NCBI RefSeq assembly: GCF_000966285.1
Contig: NZ_KQ031391.1
Location: forward strand, 5,890,430 to 5,954,429
DNA length: 64,000 nucleotides
Reading direction: 5' to 3'
Origin: Pseudofrankia sp. DC12
GTDB taxonomy: Bacteria > Actinomycetota > Actinomycetes > Frankiales > Frankiaceae
Of this stretch, positions 1-64,000 are shown piece by piece (position 1 is the first letter of the stretch; each line of letters opens with the position of its first letter). The notes under the pieces are model-generated. The model ran no database searches. It saw nothing but the letters and a program-made list of their open reading frames with translations, and was not told where the DNA came from. The position numbers and the translations under genes are program-made.

Positions 1-1
1 C

Positions 2-1663
2 GCGGTCGCGACGCCGGGCGCCGGAAAGACGACCTTCGCTCTGACTGTGGCCGCTGAACTGTTGGCCGCGGGCATTGTGACGGCGGTCTCGGTGGTCGCG
101 CCGACCGAGCACCTCAAGCGGCAGTGGGCGGACGCTGCGACCGGCCTCGGCATCTCGCTCGACCCGAACTTCCGGAACTCGGCTGGCGCGACGTCACGCG
201 ACTACACCGGCGTGGCGCTCACCTACGCCCAGGTCGCCGCGCACCCCGCGCTGCACCTGGCCCGCACCAAGGCCCGCCGCACACTCGTCATCCTCGACGA
301 GGTGCACCACGCGGGCGACGCCCTGTCGTGGGGCGAGGCGGTCCGGGAGGCCTTCGGCCCGGCCACCCGCCGGCTCGCCCTCACCGGTACGCCCTTCCGC
401 TCGGACGTCAACCCGATCCCGTTCGTCACCTATCTCCCCGGTGCCGACGGGGTGACCCGCAGCGTCTCCGACTCGTCCTACGGCTACGCCGAGGCGCTGC
501 GGGACGGCGTCGTCCGCCCGGTGATCTTCCTGGCGTACTCCGGCGAGATGAGCTGGCGGACCAGCGCGGGGGCGGAGCTGACGGCCCGGCTCGGCGAGCC
601 GCTGACGACCGAGCAGACGGCCCACGCCTGGCGCACCGCGCTGGACCCGAAGGGCAACTGGATGCCGGCCGTCCTCGCCGCCGCGGACACCAGGCTGTCC
701 CAGGTGCGCCGGGGCGGCATGCCGGACGCGGGCGGTCTGGTGATCGCCAGCGACCATGCCAACGCCCGCGCCTACGCGGCGCTGCTGCGCCGGATCAGCA
801 ATACCGAGCCGACGGTTGTGCTGTCGGACGACCCGACCGCGTCCGACCGGATCGAGGCGTTCCGGCGCTCCGACGCCCGGTGGATGGTCGCCGTCCGGAT
901 GGTCTCGGAGGGCGTGGACGTGCCGCGGCTCGCGGTCGGCGTCTACGCCACGTCGGTCGCGACGCCGCTGTTCTTCGCCCAGGCCGTCGGCCGGTTCGTC
1001 CGTGGCCGCGGCCGGGCCGAGACGGCGTCGGTGTTCCTGCCCAGTGTCCCGGTGCTGCTGGACCTCGCCGGCCAGATGGAGGTGCAGCGCGACCACGCGC
1101 TGGACAAGCCGCTGCGCGAGCCGGAGGGGTTCGACGACGACGCGCTGCGCGAGGCCAACCGGCGCCGCGACACCGCGGACAAGCCGGACTCGCCCTTCAC
1201 CGCCCTCGAATCGAGCGCGGAGCTGGACCGGGTCATCTTCGACGGCGGCGAGTTCGGCGCGCCGGCCGCCGCGGGCTCCGCGGAGGAGGAGGACTTCCTC
1301 GGGCTGCCGGGCCTGCTGGAGCCCGACCAGGTCGCGACGCTGCTGCGCCAACGCCAGGCGTCCCAGCTCGCCGCCGAGCGCGGTCGCAAGGCGAAGGCCG
1401 CGCGGCAGGCCGAGGCCGCCGGTCCGGTGCCCGCCCAGGCCGGCCCGCAGCCGGTCGAGGAAGGCCGTCCGGTCCACGAGGTGATCGGCGACCTGCGCCG
1501 CGAGCTCAACCGGCTGGTCGCGGCGAACAACCACCGCACCGGCCGCCCGCACGGCATGATTCACGCCGAGCTCCGCCGGGCCTGCGGCGGGCCGCCGAGC
1601 GGACAGGCCACCGCCGCCCAGCTGCAGGCCCGGATCGACACGCTCCGCAAGTGGAACTCCTAG
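2..1663 (+). CDS. DEAD/DEAH-box (SF2) helicase, 5' end outside the window
   Basis: This is the 3' part of a superfamily 2 ATP-dependent nucleic-acid helicase; 553 residues are visible. The frame is open from base 2 and the first visible residues are a Walker A loop (TPGAGKTTF, residues 4-12), so the gene starts before the window and the in-frame GTG at 47 is not the start. The DExH box reads LDEVHHAGD (about residue 97), followed by a TGTPFRSD motif III-like segment. Motif VI of the second RecA domain is QAVGRFVRGRGR. The C-terminal 200 residues are charged and alanine-rich and do not match a domain I can name. Substrate and pathway are not evident. It ends convergently against the cyclophilin gene, with a hairpin between them. 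Confidence 0.85.
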   Translation, partial: AVATPGAGKTTFALTVAAELLAAGIVTAVSVVAPTEHLKRQWADAATGLGISLDPNFRNSAGATSRDYTGVALTYAQVAAHPALHLARTKARRTLVILDEVHHAGDALSWGEAVREAFGPATRRLALTGTPFRSDVNPIPFVTYLPGADGVTRSVSDSSYGYAEALRDGVVRPVIFLAYSGEMSWRTSAGAELTARLGEPLTTEQTAHAWRTALDPKGNWMPAVLAAADTRLSQVRRGGMPDAGGLVIASDHANARAYAALLRRISNTEPTVVLSDDPTASDRIEAFRRSDARWMVAVRMVSEGVDVPRLAVGVYATSVATPLFFAQAVGRFVRGRGRAETASVFLPSVPVLLDLAGQMEVQRDHALDKPLREPEGFDDDALREANRRRDTADKPDSPFTALESSAELDRVIFDGGEFGAPAAAGSAEEEDFLGLPGLLEPDQVATLLRQRQASQLAAERGRKAKAARQAEAAGPVPAQAGPQPVEEGRPVHEVIGDLRRELNRLVAANNHRTGRPHGMIHAELRRACGGPPSGQATAAQLQARIDTLRKWNS

Positions 1664-1701
1664 CGGTCGCTCCCGCCGCTCTCGGGCCTGGGAAACGCCA
1701 T

Positions 1702-1737
1702 GGGGCTGGTCCGCGCTGGAAGGCGCGGACCAGCCCC
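1702..1737. terminator. Perfect 15-bp hairpin between convergent genes
   Basis: GGGGCTGGTCCGCGC (1702-1716) pairs perfectly with 1723-1737 across a 6-base loop (TGGAAG). It lies 38 bases after the helicase stop codon and 34 bases beyond the stop of the opposing cyclophilin gene. It can therefore act as a bidirectional terminator. There is no T-run on either side, which is usual in high-GC actinobacteria. Confidence 0.8.
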
Positions 1738-1746
1738 ACTGGCATG

Positions 1747-1778
1747 GTCAGCCGGTCAGCCGGTCAGCCGGTCAGCCG
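1747..1778. repeat. Four tandem copies of GGTCAGCC
   Basis: Four perfect, adjacent 8-bp units. The array starts ten bases after the terminator hairpin and runs into the last codons and stop (TGA) of the cyclophilin gene, so the stop codon is itself part of a repeat unit. Likely a slippage product. Confidence 0.8.
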
Positions 1779-2725
1779 GTCGGGCTGGCGGTTGCCTTGG
1801 CCGTCGCGGACGCGGTCGTCGCCGGCGTGCTGGCCGCGGACGAGGTCGCGGTCGCCGTGGCTGCCGGCGGCTGCTCCTGGTCGATCGTGATCGACGTGAT
1901 CTGTGGCTTGCTGACCGGCGCGCCGTCATCGCCGCCCTCGACCACACCCGGCCCGGTGATCTTGTCGAGCACGTCGAGGCCCTTGGTGATCTGTCCGAAG
2001 ACGGTGTAGCCGCCGGCCAGGGCCTGTGCGCCCTGCTCGCTCGGGCTGGCGTAGTTGATGAAGAACTGGCTGCCGTTCGTGTCAGCCCCCGCGTTCGCCA
2101 TCGCGAGCACGCCGCGGTTGTAGTTCACACCCGAGGTGTTCTCGTTCTTGTACTTGAAGCCGGGCGTGCCCTGGCCCGAAGCGGTCGGGTCGCCGCACTG
2201 CAGGACGAAGATGCCGGCCTCGGGCCCGTAGGTCTCCCGATGGCAGGTCGTGTTGTCGAAGTACTTCGACTGCGCCAGCTGATAGAGCGCGTGCACGGTG
2301 CACGGGGCCTTGGCCGGGTCGAGGGTGGCGACCATCGTGCCGTAGTTGGTGTTGATGGTCATCGTCGCCGGCTTGGTGGAAACCGTCGGCGCGGACGGCG
2401 GCATGGCGGCGTTCTTGGCCACGGTGCCCGAGGTGTCCTTCGTGTAGACGCAGTCGCCGACCTTGGTCGTCACCGCGGGGGTCGCGCTCGCGCTCGGGGT
2501 CGCGCTCGCGCTCGGGGTCGCGCTGGCGCTCGCGGTGGTGCTGCCGCCGCCGCCCACGGTCAGCACGATGGCCACGACGGTGCCCGCGACGACGACCGCC
2601 ACGATCGCCGCGGTGATCGCGAGGAGGCGCTGCCGGCGGCGGCGGATCGCGTGGCGGCGCTCCGCCTGGCGCTGCGCGCGTGCCATCTCGATCTCGCGCC
2701 GCCGCCGCGTCTTCGAATTGCTCAC
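1772..2725 (-). CDS. Membrane-anchored cyclophilin-type peptidyl-prolyl cis-trans isomerase
   Basis: Catalyses cis-trans isomerisation of X-Pro bonds, probably outside the membrane. A very basic N-terminus (residues 1-35, rich in Arg) is followed by one hydrophobic segment (about 36-60) and a Ser/Ala/Thr/Pro linker made of SASATP repeats (about 66-87). The cyclophilin domain fills the rest. Recognisable pieces are the CHRETYG segment (active-site Arg), the LQCGDPTASGQG segment, and the AMANAGADTNGSQFFI core. The start is GTG at 2725, with AGGGAGG eight bases upstream; an ATG eight codons earlier lies upstream of that ribosome site. 317 aa. It follows serS on the same strand after 255 bases. 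Confidence 0.9.
   Translation of the reverse strand: MSNSKTRRRREIEMARAQRQAERRHAIRRRRQRLLAITAAIVAVVVAGTVVAIVLTVGGGGSTTASASATPSASATPSASATPAVTTKVGDCVYTKDTSGTVAKNAAMPPSAPTVSTKPATMTINTNYGTMVATLDPAKAPCTVHALYQLAQSKYFDNTTCHRETYGPEAGIFVLQCGDPTASGQGTPGFKYKNENTSGVNYNRGVLAMANAGADTNGSQFFINYASPSEQGAQALAGGYTVFGQITKGLDVLDKITGPGVVEGGDDGAPVSKPQITSITIDQEQPPAATATATSSAASTPATTASATAKATASPTG
2481..2534. repeat. Three 18-bp units in the cyclophilin linker
   Basis: Two perfect copies of an 18-bp unit (2481-2498 and 2499-2516) and a third with three changes (2517-2534). They encode the SASATP repeats that link the membrane anchor to the isomerase domain. The length is a multiple of three, so copy changes would only alter linker length. 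Confidence 0.8.
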
Positions 2726-2980
2726 CGACCGGGCCTCCCTGCCCTCCACGCATCAACAGACCGTGCTCGCCCGCGATCTCCCAAAGGCCCGCCGACGCCG
2801 GGCCCAGCTTTGTGAGCGCGGCTGGGTGTTGCCTTGGAGTCGGCTTAGCGAAACCTGTGGAGGCGCTGGGTCCCGCTCACGCCCGGACCGCTCGCCGCGC
2901 TGCCGCTCCCCGGATGGCCGCCGCGTTCGCCCGGTCCGGCGCTCGCGCCCCGAACCTACCCGGTGGCGGATCCGACGGAT

Positions 2981-4243
2981 TCAGAGACTGTCGCGCCCGC
3001 CGAGGTAAGGGCGCAGCACCTCTGGCACGGCCAGTGTGGCGTCGGCCCGCTGGAAGTTCTCCAGCACCGCGGCGAGCAGCCGCGGGGTCGCGACAGCGGT
3101 GTTGTTCAGCGTGTAGGCGAAGTGAATCTGGCCGTCCGGGGTCCGGTAGCGCAGGTTGGCCCGCCGGGCCTGCCAGTCCTTCAGCGACGAGCAGCTGTGC
3201 GTCTCCCGGTACATCCCGAGCGACGGGAACCAGGTGTTGATGTCGTTCATCCGGTACTTGCCGACGCCCATGTCGCCGGTGGAGCACTCGACGACCTCGT
3301 AGGCCAGGCCCAGCGCCTGGAGGATCCCTTCGGCGGTGGCCAGCAGCTCGGCGTGCCAGCGGTCCGACTCGGCCAGGTCGTCCGCGCACACCACGAACTG
3401 CTCGACCTTCTCGAACTGGTGGACGCGCAGCAGCCCGCGCACGTCGCGGCTCGCGCTGCCGATCTCGCGGCGGAAGCAGGTGGAGATCCCCGCGTAGCGG
3501 ATCGGCAGCCGCGCGGCGTCGAGGATCTCGCCCGAGTGCAGGCCGACCAGCGCCACCTCGGCGGTGCCGGCGAGGTACGCGTCGTCGGCCGGGATCTCGT
3601 AGATCTCGGCGCGGCCCTTGGGCAGCATGCCGGTGCCGACCAGCGGTGCCTCCTTGACCAGGACCGGCACCGACATCAGCTGGAAGTCCCGGCCGCGCAG
3701 CACGTCGAGGGCGTAGGAGTGCAGCGCCCGCTCCAGCAGGACCAGGTCGCCGCACAGCGCGTAGGCGCGCTCGCCGGCGACGCGGCGGGCCCGGGCGAAC
3801 TCGGCCCAGCCACGCTTCTCGGCCAGGTCGACGTGGTCGAGCGTCTCGAAGTCGAACGTCGGCGGGGTGCCCCAGGTGCGCACCACCGTGTTGGCCGACT
3901 CGTCCGGCCCGACCGGCGCGCCCTCCCACGGGATGGTCGGCGTCGCGAGCATCAGCTCGGTCAGCCGCTCGTTCGTGGCGGCCTGCTGCTCGGCCAGCCT
4001 CTTGAGCTCGGCGTCGGTGTCGGCGCTCTGGGCGCGCAGCTCTTCCTTGCGCGCCGCGTCGGCCTTGGCGAACTCCTTGGCGGACGACTTGCGGCGGGAC
4101 AGCGCCTGGTCCTTCGCGAACTGCAGCTCGCGGTTTTCCTGGTCGAGCTTGAGCAGCTCGTCGACGTCGAGATCGAGCCCCTTGACGCGCACCGCCTGCT
4201 TCACCACGTCCGGGTTGTCCCGGATGAAGCGCTTGTCGAGCAT
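2981..4243 (-). CDS. serS: Seryl-tRNA synthetase
   Basis: Charges tRNA-Ser (and tRNA-Sec where present) with serine; cytosolic class II synthetase, 420 aa, the usual length. Residues 1-100 form the long antiparallel coiled-coil arm that binds the tRNA (start MLDKRFIRDNPD, then many Lys/Glu/Leu heptads). Motif 2 is seen as TCFRREIGSASRDVRGLLRV and motif 3 in the NNTAVATPRLLAAVLE segment with its conserved Arg. The ATG at 4243 is the start: the first residues match the family N-terminus. It is transcribed leftwards; the 290 bases upstream hold only a hairpin, so it probably has its own promoter there. Confidence 0.97.
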   Translation of the reverse strand: MLDKRFIRDNPDVVKQAVRVKGLDLDVDELLKLDQENRELQFAKDQALSRRKSSAKEFAKADAARKEELRAQSADTDAELKRLAEQQAATNERLTELMLATPTIPWEGAPVGPDESANTVVRTWGTPPTFDFETLDHVDLAEKRGWAEFARARRVAGERAYALCGDLVLLERALHSYALDVLRGRDFQLMSVPVLVKEAPLVGTGMLPKGRAEIYEIPADDAYLAGTAEVALVGLHSGEILDAARLPIRYAGISTCFRREIGSASRDVRGLLRVHQFEKVEQFVVCADDLAESDRWHAELLATAEGILQALGLAYEVVECSTGDMGVGKYRMNDINTWFPSLGMYRETHSCSSLKDWQARRANLRYRTPDGQIHFAYTLNNTAVATPRLLAAVLENFQRADATLAVPEVLRPYLGGRDSL

Positions 4244-4358
4244 GGAGTCCCGTCGTTCCTGATTGGAGTCTGTCCGGCCGGCCCTGCCCTGAGGCAGGCC
4301 TGCTCTCGTCGGAGACGGGCGCGCGCTGGCCTGAGGCGGGTCGTCACCGGCGTGGCGG

Positions 4359-4390
4359 CCGTCGACCGTTCGCTATTGGGCGGTCGACGG
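4359..4390. terminator. 10-bp perfect hairpin between crtB and serS
   Basis: CCGTCGACCG (4359-4368) pairs perfectly with CGGTCGACGG (4381-4390) around a 12-base loop. It lies about 145 bases past the crtB stop and about 115 bases before the serS start, both on the minus strand. Most likely it ends crtB transcription; a regulatory role for serS cannot be excluded. No T-run. Confidence 0.5.
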
Positions 4391-4533
4391 TCACGCTACC
4401 AGCAGGCCGGCCCCCGCCGGCCGCCGCGACGCCGGCCAGAACCGGCGTCCAGCTGAACGGTCTGGCGGATCGCCTCAGGGCACTCGTGCCGGTCACCGCC
4501 GACGGCCGACAGACCCAACGCAGCGCAACCCAG

Positions 4534-5652
4534 TCATCGACCAGAGACGTGCGTCCGCCTCGGCACTTCAGCGGTGTCCCCGCTCCAGGTTGGGGAGGGT
4601 GCCCAGCGCCCCACCCAGGCGGGCGGCCGAAGGGCGCTCAGCGCCCGGTCCCGGCCGGCCGCCGCCTGGATGCGCAGCAGGGCGCCAGCGGCGACGGCCA
4701 GCCGGCGCGGTGTGCCGACCGCGACGCGGCGGTCCAGCACCTGATAGTCGGCTTTCTCGATCTCGTCGAGGATGCCGCCGTAGAGGCGCGCCGCGGTCCG
4801 CACGCAGTCCCGTGACGTCGGGTGCAGCAGCCGAACCCCCGGCGCGGCGGCCCGCAGGATCTCCTTGGCCCGGCCGACCTCGTGGCGCAGCAGCCGGCGT
4901 ACCGCGCCGTCGACCACCCCGGTCGCCAGCCGTTCCCGGGTGACACCGAAGAGCTCCATCGACTCCCGCGGCAGGTAGACCCGGCCGCGGCGCAGATCCT
5001 CGCCGACGTCGCGCAGGAAGTTGATCAGCTGGAAGGCGGTGCCGAGGTCCCCGGCGTAGGGCGCCGCCGCGGCCGAGCTTGGCTCCAGGACCGGCAGCAT
5101 CTGCAGGCCGATGACGGTGCCCGAGCCGTACACGTAGGTCATCAGGTCATCGAAGGTGTCATAGCCGGTGACGGCCAGGTCCATCGCCATCGACGCCAGG
5201 AAGGCCTCGAAGTGCCCCAGCGGGATGTCCCAGCGGCGAATGGTGTGGAGCACGGCCGGCAGCACCGACACGTCGGACACGTACAGCGGCGGGGTCAGTG
5301 CTTCGTGGCCACCGTCGGGCTCGGGGCCGTCGCCCGCGCCGGTCCCTCCCGCCGGGCCGCCCCGGCGCAGCGCGTCGACCAGCCGGCCGCCCCAGTCGGC
5401 CAGCCACGCGGCCCGCTCGGGGGCCGGCAGCTGTGAGTCGAGGCTGTCGACGATGTCGTCCGCGTACCGGGCGAACCCGTAGAGCGCGTGCACATACGGC
5501 CGTTTCCACGCCGGCAGCAGCAGCGTGGCCAGGTAGTACGTGCGGCCGTGCTCGGCGTTGAGGCGCCGCGCCGCCGCGTAGGAGCGGCGTAGCTCCGGGT
5601 CGGCGGCGATCGCGGCCAGCTCGGCCTCGCCACCCCGGGCAGCTGTGGTCAC
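4534..5652 (-). CDS. crtB: Phytoene synthase (squalene/phytoene synthase family)
   Basis: Joins two geranylgeranyl diphosphates to phytoene, the first committed step of C40 carotenoid synthesis. Both Mg-diphosphate motifs are visible: YADDIVDS (about residue 64) and LRDVGEDLRRGRVYLP (about 212). 372 aa; the family is usually about 300, and the extra length is a Gly/Pro-rich insert near residues 95-125 plus a polar tail. The start is taken as GTG 5652, the first plausible codon before the conserved ELRRSYAAARRLNAEHG segment. The frame stays open further upstream, opposite no real gene. It is the last gene of a minus-strand series crtI-moxR-DUF58-VWA-crtB. Confidence 0.92.
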   Translation of the reverse strand: MTTAARGGEAELAAIAADPELRRSYAAARRLNAEHGRTYYLATLLLPAWKRPYVHALYGFARYADDIVDSLDSQLPAPERAAWLADWGGRLVDALRRGGPAGGTGAGDGPEPDGGHEALTPPLYVSDVSVLPAVLHTIRRWDIPLGHFEAFLASMAMDLAVTGYDTFDDLMTYVYGSGTVIGLQMLPVLEPSSAAAAPYAGDLGTAFQLINFLRDVGEDLRRGRVYLPRESMELFGVTRERLATGVVDGAVRRLLRHEVGRAKEILRAAAPGVRLLHPTSRDCVRTAARLYGGILDEIEKADYQVLDRRVAVGTPRRLAVAAGALLRIQAAAGRDRALSALRPPAWVGRWAPSPTWSGDTAEVPRRTHVSGR

Positions 5653-5705
5653 AGCGCTTGAGAGTACGACGGCCGGTTTACGCCAGGACGGCCGATCCGT
5701 GCCGT

Positions 5706-6665
5706 TCAGGGGAGCCGTCGGGAGAACGCCAGCGAGAGCGCGGCCGCGGCGAGCCCGAGCCCGAGGCTGGTCGCGACGAACTGGTCGGTGATCTCGCGGA
5801 ACTCCTTGCGGTAGCCGATCGAGCTGCCGAGGCCCTTGTAGATCGAGGTCAGCTCGTCCCCCGAGGTCGCCCGGTGATGGGAGCCACCGGTCTGCTCGGC
5901 GATCTGGCTGAGCGCCGGTTCGTTCACCGGGACCGGGATCAGCTGGCCGCCGACGTCGAGCGTGCCGTTGGGAGTGCCGTAGGCGATCGTGCTGACCGGG
6001 ATGTGCGCGTCCTTGGCGGCCTGTGCGGCCTGGCTGTTCGGCCGGCCGCGGGTGGTCTCGCCGTCGGAGAGCAGCACGATCGCGGCCGGCGGCACCGCCT
6101 GTCCGCTGTTCACGAACTGGCTGCTGACCGTGTTGATCGCCGTCAGGCCGGCGTAGATCCCCTCGCCGATCGCGGTCGCCGGGCCCAGCTGCAGGCCGTT
6201 GATACCGGCCTTGACCGCGTCCCGGTCGGTGGTCGGCGGGACCAGCACCGCGGCGGTGCCGGAGAACGAGACCAGCCCGAGGTTGATCTTCGGTGGGAGC
6301 TGGTCGACGAACGCCTGCGCGCCCTGCTTGGCCGCGGCCAGCCGGCTGGGGGAGATGTCGGTGGCCGCCATCGAGTTCGACACGTCGATCGCCAGCACGA
6401 TCGTGGCCCGCTCCCGCGGGACCAGCTCGGTCCTGGCCGGGCGGGCAAGCGCGAGCACCATACCGGTCAGCGACAGCAGCAGCAGCGCGGCCGGCACGTG
6501 CCGGCGCCACCACCGGGGCCGGATCGGCAGCACCGAGGACAACATCGACGCGGAGGCCAGCCGGGCCGCGTACCGCGCCCGGCGCAGCGAGGTGACGATG
6601 TGCGCGGCGAGCAGCGCCGCGACGGCCAGCAGCAGCCACAGCCAGTGTGTGGACAGGAAGGTCAT
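5706..6665 (-). CDS. VWA-domain membrane protein (BatA-like)
   Basis: 319 aa. Two membrane helices near the N-terminus (about 5-22 and 58-77) precede a von Willebrand A domain. The metal-ion site is intact: AIDVSNSMAATD (DxSxS, about residue 94), a conserved Thr further on, and LLSDGETT. One membrane helix lies at the C-terminus (LGLGLAAAALSLAFS). This is the Aerotolerance-type BatA arrangement, in which the VWA domain faces away from the cytoplasm. Its start codon overlaps the DUF58 stop by ATGA. MoxR-DUF58-VWA modules are thought to act together as an AAA+ chaperone and metal-binding partner; the client here is unknown. Confidence 0.85.
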   Translation of the reverse strand: MTFLSTHWLWLLLAVAALLAAHIVTSLRRARYAARLASASMLSSVLPIRPRWWRRHVPAALLLLSLTGMVLALARPARTELVPRERATIVLAIDVSNSMAATDISPSRLAAAKQGAQAFVDQLPPKINLGLVSFSGTAAVLVPPTTDRDAVKAGINGLQLGPATAIGEGIYAGLTAINTVSSQFVNSGQAVPPAAIVLLSDGETTRGRPNSQAAQAAKDAHIPVSTIAYGTPNGTLDVGGQLIPVPVNEPALSQIAEQTGGSHHRATSGDELTSIYKGLGSSIGYRKEFREITDQFVATSLGLGLAAAALSLAFSRRLP

Positions 6666-7794
6666 GACGGCCCGCCTCGGGTCGCGTTCGTCCCGGGCCT
6701 GGCGCGCGACCCGGGGTGCGGCGGTGCCGTCGGCGCGGGGTGGGGCCTGGGCGGCTTCCCGGCCGGCGGCCGGCCGGGGACGCCGCGAGATCCGGCGGAG
6801 CGCAGCGCCACCTTCCCGCGGCGGTTCGCCGCAGCGTACCGGGCGATCTCGATCAGCCAGTCGCTGTCGGTCCGCAGCCGCAGGTGTGCGGCGCCGGCGC
6901 CGCGCAGCGCCGCGGCGACCTCGTCGCGGTGGCGCGCCGCGGCCTGCTCGTAGCGGGCCCGGAAGCGGCGCGAGTGGGTCGGCAGGTCGAACAGGGCGCC
7001 GGTCTCCGGGTCGACGACCGCCAGCGGGCCGACGTTCGGCAACGACAGCTCCAGCGGGTCGATGACCTCGATCGCGAGCACGTCGTGCCGGCCGGCCAGT
7101 GCCCGCAGCGGACGTTCCCACCGCAGGTCGACCGACAGGAAGTCGGACACCACGACCACCAGGCCGCGCCGACGGGGCGGCCGGCGCAGCGACTCGATCG
7201 CCTTCGCCAGATCGGTTCCAGCCGTGGCCGGTGGGGCCGACCGGCCCCCCGTGCGCGGCGGCGGCTCGGCCGCGGTCCCGATCGTCAGCAGGCTGCGCAG
7301 CAGGGCCCGCAGGCCGGCCCGTCCCGGGCGCGCCGGGATCATCCGGGTGCCGGCGTCGGTGAGCGCGACCGCGCCCATCCGGTTGCCGGTCCGCGCGGTC
7401 AGGAACCCGACCGCCCCGGTCGCCGCGATCGCGAGGTCCCGCTTCTCGCACCGGGCGCTGCCGAAACGCTGGCTGCTGGTCAGGTCCACCAGCGCCCAGG
7501 TCTCCAGCTCCCGGTCGGCGATGAGGTCATGCACGTGGGGGACCGTGGTGCGGGCGGTGACCGCCCAGTCCATCCGGCGCACGTCGTCGCCGAACTGGTA
7601 CTCGCGGCTCTCCGCCTTCTCGCTGCCCTGGCCGGGCAGCAGGCCGAGATAGTCGCCGAGCAGCAGCCCGTCGAGCCGGCGCAGCACGGTCAGCTCCAGG
7701 TGGCGGAGGGTCCGCTCGACGACCGGGTCGGTGGCCCGCACGTGCTGGCCGGCCCCGTGGGTCTGGCCGGCCCTGTCAGCCCCCGGCCCCGGGC

Positions 7795-7798
<4 letters not shown>
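6662..7798 (-). CDS. DUF58 domain protein (first copy)
   Basis: 378 aa. Carries the DUF58 signature SREYQFGDDVRRMDWAVTAR (about residues 64-83), followed by a VWA-like fold with VDLTSSQRF. No membrane segment is seen, unlike the second DUF58 protein in this window. A basic, proline-rich tail ends the protein. It overlaps MoxR by four bases upstream and the VWA gene by four bases downstream, so all three are translationally coupled. Known role: partner of MoxR ATPases in a module of poorly defined chaperone function. Confidence 0.87.
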
Positions 7799-8892
<1,094 letters not shown>

Positions 8893-8964
8893 GGCCGCAT
8901 TCTCCCAGCCTCGCGGGGAGACCGGCGCGGAAAACCGAGGCTCGGCCACGGTCGTCCGGTTTGT

Positions 8965-9008
8965 TTACGGTTCCTTAAGGCGGTTACGGTTTCCTGAGGC
9001 GGTTACGG
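8965..9008. repeat. Duplicated 19-bp unit at the 3' end of crtI
   Basis: Two 19-bp units (8965-8983 and 8984-9002, two differences) plus a 6-base partial third unit. The second and third include the last codons and stop of crtI; the first repeats the same stop just beyond. The duplication therefore sits exactly on the gene end. Confidence 0.75.
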
Positions 9009-10552
9009 ACACTGCCGCCCGGGCCGGGCACGCAGCGTCGGCCGTCGGCCGGGCCGACCACCCGTTCCGCGGCGAGTCGCCCCGATATGAGCACCATCGG
9101 CACCCCTACGCCTGGACGGGTGCCACTGCCGGTGAACACCACATTTTCCAGGCCTGGCACCAGGTTGCCTGGCCGAAATGGGCCGGTCTGCCGGAAGGTG
9201 TGCGCCGCCGCGAACGGCGCGCCGGCCGCGAGGCCGCGGGCCAGCCAGTCCGCCGGCGTCGTCGTCGACTCGACCGCGACCGTGGCCCCGAAATCCCTGT
9301 AGCCGTGGCGTTCCAGGGTCGCGACCACCTCGTCGCGATAGCGCGGGCCAATGACGGACCAGTCGAGTTCGGCCCCGGCGACCGCATTGGGCGTGGGGAA
9401 CAGGACATGAAAAGCATGCCCCCCGGCGGGCGCGAGCGCCGCCTGCGTCATCGACGGGACACTGACCAGGAATGACGGGTCGCTCATCAGCTCACCACGG
9501 TCGATGATCTCACTGAACGTGCGTCGCCAGGCCGTGCCGAAATGGATCGTGTGGTGCGCCGCGTCCAGCCGGTCCGCGTCCGGGTGCGCGTGCGCGCCCG
9601 CGCCGGCCAGCAGGAGGAAACACGACGGCGAGTAACGCAGCCGGGCCACCCGGCGCGGTGTCACCGCGGGCGGCAGCAACTCCCGGTAGGCGGTCGGCAG
9701 GTCCGGGTTGAGCACCACGACGTCGGCGGCGATCCGCTCACCGGTGGCGGTGCGCACCGCCACCGCCCGGCCGCCGCGCACCTCGACCTCGGTCACCGCG
9801 GTGCCGTAGCGGAACGTCGCCCCGTGCTTGGCCGCGGCGGCGGCCATCGCGACCGGCACCGCGTGCAGGCCGCCCTCGGCGTGGAACACGCCGGCGACCG
9901 AGTCCATGTAGGAGATCACCGCGTAGACGCCCAGCGCCTGGTGCGGGGCGAGGCCGGCGTACATCGCCTGGAACGAGAAGAGCCGCCGGGTGCGCGGGTC
10001 GCGCAGGTGGCTCCCCACCAGTCGGTCGAGCCGGCGGAAGGCGCCGAGGGCCGCCAGCCGGGCGAGCGACGGGCGCAGCAGGCCCAGTGGCGAGTCGAGC
10101 TGGGCGTCGATGAAGTCGTGCAGCTCGGCGCGGTAGATCGTCGTCACCGTGTCGACGAACCGCCGGTAGCCCGCGGCCTCGGCCGGGCCGCAGAGCGCCG
10201 CGATGCCGGCGGCGGTCGCCTCCGGGTCGGCGCGCACGTCCAGCGCCGAGCCGTCGGCGAACCGGGCCCGGTACATCGGGTCGAGCGGGCGCAGCGTGAC
10301 CCAGTCGGCGAGGTCCTCGTTGGCCGCGGCGAACGCGTCCGCGAGCAGGTCCGGCATGGTGAGCACCGTCGGTCCGGTGTCGAACTGGTAGCCGCCGGCC
10401 CGCCACACCCCGGCCCGCCCGCCCGGCCCGTCGGCGCGTTCCAGCACGGTCACCCGCCGGCCGGCCCCGGCCAGCCGGAGCGCGGCCGCCAGGCCACCCA
10501 GCCCGGCGCCGACGACCACCACGTGGTCCGTCGGCCCCGTCACCGTCCGCAC
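8984..10552 (-). CDS. crtI: Phytoene desaturase (CrtI type)
   Basis: FAD-dependent desaturase that introduces double bonds into phytoene, giving lycopene-type products. 522 aa, typical length. The dinucleotide-binding motif [21 protein letters not shown] begins near residue 11, with [13 protein letters not shown] following it. The family segment [14 protein letters not shown] is at about residue 57. The C-terminal FAD motif is seen in [21 protein letters not shown]. The GTG at 10552 is preceded by GGAAGGA six bases upstream. It heads the minus-strand series that ends in crtB; a divergent gene begins 110 bases away, so the promoter lies in that gap. Confidence 0.92.
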
Positions 10553-10662
10553 ATCGGATCCTTCCCCGTCCAGCCCCCGCCGGGGCCAGGTATGCGCCCG
10601 GCGGCGCGGCGCCGGGTACGGTGCGTGCGTCCGCCCGGTCCGTCCTGCCTGGAGTAGCCGCC

Positions 10663-11367
10663 GTGTCCCATGTCACCGTCTCCGACGTGTTCGCGGTGGC
10701 CGTCTGCCTCGTCCTGCTGGCCGCCGCGCTGGGCGGGATGTGGCTGCTGCTGCGCCCGCCGCTGACCGCCGTGCGCACCGTCGAGGGTGTCCGCGCGATC
10801 GAGGTGCGACTGGCGGACGGCCGGGTCGAGATCGGCGAGGACGAACGGACCGACACGCGTGTCGACCTGACGGTACGTCGCCGGGTCGGGCGGACGGTGC
10901 CCCGGCTGGTCATGGCCGGCGGCACGCTGCGCCTGGACGGCGAGACCAGCGAGGCCCGGCTGCGGCTGCGGCTACCGCCCGCCACGCCGGCCCGGGTGGA
11001 GCTGCGCGCCGGCGAGGTCAGCCTTTGGGGGTCGGCCGGCGACCTGGAGCTGCTCACCGAGACCGCGACGATCGCCGGCCGGGAGCTGTCCGGCCGGCAC
11101 GTCACCGCGCGCAGCGAGACCGGCGACGTCAACCTGCACTTCACCGGGGCGCCGGAGCGGCTGGCGATCGCCGGCGGGCCGGGCACGGTCACCGTCGTGC
11201 TGCCGGACGGCCGGTACGCCGTCGAGGTGGAGTCCGCCGACCCGTCGAACATTCCCGACGTCGACGTGCCCACCGACCCGGCGGCCCCGCATGCCGTCCT
11301 GGTGCGCAGCGACGGCGGCCGAGTCCGAATCGCCGGTGCCGTCGCCGGGGGCGCCCTGCCCATCTGA
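10663..11367 (+). CDS. Membrane protein with a DUF4097-like beta-repeat region
   Basis: 234 aa, function unknown. One membrane helix near the N-terminus (about residues 7-27) is followed by a beta-strand-rich region with short repeating patterns of the type seen in DUF4097/adhesin-like proteins ([17 protein letters not shown], then [39 protein letters not shown]). GTG 10663 is chosen because GGAG lies eight bases upstream. It is divergent from crtI and is followed by metF after 29 bases, so the two may be cotranscribed. Assignment to DUF4097 is by pattern only. Confidence 0.7.
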
Positions 11368-11396
11368 CGGCTACCTGTTCCGGCTACCCTCGCCGT

Positions 11397-12329
11397 ATGA
11401 CAGCGGTAGGAAGCGCGCCGGCCACACCCGAGCGGGCGCGAACCAGGTCAGTGAAGGACTTCCTGGCCGCGGGCGAGATCTCCTACTCGTTCGAGTTCTT
11501 CCCGCCGAAGACCGAGGACGGCGAGCGGGCCCTCTGGCAGGCGCTGCGCGAGATCGAGGCGCTGCACCCGTCCTTCGTCTCGGTCACCTACGGCGCGGGC
11601 GGCTCGACCCGGGACGGCACGATCCGGGTCACCGAGCGAATCGCGTCGGAGACGACGCTGACCCCGATCGGGCACCTGACCGCCGTCAACCACTCCGTCG
11701 CCGAGCTGCGCCAGGTGATCGGCAGCTATGCCGGCGGTGGGGTGCACAACGTGATGGCGCTGCGCGGGGACCCACCGGGCAACCCGCAGGGGGAATGGGC
11801 CGCCCACCCGGAGGGGCTGCGCTACTCCAGCGAGCTCGTCGAGCTGGTGAAGTCGCTCGGTGACTTCTGCGTCGGCGTCGCCGCGTTCCCGGACAAGCAC
11901 CCCCGCTCGCCGGACTTCGACAGCGACGCGGACTTCCTGGCGCGCAAGTTCGACGCGGGCGCGGACTACGCGATCACCCAGTTCTTCTTCGGTGCCGACG
12001 ACTACTTCCGGCTGGTCGAGCGGGTGCGCGCCCGTGGCTGCGAGGCGCCGATCATCCCGGGCATCATGCCGGTGACCAACGTGGCGCAGATCGAGCGGAT
12101 GGCGCTGCTCTCCGGCGCGGACCTGCCTGCCGCCCTCGTCTCGCGGCTGCGGGCCGTCGCCGACGACCCCAAGGCGGTCCGGGAGATCGGCATCGAGGTC
12201 GCCACCGACCTGTCCGAGCGGCTGCTCGCCGGCGGAGCGCCGGGGCTGCACTTCATCACGCTCAACCGCTCCAGCGCGACGCGCGAGATCTGCCAGGCCG
12301 TGCGCACCAGTCGCGCCCAGCCCTCCTAG
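11397..12329 (+). CDS. metF: Methylenetetrahydrofolate reductase
   Basis: Reduces 5,10-methylene-THF to 5-methyl-THF with FADH2, supplying methyl groups for methionine synthesis. 310 aa, the normal bacterial length. The N-terminal strand [15 protein letters not shown] (about residues 30-44) carries the catalytic Glu. [24 protein letters not shown] and [10 protein letters not shown] are the other conserved blocks of the TIM barrel. The start ATG is at 11397; no strong ribosome site is seen, which fits coupling to the gene before it. In many actinobacteria metF lies in this same neighbourhood upstream of mraZ. Confidence 0.96.
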
Positions 12330-12469
12330 ACGGGGGCCCGGGACCCGGGGGTGCCTGGCTGGCCGCGCCAGCGGACAGCCGGGGGCTGTGTCCTCCGGGG
12401 CGGTATCTAGGGGGCGACCGCGGGAAGCTGGCTCAAGGTCAGCGAGCAGGGTTCGCCCACCTCCGCCTC

Positions 12470-12718
12470 CTAATCCTGGTCCTCGTAGGCGTCGAACACG
12501 CACAGTAGCCATTCGTCGCGCAGTGGCTGCTCGCGGACCAGGGCGAAGCCGGCATCGTTGGCGGCGTCGACGACGGCCATGACCAGGCCCAGGTCGAGCG
12601 AGCCGAAGACGGGCGTGATCTTGACAGCCAGCATCACCTGGTCACGGCGGGTGCTGAAGAACTCGGCCGGGTCAAGGTCGTCCATGCTGTCGACGACGCC
12701 CGAAATCTGCTCGCTCAC
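12470..12718 (-). CDS. Small acidic hypothetical protein
   Basis: 82 aa, no recognised family and no membrane segment. It is acidic (SMDDLDPAEFF, and an Asp/Glu-rich C-terminus ending YEDQD) and has a plausible alpha/beta composition (VMLAVKITPVF, LGLVMAVVDAANDAGFALV). The start is GTG 12718 without a clear ribosome site. It is divergent from the phosphatidyltransferase gene, with only 26 bases between the two starts. Lower GC at third positions than random frames and a sensible amino acid make-up support it being real. Confidence 0.6.
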   Translation of the reverse strand: MSEQISGVVDSMDDLDPAEFFSTRRDQVMLAVKITPVFGSLDLGLVMAVVDAANDAGFALVREQPLRDEWLLCVFDAYEDQD

Positions 12719-12744
12719 GCGGGGGACTCTACGGGGAGGCGACG

Positions 12745-13428
12745 GTGCGGCGTAGGCGTACCCCCCTGCCGGGACGGGACGACTACCTGCGTGCGTGGTC
12801 CGTCACCCATGGTGGGTACGACCCCGCGACCGGCGGTGTGCTCGTCCGCTGCTGGCTGGGCCTGACCTGTCTGCTCGCCCGGCCGCTCGCGGCCCTGGGA
12901 GTGGCGCCGGCGGCGGTGACGGTCGTCGCGGCGGGCCTGCCGGCGCTCGCGCTGGCGCCGGCCGCCGCCGGCGGGCGCTGGCCGCTGGTCGCCGCGGCGA
13001 TCGTGCTCGCCAGCGCCGTGCTGGACAGCCTCGACGGCGCGGTCGCGATCCTGCGGGACCGGGTCAGCCCCACCGGCTTCGTGCTCGACTCGGTGGCCGA
13101 CCGGGTTGCCGACGTCCTTTACCTGGTCGCGCTGTGGCTGCTGGGGGCGCCTGGACCGCTGGCCGTCGCGGCCGGAGCCGGCTCGTTCCTGCTGGAGTAC
13201 ACCAGGGCTCGGGCCGGCAACGCCGGCTTCGGCGAGATCGGTGTCGTCACGGTGGGGGAGCGGCCGACCCGGGTGATCGTCGTCGTCGCCGGGCTGCTCG
13301 CGGCGGGGGTGTTCCCGGCGCTGCGGGAGCCGGCGGCGGCCGTGGCGACGACGGCCGTCCTCGCGGTCGCCGCGGTCGGCCTCGGCCAGCTCGCCGTCGT
13401 GCTGCGGCGGGTCCTGCGGGGACGGTGA
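12745..13428 (+). CDS. CDP-alcohol phosphatidyltransferase family protein
   Basis: 227 aa integral membrane enzyme that moves a phosphatidyl group from a CDP-lipid to an alcohol. The family motif is present as DSLDGAVAILRDRVSPTGF followed by VLDSVADRVAD (about residues 92-121). It keeps the four Asp residues and the Gly spacing (DxxDG...GxxxDxxxD), although the usual AR after DG is AVAI. About six hydrophobic segments. The start is GTG 12745, with GGAGG five bases upstream. The alcohol substrate (inositol phosphate, glycerol phosphate or other) cannot be told from sequence. It converges on the CrtD-like gene with a 21-base gap. Confidence 0.85.
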   Translation: MRRRRTPLPGRDDYLRAWSVTHGGYDPATGGVLVRCWLGLTCLLARPLAALGVAPAAVTVVAAGLPALALAPAAAGGRWPLVAAAIVLASAVLDSLDGAVAILRDRVSPTGFVLDSVADRVADVLYLVALWLLGAPGPLAVAAGAGSFLLEYTRARAGNAGFGEIGVVTVGERPTRVIVVVAGLLAAGVFPALREPAAAVATTAVLAVAAVGLGQLAVVLRRVLRGR

Positions 13429-13449
13429 GGCCGGCCGCCGGGGCGGGGA

Positions 13450-15090
13450 TCAGGCCGGGCCGACGAGGTCGGCGACGATCCTGGCGGACAGGGTGACCAG
13501 CGGCAGACCACCGCCGGGGTGGCTGGATCCGCCGACGAGGAACAGCCCAGGCACCGCCGTCCGGTTCGGCGGGCGTAGGAACGCCGCCCGGACGCCGTTG
13601 GACGACGAGCCGTAGATCGAGCCCCCCGGCGCGCCGGTGCGCCGCTCCAGGTCGGCCGGGGTGACCGTCTCGTACCAGCGCAGCCGGTCGCGGACCTCAA
13701 GGCCGCGCGCGGCCATCAGGTCCAGGACCCGGGCCGCGTAGGAGGCGGCGAGGCCCGGGCGGTCCCAGTCGACGCCGGCCCGGCCCGGCCCTGGGTCGTG
13801 CGGTGGCGCGTTCACCAGAACGAACCAGGCCGCGCAGCCGGGTGGGGCGAGCGTCGGGTCGGTGGGCGCGGATACGTAGACGGTCGGGTCGGTTGGCAGC
13901 CGGCCGCGGAAGACCGCGTCGAACTCGGCGTCATAGTTGGCCGGGAAAAGCACCGTGTGGTGAGCGGCAGGAAGGACGCCTGCGCGTCCGCCTGTCGCTT
14001 CACAGGTCGGGCGCCCCAGCGCCCGACCTGCCTGATTCGGGGCCGGGCCTGAGTCCTGGGGTTCATGCTGGTTCGCGGTCGTGGCGGTCGTGGCGGTCGT
14101 GGCGGTCGTGGCGGTCGTGGGGGGTGTGGCGGGGCCGAGGGCTAGGAGGAGGGCGAAGCCGGACAGGGACGGGGTCGGCCGGGGGGTCAGCCAGCGGCCG
14201 GGGCGGCCCGCCGCCGAGCCGGCGAGCAGGCCGCCGTACACCGTCGCCGCGTCCGCGTTGGCGACCACGACGTCGGCCGGCAGCCGGCCGCCGTCGGCGA
14301 GGATCACGCCGTCGACCCGGCCACCGGAGGTGCGGGAGATCGTCATGACCGGGGTGTCGAGCCGGATCTCGGCCTTGCGCTCGCGTGCTCGCGCCGCGAT
14401 CGCCGCGCCGAGCTGGTGGAGGCCGCCGGGCACGTACCAGCCGCCGTACCGCCGCTCGATGTGCGCGATCACGGCGAGCGCGGCCGGCGCGCGGCGTGGG
14501 TCGGAGCCGGTGTAGGTCGCGTACCGCTCGACGACCATCCGCAGCCGGTCATCGCCGAGATACCGCGCCGCCACGCCCCGCAGCGTCCGGCCGGCGGCCA
14601 CCGCGCCGATGCCGCCGGGGTGGGCACCGGCCAGCCGCAGCAGCCGGCCGGCCGACATCGGGCGGGACAGAAACGTGTCCCGGGTGATCTCCCAGACCTT
14701 CGCGGCATGTGCGTCGAAGCGGGCCCACTCGGCACCCGCGCCCGGGTGGAGCGTGTCGTCGAGCTCGGCGCGCAGGTCATCGTCGCCGGCCCGGGCGGCG
14801 AAACCGGAGCCGTCGGCGAACCGGTAGGTGGCGATTGGGTCGAGGCGGCGCAGCGGGACGCTGTCGGCCAGCACGGCGCCGGTCGCGGTGAACAGCTCCT
14901 CGAAGACCTCGGGCATGGTCAGCAGCGACGGCCCGGTGTCGAACGAGAACCCGTCCCGCGAGTACCAGCCGAGCTTGCCGCCGAGCTGGGGTGCCTGCTC
15001 GCACACCGTGACCACATGTCCGGCGGCCGCGAGCCGAGCAGCCGCGGCGAGCCCACCGACACCCGCGCCCACCACCACGATCCTCGCCAC
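13450..15090 (-). CDS. CrtI/CrtD-like carotenoid desaturase
   Basis: 546 aa FAD enzyme of the phytoene desaturase family, distinct from the crtI copy. N-terminal RIVVVGAGVGGLAAAARLAA and FSFDTGPSLLTMPEVFEELF are clear, and the C-terminus has FLVGGSSHPGGGLPLVTLSAR. Its position beside cruF, cruG and crtA genes suggests a later desaturation, such as a CrtD-type 3,4-desaturase acting on a hydroxylated end, but that is inference from context. Residues about 324-360 are an insert including five TTA repeats, absent from normal family members. The GTG start at 15090 has no obvious ribosome site; 49 bases separate it from cruG. Confidence 0.83.
   Translation of the reverse strand: MARIVVVGAGVGGLAAAARLAAAGHVVTVCEQAPQLGGKLGWYSRDGFSFDTGPSLLTMPEVFEELFTATGAVLADSVPLRRLDPIATYRFADGSGFAARAGDDDLRAELDDTLHPGAGAEWARFDAHAAKVWEITRDTFLSRPMSAGRLLRLAGAHPGGIGAVAAGRTLRGVAARYLGDDRLRMVVERYATYTGSDPRRAPAALAVIAHIERRYGGWYVPGGLHQLGAAIAARARERKAEIRLDTPVMTISRTSGGRVDGVILADGGRLPADVVVANADAATVYGGLLAGSAAGRPGRWLTPRPTPSLSGFALLLALGPATPPTTATTATTATTATTANQHEPQDSGPAPNQAGRALGRPTCEATGGRAGVLPAAHHTVLFPANYDAEFDAVFRGRLPTDPTVYVSAPTDPTLAPPGCAAWFVLVNAPPHDPGPGRAGVDWDRPGLAASYAARVLDLMAARGLEVRDRLRWYETVTPADLERRTGAPGGSIYGSSSNGVRAAFLRPPNRTAVPGLFLVGGSSHPGGGLPLVTLSARIVADLVGPA
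14075..14119. repeat. Five 9-bp units inside the CrtD-like gene
   Basis: Five perfect tandem copies of GCGGTCGTG. On the minus strand they read as Thr-Thr-Ala repeats in a linker-like insert of the desaturase. Unit length keeps the frame. Confidence 0.85.
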
Positions 15091-15139
15091 CCGGCGACTC
15101 TAGCGAGCCGCGGCGACACGTACCGCCGCGACGGAAACC

Positions 15140-16294
15140 TCATCGGACCGGGCGGCCCTTCCAGCGCAGCGTGCCACGCCGGTGCCGCCACCAGGACAGC
15201 CCGGTCAGCCAGGCCAGCGCGCCGACGGACAGCGGGTGAGCGGCGGCGTCCGGCCAGCTGCGCCCACCGGAGGCGCCGGCGGCGACCAGCCGGCCCGCGA
15301 CCCCGGCCAGATAGCCGGCCAGGCCGGCCCGTGAGCCGCGCAGTGCGGCCAGCGCCGGCAGCACGAACAGCCAGCCGAGCAGACCCAGCTGGGCGGCGCT
15401 GGCCGTCGGGTGGCCGCCACCCGCCGCCCACAGCGACTTGGCGTACCCGTCACGCAGCTCGCCGGCCCCGCGGTACATCCGGGTGACGGCGAGGTCGGTC
15501 CCGTCGGCGACGACGCCCCGCCCGCCGGCCAGCTTGACCGCCCGCAGCAGCGCGATGTCCTCCAGCACCTCGGCGCGTACCGAGGCATGCCCACCGGCCC
15601 GCCGGTAGGCGGTGGCGTCGACGCACAGCAGCTGGCCGTTCGCGGCCGACAGCGAGCCACGGTGGGAGCGTTCGGCCGCCCGCAGCGGGAGCAGTGCCAG
15701 GAACGACCACTGCAGCAGCGGCTGGACCAGCCGTTCCAGGGCGCTGACCGCCTCCTGACGCGGGTAGGGGCAGACCAGGTCGAGCCCGGTGTCGCGCAGC
15801 AGCGCGACCGTGCGGGCCAGCGCGTCCGGTTCGAGCGTCACGTCCGCGTCGACGAACACCAGCACGTCACCGGTGGCCGCCGCGGCGGCCTGGGCGCAGG
15901 CGTGCGGCTTGCCGAGCCAGCCCGCCGGCGGCCCGTCCCCGCGCTGGAGGACGACCCGGGGGTCCGCGACGGCGAGTTCCTGCGCGATCGCGCCGGTCGC
16001 GTCGTGGGAGGCGTCGTCGTGGACGAGGACCTCGAGGTTCGGGACGTCGGTCGAGGCGAGCACGGCCATGAGGCAGGGACCGATCCGCTCGGCCTCGTCG
16101 CGGGCCGGCAGCAGCACGCTCACCCGTTCGGTGACCGGCCGTGACGGTGGCGGCCGCAGCCACAACCGGGCGTTGACGGTCGCGTGTACCGCGACCAGCG
16201 CCGCCCCGGCCGAGCCGGACCAGACCGCGCCGCGGGCAGCCGTAGCCACCAGCCGGGCCTTCCTCGACGCGGCGGTCCTCGGCGCCTTGGTCAC
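15140..16294 (-). CDS. Family 2 glycosyltransferase, CruG-like
   Basis: 384 aa. The GT-A fold is evident: VSVLLPARDEAERIGPCL, then VLVHDDASHDATG, then VFVDADVTLEPDA (the metal-binding DxD-type site), and VLEDIALLRAVKLAGGRG as acceptor-side block. Membrane segments lie at the N-terminus (after residue 25) and in the C-terminal third. In cyanobacteria CruF (1',2'-hydratase) is paired with CruG, which glycosylates the 2'-hydroxyl of myxol; the adjacency here supports the same pairing. The start is GTG 16294, overlapping the cruF stop as GTGA. A GTG at 16381 would extend the protein by 29 residues. Confidence 0.75.
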   Translation of the reverse strand: MTKAPRTAASRKARLVATAARGAVWSGSAGAALVAVHATVNARLWLRPPPSRPVTERVSVLLPARDEAERIGPCLMAVLASTDVPNLEVLVHDDASHDATGAIAQELAVADPRVVLQRGDGPPAGWLGKPHACAQAAAAATGDVLVFVDADVTLEPDALARTVALLRDTGLDLVCPYPRQEAVSALERLVQPLLQWSFLALLPLRAAERSHRGSLSAANGQLLCVDATAYRRAGGHASVRAEVLEDIALLRAVKLAGGRGVVADGTDLAVTRMYRGAGELRDGYAKSLWAAGGGHPTASAAQLGLLGWLFVLPALAALRGSRAGLAGYLAGVAGRLVAAGASGGRSWPDAAAHPLSVGALAWLTGLSWWRHRRGTLRWKGRPVR

Positions 16295-17445
16295 CGCGGT
16301 GGGTCCGGGCTGGTCGCGTCCGGGAGTTCTTGACGGGCCTGCGGCCTGGCGGGTGCGGCCGCCCGGGCCCGGGTCCGCCACCGTCGCGACCCGCCCACGG
16401 CGGCGAGCAGGAGCGGCAGCCCCATGCCGACCCCGCCGGTCAGGGCCACCAGGGGCTGCCCGAAGAACGCGACACAGGCCAGCAGCCAGGACCCATACGT
16501 CCAGCAGACGAGAAGCAGCGGTACTCCGTCGCCCGCGGGCCAGCCGGCCGCTGGCGGGCCCGCGGCGCCCGCGTGCTCGACGTCGATGGCCCCACCCGCG
16601 GTCCCGCGGCCGCGGGTAGGGCCCGGGACGCGGTCCACCACGGCGACGAGGAGGGCGCCGACGACCAGCCAGCCGGCCGTGTTGGTCAGCGGGATGCCGT
16701 TGACGGCGGGGCCGTCGTTGGGAGCCCAGGCCCAGAAGCCCTCGGCGATCATCCTCGGGTCGAGGAACAGGTCCCAGCCGGCCAGCAGCATCCCGCCCAC
16801 AAGCGCGGTTACCGCCCTGACCGCCACGCCCGTCCCCGAGACCGCCGTGGCCGCGTGACGGCCGAACAGCAGGGCGGGGTAGGCCATCATCGACCAGGCC
16901 AACGGGATGATCACGGGCACGCCGACGATCTCGGGCCCGAGCCCGTCGGTGTAGGCATAGCGCCCGAACGGCCAGCCGGTGCGCAGCCCGGCCGCCTCGA
17001 CGAGAAGCCCCAACGCGACCGCGAGGGTGAGGTAGCGCGCGGTGAAACCCCAGCCGCGTCGGCGCGCGGCGTGGCTCGCCGAGGCGGTGAAGAACGCGAG
17101 CACCTGGGCGGCCGTCAGCCAGGCCCGGCCGGACCCGCCCGCCGCGAGCAGTGGGTACGGGATCTGCACGGCGACGACCGCCGCGGCCGCGAGCCAGGGC
17201 AGCGCGCCCGCTACCGGCCCGCCCGGGCGGCCCCCGGCTGTGCTGCGCCGGGGGCGGGAGCTCGTCGCGGTAGCTCGCCCCTTCGGTACGCCCGTGTGGT
17301 TGACGCTCGGGCGCCGGCCGTCCGTGGCCTGGGCGCCGCTGGCCTTCTTCCTGTCATCGACCTTCCTGTCATCGACGTGGTCCGCGCGGCCACCACCGGG
17401 CGAGCCAGCTGGAGGACCACCGAACGGGCCCGGGCCGAGACGCAC
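16291..17445 (-). CDS. cruF: CruF-like carotenoid 1',2'-hydratase (DUF422)
   Basis: Polytopic membrane protein of the carotenoid hydratase family, which adds water to the psi end of acyclic or monocyclic carotenoids. Family blocks seen: WPFGRYAYTDGLGPEIVGVP, IPLAWSMMAYPALL, GWDLFLDPRM, and WAWAPNDGPAVNGIPLTN. About seven hydrophobic segments. The domain begins near residue 80 of this 384-aa reading; family members are about 300 aa. GTG 17445 is the best codon 12 bases after the GNAT stop, but the true start could lie closer to the domain (for example GTG near 17172). An Asp/Arg/Lys repeat (VDDRK twice) lies near the N-terminus. Confidence 0.78.
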   Translation of the reverse strand: MRLGPGPFGGPPAGSPGGGRADHVDDRKVDDRKKASGAQATDGRRPSVNHTGVPKGRATATSSRPRRSTAGGRPGGPVAGALPWLAAAAVVAVQIPYPLLAAGGSGRAWLTAAQVLAFFTASASHAARRRGWGFTARYLTLAVALGLLVEAAGLRTGWPFGRYAYTDGLGPEIVGVPVIIPLAWSMMAYPALLFGRHAATAVSGTGVAVRAVTALVGGMLLAGWDLFLDPRMIAEGFWAWAPNDGPAVNGIPLTNTAGWLVVGALLVAVVDRVPGPTRGRGTAGGAIDVEHAGAAGPPAAGWPAGDGVPLLLVCWTYGSWLLACVAFFGQPLVALTGGVGMGLPLLLAAVGGSRRWRTRARAAAPARPQARQELPDATSPDPPR

Positions 17446-17456
17446 GTCTCGGAGGT

Positions 17457-18134
17457 CTACAGCGCTCGGGCGGGCCGGCCGAACCGGGCGGCCATCGCGC
17501 CGCGGCGGTGCCGTGGTCCGGGTGGCGGCAGCTCCTTGCCGAGCACGGCGTAGGCGGTGTAGCTGCCCGGAAAATGGAAGTTCGACAGCAACGGGACGAA
17601 CCCCTCGCTGGCATAGAGCCGGCGGGCCCGGCTGTCCGGCAGCTCCAGCGCGGACAGCGCGGCGGTGCGGTAGGGCACGTCGCGCAGCAGTTCGCGCAGC
17701 AGGCCCCGGCCGATGCCCTGGCCCTGGTACTCCGGCAGGACGTGCAGCTCGACGATCTCGAGGCAGTCCTCCAGCCAGTGCACCGAGGCGGCGGGCGACA
17801 GCGCGGTGGCCACCACGTCGTGCCACCACTGCCCCTGCCGGCCGGGCATCGCGTAGGTGACGCCGACCAGGGTGTCGTCGGAGGTCAGCGCGGCGACCGC
17901 GCGCAGGTCGCGCCGCTCGGTGTGCCGGCGGGCGTGCGTCATCCGGTCACGGGCGGCGCGGACCGGATCCATCTCGTGGACGTCCAGGAACGCCGCCTTG
18001 TAGACGGCGATCACCTCACCGAGGCGGGCACGCATCCGGGCGGGCGTCCAGCGCACCAGCCTGATGTCGGCACTCGCCAAGGCCTGCCTCGCAGTGAGTG
18101 GACGGCGGTCGGGAGGTCGACGATAACCCGGCAC
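17457..18134 (-). CDS. GNAT-family N-acetyltransferase
   Basis: About 225 aa. The acetyl-CoA pocket is seen as LHVLPEYQGQGIGRGLLRELL (Q/RxxGxG/A motif, about residue 138), with strand 5 and helix 4 in ALSALELPDSRARRLYASEGF. Substrate unknown. It lies between crtA and cruF on the same strand, 12 bases from cruF. It may acylate a carotenoid-linked sugar, or may be unrelated. The start is uncertain: GTG 18134 is the first in-frame codon downstream of crtA. The frame stays open into crtA, but that part is a shadow. Confidence 0.78.
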   Translation of the reverse strand: MPGYRRPPDRRPLTARQALASADIRLVRWTPARMRARLGEVIAVYKAAFLDVHEMDPVRAARDRMTHARRHTERRDLRAVAALTSDDTLVGVTYAMPGRQGQWWHDVVATALSPAASVHWLEDCLEIVELHVLPEYQGQGIGRGLLRELLRDVPYRTAALSALELPDSRARRLYASEGFVPLLSNFHFPGSYTAYAVLGKELPPPGPRHRRGAMAARFGRPARAL

Positions 18135-18186
18135 TCTCGCCGCGTGCCCGGCGACCGAGCAACTCTCCCATAGGGGACACGGTGTG

Positions 18187-19266
18187 TCATCGCGCCGTCC
18201 TGGAGCCGTCGGGACGCAGCGGATCCCGGCCGTCGACGGTGCCATGGCCGGCGAGGACCGCGAACCGGGCGAACAACTCCTCGGCGTACCAACCGACCTC
18301 GCCGGTGCGGCGGACGACGGCGGCATGCGCGGGCCGCTGGTAGGCGAACGCGCGGACGGCGGCGAGGCTCGGCCAGACGCTGAACGTGCCCTGCAGCCCG
18401 ATCGGCGCCTCCCCGATCCCGATCGCGAGCGTCGGCCCCGCCAGGCCGTGGGGCGTGCGGGGAAGAGCGGTGGGGCCAGCCTCGCCGGGGACGCCGGCCG
18501 CTGGGGTGCCCGCGTTTGTGGGGGCGCCGGCCAGCGCGGCGAGGTCGGCGGCGACCGGGGGCGCGGCCCGCCAGAACGCGACCGCATGCCGGGGTGCGAG
18601 CCGGGCCCTGGTCAGCACCGCCACCAGCCCCGGCGCCACCGCTCCCCGGGGCGGGGGCGCTGTGCCGGCCGTCTCTCCGTCCGCGGACTCGCTGCCTGCC
18701 AGGGCCGGGGCTGCCAAGGTCGGCCCGTCTACGTGATCGCCGTCTGCGCCCTCCGGCGGTTGCGAAGCGGCCGCGGCTGCGACCACCCGAGGGTCGAAGT
18801 CGCGATCATGGACGGCGGGTCGGCCCGAGGCCGCCGGGCTCGCCGCCGCGGGGTTTTCCGCTGGCGACGGGCCGAAGGGCTCACGGCCCGACCAGCGGCC
18901 GCGCCAGGCGTGCGGGCGTAGCCCGACGTGAAAGTGCTCGTCGGCGATCCGCGCCCAGGAACGGGCGACAGGGGAGTCTTCGAACGCCCGGGCGGCGGCC
19001 GGGCTGTCCCAGACCGCGACCAGTCCCCAGCGGCGTGGCTCGGCGTCCCGGGGCGCGAAGGCGCCGGGGGTGCCGGTGCCGACCAGCCTGGCGAACGTGA
19101 GTCCGTCCACGCGGCGCAGCCGAGCCCGGTCCAGGGCCATCCGGCCGAGCGCCCCGCCGATCCGCCGGGTCGGTACCCGCCACAGGTCGACGGTCACCGT
19201 CGGCCGCCCGGCGGCGCGCGTCGGCCGGCCGTGCGCACCTCCTGGCGACGCCTCCTCCAGCGACAT
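18187..19266 (-). CDS. crtA: CrtA-like spheroidene monooxygenase (carotenoid ketolase)
   Basis: CrtA enzymes oxidise C2 of acyclic carotenoid ends to a keto group. Two half-domains are visible: residues 20-125 (VDLWRVPTRRIGGALGRMALDR, WGLVAVWDSPAAARAFEDSP) and about 240-350 (APIGLQGTFSVWPSLAAVRAFAY, then VVRRTGEVGWYAEELFARF). The second pattern is typical of this family. Between them is a 110-residue Ala/Gly/Pro-rich insert. 359 aa. ATG 19266 has GAGGAGG five bases upstream. It is the first gene of the minus-strand carotenoid block and is divergent from the SOS operon; the SOS box lies 38 bases before its start. Confidence 0.72.
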   Translation of the reverse strand: MSLEEASPGGAHGRPTRAAGRPTVTVDLWRVPTRRIGGALGRMALDRARLRRVDGLTFARLVGTGTPGAFAPRDAEPRRWGLVAVWDSPAAARAFEDSPVARSWARIADEHFHVGLRPHAWRGRWSGREPFGPSPAENPAAASPAASGRPAVHDRDFDPRVVAAAAASQPPEGADGDHVDGPTLAAPALAGSESADGETAGTAPPPRGAVAPGLVAVLTRARLAPRHAVAFWRAAPPVAADLAALAGAPTNAGTPAAGVPGEAGPTALPRTPHGLAGPTLAIGIGEAPIGLQGTFSVWPSLAAVRAFAYQRPAHAAVVRRTGEVGWYAEELFARFAVLAGHGTVDGRDPLRPDGSRTAR

Positions 19267-19303
19267 TGACGCCTCCTCTCGGCCGGGCTACCGTCGTGCT
19301 TGT

Positions 19304-19319
19304 TCGAACCTGTGTTCGA
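19304..19319. promoter_or_regulatory. LexA/SOS box
   Basis: TCGAACCTGTGTTCGA is a perfect match to the actinobacterial LexA consensus TCGAAC-N4-GTTCGA. It is 100 bases upstream of the HEPN gene start and controls, by inference, the HEPN-imuA'-imuB-dnaE2 operon. It also lies 38 bases before the divergent crtA start. Further TTCGAA half-sites follow at about 19330, inside a direct repeat of GCGTCGTT-GAA. Confidence 0.9.
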
Positions 19320-19418
19320 ATCAGCGTCGTTCGAATGCGGCGTCGTTAGAACAAGTGCCGGGCGGGCCGGCGACTACAACCGGCGACCAGCCGGCGGGTG
19401 GACACCGGGAGGGTGGAG

Positions 19419-20015
19419 ATGACCAGCCAGCCAACACGGCACCAGCAGTCGTCCGTGCCACAGCAGGCCGGGCGCCCACCCGTGTGCCCGCAACCCGCCC
19501 TGCATCCCGTCCGGCCGCGGCCCCCGCAGTCTGCCAACGGGGTACGACAGGTCGCGTCGGTCGACCAGCGGGCCGAGGTCCCGGCGGCCGGGATGCCGCG
19601 GCGCTCCCGGGACGACCTGCTCGCGGCGGCCCGGCACGGGCTGGCCGAGGCGGCGTTCGCCCACCCGGCGGGGGAGCGGTACGCGCTCGCGCACCTCGCC
19701 GCGCTGCGGGTGGCCGCGGCGGTGCTGGCGGCCCGGGCCAGGCCTCGGCCGGGCCGGCGCGGCCGGCCGGTGAGTGCCTGGCGTCTGCTGGCCCAGGTCA
19801 CCCCGGAGCTCGGCGAGTGGGCCGACTTCTTCGCCGCGGGCGCGCCCCGGCGGGCCGCGGCCGAGACCGGGCTGTCCGTCGTGTCCACCCGCGAGGCCGA
19901 CGACCTCGTCCGGCAGGTGGAGATCTTCCTCGGCGTGGTCGAGGAGGTCCTGGGCCTGCCGTCTCAGCCGACGCTCATCGGGGCGGCGCCGGTGGCGCGT
20001 TCCGGGACGGACTAG
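19419..20015 (+). CDS. SAV_6107-family HEPN-domain protein
   Basis: 198 aa. The C-terminal 130 residues form a mainly helical HEPN-like domain of the type seen in actinobacterial SAV_6107 proteins (RDDLLAAARHGLAEAAF, YALAHLAALRVAAAVLAAR, SAWRLLAQVTPELGEWADFF). An N-terminal Gln/Pro/Arg-rich tail of about 55 residues precedes it. HEPN domains are often RNases or nucleotide-binding partners; no classic R-x4-6-H pair is clear, so catalysis is doubtful. ATG 19419 has GGGAGG six bases upstream. It is the first gene after the SOS box and is two bases from imuA', so it should be induced with the mutagenesis genes. Confidence 0.78.
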   Translation: MTSQPTRHQQSSVPQQAGRPPVCPQPALHPVRPRPPQSANGVRQVASVDQRAEVPAAGMPRRSRDDLLAAARHGLAEAAFAHPAGERYALAHLAALRVAAAVLAARARPRPGRRGRPVSAWRLLAQVTPELGEWADFFAAGAPRRAAAETGLSVVSTREADDLVRQVEIFLGVVEEVLGLPSQPTLIGAAPVARSGTD

Positions 20016-20017
20016 CC

Positions 20018-20971
20018 GTGCACCCGGTCCGCGCGCGCGACTTCCCGCAGTCCCGTGATGTGCAGTCCCGTGACGTGCAGTCCCGTGACGCCCACCCGGC
20101 AAGGCGGCCCACCGGCCGTCCGGAGCCGGTGCTGGCCGCGCTGCGGGACCTGCGGGACCTGCGGGAGCTGCGGGAGATCGCCCATGACGGCCCGGCCGGC
20201 CCGCCTGGTCTCGGTGATCATGGCCGGCTGCTGCCGGTGCCGGCGGCGCTGGCCGGGCTGCTGCCCCGGAGGGCGCTGGCGCGGGGGACGACGGTGGCCG
20301 TCGAGGGGTCGGCAGCGCTGCTGCTCGCCGTGCTCGCCGAGCCGTCCCGGGCCGGAGCGTGGTGCGCGGTGGTCGGCTACCCGGCGCTGGGCCTGCTCGC
20401 CGCGGCCGAGGCCGGGATCGCGCTGGACCGTTTGGTTCTGGTACCCGAGCCGGGCCCGCGCTGGCCCGTGGTCACCGCGGCCCTGATCGATGCCCTGGAT
20501 GTGGTGGCGGTCCGTCCGCCGGCGGGGGAGCGGACGGCCGGCTCGGCCCGGCGGCTCGCGGCCCGTGCTCGTGAGCGGGGCTGCCTGCTGCTCCCGGTCG
20601 GTGCCGGCTGGGAGGGCGCGGAGCTGCGCCTGACTGCGGCGGAACGGTCCTTCCACGGCCTCGGCCAGGGCCATGGGCACCTGCGTGGTGCCCGGCTGCT
20701 GGTCCAGGTGTCCGGCCGGGGCGCGGCCAGTCGTACCCGCCATGGCTGGCTCACCGTCGCCGGGCACGACCCCGTCATCGAGCTCGACGATGCCGCCGGC
20801 CTGAGCCCCGCCACCGGACGGGAGAACGTCATCGGTCAGGACCTGGAAGCGGATGCCGCGGTCGCCGGGCTGACGGTCGCCGGGCTGGATGGTGCCGCCG
20901 GGCCGCGCGTGGGCGCCGAGCCGGGAGCCAGCGTGGCCCGAGGGCTGCGCGTCGTCGAGGGGGCCGCGTAG
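20018..20971 (+). CDS. imuA': ImuA'-like accessory protein of the mutasome
   Basis: 317 aa. Resembles the RecA-like, catalytically weak proteins that precede imuB in actinobacteria and link it to DnaE2/RecA. A central core (LARGTTVAVEGSAALLLAVLAE) replaces Walker A with a loop lacking the GKT; the later strand AWCAVVGYPALGLLAAAEAG and RLLVQVSGRG match the RecA-type beta sheet. Few sequence motifs are strong, so the call leans on position directly upstream of imuB (two bases). The N-terminus has 15-bp and 9-bp coding repeats (QSRDV and LRD). GTG 20018 follows the HEPN stop by two bases. Confidence 0.75.
   Translation: MHPVRARDFPQSRDVQSRDVQSRDAHPARRPTGRPEPVLAALRDLRDLRELREIAHDGPAGPPGLGDHGRLLPVPAALAGLLPRRALARGTTVAVEGSAALLLAVLAEPSRAGAWCAVVGYPALGLLAAAEAGIALDRLVLVPEPGPRWPVVTAALIDALDVVAVRPPAGERTAGSARRLAARARERGCLLLPVGAGWEGAELRLTAAERSFHGLGQGHGHLRGARLLVQVSGRGAASRTRHGWLTVAGHDPVIELDDAAGLSPATGRENVIGQDLEADAAVAGLTVAGLDGAAGPRVGAEPGASVARGLRVVEGAA
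20047..20091. repeat. Three 15-bp units in imuA'
   Basis: Three tandem copies of GCAGTCCCGTGACGT (one base differs in the first and one in the last) near the start of imuA', coding for repeated QSRDV. A second set, of 9-bp units giving LRD/LRE, follows at about 20139-20178. Confidence 0.85.
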
Positions 20972-20973
20972 TC

Positions 20974-22572
20974 ATGCCCGTGCGGATGCTGGCTGTGCAC
21001 TGCCCGGACTGGCCGACGCTGGCCGCCGGGACCGGGCCCGAGGTGCCCGCCGCCGTGGTCGAGGCGAACCGGGTGGTCACCGTGACCGCGGCCGCCCGGG
21101 CCGCCGGGGTGCTGCCCGGGCTGCGCCGCCGCGACGCCCAGGGGCGCTGCCCGGAGCTGCGGCTGCTGGCGGCCGACCCCGACCGGGACGCCCGGGCGTT
21201 CGAGCCGGTGGTGGCCGCCGTCGAGACGGTCGTGCCCGGCGTCGAGGTGACCCGGCCGGGCGACTGCCTGGTGCCGGTCCGCGGCGCGGCCCGTTACTTC
21301 GGCGCGGAGGCCCTGGTGGTCGCCCAGATCCGCGGCGCGGTGGCCGCCGTCGCGGGCGACTGCCGGATCGGGATCGCCGACGGGCCGTTCGCCGCGGGGC
21401 TGGCCGGCCGGCTCGGGGAGACGGTGCCGGCCGGGGCGAGTGCCTGCTTCCTCGCCGGGCTGCCGGTGGAGCTGGTCGACCGGCCCGAGCTCGCCGGGCT
21501 GCTGCGCCGGCTGGGGCTGCCGACCCTGGGCGCGTTCGCCGCGCTGCCCGCGGCCCAGGTGGTCGACCGGTTCGGCCCGGACGGGGCACTCGTCCACCGG
21601 CTGGCCCAGGGCGACGACGAGCGGCTGCCGGAGCCCCGGATGGTCCCCCCGGACCTCACCGTCGCCACCGAGCTCGACCCCCCGGCCGACACCGTGGAGG
21701 CGGTCGTCTTCACCGCCCGCCGGCTCGCCGAGGACTGCCACGCGAAGCTGCTGGCCGCGGGGCTGGCCTGCGCCCGGGTCGCGATCGAGGCCGAGACCGA
21801 GAACGGGGAACGGCTGCGCCGGGTCTGGCGGCACGACGGCCCGCTGACCGCCGCCGCGATCACCGACCGGATCCGCTGGCAGCTCGATGGCTGGCTGTCC
21901 GCCGCGGCCCTGGCGTCGGAGGCCAGCCGGGCCGCCCCGCCCGGGACCGGCCACGGGCCCGGGGCGTCTGGGGGCGGGCACGGGCCGACTGCGGGCGTGA
22001 CGTGGATCAGGGTGGTTCCGGAGGACCTGCTGGCCGCCGACGGCCGCCAGCTGGGGCTGTGGGGTGAGCCGGGCGCGGCCGACGGCCGGGTGCGCCGGGC
22101 CCTCGACCGGGTCCAGGGCCTGCTCGGACCGGACGCGGTCCTGACCGCGGAGGTGCGCGGTGGGCGTGACCCCGCCACGGCGGTCCGGCTGGTGCCGTGG
22201 GGCGAGCCCCGCGGGCCGCGCGACGCCACCGAGGCGGACCGGGCGGGCGCCCCATGGCCCGGGCGGCTGCCCGCGCCCGCGCCGGCCACCGTGCTCGCCG
22301 AGCCGCGCCGCGCCCAGCTGCTCGACGCCGCCGGCGAGCCGGTGATAGTCAGCGGCCGGACGGTGGCCACCGGGGCGCCGGCCTGGCTGGCCGTCGACGG
22401 CCGCCCGCCGGTCCGGGTGACCGGCTGGGCTGGTCCCTGGCCGGCCGACGAACGCTGGTGGGAGCCGTCCGGGCGCCGCCGCGCCCGCTTCCAGCTGACC
22501 ACCGAGGACGGCGACGCCCGCCTGCTGTTCGTCGAGGGCGGTCGATGGTGGTGGGAGGCGTCCTACGGCTGA
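20974..22572 (+). CDS. imuB: ImuB, Y-family polymerase homologue without catalytic acids
   Basis: 532 aa. Y-family fold: palm starts MPVRMLAVHCPDWP, where DinB has its first catalytic Asp; this is the CPDWP signature of ImuB. The second acidic pair (SxDE in active polymerases) is replaced by GDCLVPVRGAARYFG. It should therefore not polymerise but act as a bridge between the beta clamp, ImuA' and DnaE2. Helix-hairpin-helix and little-finger regions follow (LAGLLRRLGLPTLGAFAALP; HRLAQGDDERLPEP). The C-terminal 150 residues are ImuB-specific. A Gly/Pro insert lies near residues 320-345. Start ATG 20974, two bases after imuA'. Confidence 0.9.
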   Translation: MPVRMLAVHCPDWPTLAAGTGPEVPAAVVEANRVVTVTAAARAAGVLPGLRRRDAQGRCPELRLLAADPDRDARAFEPVVAAVETVVPGVEVTRPGDCLVPVRGAARYFGAEALVVAQIRGAVAAVAGDCRIGIADGPFAAGLAGRLGETVPAGASACFLAGLPVELVDRPELAGLLRRLGLPTLGAFAALPAAQVVDRFGPDGALVHRLAQGDDERLPEPRMVPPDLTVATELDPPADTVEAVVFTARRLAEDCHAKLLAAGLACARVAIEAETENGERLRRVWRHDGPLTAAAITDRIRWQLDGWLSAAALASEASRAAPPGTGHGPGASGGGHGPTAGVTWIRVVPEDLLAADGRQLGLWGEPGAADGRVRRALDRVQGLLGPDAVLTAEVRGGRDPATAVRLVPWGEPRGPRDATEADRAGAPWPGRLPAPAPATVLAEPRRAQLLDAAGEPVIVSGRTVATGAPAWLAVDGRPPVRVTGWAGPWPADERWWEPSGRRRARFQLTTEDGDARLLFVEGGRWWWEASYG

Positions 22573-22672
22573 GGCGAGCGCGCGCCTGTCCCGCCGTGGT
22601 CGCCGTCCCTCGGGCGGTTTCCCGGCGGGCCGCGTTCGGATGCTTGCCCGGGTGACTCCGGATTCCCGCCCG

Positions 22673-22687
22673 TCGAGCCGGGCTCGA
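22673..22687. promoter_or_regulatory. 15-bp palindrome between imuB and dnaE2
   Basis: TCGAGCCGGGCTCGA is a perfect odd-length palindrome 115 bases before dnaE2. It resembles a LexA site (TCGA..N..TCGA), but the inner half-sites are AGC/GCT and the spacing is one base short. It may be an internal regulatory site or a hairpin. Confidence 0.3.
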
Positions 22688-22801
22688 TGCGGTGGGCTGG
22701 GCCGGTTGGTGCGACGACCGGCCCGGGAGTGGTGACCAAGTACGCCGTGCCAGCGCGCGGCGATGCCTGCCGGGGCGGCCCGGCGTCTGGGGGATAGCGC
22801 G

Positions 22802-25800
22802 GTGAGCTGGTGGAATCCGGCGGTTTCGTGGGCGGAGCTGGAGCGGCGGATGTCCGGGCGCCCACCCCAGCCGGGCGGGCTGGAAGGGGACGGCGGGGAC
22901 GCGCCCGCGTGGTCGCGGCACCGGGAGCCCTACCAGCCGGCGCCCGAGCTGGTCGCCGCCGCGACCGCGGCCCGCGTTCAGGGAGCGGGCCGAGCCGGCG
23001 CGGCGGCTGGGCCGGGTCCGGCGGCGGCACCCTACGCCGAGCTGCACTGCCACTCGGCGTTCAGCTTCCTCGACGGGGCCAGCCAGCCGGAGGAGCTGGT
23101 CGAGGAGGCCGCCCGGCTCGGGCTGTCGGCGCTGGCGCTCACCGACCATGACGGCATGTACGGGGTGGTCCGGTTCGCGGAGGCCGCCGGTGAGGTAGGC
23201 CTGCCGACGCTCTACGGGGTGGAGGTCTCCCTGTCCTCCGCGGGTCCGGGCCAGCCCGCGCCGAGGCCAGGCACGAGTCGGCATCACCTGGGTCCAGGAT
23301 CGGGCCAGCATCACCTGGGTCCAGGACAGGGCCAGTCCCGCTCGGGGCCAGGCCTGGGCCAGCGTCGGCCGGGGCCGGACGGTGCTGTGCCGGCCGCGCG
23401 CCCGGGGGTGCCCGACCCGGCCGGCGACCACCTGCTCGTGCTGGCCCGGACTCCGGCGGGGTACCGCCGGCTGTCCCGGGCGGTGTCCGACGCGCACCTG
23501 GCCGGCGGGGAGAAAGGCCGCCCGCTGACCAGCCTGGACGTGCTTGCCGCCGCGGCCGGCGACGGGCACTGGCAGATCCTCACCGGCTGCCGCAAGGGGC
23601 TGGTGCCCGCCGCGCTGGCCGCCGGCGGCCTCGACGCCGCCCGTGTCGCCCTCGACGGGCTGGTCGGCCGGTTCGGCCGGGACAACGTCGCCATCGAGCT
23701 GTGGGACCACGCGCACCCGCTCGACTCGGACCGCAACGACGCTTTGTACGGCCTCGCCCAGGAGGCCGGGCTGACCTGTGTCGCCACGAACAATGTCCAC
23801 TATGCGACGCCGTCGGCCGGCCGGCTCGCCGCGGTGATGGCCTCGATCCGGGCCCGCCGGTCGCTCGACGAGATGGACGGCCACCTGCCGCCGGCCGGCG
23901 CCGCGCACCTGCGTTCCGGCGTCGAGATGACCGATCGGTTCGCCCGGTATCCGGGCGCGGTGGCGGCAGCGGCGCGGATCGGGGTCACACACGCCTTCGA
24001 CCTGCGGCTCGTCGCCCCGAAGCTGCCGGACTTCCCGGTGCCACCCGGGCACACCGAGGCCAGCTGGCTGCGGCTGCTGACCATGCAGGGCGCGGCCCGC
24101 CGGTACGGGCCGCCGGAACGGGAACGGGTCGGCGGGGCCTACGACCAGCTCGCCCACGAGCTCACCCTGATCGAGTCCCTCGGCTTCCCCGGCTACTTCC
24201 TGATCGTCCACGACATCGTCGAGTTCTGCCGCCGGGAGGACGTCCTCTGCCAGGGCCGCGGCTCGGCGGCGAACTCGGCGGTCTGCTACGCGCTGGGCAT
24301 CACCGGCGTCGACGCGGTCTCCTTCGGCCTGCTGTTCGAGCGGTTCCTCGCCCCGGAGCGGGACGGGCCACCCGACATCGACCTGGACATCGAGTCCGGC
24401 CGCCGTGAGGAGGTCATCCAGTACGTCTACGGCCGCTACGGCCGGGACCGCGCCGCCCAGGTGGCCAACGTCATCAGCTACCGGTCCCGCTCGGCGGTGC
24501 GCGACGTCGCCCGCGCGCTCGGTTTCTCCCCCGGCCAGCAGGACGCCTGGTCCTCCAGCCTCGACCGCTGGTCCCCGCTACCCGCCACCGCCCCGCCCAA
24601 CCCGGCGTCATCCGCCACCGCCCCGCCCGGCATCCCGGCGTCATCCGCCCCCGCACCAGCGGTCGCGGGTGGCCGGAACGTGCCCCCACGGCGCGGAGGC
24701 GCGCAGCCCCGGAGGCCCTTGGACGAGCGGAGCGAAGTCCGAGGGCCGCAGGGGCTGTCGCCGGAGCGCACCGTTCGCTCCGGAGGACGCGGCCCGGGGG
24801 TACCGGCCGAGCCGCCAGGCGAGGCCGGTGCCGCAAGGCCGCGCCCGGACGGAGCGAACCAAGAAAACACAGCAGTCCCCGCCGAGGTGGTCGGGCTCGC
24901 CGGGCAGCTGCTCGGGTTCCCGCGCCATCTGGGCATCCACTCGGGCGGGATGGTGATCTGCGACCGGCCGGTGGCCGAGGTGGTGCCGGTGGAGTGGGCC
25001 CGGATGCCGGGCCGGACCGTCATCCAGTGGGACAAGGACGACTGCGCCGTCGCCGGGCTGGTCAAGTTCGACCTGCTCGGCCTCGGGATGCTGGGCGCCC
25101 TGCACCTCGCGTTCGCCCTGATCCGGGACCATCACGGCCGTCACCTGGACCTGGGGGAGATCCCACCGGAGGACCCGGCCGTCTACGACATGCTCTGTGC
25201 CGCGGACTCGATCGGCGTCTTCCAGGTGGAGAGCCGGGCCCAGATGGCGACCCTGCCCCGGCTGAAGCCACGCCGGTTCTACGACCTGGTCGTCGAGGTG
25301 GCGTTGATCCGGCCCGGCCCGATCCAGGGCGGCTCGGTACATCCGTACATCCGGCGCCGCAACGACCTCGAGGAGGTCGCCTACCCGCATCCGCTGCTGG
25401 AGCGCTCGCTGAAGAAGACCCTTGGCATACCGCTCTTCCAGGAGCAGCTCATGCAGATGGCGATCGACGTCGCCGGGTTCACCGCGGCCGAGGCGGACCA
25501 GCTGCGCCGCGCGATGGGCGCCAAGCGGGCGACCGAACGGATCGACCGGCTGCGCGAGCGGTTCTACCAGGGCATGGCCACCAACGGGATCACCGGCGTG
25601 GCGGCCGACGAGCTGTACACGAAGCTCGCCGCGTTCGCGAACTTCGGCTTCCCGGAGAGCCACTCGGTCAGCTTCGCGTTCCTCGTCTACGCCAGCGCCT
25701 GGATCAAGCTGTACTATCCGGCGGCGTTCTGCGCGGCGCTGGTCAACGCCCAGCCTATGGGCTTCTACTCCCCGCAGAGCCTGGTCGCCGACGCCCGCCG

Positions 25801-26725
25801 GCACGGCGTCACCGTGCATGGCCCCGACCTGAACGCCTCCGGCGCCGGCGCGATCCTGGCGGACGGGGGGCGGCCCGCCGGGCTGGCCGAGCCGGTGTGG
25901 GACGGGGAGCAGGTCGGGGACGCCCCGGCTCCCGCCCGGATCGGCGCCGGGGCCGCGGCCGGGCCGGCGGAGCTGGGCGGGGCGGCCGGCGGTCTGGCGG
26001 GTCCACGGCATCCGGCCGTCCGGCTGGGCCTGGCGGGGGTCCGCCTGATCGGCGCGGCGAACGCGGAGCGGATCGTGGCCGCGCGCGGCGCTGGCGGCCC
26101 GTACCGGGACATGGCGGACCTGGTGCGCCGGACCGGCCTGACCGCGGCCCAGCTGGAGGCGCTGGCCACCGCGGGGGCGTTCGGCTGTTTCGGCCTGGCC
26201 CGCCGGGAGGCGTTGTGGGCGGCCGGCGCCGCTGCCCAGGCGAGACCAGACCGGCTGGAGGGGACGACGCTGGGCGGGGACCCGTCGGCGGTCGCGGCGC
26301 ACCTGCCCGGCATGTCCGGTGCTGAGGAGATCGTCGCCGACCTGTGGGCGACCGGGATCACCCCGAGCCGCTACCCGACCGAGTTCGTCCGTGACCGGCT
26401 GGACGCGCTCGGCGTGGTGGTCGCCACCCGGCTGGCGGAGCTGCCGGGCGACCGGCGGGTGGTCGTCGCCGGCGTCGTCACCCACCGGCAGCGCCCGGCG
26501 ACCGCCGGTGGGACCACCTTCCTCAACCTGGAGGACGAGACTGGCCTGGTGAACGTGATCTGCTCCCGTGGGGTCTGGGTACGCCACCGCGTGGTCGCCA
26601 CCTCCGCGCCCGCGCTGATCATCCGTGGTCGGCTGGAGAAGGCCGACGGCGTGGTGAACGTGATCGCCGAACGGCTCGAGCGCCTCCCGCTCGCCGTGGC
26701 CCGCCGCTCTCGGGACTTCCGGTGA
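22802..26725 (+). CDS. dnaE2: Error-prone DNA polymerase III alpha subunit
   Basis: Inducible C-family polymerase for mutagenic lesion bypass, acting with ImuA'/ImuB. The N-terminal signature SWWNPAVSWAELERRMSGR is DnaE2-specific. The PHP domain (ELHCHSAFSFLDGAS, ALTDHDGMYG) is near residue 80. Palm acids are in PDIDLDIESGRREEV (about 523). OB-fold region near the C-terminus (VVVAGVVTHRQRP, TFLNLEDETGLVNVI). 1,307 aa, about 200 longer than relatives, because of two inserts: a Gly/Pro/His repeat region (about 150-205) and a 110-residue low-complexity insert (about 590-700) that carries a palindrome. GTG 22802 has GGGGGA upstream and gives the family N-terminus. Confidence 0.93.
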   Translation: MSWWNPAVSWAELERRMSGRPPQPGGLEGDGGDAPAWSRHREPYQPAPELVAAATAARVQGAGRAGAAAGPGPAAAPYAELHCHSAFSFLDGASQPEELVEEAARLGLSALALTDHDGMYGVVRFAEAAGEVGLPTLYGVEVSLSSAGPGQPAPRPGTSRHHLGPGSGQHHLGPGQGQSRSGPGLGQRRPGPDGAVPAARPGVPDPAGDHLLVLARTPAGYRRLSRAVSDAHLAGGEKGRPLTSLDVLAAAAGDGHWQILTGCRKGLVPAALAAGGLDAARVALDGLVGRFGRDNVAIELWDHAHPLDSDRNDALYGLAQEAGLTCVATNNVHYATPSAGRLAAVMASIRARRSLDEMDGHLPPAGAAHLRSGVEMTDRFARYPGAVAAAARIGVTHAFDLRLVAPKLPDFPVPPGHTEASWLRLLTMQGAARRYGPPERERVGGAYDQLAHELTLIESLGFPGYFLIVHDIVEFCRREDVLCQGRGSAANSAVCYALGITGVDAVSFGLLFERFLAPERDGPPDIDLDIESGRREEVIQYVYGRYGRDRAAQVANVISYRSRSAVRDVARALGFSPGQQDAWSSSLDRWSPLPATAPPNPASSATAPPGIPASSAPAPAVAGGRNVPPRRGGAQPRRPLDERSEVRGPQGLSPERTVRSGGRGPGVPAEPPGEAGAARPRPDGANQENTAVPAEVVGLAGQLLGFPRHLGIHSGGMVICDRPVAEVVPVEWARMPGRTVIQWDKDDCAVAGLVKFDLLGLGMLGALHLAFALIRDHHGRHLDLGEIPPEDPAVYDMLCAADSIGVFQVESRAQMATLPRLKPRRFYDLVVEVALIRPGPIQGGSVHPYIRRRNDLEEVAYPHPLLERSLKKTLGIPLFQEQLMQMAIDVAGFTAAEADQLRRAMGAKRATERIDRLRERFYQGMATNGITGVAADELYTKLAAFANFGFPESHSVSFAFLVYASAWIKLYYPAAFCAALVNAQPMGFYSPQSLVADARRHGVTVHGPDLNASGAGAILADGGRPAGLAEPVWDGEQVGDAPAPARIGAGAAAGPAELGGAAGGLAGPRHPAVRLGLAGVRLIGAANAERIVAARGAGGPYRDMADLVRRTGLTAAQLEALATAGAFGCFGLARREALWAAGAAAQARPDRLEGTTLGGDPSAVAAHLPGMSGAEEIVADLWATGITPSRYPTEFVRDRLDALGVVVATRLAELPGDRRVVVAGVVTHRQRPATAGGTTFLNLEDETGLVNVICSRGVWVRHRVVATSAPALIIRGRLEKADGVVNVIAERLERLPLAVARRSRDFR
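23282..23335. repeat. Two 27-bp tandem units in the dnaE2 PHP region
   Basis: Two 27-bp copies (23282-23308 and 23309-23335, two differences), starting CATCACCTGGGTCCAGGA and coding HHLGPG-containing nonapeptides. More degenerate GGGCCAG units follow to about 23370. The unit closely resembles the 27-bp repeat in rsmH at 38471. Confidence 0.85.
24706..24783. repeat. Double-hairpin palindromic element inside dnaE2
   Basis: Arm 24706-24724 pairs with 24737-24755 at 16 of 19 positions around a 12-base loop, and a second hairpin follows: CCGGAGCG (24761-24768) pairs perfectly with 24776-24783 over a 7-base loop. The two hairpins are in the in-frame, low-complexity insert of dnaE2, between family-conserved blocks. 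The arrangement is like REP/palindromic-element insertions that survive in genes by keeping the frame. Confidence 0.75.
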
Positions 26726-26819
26726 GGCCGCGTACCGGGGTGCCCGCGTGGCGCGTGGCTCCGGTGCCGGAAGCCGGCTCGCAGGCGGGGTCTGGGCCGT
26801 CCGGCCCGTCGGCGGCCCG

Positions 26820-26953
26820 GGCGCCAGTGGGCCGAGAGCCGGCCTCCTTCGGTCGTCGGCGGCCCACCGTCGCCGGACCACCCTCAGGCGCCAGTGGGCC
26901 GAGAGCCGGCCTCCTTCGGTCGTCGGCGGCCCACCGTCGCCGGACCACCCTCA
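26820..26953. repeat. 67-bp perfect tandem duplication downstream of dnaE2
   Basis: Bases 26820-26886 are repeated exactly at 26887-26953. The array fills most of the gap between dnaE2 and the next gene and ends 58 bases before the small ORF start, so it lies just upstream of that operon's likely promoter. No gene was found in the 26726-27011 gap. Confidence 0.95.
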
Positions 26954-27011
26954 TTCGACTACCATCGGTTATCTTCACGATCACCTTGGTTACCGAACGT
27001 AGGGATAGCCG

Positions 27012-27101
27012 ATGTCTCGATGGATGGTGACGGTCGCCGGCGTGTCGGTGGGAGGCCTCGTCGTCGGCGTGGTCATCGGGTTCTCGCTGCCGGCCCGATG
27101 A
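27012..27101 (+). CDS. 29-residue single-pass membrane peptide (candidate)
   Basis: The ORF starts MSRWMVTVAGV and contains one long hydrophobic stretch rich in Val/Gly, ending in LPAR. It has a good ribosome site (GGGA, six bases before ATG), and its TGA overlaps the methyltransferase ATG (ATGA at 27098). That coupling argues it is translated. No family is recognised. It may work as a leader peptide for methyltransferase and dinB translation, or as a small membrane protein. Confidence 0.6.
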   Translation: MSRWMVTVAGVSVGGLVVGVVIGFSLPAR

Positions 27102-27967
27102 CGATCCCGGCCGCGGCGCCGTCGACGGGCCCGTCGGCGGACGGCTTGGCGAGCCCGTCGGCCCGGCCCGGGGACGAGTACCGGGCGGCGGAGCGGGCCG
27201 ACCCGCGGCACGCCGCCGTGTGGCGGGCGCTCACGGATGTGCTCGCGGCCGGCCCGGCCGGGACCAGGCTGACCGTGGTCGACGCCGGCGGTGGCAGCGG
27301 CGGGTTCGCCGTGCCACTCGCCGAGCGGGGGCACCGGGTCATGGTCGTCGACCCGAGCCAGGACTCGCTGGCCGCGCTGGCCCGCCGCGCCGCCGACGCC
27401 GGGGTGGCGGCGCGCGTCACCGGCCGCCAGGGTGACCTGACCGAGCTGGGTGCCGTGGTCGGCCCCGGCCTCGTCACGGCCGGCGGCGCCGACCTGCTGC
27501 TGTGCCACGCGGTGCTCGACCGGGTCGACGACCCGGAACGGGCCCTCGCCGCGGCGCTGCGGGTGCTGCGGCCCGGCGGCTGGCTGAGCCTGCTCGTCCC
27601 GGGCCGGGCCGGCACCGTGCTGGCTCGCGCGCTCGCCGGCCGGTTCGACGAGGCAGCCCAGGCACTGGCTGGCTCGTACCCGCCGGCGCACGTCGCGCGC
27701 CTGGCCGGCGAGACCCATCGCTTCGACACCGACGAGATCGTCGGTCTCGTCCGGGCGGCGGGCGCCGAGGTCGTCGCCGTGCACGGTGTCCGGGTTCTCA
27801 CCGATCTCGCGACGCCGCCGGCCGGTGGCGGGGACGAGCGGGAGCCCGCGGCCGGCTGGGCCGAGCGGCTCGCCGAGCTGGAGGCCGCCGTCGCCACCCG
27901 TCCGCCCTACCGGGACCTCGCCGCGCAGCTGCACGTCCTCGCCCGCCGCCCGCCGGCCGCACCGTGA
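27098..27967 (+). CDS. SAM-dependent methyltransferase (class I)
   Basis: 289 aa. The SAM-binding motif is VVDAGGGSGGFAVPLAERGH (about residue 60); motif II VMVVDPSQDSL and post-I region LLLCHAVLDRVDDPERAL and LRVLRPGGWLSLLVPGR are typical of Ubie/Methyltransf_11 proteins. Substrate unknown. A Ser/Pro-rich N-terminus of about 25 residues precedes the domain. In many actinobacteria a methyltransferase of this type is next to dinB upstream of mraZ. It overlaps the 29-codon ORF at its start and dinB at its end (GTGA). Confidence 0.88.
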   Translation: MTIPAAAPSTGPSADGLASPSARPGDEYRAAERADPRHAAVWRALTDVLAAGPAGTRLTVVDAGGGSGGFAVPLAERGHRVMVVDPSQDSLAALARRAADAGVAARVTGRQGDLTELGAVVGPGLVTAGGADLLLCHAVLDRVDDPERALAAALRVLRPGGWLSLLVPGRAGTVLARALAGRFDEAAQALAGSYPPAHVARLAGETHRFDTDEIVGLVRAAGAEVVAVHGVRVLTDLATPPAGGGDEREPAAGWAERLAELEAAVATRPPYRDLAAQLHVLARRPPAAP

Positions 27968-29196
27968 CCGGCGCCTCGGCCGGCCCGGCCGGGACGGGCG
28001 TCGACAGGTCGATGAGCGGCCCGATCCTGCACGTCGACATGGACGCGTTCTTCGCCTCGGTGACCCTGCTGGAACGCCCGGAGCTGCGCGGCCGGCCCGT
28101 GATCATCGGCGGTGGGACGCGCGGCGTCGTGCTGTCCGCGACCTATGAGGCACGCGCCTTCGGCGTACACAGCGCGATGCCGCTCGCCCGCGCGCGCCGG
28201 CTGTGCCCACCGGCAGTGGTGCTGCCACCTGAGCGGCACCGTTACCAGGAGGTCTCGAACCGGGTGATGGCGATCCTGCGGGAGGTCACCCCGCTGGTAG
28301 CCCCGCTCTCGGTGGACGAGGCCTTCCTGGACGTGGCCGGGTCCAGGCGGCTGTTCGGCACACCCGTCGAGGTAGCTCGGCTGATCCGTGCCCGGGTACT
28401 CGCCGAGGAGGGCCTGACCTGCTCGGTCGGAGTAGCCCCGACGATGTTCGTCGCCAAGATCGCCTCAACCCGGTCCAAACCGGACGGCCTGCTGGTGGTC
28501 CCGGCGGACGCGGTGCTCACCTTCCTGCACCCGCTGCCGACGTCGGCCCTGTGGGGCGTCGGGCGGGCCACCGAGGCGGCGCTCGACCGGCTCGGGCTGC
28601 GCACCATCGGCGACATCGCAGACTGCCCGCTTCCCACGCTGCAACGGGCGCTCGGCCAGGCTGCCGGCGCGCACCTGAACGCCCTCGCGCACGGCCGCGA
28701 CGAGCGCGGTGTGGACCCGGGGTCGACCGAGGTCAGCATCAGCGCCGAGCACACCCTCCCGGTCGACAGCGCCGACGAGAGCGCGCTGGCCCGGGAGCTG
28801 CTGCGCCTGTCCGGCCAGGTGGCGCGGCGCCTGCGTGACCGCGGCCGGGTGGCGCGGACCGTCGGCGTCAAGATCCGGCTGGCCGACTTCACCACGCTCA
28901 CCCGGGCGCGCACGCTGCGGGAGCCGACCGACGTCAGCCAGGAGATCTACCGAGGCGCGCTCGAGCTGTTCCACGAGGCGGGCCTGGCTGGCAAGGCCGT
29001 CCGGCTGGTCGGAGTCCGCGCGGCGAACCTGGCGGACGCGGGCGGTGCGGGCCATCAGCTCGCGTTCGACGAGCGGCCGGTCGGCTGGTCCCAGCTCGAC
29101 CGGGCCACCGACGCGGCGGGCCGTCGTTTCGGTGTCGGCTCGATCGGTCCCGCCAGCCTGCTGCCGCGTCAGCCCAGGCGACCGGGACCGACCTGA
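27964..29196 (+). CDS. dinB: DNA polymerase IV
   Basis: Catalytically intact Y-family translesion polymerase. Catalytic acids are present in ILHVDMDAFFASV (first Asp pair) and LSVDEAFLDVAG (Asp-Glu). Finger and thumb blocks: TYEARAFGVHSAMPLARARRLCP, SVGVAPTMFVAKIAS, LWGVGRATEAALDRLG. 410 aa from GTG 27964, which overlaps the methyltransferase stop; ATG 28012 would give a more usual N-terminus (MSGPILHVDMD) and is the alternative start. No SOS box is seen upstream, so unlike imuB/dnaE2 it is not obviously LexA-controlled. Confidence 0.93.
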   Translation: MTGASAGPAGTGVDRSMSGPILHVDMDAFFASVTLLERPELRGRPVIIGGGTRGVVLSATYEARAFGVHSAMPLARARRLCPPAVVLPPERHRYQEVSNRVMAILREVTPLVAPLSVDEAFLDVAGSRRLFGTPVEVARLIRARVLAEEGLTCSVGVAPTMFVAKIASTRSKPDGLLVVPADAVLTFLHPLPTSALWGVGRATEAALDRLGLRTIGDIADCPLPTLQRALGQAAGAHLNALAHGRDERGVDPGSTEVSISAEHTLPVDSADESALARELLRLSGQVARRLRDRGRVARTVGVKIRLADFTTLTRARTLREPTDVSQEIYRGALELFHEAGLAGKAVRLVGVRAANLADAGGAGHQLAFDERPVGWSQLDRATDAAGRRFGVGSIGPASLLPRQPRRPGPT

Positions 29197-29207
29197 GGCA
29201 AGCCGCC

Positions 29208-29261
29208 GCCGACCGGCCCTGGCAGAAGAGCGTCGACGCGGGCTCGCCCGCGGTGGTCGGC
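29208..29261. terminator. Nested hairpin between convergent dinB and DUF3040 genes
   Basis: Outer stem GCCGACC (29208-29214) pairs with GGTCGGC (29255-29261). Inside it, GCGGGC (29238-29243) pairs with GCCCGC (29246-29251). It lies between two convergent stop codons. Without a T-run the call rests on position and pairing. Confidence 0.4.
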
Positions 29262-29278
29262 CTGGATGACGGGTTCGG

Positions 29279-29671
29279 TCAGCCTTCCCAGCGACGGCGC
29301 CAGCGCTCCTCGACCCGCTCCATGAAGGTGGCGCGGGTGCGTCGGCGCGCGGCGGACCCGCCACGGCGGGGGTCGGCGTTGCGCCCGCTCATCCGGCGCA
29401 GGTCGGCCGCGCCGCGCAACGCGGCGGTCAGCATGATCGCGAAGCCGAGGATGCCCAGGATGACGGTCAGCGTGGGCAACTGGCTGAGGACGACGCCCAC
29501 CACGAGCACGGCGAGGCCGAGGACGAAAAGCACCGCGTTGCGGCGGATTCGCCGAACCAGGTAGGTGCGCGGGTTCGTGGATCGGACCGTGCTCGCGAAC
29601 TTGGGGTCGTCCTCGACGAGAGCGCGCTCGATCTGCTCGAGCATGCGCTGCTCGTTCTCCGAGAGCGGCAT
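29279..29671 (-). CDS. DUF3040 membrane protein
   Basis: 130 aa actinobacterial protein of unknown function. The family start PLSENEQRMLEQIERALVEDDPKFAS is clear, followed by two membrane helices (about 46-64 and 68-86) and a basic C-terminal tail. DUF3040 genes regularly lie between dinB and mraZ in actinobacteria. ATG 29671 has GAGGGAGGAG a few bases upstream. Confidence 0.93.
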   Translation of the reverse strand: MPLSENEQRMLEQIERALVEDDPKFASTVRSTNPRTYLVRRIRRNAVLFVLGLAVLVVGVVLSQLPTLTVILGILGFAIMLTAALRGAADLRRMSGRNADPRRGGSAARRRTRATFMERVEERWRRRWEG

Positions 29672-29996
29672 CTACGCACTCCTCCCTCGACCCCGGTCCC
29701 TCAACCCGACCAGGTCGCGGCACATCAAGCCTGCCACGTCGACCCGGTAGGACGAACCTAACCAACGATAGGCATCGGCGCGCGGGCGTGGGGGACAACG
29801 GCCATCCTCGGTACCAGCCCTTTACCTGAGGCACCTACCCGCGGGTCCATTGTCACGCACTGGCAATGGTCCGGCGGTGCGGGCTTCAGCCCGGGCCCGC
29901 GCCCGACCCGGGCACATCGGTGCCATTCGGGCGGGCGCGGGCGGTCGTCTCCAGTCGGCGTGACGCGATCGCCCATGGACGGAGCGGCCGGACTGT
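29672..29996. other. Intergenic region, 325 bases, no gene seen
   Basis: Between two minus-strand genes. Presumably holds the DUF3040 promoter and the end of the TgpA transcript. No confident ORF, RNA gene or strong hairpin was found. Confidence 0.5.
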
Positions 29997-32900
29997 CTAC
30001 GCCTGCGCCACGGGCTCACTCGGCCCTGGCTCGGGTTCGGCCTGCGCCGGGGGAGCGGACCGGACCGGCCGGCGTCGCCAGGCCCGCTCGGCCGCGCCGT
30101 ACGCCCCGGACCGGGTCGCCCGGCGCAGCATGGACGGTGGCGCCATCTGGGCGACAAGCCGGCGGCTGCGCGGGGCGACGGACAGCAGCGCGCCGACGGC
30201 GGTCGTCACGTCCGCCGCCACGGTGTCCGCGGCCTCCCCGACCGAGGTGCCGGGCGGGGCGTAACGGACCCGTTCTTCGGCCCACGCCAGCCGGGTGAGC
30301 GCCGCTCGCGCTGCCACGACCCGGTCCTCGTTCGCCTCCGGTCCGGCCGACAGGTAGCGGTCCAGCCTGGCGGTCACCATCCGGGGCGAGTCGCTGAGCC
30401 GCAGCGGGATGCCGAGGTCCGTCGCCACGTCGAGAAGCTCCGTCCAGCCGGCCCGCACCCGCGCGCTGGCCTCCGCGGCGCTGGCGGCCGGCGACGCCGT
30501 GGGACCGGCCCCTCGGCGTGGCGGGTCGCCGCCCAGCCGGCGGCGGCGCAGGACGACCCGGGCGATCGCCGGCGTCGCGAGCAGGGCCAGCCCGGCCAGC
30601 CCGATCAGCACCCATGGCAGGACGCGGAGCACGCCGTGACCAAACCCGGCCGATCCCGCCGCACCGGTCTGGTCGCCGGTCTCGAGCTGCTTCTGCCCGG
30701 GGTCCGGCTTCCAGGTGTTCGTGCCGAGGTTGAGGTTGCCCACCGGGGTCGGGTTGAAGGACACCCAGCCGGCGCCGGGCAGCCAGACCTCGGTCCACGC
30801 GTGCCAGTTGCCCGTCTTGTACAGCAACGACCCGTCCGGCTGCGGAACATCGGGGGTGTAGGCGTAGCCCTCCGCGACGCGGGCCGGGATCTTCAGCGTT
30901 CTGGCCAGGACAGCCATCGCCGTCGCGTAGTGGTTGCAGAAGCCGGTGTGGGTGCTGAACAGCAGGTCGCTGACCGTGCCCACCGGGGCGTTCACGTCAT
31001 AGCTGAACGGCGCGGCGGTGAGGTAGCGCAGCAGCGCTTCGGCCTTCGCGTACGTCGTGGTCGCCTGCGCGGTGACCGTCTCGGCCTGTTGGCGGAGGCG
31101 CGGGTCGAGGTCGGCCGGCAGAGCCAGGTCGGCCCGCAGCGCGGCAGGGGCCGGCCCGGCCTTGGCGAGCTGGGCCGGGGTGGGGTTCGGGACCTGCGCC
31201 TGCACCGTGTAGACCGCGCCGGCAGCCGTTGTTCCCGGACCCGCGTAGATGGTGCCGGTCGACTGGTGGACCTGCCAGGAGCCCGCGAGGCCGTTCACCG
31301 ACGTCGCCACCGCGGGTACCGGCAGCTCGGACTCGTGGAAGCCGGGGTGCACGGAGACCGTGGCGGTCAGCTTCGTGGTCGCGACGCCGGCGGGTGGGCC
31401 GGGCAGGCCGTGGTCCAGCGGGCGGTCGCCGGACGCGGGCAGCGCCTGCTCGGTGAAGCCGTTCGTGCCGTTGAAGTCGTCCAACGCCGTCTCGCGCAGG
31501 AAGACGTTCCGGAACGCCTCGGGGTCCGACGTGCGCACGCTCAGTCGTGGTTGGGACAGATCGCCACCCTGCAACGCCTGGGCGAGGTCGCCCAGCGAGT
31601 GCCCGGAGGACTGCGCGGAGCTGCCCTGGTCCGTCTGGGACCCACCCGGGTCGGTGCTGGCCGGCTGGCTCCCGGTCGCGTCGGGCGTCGGCTGCTGGGT
31701 CTGGCTGCCCGCGTCGGCCGGCGGCGTGACCGGCTGGTCGTCACCGCCGGCGTAGGACGGGACGGTCACGCCGTCGGTACGCGGCGTCGGCTCGAACGCG
31801 AGCCATCCGGTGCCGGGCAGCCAGACCTCCGGCCACGCGTGTGCGTCCCCGCCGCGGATCAGGACGCTGCCGTCGGACTGGCGCTCGCCGCCGATGAAGC
31901 CGACGGCCACCCGCGCGGGAATCCCGAGCGCGCGCACGAGCAGCGTCATCGCGGAGGCGAACTGCTCGCAGTACCCGGTCTTGGTGACGAACAGGAACTG
32001 GTGGAGCGCGTCCTGGCCGGTCGGCGCGCCGTTGAGGTCGTAGTGGAAGGACCCGCCGCGGAAGTAGTCCTGGATCGCGCGGACCTTGTCGAAGTCGCTC
32101 GTCCTGCCGCTGGTGATCGACAGCGCCAGCTGCCGGACCTGCGGGTCGAGGCTCGCGGGCAGCTTCGTGTCGTAGTCGATGTCGGCCGGCACCGGGCCCT
32201 TGGCCGTCTGCTCCTGGCGGCTCGGCACCGGCTCGGCCGCCGAGACGGTGTAGGTGGAGCCCGCGGCCGAGCCCTTCGGGTTGAAGATCGTCTGGCTGGC
32301 CTTGTCGAGCAGCCAGTCCGAGCTCAGGCCACGCACCGAGGCCGGGATCCACGGGGCCGGCAGGAAGTCCTCGCTGTAGCCCGGTTCGATCGAGATGGTC
32401 GCGGTCACCGAGCGTGTGTCCACACCGTCCGGCGGGCCGGGCAGCCCACGGCTGGACACCGGGGCCTTGGGGTTGCCGCTCAGCTCCCGCAGGTTGAACG
32501 ACTGCCGGACGGCGTCGTAGTCCTCGAGCGCCACCGTCCGCAGCTGGACCGATCCGGTCCCCCCACTGGACCGAACCGTCAGCAGCGGCTGCTGCTGGTT
32601 GACGTGCAGCCGGTCCTGCAGCGTCACCATCGGCCACTGCACCGTGGTCCTGGTGCCGATCGGGCCTGTGTTGCCGGTGGGCCCGTTGTTGCGGTGCATC
32701 AGCCCGTGGCTGTCCAGCGAGGGAAGCGCCAGCGGTGCCAGCACCGCGAGCACCAGCGCGCCGAGGGCGACCCGGCCCGCGAGACCGCCTAGCCACAGCT
32801 GAGTCCTGCCCTCACCGCGGGTCGTCACCAGCCGGCCCCAGCGGTCCACGACCGTCCGGCCGTCCAACAGCAGCAGGGCGAGGAAACCGAGCACGCCGAG

Positions 32901-33497
32901 CGTGAACGGCCCGGCGCCGACGCCGTGCGGCAGCACCGCCGCCGGGACCGCGAACAGGCCTAGCAGCGGCAGGCCGGCGAGGGTCGGGCGGCCGGCGGCC
33001 ACCAGCAGGTCGACGACCAGCGCGACGAACGCGGCGCCGAGCACCGTCAGCACGACCAGCCCGGGCCGGCTCGGCACCGGCGCGGCCAGCCGGGACATGT
33101 CCGCGCGGCCGCTGGACATCAGGTCCAACAGGTGGGTGAAGCTGGCACGCGTCGGCACGAAGCCGAGCCAGGCCTCGGACCGGGCGCACAGCACGGTCAA
33201 CGTCAGCAGCAGGCCGGCCAGGCTGAGCACGACGGTGGCCGACGGGCCGAGACCCAGGGCGCGGCCGAGCGCCGCGAGCCCGACGACCGCGAGCACCGCG
33301 AGCAACACCGGCCCGAACCACCAGAAGAACCCGTCGAACAGCGGGCGCAGCGAGCTCGCGCACAGCAACGACGCGAGTGCTCCGACCAGCGTCGGGACGG
33401 CCTGGCCGCGGGACGCGCCGCGCCGGGCCACCGGGGCGGCCCGCCGGCCCGCGGATCGGCCCGGCGCGGGCCCGCGGACGGTCACCGGCCGGGTCAT
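29997..33497 (-). CDS. TgpA-like transglutaminase with two tandem ectodomains
   Basis: 1,166 aa; relatives are usually about 700-800. The N-terminal 255 residues hold about six membrane helices (DUF3488/TgpA_N type). Then come two consecutive copies of an extracellular unit (beta-rich lead-in plus transglutaminase core). Core 1: GYCEQFASAMTLL (Cys near 507), GGDAHAWPEVW (His near 551), then FEPTPR. Core 2: GFCNHYATAMAVL (Cys near 852), GNWHAWTEVW (His near 898), then FNPTP. A Gln/Ser/Thr-rich linker (about 590-640) joins them. A last membrane helix (about 960-980) and a DUF4129-like cytosolic tail follow. ATG 33497 overlaps the DUF58 stop (ATGA). Probably acts on cell-envelope proteins. Confidence 0.9.
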   Translation of the reverse strand: MTRPVTVRGPAPGRSAGRRAAPVARRGASRGQAVPTLVGALASLLCASSLRPLFDGFFWWFGPVLLAVLAVVGLAALGRALGLGPSATVVLSLAGLLLTLTVLCARSEAWLGFVPTRASFTHLLDLMSSGRADMSRLAAPVPSRPGLVVLTVLGAAFVALVVDLLVAAGRPTLAGLPLLGLFAVPAAVLPHGVGAGPFTLGVLGFLALLLLDGRTVVDRWGRLVTTRGEGRTQLWLGGLAGRVALGALVLAVLAPLALPSLDSHGLMHRNNGPTGNTGPIGTRTTVQWPMVTLQDRLHVNQQQPLLTVRSSGGTGSVQLRTVALEDYDAVRQSFNLRELSGNPKAPVSSRGLPGPPDGVDTRSVTATISIEPGYSEDFLPAPWIPASVRGLSSDWLLDKASQTIFNPKGSAAGSTYTVSAAEPVPSRQEQTAKGPVPADIDYDTKLPASLDPQVRQLALSITSGRTSDFDKVRAIQDYFRGGSFHYDLNGAPTGQDALHQFLFVTKTGYCEQFASAMTLLVRALGIPARVAVGFIGGERQSDGSVLIRGGDAHAWPEVWLPGTGWLAFEPTPRTDGVTVPSYAGGDDQPVTPPADAGSQTQQPTPDATGSQPASTDPGGSQTDQGSSAQSSGHSLGDLAQALQGGDLSQPRLSVRTSDPEAFRNVFLRETALDDFNGTNGFTEQALPASGDRPLDHGLPGPPAGVATTKLTATVSVHPGFHESELPVPAVATSVNGLAGSWQVHQSTGTIYAGPGTTAAGAVYTVQAQVPNPTPAQLAKAGPAPAALRADLALPADLDPRLRQQAETVTAQATTTYAKAEALLRYLTAAPFSYDVNAPVGTVSDLLFSTHTGFCNHYATAMAVLARTLKIPARVAEGYAYTPDVPQPDGSLLYKTGNWHAWTEVWLPGAGWVSFNPTPVGNLNLGTNTWKPDPGQKQLETGDQTGAAGSAGFGHGVLRVLPWVLIGLAGLALLATPAIARVVLRRRRLGGDPPRRGAGPTASPAASAAEASARVRAGWTELLDVATDLGIPLRLSDSPRMVTARLDRYLSAGPEANEDRVVAARAALTRLAWAEERVRYAPPGTSVGEAADTVAADVTTAVGALLSVAPRSRRLVAQMAPPSMLRRATRSGAYGAAERAWRRRPVRSAPPAQAEPEPGPSEPVAQA

Positions 33498-34834
33498 CGG
33501 GGCAGCCCCAGACCGGGTGCCTCGGCGGCGCCCAACGGCGGCGCGGCGTCGGGGTGCCCGGTGGGGGAGGAGGCCACGGCACCAGGCGCGGGCACGCGGG
33601 CGAACCGGGCGGCCGGGCCGGACAGCCGGGGCCAGTCGTCGGCGATCCGGCTGCCGAGCCCCGAGATCAGGACCCGCCAGCCGGCCCGGGAGAGGGCCAG
33701 CTCGCAGCCGGCCAGGTCGGCGCTGGCCCTGGGCTCGGCGCCCCAGCGGCCCAGGTCGACGAGCACCGCGATGGCGGGCGCGTTGCGCGGGCGCATCGCG
33801 CCGAGCCGGCGCGCCACCTCCGGCGAGGTCCGGCCGAGGACCATGACGAGCATGCCGCCGTCGCCACCGGCCACGGCGGCGTACGCCGGGCGCGGGTCTG
33901 CCTCCGTCACCTGGGTGATGACGGCGAGCTCGTCCAGCAGCGGCCCTGGGTTGCGGGCCGGGACCGCGGCCGCGAGCCCGCGGTGGGTGACGAGGCGGAC
34001 CCCGTAACCGCTGCGGGCCAGGTGCGTGCCGATCGAGCCGACGGCGCTGACCGCCCACTCGAACGGCGACGCCGGCCCCACGTGGTGGCCCCAGGAGCCG
34101 AGATGGTCGTCGAGCAGCAGGGTCGCGCCACCGAGGCGCGGGGTGTCCTCCCTGCGCACCATCAGCTCGCCGGTCTTCGCGGTGGTCCGCCAGTGCACCC
34201 GGCGCAGGTCGTCGCCGGACCGGTAGGGCCGCGTCGTCGCCTCGTCGTCGCCCTTCAGCGCCGACCGGCGCAGTACCGACGCGGCGGCCTGCGGCAGCGA
34301 CCGGGCACCTGGCAGCTGTTCGATCGCCGGCGTCACCACCAGGTCGTCGCGGCTGCGGAAGGCCCGGGTCAGCTCGCAGAAGCCGAACGGGTCGGCGAGC
34401 CGGATCGACATCGGGCCGAGCTGGTAGCGCCCGCGCAGCCCGGCGCGGATCTCGTAGGACAGGTCGCGGGTCCCGCCCGGCTCGATCCGGTCCACCACGA
34501 ACCGGGCCGGCGCGGCGAGACCGTCCGGCAGGTTGTCCTCCACGAGCAGCACCGACGACGGCAGCCGCGACATGTTGTCCAGCCGGACCCGCACCTGGGC
34601 GGCCTGGCCCGCGGTGACCCGGGGCGGCTCGATCCGGCGGGTGCAGGCCAGCCGGTAGCGGGTCCTGGAGACGAACAGCGCGGCGGACACTGGCAGCAGC
34701 ATCAGCAGCAGCGCCACCCGGAGCAGGTCCTGCTCGCCCAGCACGATGGCCGAGACGGCACAGGCGCCGCCGGCGGCCAGGAAGGACCGTCCCCGGGTGG
34801 TCAGGCCGCGCAGGGCGGCGGCGAGGTCGCGCAC
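33494..34834 (-). CDS. DUF58 domain membrane protein (second copy)
   Basis: 446 aa. Two N-terminal membrane helices (about 16-34 and 37-55), a beta-sandwich (RIEPPRVTAGQAAQVRVRLDN), then the DUF58 signature RPYRSGDDLRRVHWRTTAKTG (about residue 200-220) and the VWA-like remainder (ATLLLDDHLGSW). GTG 34834 is ten bases from the MoxR stop; ATGA overlap to TgpA. With MoxR and TgpA it forms the standard actinobacterial module next to mraZ. Confidence 0.9.
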   Translation of the reverse strand: MRDLAAALRGLTTRGRSFLAAGGACAVSAIVLGEQDLLRVALLLMLLPVSAALFVSRTRYRLACTRRIEPPRVTAGQAAQVRVRLDNMSRLPSSVLLVEDNLPDGLAAPARFVVDRIEPGGTRDLSYEIRAGLRGRYQLGPMSIRLADPFGFCELTRAFRSRDDLVVTPAIEQLPGARSLPQAAASVLRRSALKGDDEATTRPYRSGDDLRRVHWRTTAKTGELMVRREDTPRLGGATLLLDDHLGSWGHHVGPASPFEWAVSAVGSIGTHLARSGYGVRLVTHRGLAAAVPARNPGPLLDELAVITQVTEADPRPAYAAVAGGDGGMLVMVLGRTSPEVARRLGAMRPRNAPAIAVLVDLGRWGAEPRASADLAGCELALSRAGWRVLISGLGSRIADDWPRLSGPAARFARVPAPGAVASSPTGHPDAAPPLGAAEAPGLGLPR

Positions 34835-34844
34835 CGCTGGGCCG

Positions 34845-35879
34845 TCAGCGGCCGCGACGCTGCTGTGGCCGGGGGGCCGAGCCGGGTCGGGGAATCGGGG
34901 TGCGGGCGATGATGTCGGTCAGCAGCCGGGCGGTGATGTCGATGACCGGCTCGCCGGACAGTGCCACCTCGGGCTGCAGCAGCAGCCGGTGGGCGATCAC
35001 GGGTACCAGCAGCGCCTGCACGTCGTCCGGCAGCACGAAGTTGCGCCGGTCGAGGGCCGCCGCGGCGCGAGCGGTGCGGATCAGGTGCAGCGCCGCCCGG
35101 GGTGACGCGCCCAGCGAGACCTCGGGGTGGCGGCGGGTGGCGCCGACCAGTTCGACGATGTACTGCCGGACCTCGTCGGAGACGTGCACCGTCCGGACGA
35201 GCGAGATCATCTTCACGATCTCGGAGGCGGACGTGACCGGGACGACGTCGTCCAGCGGGTCGGCGGTGCCGTGGCTCTCGAGCATCGCGAACTCGGCCGC
35301 CGGCGACGGGTATCCCATCGAGATGCGAGCGGTGAACCGGTCGCGCTGCGCCTCGGGGAGCGGGCGGGTGCCCTCCATCTCCACCGGGTTCTGGGTCGCG
35401 ATCACCATGAACGGCGACTCCAGCCGGTAGGTGATGCCGTCGACGGTGACCTGGTGCTCCTCCATGCACTCCAGCAGGGCGGACTGCGCCTTCGGCTCGG
35501 CGCGGTTGATCTCGTCGCCGACGACGATGTTCGCGAAGACCGGGCCTGGCCGGAACTCGAAGTCGCGGGTGCCCTGGTTGTAGACGCTCACGCCGGTGAC
35601 GTCACCGGGCAGCAGATCAGGGGTGAACTGGATACGGCGCACCCGGGCGTCGATCGACCGGGCCAGCGCCTTCGCCAGCATCGTCTTGCCGACACCGGGC
35701 ACGTCCTCGATGAGCAGGTGGCCCTCGGTCAGCAGCACGGCCAGCGCGGTCCTGATCGCCTCCGGCTTGCCGTCGATGACGGCTCCCACGGATCGCAGGA
35801 TTCGATCGGCGACATCGGTCAGCTGGCCGACATCGCCGGCGGGGTCACGCCAGTGCAGTATTCCGGGCTCCGTCGCCAC
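34845..35879 (-). CDS. MoxR-family AAA+ ATPase (second copy)
   Basis: 344 aa. Walker A EDVPGVGKTMLA (about residue 60), Walker B VVGDEINRAEPKAQSALLECMEEHQV, sensor ATQNPVEMEGTRPLPEAQRDRF, and lid GASPRAALHLIRTA. GTG 35879 has GGAGG about eight bases upstream. It heads the MoxR-DUF58-TgpA module and is divergent from mraZ, 632 bases away. About one-third identical by eye to the first MoxR copy, so it is a separate subfamily rather than a recent duplicate. Confidence 0.94.
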   Translation of the reverse strand: MATEPGILHWRDPAGDVGQLTDVADRILRSVGAVIDGKPEAIRTALAVLLTEGHLLIEDVPGVGKTMLAKALARSIDARVRRIQFTPDLLPGDVTGVSVYNQGTRDFEFRPGPVFANIVVGDEINRAEPKAQSALLECMEEHQVTVDGITYRLESPFMVIATQNPVEMEGTRPLPEAQRDRFTARISMGYPSPAAEFAMLESHGTADPLDDVVPVTSASEIVKMISLVRTVHVSDEVRQYIVELVGATRRHPEVSLGASPRAALHLIRTARAAAALDRRNFVLPDDVQALLVPVIAHRLLLQPEVALSGEPVIDITARLLTDIIARTPIPRPGSAPRPQQRRGR

Positions 35880-36511
35880 GTGGGCCCCCCTCCGGGATCA
35901 GCGGATGCGGCCCCCGATGGGAGCTGTCCTCGCCCGAGTGTGACATCTCACCAGCCGATCTCGTTGTCCCAGGGCGAGGAAGCCCACCAGGACGCGGGAT
36001 TTCCGCGCCGTATCGGGGTCGCGTGGTGCGCCGTAGTGCCTGGCGTGGCCGATGGTGGTCCGCGCCGCCCACCTATTAGACGTGCTGGTAATGCCGCCGT
36101 GTGCCGTAAACCCGGGCTGCTGCTGCCTCCGTGGAGACCTGGCGGCCTACCGGGAAGCGGTGCGAGCCACGGCGGGAGCGAGGGCGTGGCCAGGGGCTGA
36201 GCGGTCGTTGGCTGTCCTCGGCCAGGCCAGGACTGGCCGGCCGAGCCCCTGTTCGCGCGGGCCCTCGGGAAAGGGCCCGCCGCCCGGAAACGCGGTGGGG
36301 AGGGGGGTGGCTCGTCGGGGTGTCGTGGGGGTGCTAGGTGGGGGGCAGTGGGGTACAGTGGCGCGCAGTGGGGGAACGGCGATCGGCTGGTGGCCTGTTT
36401 GCGGCACCCGTGCGCACTCGGGATCTCGGCGGGGTCCGGATCTTCGAGGTCTCGGACCGACCGGACGGGGCCGGCCCGTGACTCCGCCCTGGTAGGCGAG
36501 GAGGGGCGCCG
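35880..36511. other. 632-base divergent regulatory region between moxR and mraZ
   Basis: No convincing gene. It holds a perfect 8-bp hairpin (GCGGGCCC 36257-36264 with 36273-36280) and the MraZ repeats (separate entry). Promoters of both flanking operons must lie here; I could not fix -35/-10 elements with confidence. Confidence 0.6.
36338..36373 (+). promoter_or_regulatory. MraZ operator: 10-bp phased GTGG repeats
   Basis: GTGG occurs at 36338, 36348, 36358 and 36368, exactly one helical turn apart, three of them as GTGGGG (the third is GTGGCG). One more GTGGGG is at 36325, out of phase. MraZ in other bacteria binds direct GTGGG-N5 repeats upstream of its own gene, so this should be the autoregulatory site of the dcw operon. 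Confidence 0.8.
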
Positions 36512-36943
36512 GTGTTTCTCGGTAGCCACTCGCCACGCCTGGATGACAAGGGCCGGCTCACGCTGCCCGCGAAGTTCCGCGAGGAGCTGGAAGGAGGACT
36601 CGTGATTACCAAAGGACAAGAACGCTGCCTTTACGTGTTTCCGATGGCCGAGTTCTCCAGAATCAGCGAGTCGCTGCGCACCGCGCCGGTAACGGCGAAG
36701 TCGCTGCGCGACTACAGCCGAGTCTTCTTCTCGTCGGCCAACGATGACGTTCCCGACAAGCAGGGCCGCATCACGATCCCGCCGGCGCTGCGCGAGTACG
36801 CGGGGCTGACCAGGGACTGCATCGTCAACGGCGCGAACACCCGGGTCGAGATCTGGGATACCGGGCGCTGGGCGGCCTATCTGACCGAGCAGGAGGAGAG
36901 CTTCGCGGAGCTGTCCGAGGAGGTGCTGCCCGGCGTCATCTAG
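36512..36943 (+). CDS. mraZ: Transcriptional regulator MraZ
   Basis: AbrB-fold DNA-binding protein that autoregulates the dcw cluster. 143 aa with both conserved DxKGR-type motifs: [15 protein letters not shown] (about residue 10) and [18 protein letters not shown] (about 80). GTG 36512 has GGAGG upstream. It is first in the cluster; its operator lies 140 bases upstream. Confidence 0.97.
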
Positions 36944-37347
36944 CGCCCGGCGGGACGCGTCCGGCCGGCACGACACCCATGGCCCTGGATCGTGATGCCA
37001 CCTGGAGCGCGCCAGGCATCCCCCAGCGCTCCCCATCGCCCGCCGCCAGGACCCGTGGCGGGCCTAGCCGGCCAACGGGCCCACGGTCAGGCAGCGGCCA
37101 CCGTCCCCGGTGGCCTTCCGGCCCACCACGGGCCGCGCGTGCCGAGTTCCCCCCGCCCGCCACCGGATGCCACTTCCCCGGCGTCCGGCGGCCCGGCGGG
37201 GCGGGACCTGGGCGCGGGCCGCAGCCGGCCCGGTGCCGCACGGACGGGCCGGTCGTGGCCCACCGGGCGCCTGCCACCGGGCAGGCCGCCAGCGGCGTCC
37301 GGCGGACGTGTCCAGCCGCACGCGACTGTCGAGAAGGGCGGCGACTG
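36944..37347. other. 404-base gap between mraZ and rsmH, no gene seen
   Basis: C-rich sequence with no supported ORF: the rsmH frame is open through part of it but lacks any start codon with a ribosome site. It may hold a second promoter for the division genes. No strong hairpin. Confidence 0.45.
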
Positions 37348-38604
37348 GTGCAGGCCAGCCACATCCCGGTCCTGCTGGACCGGGTGCGCGCGCTGCTCAC
37401 CCCGGCGCTGACCCAGCCGGGTGCCGTCGCGGTCGACGCCACTCTCGGCCTCGGCGGCCACGCCGAGGCCATGCTGCGGGCGCTGCCCGAGCTCAGGCTC
37501 GTAGGCCTGGACCGGGATCCGCAGGCGCTCGCCGCCAGCCGCGGACGGCTCGCCTTCGCGGTCGGCCGGGTCGAGTTCGCGCACGCCGTCTACGACGAGA
37601 TTCCCGCCGTCCTCGACCGGCTCGGCATCCCGGCCGTCCAGGCGGTGCTGTTCGACCTCGGCGTCTCGTCGCTGCAGCTGGACCTCGACGACCGTGGCTT
37701 CGCCTACTCCAGGGACGCACCGCTGGACATGCGGATGGACCCCACCACCGGGCGGACCGCGGCCGACGTGCTCAACACCTATGACGAGGCCACGCTGGCC
37801 CGGGTGCTGCGCCGCTACGGCGAGGAGCCCTTCGCCCGGCGGATCGCGGCCGCGGTCGTCGCCGAGCGGGCCAGGGAGGCGTTCACGACGTCGTCCCGGC
37901 TCGCCGACCTGGTGCGCGCCGCGATCCCGGCGGCCGCCCGGCGGACCGGTGGCAACCCGGCGAAGCGCACCTTCCAGGCGCTGCGCATCGAGGTGAACGC
38001 GGAGCTGGAGGTGCTGGAACGGGCGCTGCCCGCCGCGCTCGACCGGATCGCGGTCGGCGGGCGGATCGCCGTGCTGGCCTACCACTCGCTCGAGGACCGG
38101 CTGGTGAAAAGGGCGCTCGCCGACGTGACGACCACGCGCGTGCCGCCGGACATGCCGGTCGTGCCGGCCGACGCCGAGCCGACCTTCCGGCTGCTGACCC
38201 GCGGGTCCGAGCCGCCGACCGAGGCCGAGACGACGGCCAACCCGCGGGCGGCCTCGGCGCGGCTGCGCGCCGCCGAACGGGTCCGCCCGGGCGCGGCGCC
38301 CGCGTCCGCCCACGCCGCCCTGCGCCCGCAGGCGGCAGCGGGAGACGCCGGCTCCCGCCCCGCCCGTGGCGGCGGCCCGCCCGCCGGCGGCGGGAAGCCC
38401 GGCCGGTACTCGGCTCCTGGGAAGTCCGGCCAGCGCTCGGCCGCAAGGCGGCCCGCCGCGGGGATCTCAGGCCAGGACCGGGCCGCGCATCACCCAGGCC
38501 AGGACCGGGCCGCGCATCACCCAGGCCAGGACCGGGCCGCGCATCACCCAGGCCAACAGCGGCCCTCAGGGCACCCAGGACGTGCCAGAGGAGGACGATC
38601 ATGA
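37348..38604 (+). CDS. rsmH: 16S rRNA m4C1402 methyltransferase RsmH (MraW)
   Basis: Methylates N4 of C1402 in 16S rRNA. SAM motif [17 protein letters not shown] (about residue 27), then [25 protein letters not shown], and the C-terminal [20 protein letters not shown] and [13 protein letters not shown] blocks. 418 aa; relatives are about 310-330. The extra 90 residues are a Gly/Ala/Arg/His-rich tail with three GQDRAAHHP repeats. GTG 37348 gives the family N-terminus (HIPVLLDRV). Its stop overlaps the next ATG (ATGA). Confidence 0.95.
38471..38551. repeat. Three 27-bp tandem units in the rsmH tail
   Basis: Three copies of a 27-bp unit coding GQDRAAHHP, identical by eye. It contains CATCACCCAGGCCAGGACCG, very like the dnaE2 27-bp unit (CATCACC, then GG.CCAGGA.CGGGCC). 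Both encode HH-x-G nonapeptides. Confidence 0.88.
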
Positions 38605-39428
38605 CAGCTCCCGCGAGCGACGAGCACCGGCCGCTGTCAGCCGGCGCGACCGCACTGGCGCCGCAGCTGGACCCGGTGGCCCTCCCGGCGCCGGCTCCTG
38701 CTCGCCGGCCGCGGCCGCGCCGGACCGCCGCGCCCGCCGAGCTGGCCGGTCGTCCCGCCGCGCGTGCGTCGGCCGCGCGCTCCGCCGCGCCGGCCGCCGA
38801 GCCCGTCACCCCGCCGTCCCGGCCCGAGCCGCGGCCGAGCCGGCCACCGGCCAGAGCCCCCCGGCCGGCCAGCCCGGCGCCGCTGACGGGGCCGACCGCC
38901 CTGGCCCGGGCGAGGGCCAAGGCTGCCCGCGCCCAGCGCGCCCCGCGCGCGCCGTTCGTGATCCTGTTGCTGGTGCTCATGGCCAGCGGGCTGCTGTGCC
39001 TGCTGCTGCTGAACACAGCACTGTCGGAGGATGCCTTCCACGCGCACAGCCTGCAGGCCCGGTCCGCGGCGCTGGCCGACCAGGAACAGGCGCTGGCCGT
39101 CCGGGCCGACCAGCTGTCCGCACCGGGCGCGCTCGCCAGCCGCGCGGCCGCGTTCGGCATGGTCCCGGGCGGGCTGCCCGAGTACCTGCCGCCCGGCGCG
39201 ACGCTGCCACCAGGGGCCCGGGTCGTCACCGGCGGCGGCGGGGACGCGGCCGGGGGCGTCATCTTCTACGTGGTGCCCGCGCCAGCCCCGGCCCAGCCGG
39301 CGGCGCCCGCCACCCAGGGGGCCGGCGGCGTCCCGGCGGCGGCCGGCCAGAGCCAGCCCGGAGCCGGCCAGGCCAGCGGGGCGCCGGCCGCGCCGGCAGC
39401 CACGGGCACGGGGACGTCTGGCCGGTGA
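38601..39428 (+). CDS. ftsL: FtsL-like division membrane protein
   Basis: 275 aa, single-pass. An Ala/Pro/Arg-rich cytosolic N-terminus (about 110 residues) is followed by one membrane helix ([18 protein letters not shown], about 119-136) and a short periplasm-side coiled coil ([22 protein letters not shown]). A Pro/Ala/Gly-rich tail ends the protein. Sequence similarity to FtsL is low in all bacteria, so the call rests on topology and on its place between rsmH and ftsI. ATGA overlap with rsmH and GTGA overlap with ftsI. Confidence 0.75.
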
Positions 39429-41524
39429 GCTCGACGCTCCTCCCACCGGACCGCCGCGCGCCCTCGCGGCTGCGGGTGGTGACGGAGGGCTCGCGAACGG
39501 GCTCGGCGCGGGCCGGCCGCCCGACCCGCGGCGACCGGGCCCGGCGGGACCCAGCCCGAACCGTCGCGCGGGGCGGCCCGCCCCGCCGGCCCGGTGGCCG
39601 GCCGCCGCGCCGGCGCACCGGCCGGGCGCTGGCCAGCTCCCGGCGCCGGCTGCGGATCGGCGTCGTCGTCATGACGCTGCTGCTGTTCGCGCTCGGGGCC
39701 CGGCTCACCCAGCTCCAGGGGTTCTCCGCGGCGAACTACGCCCGCCAGGGCGAGCGGCAGCGCACCCAGGTCGTCAACCTGCCGGCGGTCCGGGGTGAGA
39801 TCACCGACCGGGACGGCGCGACGCTCGCCGAGGACGTCGACGCGAGGGCCATCTACGCGGACCCGACCCTGGTGGACAACCGGCCGGCCACCGCCGCGAA
39901 GCTCAGCCCGCTGGTCGGCCTCCCGGCGGCGACGATCGAGCAGAAGCTGGCCAACCGCAGCCGGTTCGTCTACATCGCGCGCGGGCTGGCCCCGGATGTC
40001 GGCAACCGGGTCGAGGCGCTGGAGCTCAAGGGCGTCGGGGTCCTCCCGGAACGCCGCCGGATCTACCCGAACGGGACCGTCGCCTCGAACGTCGTCGGGT
40101 ACACCAGGTTCGGCGCCAAGGACCTGCTGCAGGGCAACGGCGGCATCGAGCTGGCCTACGACAGCGTGCTGCGCGGCCAGGACGGCACCCGCCGGCTGCA
40201 GACGGACCCGGCCGGCCGGGAGATCCCGTCCGCGCCCAGCAGCGAGAAGGCCCCGGTCGAGGGCAAGGACCTGCGCCTGACCCTCGACCGGGACATCCAG
40301 TGGGATGCCCAGCAGGCCATCGCGGCCGGCGTCGCGCAGACCCAGGCGGACGCCGGCACGATCGTGATCATGAACCCGGGCACCGGGGACATCCTCGCGA
40401 TGGCCGACTCACCCGACTTCGACCCGAACAACGTCGGGCAGGCCAATCCGGCCGCGCTCGGCAACCGTGCCACCGGCTACGCCTACGAGCCGGGCAGCGT
40501 CAACAAGATCATCACGATGGCGGCGGCCCTGGACCGCGGCGAGATCACCGACACCACCCCGGTCACCGTGCCCGCGGACATCCGCCGTGGCGGGGTCACC
40601 ATCCGAGACGCGGAGCCCCACGGGACCCTGCAGCTCACTGCCGCCGGGGTGCTCGCCCACTCCAGCAACATCGGCGCGGTGCTGATCTCGGAGAAGGTCG
40701 GCTCGGCTGGCCTGGAGGCGACGATGCGTGCCTTCGGCCTCGGCCGGCCGACCGGGCTCGACTTCCCGGGCGAGAGCGGCGGCCAGCTCGCGAGCTCGTC
40801 GACCTGGTCGGCCTCCCAGGCGGCGACGGTTTCGTACGGCCAGGGCATGAGCGCCACGGCGCTGCAGATGGCCACCGTCTACGCGACCATCGCCAATGGC
40901 GGGGTCCGGATGACGCCGCGGCTGGTCGACGCGGTCGGGTCGAGCTCCGGCGCGATGGTCCCGACACCGCGGGCGCCCGGCGTCCGGGTGGTCAGTGCCC
41001 GGACCGCGAGCACCCTGTCCGACATGCTCGAGCAGGTCACCACCTCGAACGGCACCGGCCCCGCCGCCGCCGTCCCGGGCTACCGGGTCGCCGGCAAGAC
41101 CGGCACCGCGTACCGGATCGACCCGTCGTGCGGCTGCTACTACGGCAAGGACGGACTGAGCTACGTCTCGTCCTTCATCGGTTTCGCCCCGGCCGACCAC
41201 CCGCGGGTCGTCATCGCCGTCGTCCTGGACAACCCGAAGACCTCCTACTTCGGCGGCACGTCGGCGGCGCCGGTCTTCCAGAAGGTGATGACCTTCGCCC
41301 TCGCCACGCTGGGCGTGCCGCCGTCGGGTGCCGCGGCGCCGCGGCTGCCGCTGGCTCAGCCCGGCGTCGCCGACCAGCCGGACATCCTCGGCCCGGGCGA
41401 CGTGCCGGTCAGCCCGGCCACGGCGACGCCAGCCGGCGGCGGCCAGACCGCCACGACAACGGGCGCGGTGAGCACACCGGCGGCCCAGCCGGGCACCACC
41501 CGCGCGCCACCGGCGGCCGGGTGA
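39425..41524 (+). CDS. ftsI: Septal peptidoglycan transpeptidase FtsI (PBP3)
   Basis: Class B penicillin-binding protein crosslinking septal wall. The basic N-terminus (about 75 residues) precedes one membrane helix (RIGVVVMTLLLFALGARL). The PBP dimer domain begins VRGEITDRDGATLAEDV. Transpeptidase motifs: SVNK (SxxK, about residue 358), SSN (about 412), KTG in AGKTGTAYR (about 558). A CGCYYG segment follows. 699 aa with a Thr/Ala/Pro-rich tail. GTG 39425 overlaps the ftsL stop. No PASTA domains. Confidence 0.95.
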   Translation: MSSTLLPPDRRAPSRLRVVTEGSRTGSARAGRPTRGDRARRDPARTVARGGPPRRPGGRPPRRRTGRALASSRRRLRIGVVVMTLLLFALGARLTQLQGFSAANYARQGERQRTQVVNLPAVRGEITDRDGATLAEDVDARAIYADPTLVDNRPATAAKLSPLVGLPAATIEQKLANRSRFVYIARGLAPDVGNRVEALELKGVGVLPERRRIYPNGTVASNVVGYTRFGAKDLLQGNGGIELAYDSVLRGQDGTRRLQTDPAGREIPSAPSSEKAPVEGKDLRLTLDRDIQWDAQQAIAAGVAQTQADAGTIVIMNPGTGDILAMADSPDFDPNNVGQANPAALGNRATGYAYEPGSVNKIITMAAALDRGEITDTTPVTVPADIRRGGVTIRDAEPHGTLQLTAAGVLAHSSNIGAVLISEKVGSAGLEATMRAFGLGRPTGLDFPGESGGQLASSSTWSASQAATVSYGQGMSATALQMATVYATIANGGVRMTPRLVDAVGSSSGAMVPTPRAPGVRVVSARTASTLSDMLEQVTTSNGTGPAAAVPGYRVAGKTGTAYRIDPSCGCYYGKDGLSYVSSFIGFAPADHPRVVIAVVLDNPKTSYFGGTSAAPVFQKVMTFALATLGVPPSGAAAPRLPLAQPGVADQPDILGPGDVPVSPATATPAGGGQTATTTGAVSTPAAQPGTTRAPPAAG

Positions 41525-41704
41525 CCGGCGGTCGTCGGCGCCGGGCCACCCGTTGCGGTGACCGCGCGGCGCCGGCCTGCCCGTGTACCGGCGGAGACGG
41601 TCCGGTCACCCGGCGCGGCGGGGTGAAATGGCCGCGGATCGCCCGGCTGGCTCCCGCTGTTGTGGGGGCAGGACTGACAGTTGTGGGAAATCCAAGGAGA
41701 CCGC

Positions 41705-41773
41705 ATGGCCACGGACGACACCGTGAGCAGGCGTGAGTCCGTGACGGGTGCCCTACTAAGGTCGACGGCGTGA
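41705..41773 (+). CDS. 22-codon leader ORF coupled to murE (candidate)
   Basis: ATG 41705 has AAGGAG with five-base spacing, one of the best ribosome sites in the window. The product begins MATDDTVSRRESV and ends in ALLRSTA. Its TGA overlaps the murE GTG start (GTGA at 41770), while murE itself has no ribosome site of its own. It therefore looks like a translational-coupling leader for murE. Known function: none. Confidence 0.65.
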   Translation: MATDDTVSRRESVTGALLRSTA

Positions 41774-43338
41774 CCCCTCCGGCACTGCGCCCGGCCCACC
41801 GGCCGGCCCGCACGCTCACCGAGCTGTGCGGCCTGCTCGCCGACCTCGGGAGTGTCCCGACCATCGTCCCGGCCGACGCGCCGGCGCCCGAGGCCGTGCT
41901 GCACGGCGTCACGCACGACTCCCGCGCGGTGCGGCCCGGCGACCTCTACGCGGCGCTGCCCGGCGCGCATGCCCACGGCGCCGACTACGCCGCCGCCGCG
42001 GTCGCGAGCGGCGCGAGCGCCGTGCTGACCGACCCCGAGGGTGCCGCCGCGCTGGCCGGGACGGTCGACCTGCCGGTCGTCGCGACCGCCGACCCGCGCC
42101 GCGACGTCGCCCAGGTCGCGGACTGGCTCTACGGCCAGCCGTCGCGGCGCCTCACGCTGCTCGGCGTCACCGGGACGAACGGCAAGACGACGTCGGCCTT
42201 CCTGGTCGACGCGGGCCTGCGGGCCGCCGGCCACCGCACCGGCCTGCTCGGCACCGTCGAGACCCGCGTCCTGGACGAGCGGCTCGACTCGGTCCGCACC
42301 ACCCCGGAGTCGAGCGACCTGCAGGCGCTGTTCGCCGTGATGGTGGAACGCGGCGTCACCGCGGCCACGATGGAGGTCTCCAGCCACGCGCTGGCCCAGC
42401 ATCGCGTCGGCGGCCTCCGGTTCGCCGGCGCTCTGTTCACCAACCTCAGCCAGGACCATCTCGACTACCACCCGACCATGCGGGACTACTTCGAGGCCAA
42501 GGCCCGCCTGTTCGAACCCGACCGGACCGCCGCGTCGGTGATCGGGATCGAGGCGGGCACCGGTGCCTGGGGCCCGGAGCTGGCCGCCCGCGTTCCCGGG
42601 TCGGTCACCTACGCCCCTGAGCTGCCCGCCGACTGGTGGGCCGACGACCTGACCCTCGACGGACAGGGCAGCTCGTTCACCGCCCGCGGCCCGCGCGGCC
42701 TCGCTGTGCCGATGCGGGTCCGGCTGCCGGGCCGGTTCAACGTCGTCAACGCCCTCGGCTCGCTCGCCCTGCTGGTGGCCGCCGGCATCGCGCCGGACGC
42801 CGCGGCCGCCGGCATCGGCACGCTGGCCGGCGTCCCCGGGCGGATGGAGCGGGTCGAGGCCGGCCAGCCCTACCTGGCGCTGGTCGACTACGCGCACACC
42901 CCGGACGCCGTCGAGACCGTGCTGACCTCCGTGCGCGCGCTCGTCGACGGCCGCGTGATCGTCGTCCTCGGCTGCGGCGGCGACCGGGACCGGGCCAAAC
43001 GCCCGCTGATGGGTGCCGCGGCGGCGCGGCTGGCAGACCTGGCCTTCCTGACCAACGACAACCCGCGCTCCGAGGACCCGGCGGAGATCCTCGCCCAGAT
43101 GACCGCCGGCATCGACCGCGTCGCCACCTCGCCGGCCAAGGTGACCGTCATCCAGGACCGGGCCGAGGCGATCGCGGCCGCCGTGGCCGAGGCCGGCCCC
43201 GGCGACGCCGTCGTCGTCGCGGGCAAGGGCCACGAACGCGGCCAGGAGCAGAACGGCGTCGTCACCCCGTTCGACGACCGGGCCGTCCTGGCCGAGGCCA
43301 TCGCCACCGCCGGGCGGCCGAGGGGACCGGGCCGGTGA
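41770..43338 (+). CDS. murE: UDP-MurNAc-tripeptide synthetase MurE (meso-Dap-adding)
   Basis: Adds meso-diaminopimelate to UDP-MurNAc-Ala-Glu. ATP loop [16 protein letters not shown] (about residue 135), carbamylated-Lys region, and the meso-Dap selector DNPRSEDP (about 430), with KGHERGQE near the end. 522 aa, typical. The GTG start overlaps the upstream leader stop. GTGA overlap with murF. Confidence 0.96.
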   Translation: MTPPALRPAHRPARTLTELCGLLADLGSVPTIVPADAPAPEAVLHGVTHDSRAVRPGDLYAALPGAHAHGADYAAAAVASGASAVLTDPEGAAALAGTVDLPVVATADPRRDVAQVADWLYGQPSRRLTLLGVTGTNGKTTSAFLVDAGLRAAGHRTGLLGTVETRVLDERLDSVRTTPESSDLQALFAVMVERGVTAATMEVSSHALAQHRVGGLRFAGALFTNLSQDHLDYHPTMRDYFEAKARLFEPDRTAASVIGIEAGTGAWGPELAARVPGSVTYAPELPADWWADDLTLDGQGSSFTARGPRGLAVPMRVRLPGRFNVVNALGSLALLVAAGIAPDAAAAGIGTLAGVPGRMERVEAGQPYLALVDYAHTPDAVETVLTSVRALVDGRVIVVLGCGGDRDRAKRPLMGAAAARLADLAFLTNDNPRSEDPAEILAQMTAGIDRVATSPAKVTVIQDRAEAIAAAVAEAGPGDAVVVAGKGHERGQEQNGVVTPFDDRAVLAEAIATAGRPRGPGR

Positions 43339-44816
43339 TCCCGCTGACGCTCGCCGAAGTGGCCGCGGCCACCGGCGGCAGGCTGGACGGCGGCGCCGGC
43401 CCCGCGACCCTCGTCACGGCCGCGGTCGTCGACTCCCGGCTGGTCGAGCCGGGCGCGCTGTTCGTCGCGCTGCCGGGCGCCCGGGTCGACGGCCACGACT
43501 TCGCCGCCGGCGCCGTCGCAGGCGGGGCGCGGGCCGTGCTCGCCGCTCGCCCGGTCGGTGTCCCCGCGGTGCTGGTCGCCGACCCCGCCGCCGCCCTCAT
43601 GGCCCTCGCCGCGCACGTCCGGACGCTGACGAAGGCGACCGTGCTCGCCATCACCGGCTCGTCGGGCAAGACGACCACCAAGGACCTGCTCGCGGACCTG
43701 CTCGGCGCCCTCGGCCCGACGCTCGCGCCGCCGGGAAGCTTCAACAACGAGATCGGCCTGCCCCTGACACTGCTGCGGCTGGAGCCCGAGACCGAGTACG
43801 CGACGCTGGAGATGGGCGCCCGCGGCATCGGGCACATCGCCGCGCTCTGCCAGATCGCCCGGCCCCAGGTCGGGGTCGTCATCAACGTCGGCAGCGCGCA
43901 TGTCGGCGAGTACGCCGACGGGCGGGCCGGCATCGCCCGGGCCAAGGGGGAGCTGGCCGAGGCCGCCACCGACGTCGTCGTGCTGAACGCCGACGACCCG
44001 CTGGTCGCCGCGATGCGCGCACGCGCCGCCGGGCGCCGCGTGGTCACCTTCGGCCTCGACGCGGGCGCGGACGTGCGGGCCGAGCGGATCGAGCTCGACG
44101 CCGCCGGCCGGGCCTCGTTCGACCTGGTTGCCGGAGCCTCGGCTGCCGGCGCCGCGTCCCCGGGTGGCCCTGGCGCCGAGCGTCATCGCGTCGCGCTCGC
44201 GCTGGTCGGCGAGCACCAGGTGAGCAACGCGCTGGCGGCGGCGGCCGCCGCTCTCGCGGTCGGGATGACACCCGCGGCCGCCGCCGCCGCGCTGGCCGTG
44301 GCCCAGCCACGCAGCCGCTGGCGGATGGAGGTGACGACCGCGCCGTCCGGCCTGGTCGTCGTCAACGACGCCTACAACGCCAACCCCGAGTCGATGCGGG
44401 CCGCGCTGCGCGCCCTGGTCGGGCTCGGCGCGGGTGGCGGGTCGCGGCGGCGGACCTGGGCGGTGCTGGGCCCGATGGGTGAGCTCGGCGCCTCGGCCGA
44501 GGTGGAGCACGCTGAGCTCGGCCGGTTCGCCGCCGGGCTGGGCGTCGACCGGACGGTCGCCATCGGCGCCGCGGCCCGCCCGCTCGAACGGGCGGCGGCG
44601 CAGGCCGGTGCCCGGGTCGACTGGGTGCCCGACGTCGCCGCGGCGACCGAACTGCTCGCCGCAGCGGCACTCGGCGCCGGCGACGTCGTGCTGGTGAAGG
44701 CCAGCCGTGCGGCCGGCCTGGAGCGGGTCGCGGCGGCGCTCACGGCGACCGGTGAGGCCGGCCCCGGGAGCGCGAGCGGAAACGGAAGCACACAGGCGGC
44801 GGAACAGACGCCGTGA
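43335..44816 (+). CDS. murF: UDP-MurNAc-pentapeptide synthetase MurF
   Basis: Adds D-Ala-D-Ala to the UDP-MurNAc-tripeptide. ATP loop ITGSSGKTTTKDLLADLL (about residue 106), FNNEIGLPLTLL, EMGARGIGHIAAL, VGSAHVGEY, and NDAYNANPESMRAAL are all characteristic. 493 aa. GTG 43335 overlaps the murE stop. Confidence 0.96.
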   Translation: MIPLTLAEVAAATGGRLDGGAGPATLVTAAVVDSRLVEPGALFVALPGARVDGHDFAAGAVAGGARAVLAARPVGVPAVLVADPAAALMALAAHVRTLTKATVLAITGSSGKTTTKDLLADLLGALGPTLAPPGSFNNEIGLPLTLLRLEPETEYATLEMGARGIGHIAALCQIARPQVGVVINVGSAHVGEYADGRAGIARAKGELAEAATDVVVLNADDPLVAAMRARAAGRRVVTFGLDAGADVRAERIELDAAGRASFDLVAGASAAGAASPGGPGAERHRVALALVGEHQVSNALAAAAAALAVGMTPAAAAAALAVAQPRSRWRMEVTTAPSGLVVVNDAYNANPESMRAALRALVGLGAGGGSRRRTWAVLGPMGELGASAEVEHAELGRFAAGLGVDRTVAIGAAARPLERAAAQAGARVDWVPDVAAATELLAAAALGAGDVVLVKASRAAGLERVAAALTATGEAGPGSASGNGSTQAAEQTP

Positions 44817-44911
44817 TCGAGGGGACGTGGGAAAGCGTGTTTAGCAGGGCCCGCGGGCCACAGCAGGTGCCGGCGGCCAGCGGGCCAGCCGACCGGGGCG
44901 GCCACGGGTGA
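44813..44911 (+). CDS. Possible 32-codon ORF bridging murF and mraY
   Basis: An open frame begins with GTG 44813, overlapping the murF stop (GTGA), and its TGA overlaps the mraY start (GTGA at 44908). It begins [15 protein letters not shown] and is otherwise Gly/Ala/Pro-rich. No strong ribosome site. The two exact overlaps could be chance in such GC-rich DNA, but they would keep ribosomes moving through the 91-base gap. Confidence 0.35.
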
Positions 44912-45981
44912 GAGGTGTCCTCGTCGCGGCCTCGGTCGCGTTGCTGGTGTCGCTGCTCGGCACACCGTGGGTCATCCGGCTGTTTCGTCGGCAGGGCTAT
45001 GGCCAGGAGATCCGCGAGGACGGCCCGTCCAGCCATCTGAAGAAGCGCGGGACGCCGACCATGGGCGGCACCGCGATCGTCGTGGCCACGCTGATCGGCT
45101 ACTTCGTGTCGCACCTGGCGACCGGTGCCGGGTTCACGGCGTCCGGCCTGCTGATCCTGCTGGTGATGACCGGTCTCGGCGTCGTCGGCTTCCTGGACGA
45201 CTACATCAAGATCCGCAAGCAGCGCAGCCTCGGCCTGACCGCGCGGACGAAGTTCGCCGGCCAGGCGATCGTCGCGCTCGCGTTCGGCCTGCTCGCCGTG
45301 CGGTTCAAGAACGCGTCCGGGCTGCTGCCCGGGTCGACGTTCATCTCGATCGTCCGTGACACCAACTTCTCGGTCGGGATCATCGGCTTCCCGCTGCTCG
45401 CGTGGATGATCATCGCGGCGACGTCCAACGCGGTGAACCTCACCGACGGCCTCGACGGCCTCGCGGCCGGCACCTCGGCCATGGTGTTCGGCGCCTACTG
45501 CGTGATCTCCTTCTGGCAGTTCGGCAACCTCTGCGAGCCGCACCACGCGCAGGCGGGCTGCTACTTCGTCCGTGACCCGCTGGACGTCGCGCTCGTCGCC
45601 GCGGCCGCGATGGGGTCCTGTTTCGGCTTCCTGTGGTGGAACGCGAGCCCCGCGAAGATCTTCATGGGGGACACCGGGTCGCTCGCGCTCGGCGGGGCGT
45701 TCGCCAGCATCGCGATCTGCAGCCGCACCGAGCTGCTGCTCTTCGTGCTCGGCGGCCTGTTCGTCATCGAGACGGTGTCGGTCATCGTGCAGGTCGGCTT
45801 CTTCAAGCTGACGAAGCGCCGGGTCTTCAACATGGCCCCGATCCATCACCATTTCGAGCTCGCGGACTGGCCCGAGACGACGGTCATCATCCGGTTCTGG
45901 ATCGTGTCCGGCCTCGCGGTCGCGTTCGGCCTCGGCCTGTTCTACGCGGAGTTCCTCTCCCATGGAGGGAGCAACCTGTGA
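44908..45981 (+). CDS. mraY: Phospho-MurNAc-pentapeptide transferase MraY
   Basis: Makes lipid I from UDP-MurNAc-pentapeptide and undecaprenyl phosphate. Ten-helix membrane enzyme, 357 aa. Key blocks: [22 protein letters not shown] (catalytic DD), [15 protein letters not shown], and [11 protein letters not shown] with the APIHHHFEL active-site His triad. GTG start; GTGA overlap with murD. Confidence 0.97.
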
Positions 45982-47471
45982 CCGCCCCGAGCGCCGGCGA
46001 CGTGTCCCGCCAGGCTCGCGGTGATGTGGCCGTCGACGAGCTGAAGGACACGCCGGTGACCGTCGTCGGCATCGGCGTGTCCGGAGCCGCCGCGGCCCGC
46101 GCGCTGCTGCGCCTGGGCGCCCGGGTGACCGTCGTCGACGCCGGCGACGCCGCGCCCGCCCAGGCCGCCGCGGCCGAGCTGCGCACCGCCGGGGCCGTGG
46201 TGGAGCTCGGCGGGCTGCCCACGGCCATCGGCGCGGCCCGGCTGGTGGTCACCTCACCCGGGGTCCCGCCGGGCACCCCGTTGTTCGCCGCCGCGCGCGC
46301 CGCCGGTGTAGCGGTCTGGGGGGAGATCGAGCTGGGCTGGCGAATCCGGCCGGCCGCCCGCTGGCTCGCGATCACCGGCACCAACGGCAAGACCACGACG
46401 ACGGAGATGCTCGGCGCGATCCTCACCGCCGCCGGCCGGCGGTCCGCCACGGCCGGCAACATCGGCACCCCTGTCGTCACCGCCGCCCTGGCCGAGCCCC
46501 CTTACGACACACTTGCCGTCGAGCTGTCCAGCTTCCAGCTGCACTACACCGAGACCGCGGCTCCTGTCGCGGCCGCGATCCTCAACGTCGCTCCCGACCA
46601 CCTCGACTGGCACGGCGGCGCCGACGGCTACGCGGCCGACAAGGCGCGGATCTGGAGGCACTCGGAAACAATCGCCGTAGGTAACGCCGACGATCCCGGC
46701 GGCACCGCCCTGCTCGCCACGGCGCCCGGCCGGCGGGTCACCTTCGGCCTCGACCCGGCGACCGCCGAGGTGACCGTCCTCGACGGCTGGCTGGTCGACC
46801 GGGCGTTCGGCGGTGGCCGGCTGGTCGCCGTCGCCGAACTGCTGGTGGGGCCGCGCTCCGGCGGCCAGTCCGCCGGAGCACCGGGCCCGGGACGCCATCT
46901 GGTCGCGAACGCGCTGGCCGCCGCCGCGCTGGCTCGTGCGGACGGCGTCGACCCGGCCGCCATCGCCTCGGCGCTCGCGGCCTACCGGCCGGGCGCCCAC
47001 CGCAATGCCCAGGTCACCATCGTCGACGGCGTCCGCTACGTCGACGACAGCAAGGCGACCAACCCGCACGCCGCCGCCGCTTCGCTGGCCGCCTACCCCT
47101 CGGTGGTGTGGATCGCCGGTGGCCTGAACAAGGGTCTCGCGTTCGACGAGCTGGTCGAGCTGGCCGCCGACCGGTTGCGCGCCGTGGTCCTGATCGGGCG
47201 CTGCGCGGACGAGATAGCGGCCGCGCTCGCCCGACACGCCCCCGATGTCCCCATGGAACGGGCCGCGGGCATGGACGATGCGGTGGAGGCCGCGGCGCGG
47301 CTGGCCCGGGCGGGCGACACCGTCCTGCTCGCACCCGCCGCTGCCTCGATGGACATGTTCCGGGACTACGCCGAGCGCGGTGACCTTTTCGCCGCGGCGG
47401 CCGGTCGGCTGGGGCAGGCCGGGGCGGCCCCGGGAGTGGTCCCGCCGGGCGGGCAGAGTCGAGGAGGCTAG
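45978..47471 (+). CDS. murD: UDP-MurNAc-Ala-D-Glu ligase MurD
   Basis: Adds D-Glu to UDP-MurNAc-L-Ala. N-terminal Rossmann [19 protein letters not shown] loop [15 protein letters not shown] (about residue 133); [35 protein letters not shown]. 497 aa, a little longer than usual. GGAGGGA precedes GTG 45978. Confidence 0.96.
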
Positions 47472-47478
47472 GGGCAGC

Positions 47479-49695
47479 GTGCGCGAGGCGCCGAGCTCCA
47501 GATCGGGCGCTGGATCCGGTGGCGCCGGGTTCGGCGGTTCCGGTTCGGCGTCCGGGCAGCGGACCCGCCCCCGAGCGGCGGTGGCCCGTCCCGGCCGCGC
47601 CGCGCGCGCCGGGGCGGATGACGGGCGCACCCCGACCGGCGACGACCGACCGGCCAGGCGAGAACGCCCGGCCGCCAGCCCCCGCGACGCCGGCTCGGTG
47701 ACGGGGCCTCGCGAGGACGGCAAGGTCCCCGGGCGCGACGTCGCCGGGCCGACAACGACTCGGGAGGCGGCCCGCACGGCAGGCCCGCGCGAGAGCCGCC
47801 GTCCCGCGACGTTGCGCGACGCGATGGCACCGGCGGTGCGACGCCCGAGGGTTCCGACCGGCTCGGCATCGGACCAGCAGGTCCGGGCCGGGAAGGCGGC
47901 CCGCCAGGCCAGCCAGGAGGCGGCCCGGCGCTCAGCGGGCGCATTCCTGTCGTCCGGCCGGGCTGGGCAGCGCCGCGCCGTGCTGCGCCCGGTTCCGGGC
48001 CCCGACACCCCCGGCGCGGCCCTCGCCCGGCTGCCCCTGCTCGAACGCCCGCTCGCCTCGTACTACCTGCTCGGGTCGTCGGCGGGGCTGCTCCTGCTGC
48101 TCGGCCTGGTCATGGTCCTGTCAGCCTCCAACGTGCGTTCCTACGCCGCGTTCGGCTCCTCCTACACGGTCTTCGTCCGGCAGGCCACCTGGATGGGCAT
48201 CGGCCTGCCGGTGCTGCTGGCGGCGAGCCGGGCGCCGAGCCACGTGTTCCGCCGGATCGCGTACCCGCTGATGGGCCTGACCCTGCTGCTGTTGCTGGCG
48301 GTGCTCTCGCCGCTCGGGGTCTCGTCGAACGGAGCGCAGCGCTGGCTGGGAGTGGGCTCGCTCAGCCTGCAGCCCAGTGAGATGGCCAAGCTCGCGCTGG
48401 TGCTGTGGTCGGCCGACCTGCTGACCCGCAAACGCCGGCTGCTCGGGGACTGGAAGCACCTGATCGTCCCGGTCGTCCCGGTGTCGGCGCTGATCGGCGG
48501 CCTGATCATGATGCAGCCCGACATGGGCACGACGATCGTCGTGTTCGCGGTGCTGTTCGTCGTGCTGTGGGTGGTCGGCACCCCGGGCCGGGTCTACGCC
48601 GGCCTGGTCGGCGTGCTCGGAGCCGTCGGCTCCGTCCTCGCGGTGATAGAGCCATACCGCCTGGAACGGCTGCTGTCCTACCGCGACCCGTTCCAGAACG
48701 CGCGGACCACCGGCTGGCAGGCCGTCCAGGGGATCTACGCCCTCGCCGGCGGCGGCTGGTTCGGCGAGGGGCTGGGCGCCTCCAAGGAGAAGTGGCCCGA
48801 CCTGCTGCCCGCGTCGTACACGGACTTCATCCTCGCGATCATCGGCGAGGAGCTGGGCCTGCTCGGCTGCCTGGTCGTGGTGATCCTCTTCGGTGTCTTC
48901 GGGTACGCCGGGCTGCGGGTCGCGCACCGCAGCGACAACCAGTTCGTCCGGCTGGCCGCCGCCGGCTCGACCGGCTGGATCCTCACCCAGGCGGTGGTGA
49001 ACATGGGCGCGGTCGTCGGCCTGCTGCCGATCACAGGTATCCCACTGCCGCTGGTGTCGTTCGGCGGGTCGTCGCTGGTCCTGACCATGTTCTCGATCGG
49101 GATGCTGCTCGCGTTCGCGCGGTCAGAGCCGGCGGCGGCCCGGCTGTTGGCCGAACGTTCCCAGCGGCGCCGCGAGGCGCGCAGGCGGCGGCGGCGCGGC
49201 CCGGGTGGCCGGGGCCGTGCCGCCGCCGAGACGCCCGCTGGCGGCCGTACGGCCCGGGCCGACGCCGGTAGGCGGGCCCGGCCCGGCCGCCCGGCCCGGA
49301 GCGGATCAGGACGGCGTGACCCTGACCAGAGCGTGACGCCGAGAAGTGGCCGCGCGAAGCCGGGACGGGCGGATGCGACCGGCTCGGCCGCCACAGCGGG
49401 CAAGCCCAGCGTGACCGGCAAGCCCAGTGCCCCGGGCAAGCCCAGTGCCCCGGGCAAGCCCAGTGCCCCGGGCAAGCCCAGTGCCCCGGGCAAGGGCAAC
49501 GCCCCAGGCAGGAGCAGTGCGCCGGGCAGGCCGAGCGCCACCGGCAGCGCCGGTGCGGCCGGCAGGGACGGCGTGGGCGCCGAGAGCGCGAGGAACGCGA
49601 CGGGGGACCGTCGGCGACCAGAACCGGGGCCGTACCGACGCGGAGCCCGTGGCGATGGCGAGCCGGCCCCCGACGGGCCCCCCACCGCCGGCTGA
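47479..49695 (+). CDS. ftsW: Septal peptidoglycan polymerase FtsW (SEDS)
   Basis: SEDS glycosyltransferase. Core of about ten helices (residues 195-560) with NGAQRWLGVGSLSLQPSEMAKLAL and PITGIPLPLVSFGGSSLV, and SYTDFILAIIGEELGLLG. 738 aa: relatives are about 400-450. The extra parts are a 190-residue Arg/Ala-rich N-terminus and a 170-residue C-terminal tail with GKPSAP hexapeptide repeats. GTG 47479 has GAGG/AGGGG upstream and follows murD by seven bases. Confidence 0.93.
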   Translation: MREAPSSRSGAGSGGAGFGGSGSASGQRTRPRAAVARPGRAARAGADDGRTPTGDDRPARRERPAASPRDAGSVTGPREDGKVPGRDVAGPTTTREAARTAGPRESRRPATLRDAMAPAVRRPRVPTGSASDQQVRAGKAARQASQEAARRSAGAFLSSGRAGQRRAVLRPVPGPDTPGAALARLPLLERPLASYYLLGSSAGLLLLLGLVMVLSASNVRSYAAFGSSYTVFVRQATWMGIGLPVLLAASRAPSHVFRRIAYPLMGLTLLLLLAVLSPLGVSSNGAQRWLGVGSLSLQPSEMAKLALVLWSADLLTRKRRLLGDWKHLIVPVVPVSALIGGLIMMQPDMGTTIVVFAVLFVVLWVVGTPGRVYAGLVGVLGAVGSVLAVIEPYRLERLLSYRDPFQNARTTGWQAVQGIYALAGGGWFGEGLGASKEKWPDLLPASYTDFILAIIGEELGLLGCLVVVILFGVFGYAGLRVAHRSDNQFVRLAAAGSTGWILTQAVVNMGAVVGLLPITGIPLPLVSFGGSSLVLTMFSIGMLLAFARSEPAAARLLAERSQRRREARRRRRRGPGGRGRAAAETPAGGRTARADAGRRARPGRPARSGSGRRDPDQSVTPRSGRAKPGRADATGSAATAGKPSVTGKPSAPGKPSAPGKPSAPGKPSAPGKGNAPGRSSAPGRPSATGSAGAAGRDGVGAESARNATGDRRRPEPGPYRRGARGDGEPAPDGPPTAG
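49399..49560. repeat. Nine 18-bp units in the ftsW tail
   Basis: Nine in-phase units, the four at 49417-49488 identical (GGCAAGCCCAGTGCCCCG), with degenerate units before and after. They code GKPSAP. A gradient of decay from the centre suggests repeat expansion by slippage. Confidence 0.9.
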
Positions 49696-49769
49696 GTCGT
49701 CCGCCAGGATGACCGGCGATGACGCCCAGTCGCTCGCAGCGGCCTGCGGGTGTGCCATCGTCTGGAGCG

Positions 49770-50900
49770 ATGCTGAAGAGTGTGCTGCTCGCCGGCGGCG
49801 GTACGGCCGGCCATGTCGAACCCGCTCTGGCGGTCGCGGACGCGCTGCGTGCCACGGACCCGCGCCTGCGCCTGACCCTGCTCGGCACGAAGGCCGGGCT
49901 GGAGTCCCGGCTGGTGCCGGCGCGCGGGTACGAGCTCGCCACCGTGGAGAAGGTGCCGCTGCCGCGGCGCCCCAGCGTCCAGCTGCTGACCGTCCCCGGC
50001 CGGCTCGCCGGCGCGGTGAGCACCGCCGCCCACGTGCTGGCCGAGACTCGGGCCGACGTCGTCGTCGGCTTCGGTGGCTACGTCTCGGTACCGGCCTATC
50101 TCGCGGCCCGCCGCCGTGGCATCCCGATCGTGGTGCACGAGGCGAACCCGCTGCCCGGGGTGGCCAACCGCCTCGGCGCCCGGTTCACGCCCTACGTCGC
50201 CACGTCGTATCCCGGAACGCCGCTGCGGGGCGCCCGCCTGACCGGCATCCCGCTGCGCCCGGAGATCCTCACCCTGGACCGCTCCGCGGGCGCGCAGCGC
50301 ACCGCCAGGGGCCGTTACGGCCTGGACTACCAGCGCCCCACCCTGCTGGTCGTCGGCGGCTCGCAGGGCGCCAGGTCGGTCAACACGGCGATGACCTCGG
50401 CCGCCCGCGCGCTGGCCAGGTCCGGGATCCAGGTTCTGCACGCCGCCGGCCCCCGCAACATCGGCGAGGTGACGGCGGTGCTGCCCACCGGTCTGCCGGC
50501 GCCGTACGTGCTGGTGCCCTACCTCGACCACATTCCTTCGGCCTACGCCGCGGCGGACATGGTGCTGTGCCGCTCCGGCGCGATGACCTGCGCCGAGCTC
50601 GCGGCCATCGGCCTGCCCGCGGCCTACGTCCCACTGCCGATCGGCAACGGTGAGCAGCGGCGCAACGCGCTGCCGACGGTGGAGGCCGGCGGCGGGCTGA
50701 TCGTCGACGACGCGGACCTGACGGCCGACTGGATCATGAGCAACGTCGTGCCGGTGCTCACCTCGCCGGAGCGGCTGGCGAAGATGCGGGCGGCCATGGC
50801 CGGCACCGGGCGTCCGCAGGCGACCCAGATGATCGTATCGATGATCCACGAGGCCGAGGCCTCCCGCCGCCGTTCAGGCGGCCGCCACGCGGCCCACTGA
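49770..50900 (+). CDS. murG: UDP-GlcNAc transferase MurG
   Basis: Makes lipid II by adding GlcNAc to lipid I. GT-B fold: [21 protein letters not shown] (Gly loop), [28 protein letters not shown], and the C-domain [32 protein letters not shown]. 376 aa. ATG 49770 matches the family N-terminus; ATG 49719 would add 17 residues. Confidence 0.95.
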
Positions 50901-51036
50901 CCGAGCCGAGCCGGCCCGTCGAGCTGGTCTGGCCCATGGGGTGGGTCCGGTGACCGAGCTCGAGTCATACGTGGTGGTCAAGGAGGCTGGGGATCGCGCG
51001 ACCACCGGGCATGAGCCGGCCCGCGGTCCTTGAGGG

Positions 51037-52698
51037 CTAGCTGTTGATCTCGGTTGAGAGCAGGTGGGGACCGAGTTCGGTGATCGTGCCTGCACCCAGG
51101 GTGAGCAGCAGGACGTCGTGGCCCGGCAGATCGGCGGCGAGCCGGTCCGTCAGCTCGGCCCAGCTGACGTAGCTCGTCTCCGCCGGCACCCGGACCCGCT
51201 TGGCCAGGTCGCTGGCGTGCATCCCGAGGTCGTCGCGTTCCCGCGCCGCGTAGATGTCGGTGACGTAGAGCCGGTCGGCGTCGCCGAACGCGACGGCGAA
51301 GTCGTCCAGGAGCGCGGCCAGCCGGCTGTAGGTGTGTGGCTGGAGCACCGCCCAGACCTCGCGGCCGGCCGCGTGCTGGCGGGCCGCGGCCAGGGTGGCG
51401 CGGATCTCCGTCGGGTGGTGGGCGTAGTCGTCGACGATCTCGACCCACCCCGGGCCGGGCAGCGCCCGCGCGCCGATCCGCTGGAACCGCCGGGCGGCGC
51501 CGGTGTAGCCGGCGAGCGCGGCGAGTGTCGTCTCGACCGGCACCCCCAGCTCGCTGGCAGCGGCGAGCACCGCGAGCGCGTTCAGGACGGCGTGCCGCCC
51601 CGGCAGCGCGAGGCGCAGCGTTCCCACCGGCTCCCCGTCGCGCAGCACGGTGGCCTGGGTCACCACCGGTGGCCTTGCGACCTGGACGCTGTCCACGCCC
51701 GTGGTGGACAGTGCCGGGGGGGAGCCGGCCTGGCGCATCGCGAGCAGACTGCCGGCGTGGCCGGTGTCCACGCCGGCGTCGGGCCGGGCGGAGCCGGCCT
51801 GGGACACCGACGGCCGCTCGGCGGCCTGGCCGGTGTCCACGCCGACGGTGGCAGGGGCCGGCCTGGAGCCGCCAGGCTGGGCGGTGGTGACGTCCGCCGC
51901 GCGCCAGCCGAGGCCGTCCCCGAAGCCGTAGCGCGCGACCCGTGGCCCGCCCCCAGGGCCGGTGGCGAGCGTGCCCAGGACGGCCACGACGCCCGGGTCG
52001 TCGCCGCAGGCGACCAGCGTGCCGCCGGGGCGCACCCGGGCGGCGAACGCGGCGAAGACCGCCCGCACGGCCGCCTCGTCGGGGAAGAGGTCCGGGTGCT
52101 CCCACTCGACGTTCGTCAGGATCGTGACCGCCGGGTCGAGCCCGCGGAACGCACCGCCGTACTCGTCGGCCTCCAGCACGAAGACCTCGCCGCGGCCGAC
52201 GACCGCGCCCCCGCCGAGCTGGGGGACCTCGCCGCCGATCACGGCGGTCGGGTCGGCGCCGGCGGCGCGCAGCACGACGGTGAGCATCGCGGAGGTGGTG
52301 GTCTTGCCGTGCGAGCCGGCGACGGCGACCAGCCGGTAGCCGGCCGTCAGCTCCGGGAGCCAGTCCGACCGCCGGCGCACGGGCAGGCCGGCCGCCCGGG
52401 CGGCGAGGATCTCCAGATGGTCGTCGGGCAGCGCGCTGGAGGCGACGACGACGTCCACTCCGGCCAGCTCGGCGGCCAGGGCGGCCGGATCGGGCGCCGC
52501 GCCGGTGCGCACCCGGGCGCCCAGCGCCCGCAGCGCCTCGACCCGGTCGGACGGGTCCTGGTCGCTGCCCGAGACGCTCGCGCCGCGGGCCAGCGCGATC
52601 CGGGCCAGCGGGGCGAGCCCGGAGCCGCCGATGCCGAGGAAATGCACGCGCGCGCTGCCCGCGCCCCTGGGTGCCTGCTCGTTGGTTCCTGCGCTCAC
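51037..52698 (-). CDS. murC: UDP-MurNAc-L-alanine ligase MurC, inverted in the cluster
   Basis: Adds L-Ala to UDP-MurNAc. HFLGIGGSGLAPLARIA, ATP loop VAGSHGKTTTSAML (about residue 125), EADEYGGAFRGLDP, ILTNVEWEHPD and DDYAHHPTEIRATL. 553 aa; family about 470. The excess is a segment (about 270-345) built of three degenerate 23-residue repeats starting GVDTG/GVDSV. It is on the minus strand between plus-strand murG and ftsZ, unlike the usual head-to-tail order. Start GTG 52698 (GTG 52743 is an alternative). Its own promoter must lie in the 432 bases before ftsZ. Confidence 0.93.
   Translation of the reverse strand: MSAGTNEQAPRGAGSARVHFLGIGGSGLAPLARIALARGASVSGSDQDPSDRVEALRALGARVRTGAAPDPAALAAELAGVDVVVASSALPDDHLEILAARAAGLPVRRRSDWLPELTAGYRLVAVAGSHGKTTTSAMLTVVLRAAGADPTAVIGGEVPQLGGGAVVGRGEVFVLEADEYGGAFRGLDPAVTILTNVEWEHPDLFPDEAAVRAVFAAFAARVRPGGTLVACGDDPGVVAVLGTLATGPGGGPRVARYGFGDGLGWRAADVTTAQPGGSRPAPATVGVDTGQAAERPSVSQAGSARPDAGVDTGHAGSLLAMRQAGSPPALSTTGVDSVQVARPPVVTQATVLRDGEPVGTLRLALPGRHAVLNALAVLAAASELGVPVETTLAALAGYTGAARRFQRIGARALPGPGWVEIVDDYAHHPTEIRATLAAARQHAAGREVWAVLQPHTYSRLAALLDDFAVAFGDADRLYVTDIYAARERDDLGMHASDLAKRVRVPAETSYVSWAELTDRLAADLPGHDVLLLTLGAGTITELGPHLLSTEINS
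51660..51880. repeat. Three degenerate about 69-bp units in murC
   Basis: Three imperfect copies, each containing GTCCACGCC and GAGCCGGCCTGG-like blocks, in the coding insert of murC. Boundaries are approximate. They code repeats of the GVDTGQA type. Confidence 0.65.
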
Positions 52699-52931
52699 GG
52701 GAGTGAGTGAACACCACCGGGGCCCACGCCCACGCGGTGGCACGGCCGGGCGGGATGGCCGGGCCGCCTTCTGGGCGGTCGCCGGCCAACCGGCGCGCGG
52801 GCCTGGGCCCGCCCGCGTGTCGCCACGGCCGGCGGCCTTTTCAGGGGCGACGGTGACGTGCCAGGAAGGAACACTCGGCAGTGTGACGAAGAGGACGGAG
52901 AATTCCAGGGGTTGACGCGCCGGGCGGTTCC

Positions 52932-52960
52932 TTGACCCATGCGGACGCCTTGCCTACTGT
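52932..52960 (+). promoter_or_regulatory. Likely ftsZ promoter
   Basis: TTGACC (52932-52937), a 17-base spacer and TACTGT (52955-52960) form a good sigma-70-type promoter about 170 bases before ftsZ. A second TTGACA lies at 52978 without a clear -10. Confidence 0.5.
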
Positions 52961-52991
52961 CCAACCACAGTCGCAAGTTGACATAACTCTA

Positions 52992-53008
52992 ACCGTCTAG
53001 TGGACGGT
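52992..53008 (+). promoter_or_regulatory. Inverted repeat in the ftsZ leader
   Basis: ACCGTC (52992-52997) and GACGGT (53003-53008), five-base loop, just after a TTGACA. Falls in the ftsZ 5' leader or operator region. Confidence 0.4.
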
Positions 53009-53129
53009 GAAGGTTGAGGCTCGGCGGCTACTTCTCCCGACTCGCTCCGGCGGCGCCGTAAAGGACGGACATGCTGGCGCGGGCGGGTGTTGTCCGCCCC
53101 ACCGACGCCGCTGGAGGACCGACCCCGCA

Positions 53130-54506
53130 ATGGCTGCCCCGCAGAACTACCTAGCGGTCATCAAGGTTGTCGGCATTGGCGGTGGTGGCGTCAACGCTGT
53201 GAACCGCATGATCGAGGTCGGTCTCAAAGGCGTCGAGTTCATCGCGATCAACACCGACGCGCAGGCGCTGCTGATGAGCGACGCCGACGTGAAGCTCGAC
53301 GTCGGCCGCGAGCTCACCCGTGGCCTCGGTGCCGGCGCGGACCCCGAGGTCGGCCGGCAGGCCGCCGAGGACCACCGCGAGGAGATCGAGGAAGTCCTCA
53401 AGGGCGCCGACATGGTGTTCGTCACGGCCGGCGAGGGCGGTGGCACCGGCACCGGTGGCGCGCCGGTGGTGGCCAACGTGGCCCGCTCGCTCGGCGCCCT
53501 GACGATCGGTGTGGTCACCCGCCCCTTCACGTTCGAGGGCCGCCGCCGGGCGAACCAGGCCGACACGGGCATCGACACGCTGCGCAACGAGGTCGACACC
53601 CTCATCGTCATCCCGAACGACCGCCTGCTGGCGATGACCGACCGCGACATCAGCGTCCTCGACGCGTTCCGCAGCGCCGACCAGGTCCTGCTCTCCGGTG
53701 TCCAGGGCATCACCGACCTGATCACGACCCCGGGTCTGATCAACCTCGACTTCGCGGACGTCAAGACCGTCATGTCGCACGCCGGCTCGGCCCTGATGGG
53801 CATCGGCCGGGCCCGCGGTGACGACCGGGCCACCGTCGCGGCCGAGCAGGCGATCGCCTCGCCGCTGCTCGAGGCCAGCATGGACGGCGCCCAGGGCGTG
53901 CTGCTCAACATCTCCGGCGGCTCCGACCTTGGGCTGTTCGAGATCAACGCCGCTGCCGAGCTGGTCGCCGACGCGGCCCACCCGGAGGCGAACATCATCT
54001 TCGGTGCGGTGATCGACGACGCCCTCGGCGACGAGGTACGGGTGACCGTCATCGCCGCCGGCTTCGACACGGTGCCCGACCGGCGGGCCAAGGGCGTCGC
54101 GCAGCAGCGCTCGCGCCCGGTCCCGCCGCCGGTCGCCGCCACGACCGCGCCTCCCGGTGTGCTGCCCGCGATCCCGCCGGTCGTGACGCCACCCATGTCC
54201 CAGCCGGCGCCGAGCTACGCTCCGCCGCTGGGCCCGCCGCCGGCCGCCCCGGCACCCGCGCCGGCCCAGTACGTCCCCGAGCCGCTGGACCCGCGCCCGG
54301 AGATGGACGAGCCCCCGCACCGCTACGTCGCCCAGCACGGCGACAGCCACGGGTCCGCTGCCGGTGGTTACGGCGCCGACGGCGGCTACGGGTCCGGCCC
54401 CGACCAGCGGTCCGGCGCGCGGCCGAGCTACCCGCCGCAGCGCCGGCCGGTCCGGCCGATCGCGGACGACGAGGACGAGCTGGACGTCCCGGACTTCCTC
54501 AAGTAA
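53130..54506 (+). CDS. ftsZ: Cell division GTPase FtsZ
   Basis: Tubulin-like GTPase forming the Z ring. [17 protein letters not shown] near the N-terminus, tubulin signature [13 protein letters not shown] (about residue 104), and the synergy-loop [11 protein letters not shown]. The long Pro/Gly-rich linker (about 320-440) ends in the conserved tip [13 protein letters not shown] that binds SepF/FtsW. 458 aa. ATG 53130 has GGAGG twelve bases upstream. Confidence 0.98.
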
Positions 54507-54509
54507 GCC

Positions 54510-55250
54510 GTGCCCTTCCTGTTCACCGACCGCTCCGGCGGCGTGTCCGCGGGCCCGTATGCCGCGTTGAACCTCGGCGCCCACGTCGGCGACGACCCCG
54601 CCGCGGTGGCGGCCAACCGGAGCGTCCTCGCCGAGATCACCGGGGCACCGGCGTGTTACATGCGCCAGGTCCACGGGGCCGAGGTGGTCAGACTGAGCGA
54701 GCGGACCCGGGCGGACTGGTTTCGGGACGGCGCCCTCGGCTCCGCGGCCGAACGGGTCGCCGCGCGGGATGCCGGCTCGCGCGGGGAGGACGGTCTGGTC
54801 ACCGACGTTCCCGGCCTCGCGCTGACGGTGCTGGTAGCGGACTGTGTGCCGGTGGTCTTCACCGGGCCTGGCGCGGTCGGCGTCGCGCACGCCGGCCGGG
54901 CCGGTCTCGCCGCGGGCGTGGTGCCCGCGACGGTGGCCGCGCTGGCCGGCCTCGGCACCGCGCCGGAGCGGCTGCACGTCGAGGTCGGTCCGTCGGTGTG
55001 CGGCCGCTGCTACGAGGTGCCAGCCGCGATGCGGGACGAGGTCGAAGCCCTTGTGCCGGGCACGGCGACCGCCACCCGGGCAGGCACCCCGGCGCTGGAC
55101 CTGCGCGCGGGGGTCGCCGCCCAGCTGCGTGACCTGGGCGTCACCGACATCACAGTCTCCGACCGCTGCACGATGGAGGACCCCGCGCTGTTCTCGCACC
55201 GCCGCGACGCCGGCCGCACCGGCCGCTTCGCCGGCGTCGCCTGGCTGTGA
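54510..55250 (+). CDS. pgeF: PgeF/YfiH peptidoglycan editing protein (laccase-domain)
   Basis: 246 aa Zn/Cu-nucleoside phosphorylase-type fold. Metal ligands are in RQVHGAEVV (His), VADCVPV (Cys) and AHAGRAGL (His). In E. coli it removes wrong muropeptides (L-Ser for L-Ala); human FAMIN relatives act on purines. Starts GTG 54510, three bases after ftsZ. Confidence 0.93.
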   Translation: MPFLFTDRSGGVSAGPYAALNLGAHVGDDPAAVAANRSVLAEITGAPACYMRQVHGAEVVRLSERTRADWFRDGALGSAAERVAARDAGSRGEDGLVTDVPGLALTVLVADCVPVVFTGPGAVGVAHAGRAGLAAGVVPATVAALAGLGTAPERLHVEVGPSVCGRCYEVPAAMRDEVEALVPGTATATRAGTPALDLRAGVAAQLRDLGVTDITVSDRCTMEDPALFSHRRDAGRTGRFAGVAWL

Positions 55251-55354
55251 GCGTGGCCCTCGCCGGCCGCGGGCCTGGCGCGGTCAGGGGCCGAGGCCTC
55301 ATCGCGTGGGCCGGTCGACTTGACTGGAAAGGCTCCAGGACAGTCAGTAGGGAC

Positions 55355-56191
55355 ATGCACGGTGGCGATCTGCCTGGCGCGGACACATCCGGCGGCGGCC
55401 CGCGGGCCGACCTGTCCCGGCTGCGGGACAACCTGCGTGACGTTCAGAACCGGATCGCCGCCGCGGCCCAGGCTGCCGGCCGGGACCCGGCCGAGCTGAC
55501 CCTCGTCGCCGTGAGCAAGACCTGGCCCGCCGTCGACGTTGTCACCCTGCACGGGTTCGGGGTGACGGATTTCGCGGAGAACCGCGAGCAGGAGGCCGCA
55601 CCCAAGGTCGCCGAGGTCCAGGCCCGGCTGGGCCTGCCGCCCGCCGGGGCGAGTGGCGGGGGAGAGTCCCGTCACGTCGGTGACGAAGGGACCGAACGGC
55701 CGATCTGGCATTACGTGGGGCAGTTGCAGCGGAACAAGGCGAACGCGGTGGCCCGTTGGGCCGACTGGGTGGAGTGCGTGGACCGGCCCGAGCTCGTCGT
55801 GAGCCTGGCCCGGGCGGCGGCGTCGGCTGGCCGACAGCTCACCGTGTGCCTGCAGGTGTCGCTCGACATGCCCCCGGGCGGGCCCGACGGTGCCCGCAAT
55901 GGCGCGCGGGGTGGCGTGGCCCCCGCGGATGTTCCCGGTTTGGCTGATCTCGTCGCCGCGGCGGGCTGGCTGCGGCTAGCCGGAGTGATGGCGGTGGCTC
56001 CGCTGGGACAGCCACCACGCCCCGCCTTCGCTCGGCTACGGGAAGTCGCCGAGAAGCTGCGCCAAATCCATCCCGAGGCGCGCGTCATCAGCGCCGGAAT
56101 GTCGGGGGATCTGGAAGCGGCGGTGGCTGAAGGCGCGACACACCTACGGATCGGGACCGCTTTGTTCGGTGAGCGGCTTCCTGTCCCTTAG
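55355..56191 (+). CDS. yggS: YggS/PLPBP pyridoxal-phosphate homeostasis protein
   Basis: Binds PLP on Lys in LVAVSKTWPA (about residue 52). Other blocks: DFAENREQEA, WHYVGQLQRNKA, LRLAGVMAVAP, MSGDLEAAVAEGATHLRIGTALFG. 278 aa from ATG 55355; a GTG at 55247 overlapping the pgeF stop (GTGA) would add 36 residues and is a real alternative. Two Gly-rich inserts are present. Confidence 0.92.
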   Translation: MHGGDLPGADTSGGGPRADLSRLRDNLRDVQNRIAAAAQAAGRDPAELTLVAVSKTWPAVDVVTLHGFGVTDFAENREQEAAPKVAEVQARLGLPPAGASGGGESRHVGDEGTERPIWHYVGQLQRNKANAVARWADWVECVDRPELVVSLARAAASAGRQLTVCLQVSLDMPPGGPDGARNGARGGVAPADVPGLADLVAAAGWLRLAGVMAVAPLGQPPRPAFARLREVAEKLRQIHPEARVISAGMSGDLEAAVAEGATHLRIGTALFGERLPVP

Positions 56192-56200
56192 AGTCGCGCC

Positions 56201-56740
56201 ATGGGGCTCGGGCGCAGGGCGATGGTCTACCTCGGTCTGGCCGAGGAGGACGATGAAGACTACGACTACCTCGACGACGAGGACGACGGTCCGGACGACC
56301 GGAGGGACGTGCGTGAGCCCGTCCCGTTCGACCGAACGGTGCGGCGAATCGACGCGCGAGAGGAGCCGCCGCCAATGGCCAGACGTTCCTCATCCGTCGA
56401 GCCGCTGCGTCCCGCTGGAGCGGTTCCTATGCGACGGGTAGCTGCTGTGGAGGACCCCTCCCCCTACCGGATCACGACCCTGCAGCCGCGGAGCTACAAT
56501 GACGCACGTCAGATCGGTGAGGAGTTCCGGGACGGCACCCCCGTCATCATGAACCTCACCGAGATGGACGACGTCGAGGCCAAGCGGATGATCGACTTTG
56601 CCGCCGGGCTGATCTTCGGTTTGCACGGGCGGATTGAGAGGGTGACCAACAAGGTCTTCCTGCTGACCCCGTCGAACGTGGAGGTCACGGAGAGCGACAG
56701 GCAACGGATCGCCGAGGGCGGCTTCTACAACCAGTCCTGA
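56201..56740 (+). CDS. sepF: Cell division protein SepF
   Basis: Membrane-binding FtsZ anchor. N-terminal amphipathic helix ([12 protein letters not shown]), an acidic/Asp-Tyr linker ([15 protein letters not shown]), and the globular DUF552 domain from about residue 90 ([39 protein letters not shown]). 179 aa. Confidence 0.97.
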
Positions 56741-56792
56741 CGGCTTGGCGTCTCACCCGCCAAGGGCGTCCCGTCAACAAGGAGAGGTAGTC

Positions 56793-57077
56793 ATCAGCAC
56801 TCTGGGCGCTGTCATCTCATGGGTGCTGCTGGTGTACCTTCTGCTTCTGATTGCGCGGGCGGTCATCGACCTGCTGCAGTCGGTGAGCCGGAACTTTCGG
56901 CCCACCGGCCCGTGGGTGGTGCTCTGCGAGGTCGTGTACACGGCGACTGACCCTCCGTTGCGACTGCTGCGGCGCTTCATCCCGCCGCTGCGCGTCGGAT
57001 CGGTGTCCTTCGACCTCGGTTTCCTGCTGTTGTTCATCGTGATCGTGGTGTTGCGGAGCTATGCGACGAGGTTGTGA
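56793..57077 (+). CDS. yggT: YggT-family membrane protein (possible ATC start)
   Basis: Two-helix membrane protein of the divIVA-adjacent YggT/YlmG family (LGAVISWVLLVYLLLLIARAVID; FDLGFLLLFIVIVVL), with FRPTGPW and DPPLRLLRRFIPP. 94 aa. An excellent ribosome site (AAGGAGAGG, 56779-56787) is eight bases before an in-frame ATC at 56793. The frame has no ATG, GTG or TTG there; the only upstream option is TTG 56745, with no ribosome site. ATC initiation is therefore proposed. Confidence 0.88.
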   Translation: MSTLGAVISWVLLVYLLLLIARAVIDLLQSVSRNFRPTGPWVVLCEVVYTATDPPLRLLRRFIPPLRVGSVSFDLGFLLLFIVIVVLRSYATRL

Positions 57078-57170
57078 CGGGGTCGTGTGCACACCGCCGA
57101 CACGGGCGCGGGAGACTGCCCGTAGACCGCCCTCTCTTCGGGGAGCGGCGATGCCGCAAGAGGAGGCGAC

Positions 57171-58109
57171 GTGGCGCTGACACCACAGGACGTGCAGAAC
57201 AAGGTCTTCAGCCCGACGAGGTTCCGGACCGGCTACAACGAGGACGAGGTTGACACCTTCCTCGACGAGGTCGAGACCGAGCTGACCCGGCTGCTGGACG
57301 AGAACGCCGACATCCGCCGCCAGCTGGACGAGGCCCGTCGCGCCGGCGGTGGTGGCCCGGGCGTGCCGCCTCAGCTCATCGAGGAGAACCAGCAGCTGCG
57401 CCGCCAGGTGGAAGAGGCACGCCGTGCCGCCGCCCAGGCGCAGGCAGCCGCCCAGCAGGCCCAGGCCCAGGCGGCGGCCGCGGCGTCTCGCGGCCCGTCC
57501 ACGTCCCCGGTTCCCATCCCCGGCGGCGCGACCCAGGTCATCCCTGCCGTCGGTGCCCGCGCGGCCGCGGCACAGCAGGCACCATCGGGTAACGCCGCGA
57601 TCGACGCGGAGATCGAGCAGCGGGTCGCCCGTACCCTGGTGCTCGCCCAGCGGACCGCCGACGAGGCGGTGCGGGAGGCTCGGGCCGAGTCCGAGCGCGC
57701 GCGTCGCGAGGCTCGCCAGGACGCGGACCGCATCCTCGCCGAGGCCCGGGCGCACGTTGCCGAGCAGCTCGGTGGCCTGGAAGACGACAAGCGCCGGCTC
57801 GAGGGCCAGGTCGAGCAGCTGCGCGCGTTCGAGCGTGAATACCGCACCAGACTGCGTGCCTACCTGGAGATGCAGCTGCGCGACCTCGACGGCATGCCGA
57901 CCCCGCCGGCGGTCGGCGCGGGTGGTCCGCAGCGGCCGGGCCTCAACCCGGGCTCGCAAGGTGGCCAGCAGCAGCCCCAGCCCGCGGGTGTAGGCGTCGG
58001 TGTGCCAGCCGGGGCCTATCAGCCCGGTCCTGGGCAGATGGGGGTCCAGAACGGCGTCGGCCGCCCGGACCACGACCCGCGCTCCAACAACGGCATGCAG
58101 GACTTCTGA
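57171..58109 (+). CDS. divIVA: Polar growth protein DivIVA (Wag31)
   Basis: 312 aa. N-terminal DivIVA lipid-binding motif VFSPTRFRTGYNEDEVDTFLDE, then coiled coils (about 35-110 and 160-240) separated by an Ala/Gln-rich segment and a Pro-rich region, and a Gly/Gln-rich tail. Directs polar growth and branching in filamentous actinobacteria. GTG 57171 with GGAGG. Confidence 0.97.
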   Translation: MALTPQDVQNKVFSPTRFRTGYNEDEVDTFLDEVETELTRLLDENADIRRQLDEARRAGGGGPGVPPQLIEENQQLRRQVEEARRAAAQAQAAAQQAQAQAAAAASRGPSTSPVPIPGGATQVIPAVGARAAAAQQAPSGNAAIDAEIEQRVARTLVLAQRTADEAVREARAESERARREARQDADRILAEARAHVAEQLGGLEDDKRRLEGQVEQLRAFEREYRTRLRAYLEMQLRDLDGMPTPPAVGAGGPQRPGLNPGSQGGQQQPQPAGVGVGVPAGAYQPGPGQMGVQNGVGRPDHDPRSNNGMQDF

Positions 58110-58260
58110 GACAGGGCTCACTGTCGGCGCGGAGCGTCGCGCCCGGCGGCGCCGCCGGCGCGGGGCCCGCGCCGGCTGGCGGTCCGTCGATCGCGCCGTC
58201 CCCGCCGTGCTGGAACCCGGTCCGTGCCGACGGCGGTGGGGCTGAGGGAAAGGATGAGCA

Positions 58261-58437
58261 ATGATCATCCTTAGCGGCGGGCTGCTCGCGGTCGCGGCCG
58301 TGCTGTGGATAGCTGGCGCCCTCGGGCCGTCCGCCTGCGTGTACGCGTCCTTGGCGCTGACGCTCTTCGCCGCGGGCATGCTGCCGCTCGGCGCCGCCCG
58401 CCGGGCCCGACGCGGCCCGGGCGGGTCGGCCGGCTGA
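58261..58437 (+). CDS. Small two-helix membrane protein
   Basis: 58 aa starting MIILSGGLLAVAAVLWIAGAL, with a second hydrophobic stretch (ASLALTLFAAGMLPL) and a basic Arg/Gly tail. ATG 58261 has AAAGGA seven bases upstream. It lies after divIVA on the same strand (151-base gap). No family recognised. Confidence 0.72.
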   Translation: MIILSGGLLAVAAVLWIAGALGPSACVYASLALTLFAAGMLPLGAARRARRGPGGSAG

Positions 58438-58453
58438 CACCGGGAGGCCGCGG

Positions 58454-58518
58454 CACCGGCCCGGATCGCCGTCGAGCCGGCCTTCGGCACCGGCCCGGAT
58501 CGTCACCGGCCCGGATCG
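58454..58518. repeat. Three copies of CACCGGCCCGGATCG
   Basis: Copies at 58454, 58488 and 58504 (15 bp each) in the intergenic sequence after the small membrane protein gene. The rest of 58438-58650 is a run of ATCG/CCGG-rich degenerate units with no ORF; it separates convergent genes. Confidence 0.8.
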
Positions 58519-58650
58519 TCACCCGGCCCCATCGCCGCCAGGCCCCCGATCGCCGCCACGCCCACCGTCGCCGGGCCTGATCGTCGCCGGACCGGCCTTC
58601 GGTTCGCCGGCTGGGCGCTCGTCGTGGCGCCGCCAGCGCCGGGAACAGGC

Positions 58651-59712
58651 CTACTGCTGGTCTGGGGCGACCGGGATGAAGCGGGCCGTGCTCTCCACGG
58701 TGCCAGGCGGCGCGGCGTCGATAACCCGGATGGCCGGGTTCTGCCGCAGCCCGGTCAGCCGGGCCGCCGGGGCCCGGACGACGGCGGCGAAGACGCAGTC
58801 ACAGTGGGCGAGCAGCGCGGCTGCCTCGGACTGGTCCCGCTTCCGGGCGGCCGGGTCGGCGGCCCGCACCGCTCGCCCCGCCGCGCCGGCGGCCTGGGCG
58901 TCGAACGCGGCCAGGACATCCGCCAGCGGGTCGCGCACCGCCGCATGGTGCACCGCGCCGCTGCCCGGGACGGTGAAGAAGACCTGGGTCACCCGGTACT
59001 CGCCGAGCAGGGCGTGCAGCGCCTGCGGGGACCGATACCCGATCAGGTCCACCAGGGCGAGCAGATCGGTCTCGGGGGCGGCCTGGGCCTGCTGGGCGAG
59101 CTCGTGGTCCGCGATCCCGATGTAGGTAGCCGTCGAGTCGCCCGGGAACGGGCCGACGGTGACGCTCGGGGTGAAGGCGGGCGGTACCGCGGCCGCCGGC
59201 CCGGGGCCCGGTCGCGGGGCCGGGACGACCGGTTTGACGACCGGCTGGCCGCTGACTCCGGGCAGCAGCAGCGCCGCCGCCGTGCTCAGCACGATCATCG
59301 CGACCAGGCCGAGCACCGCGATCCGAGCGCCCCGCTCCAGTACCGCCCGTCCGACCGGTGCGACCCCGTTCAGGCCCGGGCCGGCGCCCGGCGTGGCGTA
59401 CGGCTCGCCGTCCGCCACGCGAGGGGGCGACAGCAGCCGGACTCGGACGGCTAAGCGCAGCAGCCTCGTCGTCACAGCTCGGCTGGTGGTGGCGGCGCCG
59501 GCGACGATGACCTCCAGCACCTCGCCGGTCGCCGGCAGCAGGGTGTCGTCCAGCTGGTCGAGCCGCGGCCCCGCGTGGTCGGCCGCCCGCGCGAGCCGGT
59601 CGCCGCCCGCGGTGGCCACCTCGACCGCCGCCCGGACGCTCGCCCGCCTGGCCGCGCCCGCAACCTCGCGGGCGGCCGCCTGCCCAGGGAAACGGGGCGG
59701 CGACGGGCTCAC
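58651..59712 (-). CDS. Hypothetical single-pass membrane protein
   Basis: 353 aa. Residues 1-125 are helical and polar, then one membrane helix ([20 protein letters not shown], about 130), a Pro-rich linker, and a C-terminal domain of about 150 residues that includes [20 protein letters not shown] and [16 protein letters not shown]. No family recognised. Overlaps rluD as GTGA and so forms a unit with rluD and lspA. Confidence 0.72.
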
Positions 59713-60686
59713 GACATCGCCCGGAGCCGCTCCAGCGCCTCGGCGAGATCAGGCGGGTCGGGGCTGGTGAAGGTGACCGGCCTGCCGTCCGCCGGATGCT
59801 CGAAGGACAGTTGGAAGGCGTGCAGCCACTGGCGGCGCAGGCCGAGCTTCTCGGCGAGTGCCGGGTCGGCCCCGTAGGCCAGGTCGCCGACGCAGGGATG
59901 GCGCAGCGCGGCCATGTGCACCCGGATCTGGTGGGTGCGGCCGGTCTCCAGCCGGACCTCGAGCAGTGACGCGGCGCGGAACGCCTCGTCGAGGTCGTAG
60001 TGGGTGACGCTCGGCTTGCCGTCGGCGACGACGGCGAACAGGCCCGGCTTGCGCGGGTGCCGGTCGATCGGGGCGTCCACGGTGCCGCGCAGCGGGTCGG
60101 GATGGCCCTGGACGACAGCGCGGTAGCGCTTGTCGACCTCGCGCTCGCGGAACGCCCGCTTGAGCGCCGCGTAGGCCGACTCGCTCTTGGCGACCACCAT
60201 GACCCCGGTGGTGCCGACGTCGAGGCGGTGCACGACGCCCTGCCGCTCGGCTGCGCCGGAGGTGGCGATCCGGTAGCCGGCGGCGGCGAGCGCGCCGATC
60301 ACGGTCGGTCCGGTATAGCCGGGCGCCGGGTGGGCGGCCACTCCGACGGGCTTGTCGACGACCACGAGGTCGTCGTCGTCGTGCACGATCCTCAGGCCGT
60401 CGACGGGAGTCGCCGTCACCTCTGCGGCCGGCCGTGGCGGGGGCGGCAGCTCGACGTCCAGCCAGGCGCCGCCGCGTACCCGGTCGGAGCGGCCGGGCAC
60501 GGTCCCGTCCACGCTGACCTGGCCGTCGTCGACCAACGCTGCGGCGGCGGTGCGGGACAGGCCGAACATCCGCGCGATCGCGGCGTCGAGGCGCAGCCCG
60601 TCCAGGCCGTCCGGAACCGGCAGCGAGCGCAGCTCGCCCGGGCGGCGGGACACGGGGGAGCCGGCCTCGGCCGGCACCGGCGTCAT
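59709..60686 (-). CDS. rluD: 23S rRNA pseudouridine synthase RluD
   Basis: 325 aa. S4 domain ([20 protein letters not shown]), then the RluA-type catalytic segment [18 protein letters not shown] with active-site Asp, and [16 protein letters not shown]. Four-base overlap with lspA. In actinobacteria lspA-rluD follows divIVA-ileS. Confidence 0.95.
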
Positions 60687-61468
60687 CCCCGGCCGGCCGG
60701 AGGCTGCTCGGCCGGCGGCCCCACCTGGGCGCCGGACTTGTCCGTTCCGCTGTACCGGCCGCCGTCCAGACCGATACCGAGCGCGGAGAGGATCACCGCG
60801 AGCACGGCGGCGACGACGATCGACGAGTCGGCCACGTTGAAGATCGGCCAGTGGTGCAGGTAGATCCAGTCGACGACATGGCCGCGCAACGGCCCGGGAG
60901 CGCGCACCAGCCGGTCGACGAGGTTCCCGACGGCGCCGCCGACGATCGCGCCCAGCACGACCGCCCAGGCGACCGAAGCCAGCCGGCGGGCGGTGCGCGC
61001 GACGATGACGACCACGGCCACGGCGATCAGGCTGAACAGGACAGTGACGCCGCCTCCGATGCTGAACGCGGCACCGGAGTTGCGGGTGAGCTCCAGTTCG
61101 AGCACACCCGGGATCAGCGTCACTGGCGCGTGGCCGGAGAGCGTCGCCACAACGATGATCTTCGTGATGGCGTCGAGCAGGACGACTCCGACGGCCGTAC
61201 CGAGCAGAACACGCACCGGTGTGCGCGCGATCGGTCGGGGTGCCGGAGGGGCGGACCCTCCGCCCCGGAGCTCCCCGTCTTCGTCGCCGGGCGGGGTGAC
61301 CCCGCCGGGCGCACTGTCGGCCCGCGTCGCCGCGGGCGGACCGGTGTGCGCACCGGTGGCCTTCCCAGCCGTCAGTGCCGGCTCCTTGCCCCAGCCCAGA
61401 TACACGCGCGCGACGGACTCGTCGCCCGGCTCGCGCACGTCATCCGCACTGGTCGGCGCCTCTCCCAC
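60683..61468 (-). CDS. lspA: Lipoprotein signal peptidase (signal peptidase II)
   Basis: Cleaves prolipoprotein signal peptides. Four-helix membrane core from about residue 85 ([19 protein letters not shown]). Catalytic Asp residues in NLVDRLVR and FNVADSSI. 261 aa; relatives about 160-190, because of an 80-residue polar N-terminus. GTG 61468 is the start used; it overlaps the upstream hypothetical gene by 97 bases, so the true start may be later. Confidence 0.93.
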
Positions 61469-61836
61469 GCCTCAACTCTACGGGCGTCGGCGACCGGACT
61501 CGTCGCCGCCCGCCAGATGGCCCACGGGCTGGGCTTTCGTCCGCGCGGCGGGTCGGCCCGCCACCGCCCGGCCGGGAGCGGAGGCGCGGCGACCACGTCG
61601 CCCTCGGCCTCGACCGCGCCGCCGCTGAAGGCGTCGCCGACCTGGAACAGGTCCATGGACGTCAGTGCCTGGTCGCCGGCCGCCGACCGGCTGACCATGG
61701 CGAACCGAGGCTGGTCGGCGCCGACCTGGAATTTGAAGCCATCTGACATCTGGACGGTGAACGTCGTCCGCAACGACCTCTTCGCGCAGGCCCGCCGGAG
61801 CCGGCGCTCGAAGCGGTCCCAGTCAGCCGTGCTCAT
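61372..61836 (-). CDS. Hypothetical protein overlapping lspA
   Basis: 154 aa from ATG 61836 ([21 protein letters not shown]). The first 80 residues look real ([27 protein letters not shown]), whereas the C-terminal 70 are Arg/Pro-rich and could be read-through. Overlap with lspA is 97 bases. Family unknown; the N-terminal part may be the only functional part. Confidence 0.5.
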
Positions 61837-62230
61837 CCTCACCCAACCCGAGCTGTCCGCCGGACGGCGCTCCCGGGGACCCCGGTGCCCATGGGGTCCT
61901 GCTGATCCGCACGCGGACCAAATAGGGTATCGCTTGCCCGGGCCATTTGTGTTCGTTGCTCCATGGCGATTACGGCCACTTCGACCCCGCTGTGTGGAGA
62001 CGTCGAGGGAACGGACGTGCGAACCGAGGCCGGCCATTTAGCGGTGGGATGTCGGGGGCGGAGCGGTGCCAGCCTGAGGCGATGGCGTAACCCAGAGCCT
62101 GACCGGCGACGATCATGGCAAGACTGCCTGCCCTGCGCCGGCTGGGAGCCGCCGGGTAAGCCGGGTTGCGTCGCTCCGCTACGCTGGGAAACAGCCAGCG
62201 GCAAGACGTCGACGGGACGAGTAGCGGCGG
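61837..62230. other. 394-base gap upstream of ileS leader, no gene seen
   Basis: Divergent region between a minus-strand gene and ileS. No reliable ORF; the ileS promoter is likely in its right half. I could not define -10/-35 elements. Confidence 0.45.
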
Positions 62231-62475
62231 GCGCGGCCTGAAGCGAGCCGGGGTCGGTGGAAGCCCGGCGGCTAGCGCGTCGTGAAGATCACCCCTGAGT
62301 CGTCGGGAGAACGCGCTCGTACCCGGGCGTCATTAGATCCGGCAGTCGCGGCGGAACGAGGGGTGCGCTCGCGGCCGCAGGCCGGCAGGCGCGCAAGGAG
62401 GGTGGTACCGCGGGGTCCCCGCGCTGCCGGGCATGGGCTCGGCGGAGCGCGAGGGCGTCGTCCCTCCGGCGGCAC
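62231..62475 (+). ncRNA. T-box riboswitch of ileS
   Basis: The T-box core AAGGAGGGTGGTACCGCGG is at 62395-62413, with TGGT (62403-62406) to pair with the uncharged tRNA 3' end. A candidate Ile specifier ATC is at 62288-62290 in a Stem-I-like hairpin region. It lies about 95 bases before ileS. Actinobacterial ileS T-boxes usually act on translation; the ribosome site here can be sequestered by downstream CCTCC at about 62463. Confidence 0.88.
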
Positions 62476-62479
62476 AGCC

Positions 62480-62512
62480 ATGTCGACGGAGACCGGGACC
62501 CCACCACGATGA
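62480..62512 (+). CDS. 10-codon upstream ORF overlapping ileS (candidate)
   Basis: ATG 62480 begins MSTETGTPPR and stops with a TGA that overlaps the ileS ATG (ATGA at 62509). It falls in the expression-platform region of the T-box. It may couple leader and ileS translation. Its ribosome site is unclear. Confidence 0.4.
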   Translation: MSTETGTPPR

Positions 62513-64000
62513 CCAGCCCCACGGAAACGCCCACCACCGCGCCCAGCGCCGCCGGCCCGCCGGCGTTCGCGCCGCTGCCGGCGTCGGTCGACCTGCCAGC
62601 CTTCGAGCGGGAGACGCTCGACCGCTGGCGTGACACCCAGGTCTTCGAGCGCTCGCTCGCGGCGACCGCCGACGCTCCGCTGTGGGTGTTCTTCGAGGGC
62701 CCGCCGACCGCCAACGGCAAGCCGGGCGCCCACCACGTCGAGGCGCGGGTGTTCAAGGACATCTTCCCGCGCTACCGGACGATGAAGGGTTACCACGTCC
62801 CGCGCCGGGCCGGCTGGGACTGCCACGGCCTTCCGGTCGAGCTCGCGGTGGAGAAGGAGCTGGGCTTCACCAGCAAGTCGGACATCGAGAAGTACGGCAT
62901 CGCCGAGTTCAACGACCGCTGCCGCGAGTCGGTGCTGCGCCACGTCGCCGACTTCTCCGCGATGACCGAGCGCATGGGCTACTGGGTCGACCTCGACGGC
63001 GCCTACCGCACGATGGACACCGCCTACATCGAGTCCGTCTGGTGGTCGCTGCGGCAGATCTTCGACAAGGGCCTGCTGGTCGAGGACTTCCGGGTCACCC
63101 CGTACTGCCCGCGCGACGAGACGCCGCTGTCGGACCACGAGGTCTCCCAGGGCTACAAGGATGTCGCCGACCCCTCGGTCTACGTCCGCTTCCCGGTCGT
63201 CCCCGGCACCGGTCCGGAGGGCTTCTTCACCGCGGAGCGGGACGCGAGGCTGCTCGTCTGGACGACGACCCCGTGGACGCTGGTCTCGAACACGGCTGTC
63301 GCCGCCCATCCGGACGTCACCTACGTCCTCGTGCGCACCGCCGCGGGGGAGCACCTCGTGGTCGCCGAGCCGCTCGTCGCCACGGCCCTCGGCGACGCGG
63401 CCGAGGCGGCCACGGTCGTCGACCGGCTGACCGGCGCCCAGCTCGCCGGCACCCGCTACCAGCGGCCGTTCGAGCTGCTCGACGCGGCCCGGTTCGAGCC
63501 CGGCGCCGACGGGGTCACCGGCCGGCTCGCCGCCGGCCGTGCCCCGGCGGCCCCGCACTCGGTGCTGCTCGCCGACTACGTCACCACCACCGACGGCACG
63601 GGCCTGGTCCACCAGGCGCCGGCGTTCGGTGCCGAGGACCTCGGGGTCTGCCGCGGCGTGGGCCTGCCGGTCGTCAACCCGATCGGCTCGGACGGACACT
63701 TCCTCGCGGACGTCCCGCTGGTCGGCGGCCAGTTCTTCAAGGACGCCGACGCGCCGCTGACCGCCGACCTCGACGCCCGCGGCCTGCTCTGGCGGGGCAC
63801 CAGCTATGTGCACAGCTACCCGCACTGCTGGCGCTGCCACACGCCGCTGATCTACTACCCGCTGCCGAGCTGGTACATCCGCACGACGGCGATCCGTGAC
63901 CGGCTCCTCGCCGAGAACGCGCGGACCGACTGGCACCCGGAGCGGATCAAGACCGGCCGCTATGGGGAGTGGCTGCGCAACAACGTCGACTGGGCGCTGT
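62509..64000 (+). CDS. ileS: Isoleucyl-tRNA synthetase, 3' end outside the window
   Basis: Class I synthetase; the first 497 residues are present, no stop in the window. The HIGH motif is the type-2 variant PGAHHVEARVFKD (about residue 72), typical of eukaryote-like, mupirocin-insensitive-type IleS. GWDCHGLPVELAVEKELG and GYWVDLDGAYRTMD follow, then the start of the CP1 editing domain (WTTTPWTLVSNTAVA; GLVHQAPAFGAEDLGV). ATG 62509 overlaps the 10-codon ORF stop. Confidence 0.97.
   Translation, partial: MTSPTETPTTAPSAAGPPAFAPLPASVDLPAFERETLDRWRDTQVFERSLAATADAPLWVFFEGPPTANGKPGAHHVEARVFKDIFPRYRTMKGYHVPRRAGWDCHGLPVELAVEKELGFTSKSDIEKYGIAEFNDRCRESVLRHVADFSAMTERMGYWVDLDGAYRTMDTAYIESVWWSLRQIFDKGLLVEDFRVTPYCPRDETPLSDHEVSQGYKDVADPSVYVRFPVVPGTGPEGFFTAERDARLLVWTTTPWTLVSNTAVAAHPDVTYVLVRTAAGEHLVVAEPLVATALGDAAEAATVVDRLTGAQLAGTRYQRPFELLDAARFEPGADGVTGRLAAGRAPAAPHSVLLADYVTTTDGTGLVHQAPAFGAEDLGVCRGVGLPVVNPIGSDGHFLADVPLVGGQFFKDADAPLTADLDARGLLWRGTSYVHSYPHCWRCHTPLIYYPLPSWYIRTTAIRDRLLAENARTDWHPERIKTGRYGEWLRNNVDWAL

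Follow-up and report, generated by a model that had tools for sequence, protein, structure and literature searches.

A SAV_6107-type HEPN gene heads a predicted SOS operon with an exchangeable polymerase module in Pseudofrankia and in many actinobacterial families

In our study, a gene for a SAV_6107-type HEPN protein was found to head a predicted SOS operon with an exchangeable polymerase module in many actinobacterial families, and elsewhere the same gene was followed by a methyltransferase-dinB pair or by no such module. Judged from the LexA boxes of the sampled loci, this HEPN gene belongs to the core of the predicted LexA regulon in the class Actinomycetes. We found that the box and the gene stay in place when the polymerase genes behind them are replaced, and the HEPN protein may therefore serve lesion-bypass polymerases in general. 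The starting point was a 64-kb stretch of DNA of Pseudofrankia sp. DC12, called the window below, in which the locus contained the following features.

19304..19319, strand not given: LexA (SOS) box TCGAACCTGTGTTCGA, 0 mismatches
19398..20015 (ORF), + strand: HEPN_SAV_6107 gene; PF18726 E 4.9e-34, 117 bits against a cut-off of 27.2
20018..20971, + strand: imuA'; NF058630 E 1.5e-54, 183.9 bits against a cut-off of 65
20974..22572, + strand: imuB, Y-family homologue; IMS domain PF00817 E 1e-11
22763..26725, + strand: dnaE2, error-prone C-family polymerase; NF004225 1470 bits against a cut-off of 939, ImuAB-linked clade in the DnaE tree
26894..27967 (start provisional), + strand: methyltransferase, conserved neighbour; PF08241 E 1.5e-14
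28012..29196, + strand: dinB (Pol IV), conserved neighbour; NF003015 395 bits against a cut-off of 367

The first-pass annotation of the window had placed a perfect LexA box before HEPN, imuA', imuB and dnaE2. The box was confirmed, and it was the sole site with fewer than two mismatches within the 64-kb window. The SOS-type control proposed for these genes is supported by the box, which is kept in relatives. The distance from stop to start was 2 bases between HEPN and imuA', 2 bases between imuA' and imuB, and 190 bases between imuB and dnaE2; the 190-base gap was scanned and contained no second LexA box. All genes behind the box, from HEPN through the methyltransferase to dinB, were present on the same strand. 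The ATG at 19419 is probably the better start of the HEPN gene, with the purine-rich GGGAGGGTGGAG directly 5' of it. The window begins at base 5,890,430 of one 6.88-Mb contig.

The N-terminus of ImuB contained AVHCPDWP, as against LHVDMDAFF in the DinB of the window; this segment stands at the site of the catalytic motif, and the usual metal-binding and catalytic residues are therefore absent. An ImuA' homologue, a Y-family ImuB devoid of catalytic residues and a DnaE2-type polymerase, by which the mutasome is recognised, were all found in the window, and imuA'-imuB-dnaE2 are thus predicted to encode an ImuA'-ImuB-DnaE2 mutasome. Downstream of dinB were found a DUF3040 gene (SCO2097 family), transglutaminase and AAA_3 (MoxR-type) ATPase genes on the other strand, and then mraZ at 36512, which heads the dcw cluster. 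The remark of the first-pass annotation that this HEPN gene lies near dinB and mraZ in many actinobacteria was thus right, and it also describes the window. By tblastn, the methyltransferase of the window was matched in 76 and its DinB in 82 of 140 HEPN loci.

These 140 loci represent 30 actinobacterial families and leave out 16 of the 141 HEPN genomes of the class draw described below; the sampled families are related, and the locus counts are not independent of one another. In the 700 bp before the HEPN match, a perfect LexA box was present in 90 of the 140 loci and a box with at most one mismatch in 106, whereas control windows of the same loci contained 5 and 19 such sites, respectively, among 3193. 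The search range was widened to −1500..+60 around HEPN, because a small gene often sits between the box and HEPN, and a box with at most one mismatch was then found in 120/140 loci as compared with 18/1247 control windows. Seventeen of the 20 exceptions belonged to Streptomycetaceae (f16), followed by both loci of family f4, where the box had two mismatches, and one locus on a contig cut 466 bp upstream. The box was thus present at HEPN in 28 of the 30 families. A perfect box was also found in all 17 named loci outside Streptomycetaceae, which came from Amycolatopsis, Kutzneria, Gandjariella, Blastococcus, Solihabitans, Umezawaea, Pseudonocardia, Kineosporia and three MAGs assigned to higher ranks only; the Sporichthyaceae MAG among them is shared with the 140-locus set. 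Streptomycetaceae kept the HEPN gene and not the box, which was found in 0/17 sampled loci and, with at most one mismatch, in 2 of 63 named loci, at least two of the 63 being also in the 140-locus set.

The gene following HEPN was not constant. Among the 140 loci, the next recognised gene was imuA' of an imuA'-imuB-dnaE2 set in 20 (18 in the family of the window and 2 in f32), a DnaE gene in 42, the methyltransferase or dinB in 42, DUF3040 in 4 and a GNAT gene in 3, and 29 loci gave no match to the query set. In 19 families, that of the window among them, a DnaE of another clade stood behind HEPN with no imuA' or imuB between them. The tree of 64 DnaE proteins, built by a quick method from frames of at least 850 amino acids, contained three deep clades, each with SH-aLRT 100, which comprised 11 DnaE1, 18 ImuAB-linked DnaE2 and 35 HEPN-linked DnaE proteins. 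By tblastn, 39 loci from 20 families had a third-clade gene no more than 8.5 kb from HEPN, the distance in f18 being 8.2 kb. The polymerase motif PDxDxD of this clade was found by regular expression in 35/35 rows, and the LHxH pattern of the PHP domain was not found by regular expression in the same 35 rows. The third-clade proteins scored about 600–662 bits on both the DnaE1 and the DnaE2 models, below both cut-offs (6/6 tested), and in 8/8 tested genomes no full DnaE was found other than such a protein and one canonical DnaE1.

The start of the next gene was found within −20..+60 of the HEPN stop in 35 of 42 loci with DnaE, 18 of 19 with imuA' (19 of the 20 imuA' loci being covered) and 12 of 39 with the methyltransferase; this rule takes the nearest in-frame start and so favours small gaps, and the 42 DnaE loci include a few decayed copies of the other clade. 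A small gene between the box and HEPN was found by regular expression in 28 loci of 17 families and was DUF6504 in 6/6 tested, as in the DUF6504-HEPN-DnaE order of Blastococcus haudaquaticus and Kineosporia rhizophila. DUF6504 was also compared with the ImuB tail of the window, and no match was found: when seven DUF6504 proteins were aligned by hhalign with the 123 C-terminal residues of ImuB, the probability was 0.95% and E 0.058, and the ImuB of the window had no DUF6504 match in Pfam even at E 10.

The replacement of one module by another was seen within the family of the window itself. In genome G164, the gene behind HEPN was a third-clade DnaE, followed by the same methyltransferase, dinB and DUF3040 genes, and in G206 a short fragment placed a third-clade DnaE at the same site, which carries imuA' in 18 other genomes of the family. 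Genomes G137, G069 and G207 contained only fragments of the ImuAB-linked DnaE2 clade, and no DnaE was found behind HEPN in the other ImuA'-less members. The HEPN gene and its LexA box persisted across all these states. Since HEPN and the box occur with the other DnaE clade or with no polymerase neighbour, imuA'-imuB-dnaE2 has the appearance of a replaceable module that sits behind an SOS-controlled HEPN gene of greater age. The third clade may have come first and the mutasome later, because the third clade is widely distributed. The suggestion of the first-pass annotation that the mutasome was placed into an existing HEPN-dinB region fits these loci best, as the same place in G164 reads HEPN, other-clade DnaE, methyltransferase, dinB.

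Based on these results, the reading that we tentatively favour, at a little under an even chance, is that the SAV_6107 HEPN gene is a core LexA-controlled gene whose product is a non-catalytic adaptor for lesion-bypass polymerases in general. When LexA is cleaved, the HEPN protein would be made early, together with these polymerases. It would act as a small non-catalytic adaptor, probably dimeric like other HEPN proteins. At a stalled fork it would assist the loading, retention or release of an error-prone polymerase of the C or Y family, by way of a conserved surface of W128, W141, F145 and R152 and possibly a C-terminal Q-P-x-L tail. As HEPN remains in place through exchanges of the polymerase module, its target would be something that every module shares, for example the sliding clamp, the RecA filament, DinB or the primer end, rather than ImuA' or ImuB. 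The adaptor action goes one step beyond the gene map, as co-regulation alone could give the same map. The most conserved HEPN residues included W128, P136, W141, F145, R152, A167, D168 and F177 (family-weighted conservation 0.98–1.00). We do not claim a clamp-binding motif in the tail, since only a Q-P-x-L-like pattern, which is not a standard clamp motif, was found by a loose regular expression in 87 of 138 tails, a few rows of the tail list having no value. A bolder form of the adaptor reading, to which we give about one chance in three, would make the protein a so far unrecognised and near-universal SOS mutagenesis factor of Actinomycetes, a catalytically dead adaptor for any error-prone polymerase, with HEPN and its LexA promoter forming a socket for swapped modules. 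Such a socket would take ImuA'B-DnaE2, DinB or, together with DUF6504, a DnaE of the other clade.

The most serious rival is that the HEPN protein is a general SOS effector acting away from the polymerases, for example as an RNA-binding factor or in a checkpoint on growth or division, and that its gene lies beside theirs because a LexA promoter near the dcw cluster is shared. We consider it serious because a box with at most one mismatch was kept in 27 of the 28 loci of families f13, f15 and f17, and no polymerase gene of the query set adjoined HEPN in these 28 loci. The four next genes that were scanned there encoded PAC2, arginine deiminase, GNAT and a sugar-phosphate enzyme. Among 27 of these loci, the next gene shared the strand of HEPN in 16 and had the reverse orientation in 11, and with a same-strand neighbour in 16/27 loci the idea that HEPN forms a single-gene unit in these families was dropped. 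A general effector also agrees with the frequent position of HEPN upstream of DUF3040 and mraZ, and with the excerpted data of PMC5055667, in which mraZ of Corynebacterium glutamicum falls under ciprofloxacin while cg2381 rises. However, the tight order of HEPN with DnaE and imuA', counted above by a rule that favours small gaps, and the survival of the HEPN-polymerase order through the module swap speak against it, and we hold a general effector to be somewhat unlikely.

The first-pass annotation had also raised the possibility that HEPN is a working fourth part of this mutasome, and gene order in relatives was to be compared. The linkage was borne out: HEPN lay directly upstream of imuA' on the same strand in all 18 genomes with imuA' in the family of the window, and the same linkage was present in both sampled f32 genomes. 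It was not specific. Among the 35 genomes of the family, ImuA' scored over its cut-off in 18 and HEPN in 32, and the 14 genomes with HEPN and without ImuA' kept the LexA box with at most one mismatch in 14/14. In a class draw of 196 genomes, HEPN was found in 141 and ImuA' over the cut-off in 85; 23 of these 85 were devoid of HEPN, 11 had the two genes adjoining (9 in the family of the window and 2 in f32), and 51 had them apart, on different contigs or distant, some of which are different contigs of draft genomes. The two genes were thus apart in 51 of the 62 class genomes holding both. HEPN with a LexA box was widespread without ImuA', and the HEPN gene is also kept at loci with a decayed mutasome or none. 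A DnaE gene adjoined HEPN in 2 of 41 genomes with an unlinked ImuA' as compared with 40 of 77 without ImuA', a descriptive comparison in which the families are related and two loci having less than 1500 bp of downstream sequence and neither a DnaE nor an ImuA match were omitted. On these phyletic and linkage counts, the HEPN protein as a fourth subunit specific to ImuA'-ImuB-DnaE2 was rejected, and we regard it as very improbable; what stands of the earlier proposal is a wider role in SOS mutagenesis, with any module. In a phylum draw of 149 genomes, HEPN was over its cut-off in 9, one of which lay outside the class, and HEPN at this level appears nearly confined to the class.

Active HEPN RNases contain an Arg-x4-6-His motif, usually in a late helix. 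An active RNase, or the toxin of an SOS-induced HEPN-MNT pair, would agree with the predicted fold of the protein. The AlphaFold2 model contained five long helices with a mean pLDDT of 90, and with VIA-align 2 the closest structure was 2hsb (Z 14.2, rmsd 2.7, 116 aligned), followed by the sacsin HEPN 3o10 (Z 12.4, rmsd 2.7, 113 aligned), 1ufb (Z 11.8, rmsd 2.6, 110 aligned) and 1wol (Z 11.4, rmsd 2.4, 106 aligned), non-HEPN helical proteins beginning near Z 6.7. Foldseek alone gave no match to the model below E 0.001, its best being 1wol (E 0.41, probability 0.99), and the sequence match to 2hsb was weak (E 0.027). Two of the 140 loci had no closed HEPN ORF, and the structure alignment took 35 of 80 loci. 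A literal R94-x4-H99 was highly conserved, which again would favour an RNase; however, it lies in helix 2 and H99 is substituted by Tyr in 10 of 36 rows (alignment A2). At the usual site, R152 was present in 35/36 rows, and the next candidate His places, located by a weak alignment, contained Ala in 33/36 and Gly in 36/36 rows. The protein is therefore predicted to have no recognisable RNase motif at the usual site, and the table of PMC3710099, in its available part, likewise enters "No" for motif conservation in SAV_6107. No minimal nucleotidyltransferase was found among the Pfam-scanned neighbours in the window. An RNase or toxin is highly improbable on these grounds.

To our knowledge, no phenotype is known for a SAV_6107 HEPN gene, and slow rearrangement around the dcw cluster could account for its linkage, yet a leader or passenger gene kept by chance at a LexA promoter has very little probability. 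In f17, f13 and f15, both the box and the gene are retained at a distance from dcw and polymerase genes, and in the family of the window they outlast a polymerase module that has decayed or been lost; the core of the protein has 11 invariant columns in 42 diverse sequences.

DnaE2-based mutagenesis is a source of mutations under stress in several actinobacteria, and the recruitment of its polymerase is not fully explained. With a LexA box in 28/30 families and a tight position before the polymerase modules in many of them, HEPN is a concrete candidate for a new component. This small helical protein, previously uncharacterised and widely conserved in actinobacteria, is a strong candidate for a helper in damage-induced mutagenesis, and the swap of modules behind a fixed HEPN-LexA unit is a natural experiment on what an accessory protein recognises.

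Literature searches, with most subscription journals outside their coverage, gave no paper joining HEPN and DnaE2. No HEPN was named among the matches listed for HEPN with translesion or mutasome, and among those listed for HEPN with LexA or dinB only PMC1274311 names HEPN, for another HEPN family. HEPN was without mention in the main text of PMC12926913 and in PMC3919608, PMC6511836 and PMC3765255. The excerpted LexA study of Streptomyces venezuelae (PMC9380542) also does not mention it, which is consistent with the lost box of Streptomycetaceae. The window protein is a member of HEPN-M (SAV_6107), PF18726, of PMC3710099, whose table lists the RNase motif as not conserved; in the available part, the row for SAV_6107 gives no context or function, and "SOS response" occurs in a reference title only.

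Previous work in C. glutamicum reported cg2381 as a conserved hypothetical protein of the LexA regulon whose rise under ciprofloxacin, log2 3.86, equals that of recA, and cg2378 is mraZ and cg2380 an adjoining membrane protein gene (PMC5055667, in excerpt). We found a PF18726 match in the C. glutamicum genome, and both f4 loci read HEPN-DUF3040-mraZ. From this synteny, cg2381 is probably the SAV_6107 HEPN gene. A scan of genome contigs listed no Corynebacterium HEPN locus among its best 80 of 500 relatives. Like the window HEPN gene, cg2381 lies near mraZ, and its SOS induction is reported; their kinship is probable on synteny.

The HEPN-linked DnaE loci with a small upstream gene and dinB are probably of the same kind as the actinobacterial DnaE2B systems, which occur with a standalone ImuB-C and with or without an active PolY (PMC12926913, as described in its main text). 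The likeness lies in a second DnaE without ImuA or ImuB and in the restriction to actinobacteria, and the difference is that HEPN, the constant gene in our loci, is not mentioned in that main text. The DUF6504 protein of the relatives may be the ImuB-C of the DnaE2B systems; its profile gave no match to the ImuB tail of the window. The mutasome of the window itself is like that of the mycobacterial type, with ImuA', ImuB and a canonical DnaE2 in one SOS-boxed run, and differs from it in having HEPN as the first gene, between the LexA box and imuA'.

The small gene between the LexA box and HEPN (the SAV_6107-type HEPN gene) was found to be DUF6504 in all six cases tested. By a regular-expression search, a small gene of this kind often followed the LexA box as its nearest gene, ahead of HEPN (28 loci in 17 families).
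Loci L073, L074, L076, L092, L108, L111, L142 and L153, and other loci of relatives: small gene between LexA box and HEPN

Downstream of HEPN, at a distance of about 1.7-1.9 kb, three loci of actinobacterial family f22 (L107, L110 and L159) contained an additional perfect LexA box, directly ahead of, or close to, the conserved methyltransferase gene, so that a further SOS unit may be present there. Six loci of family f15 (L119, L121, L125, L126, L133 and L145) contained two LexA boxes upstream of HEPN, 40 bases apart, with one mismatch in each. The motif CCGAAC-N4-GATCGA recurred in Streptomyces loci about 190-250 bp upstream of HEPN (8 of the 17 f16 loci), and it is perhaps a decayed LexA box. 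In L079 (f18, +8103), the third-clade DnaE was located 8.2 kb from HEPN, with its own perfect LexA box.

The ImuAB-linked dnaE2 was present only as fragments in three members of the window's own family (L055, L060 and L061), and the dnaE2 match of genome G041 (L272) contained one in-frame TGA. No ImuB match was found between imuA' and dnaE2 of L053.

The genes flanking HEPN were as follows.
L146, 10225-11601, same strand as HEPN: PAC2-family gene directly after HEPN (family f17)
Window, minus strand, 13450-19266: genes of carotenoid type and one resembling spheroidene monooxygenase, divergent from the SOS operon
The gene after HEPN lay on the same strand in 13 of 16 f17 loci, and matches to the window's carotenoid-type and spheroidene-monooxygenase-like genes recurred upstream of HEPN in several families.

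A Q-P-x-L-like tail was recurrent at the HEPN C-terminus, beyond the last long helix (residues 190-193 in the window protein); a loose regular expression matched it in 87 of 138 HEPN proteins.
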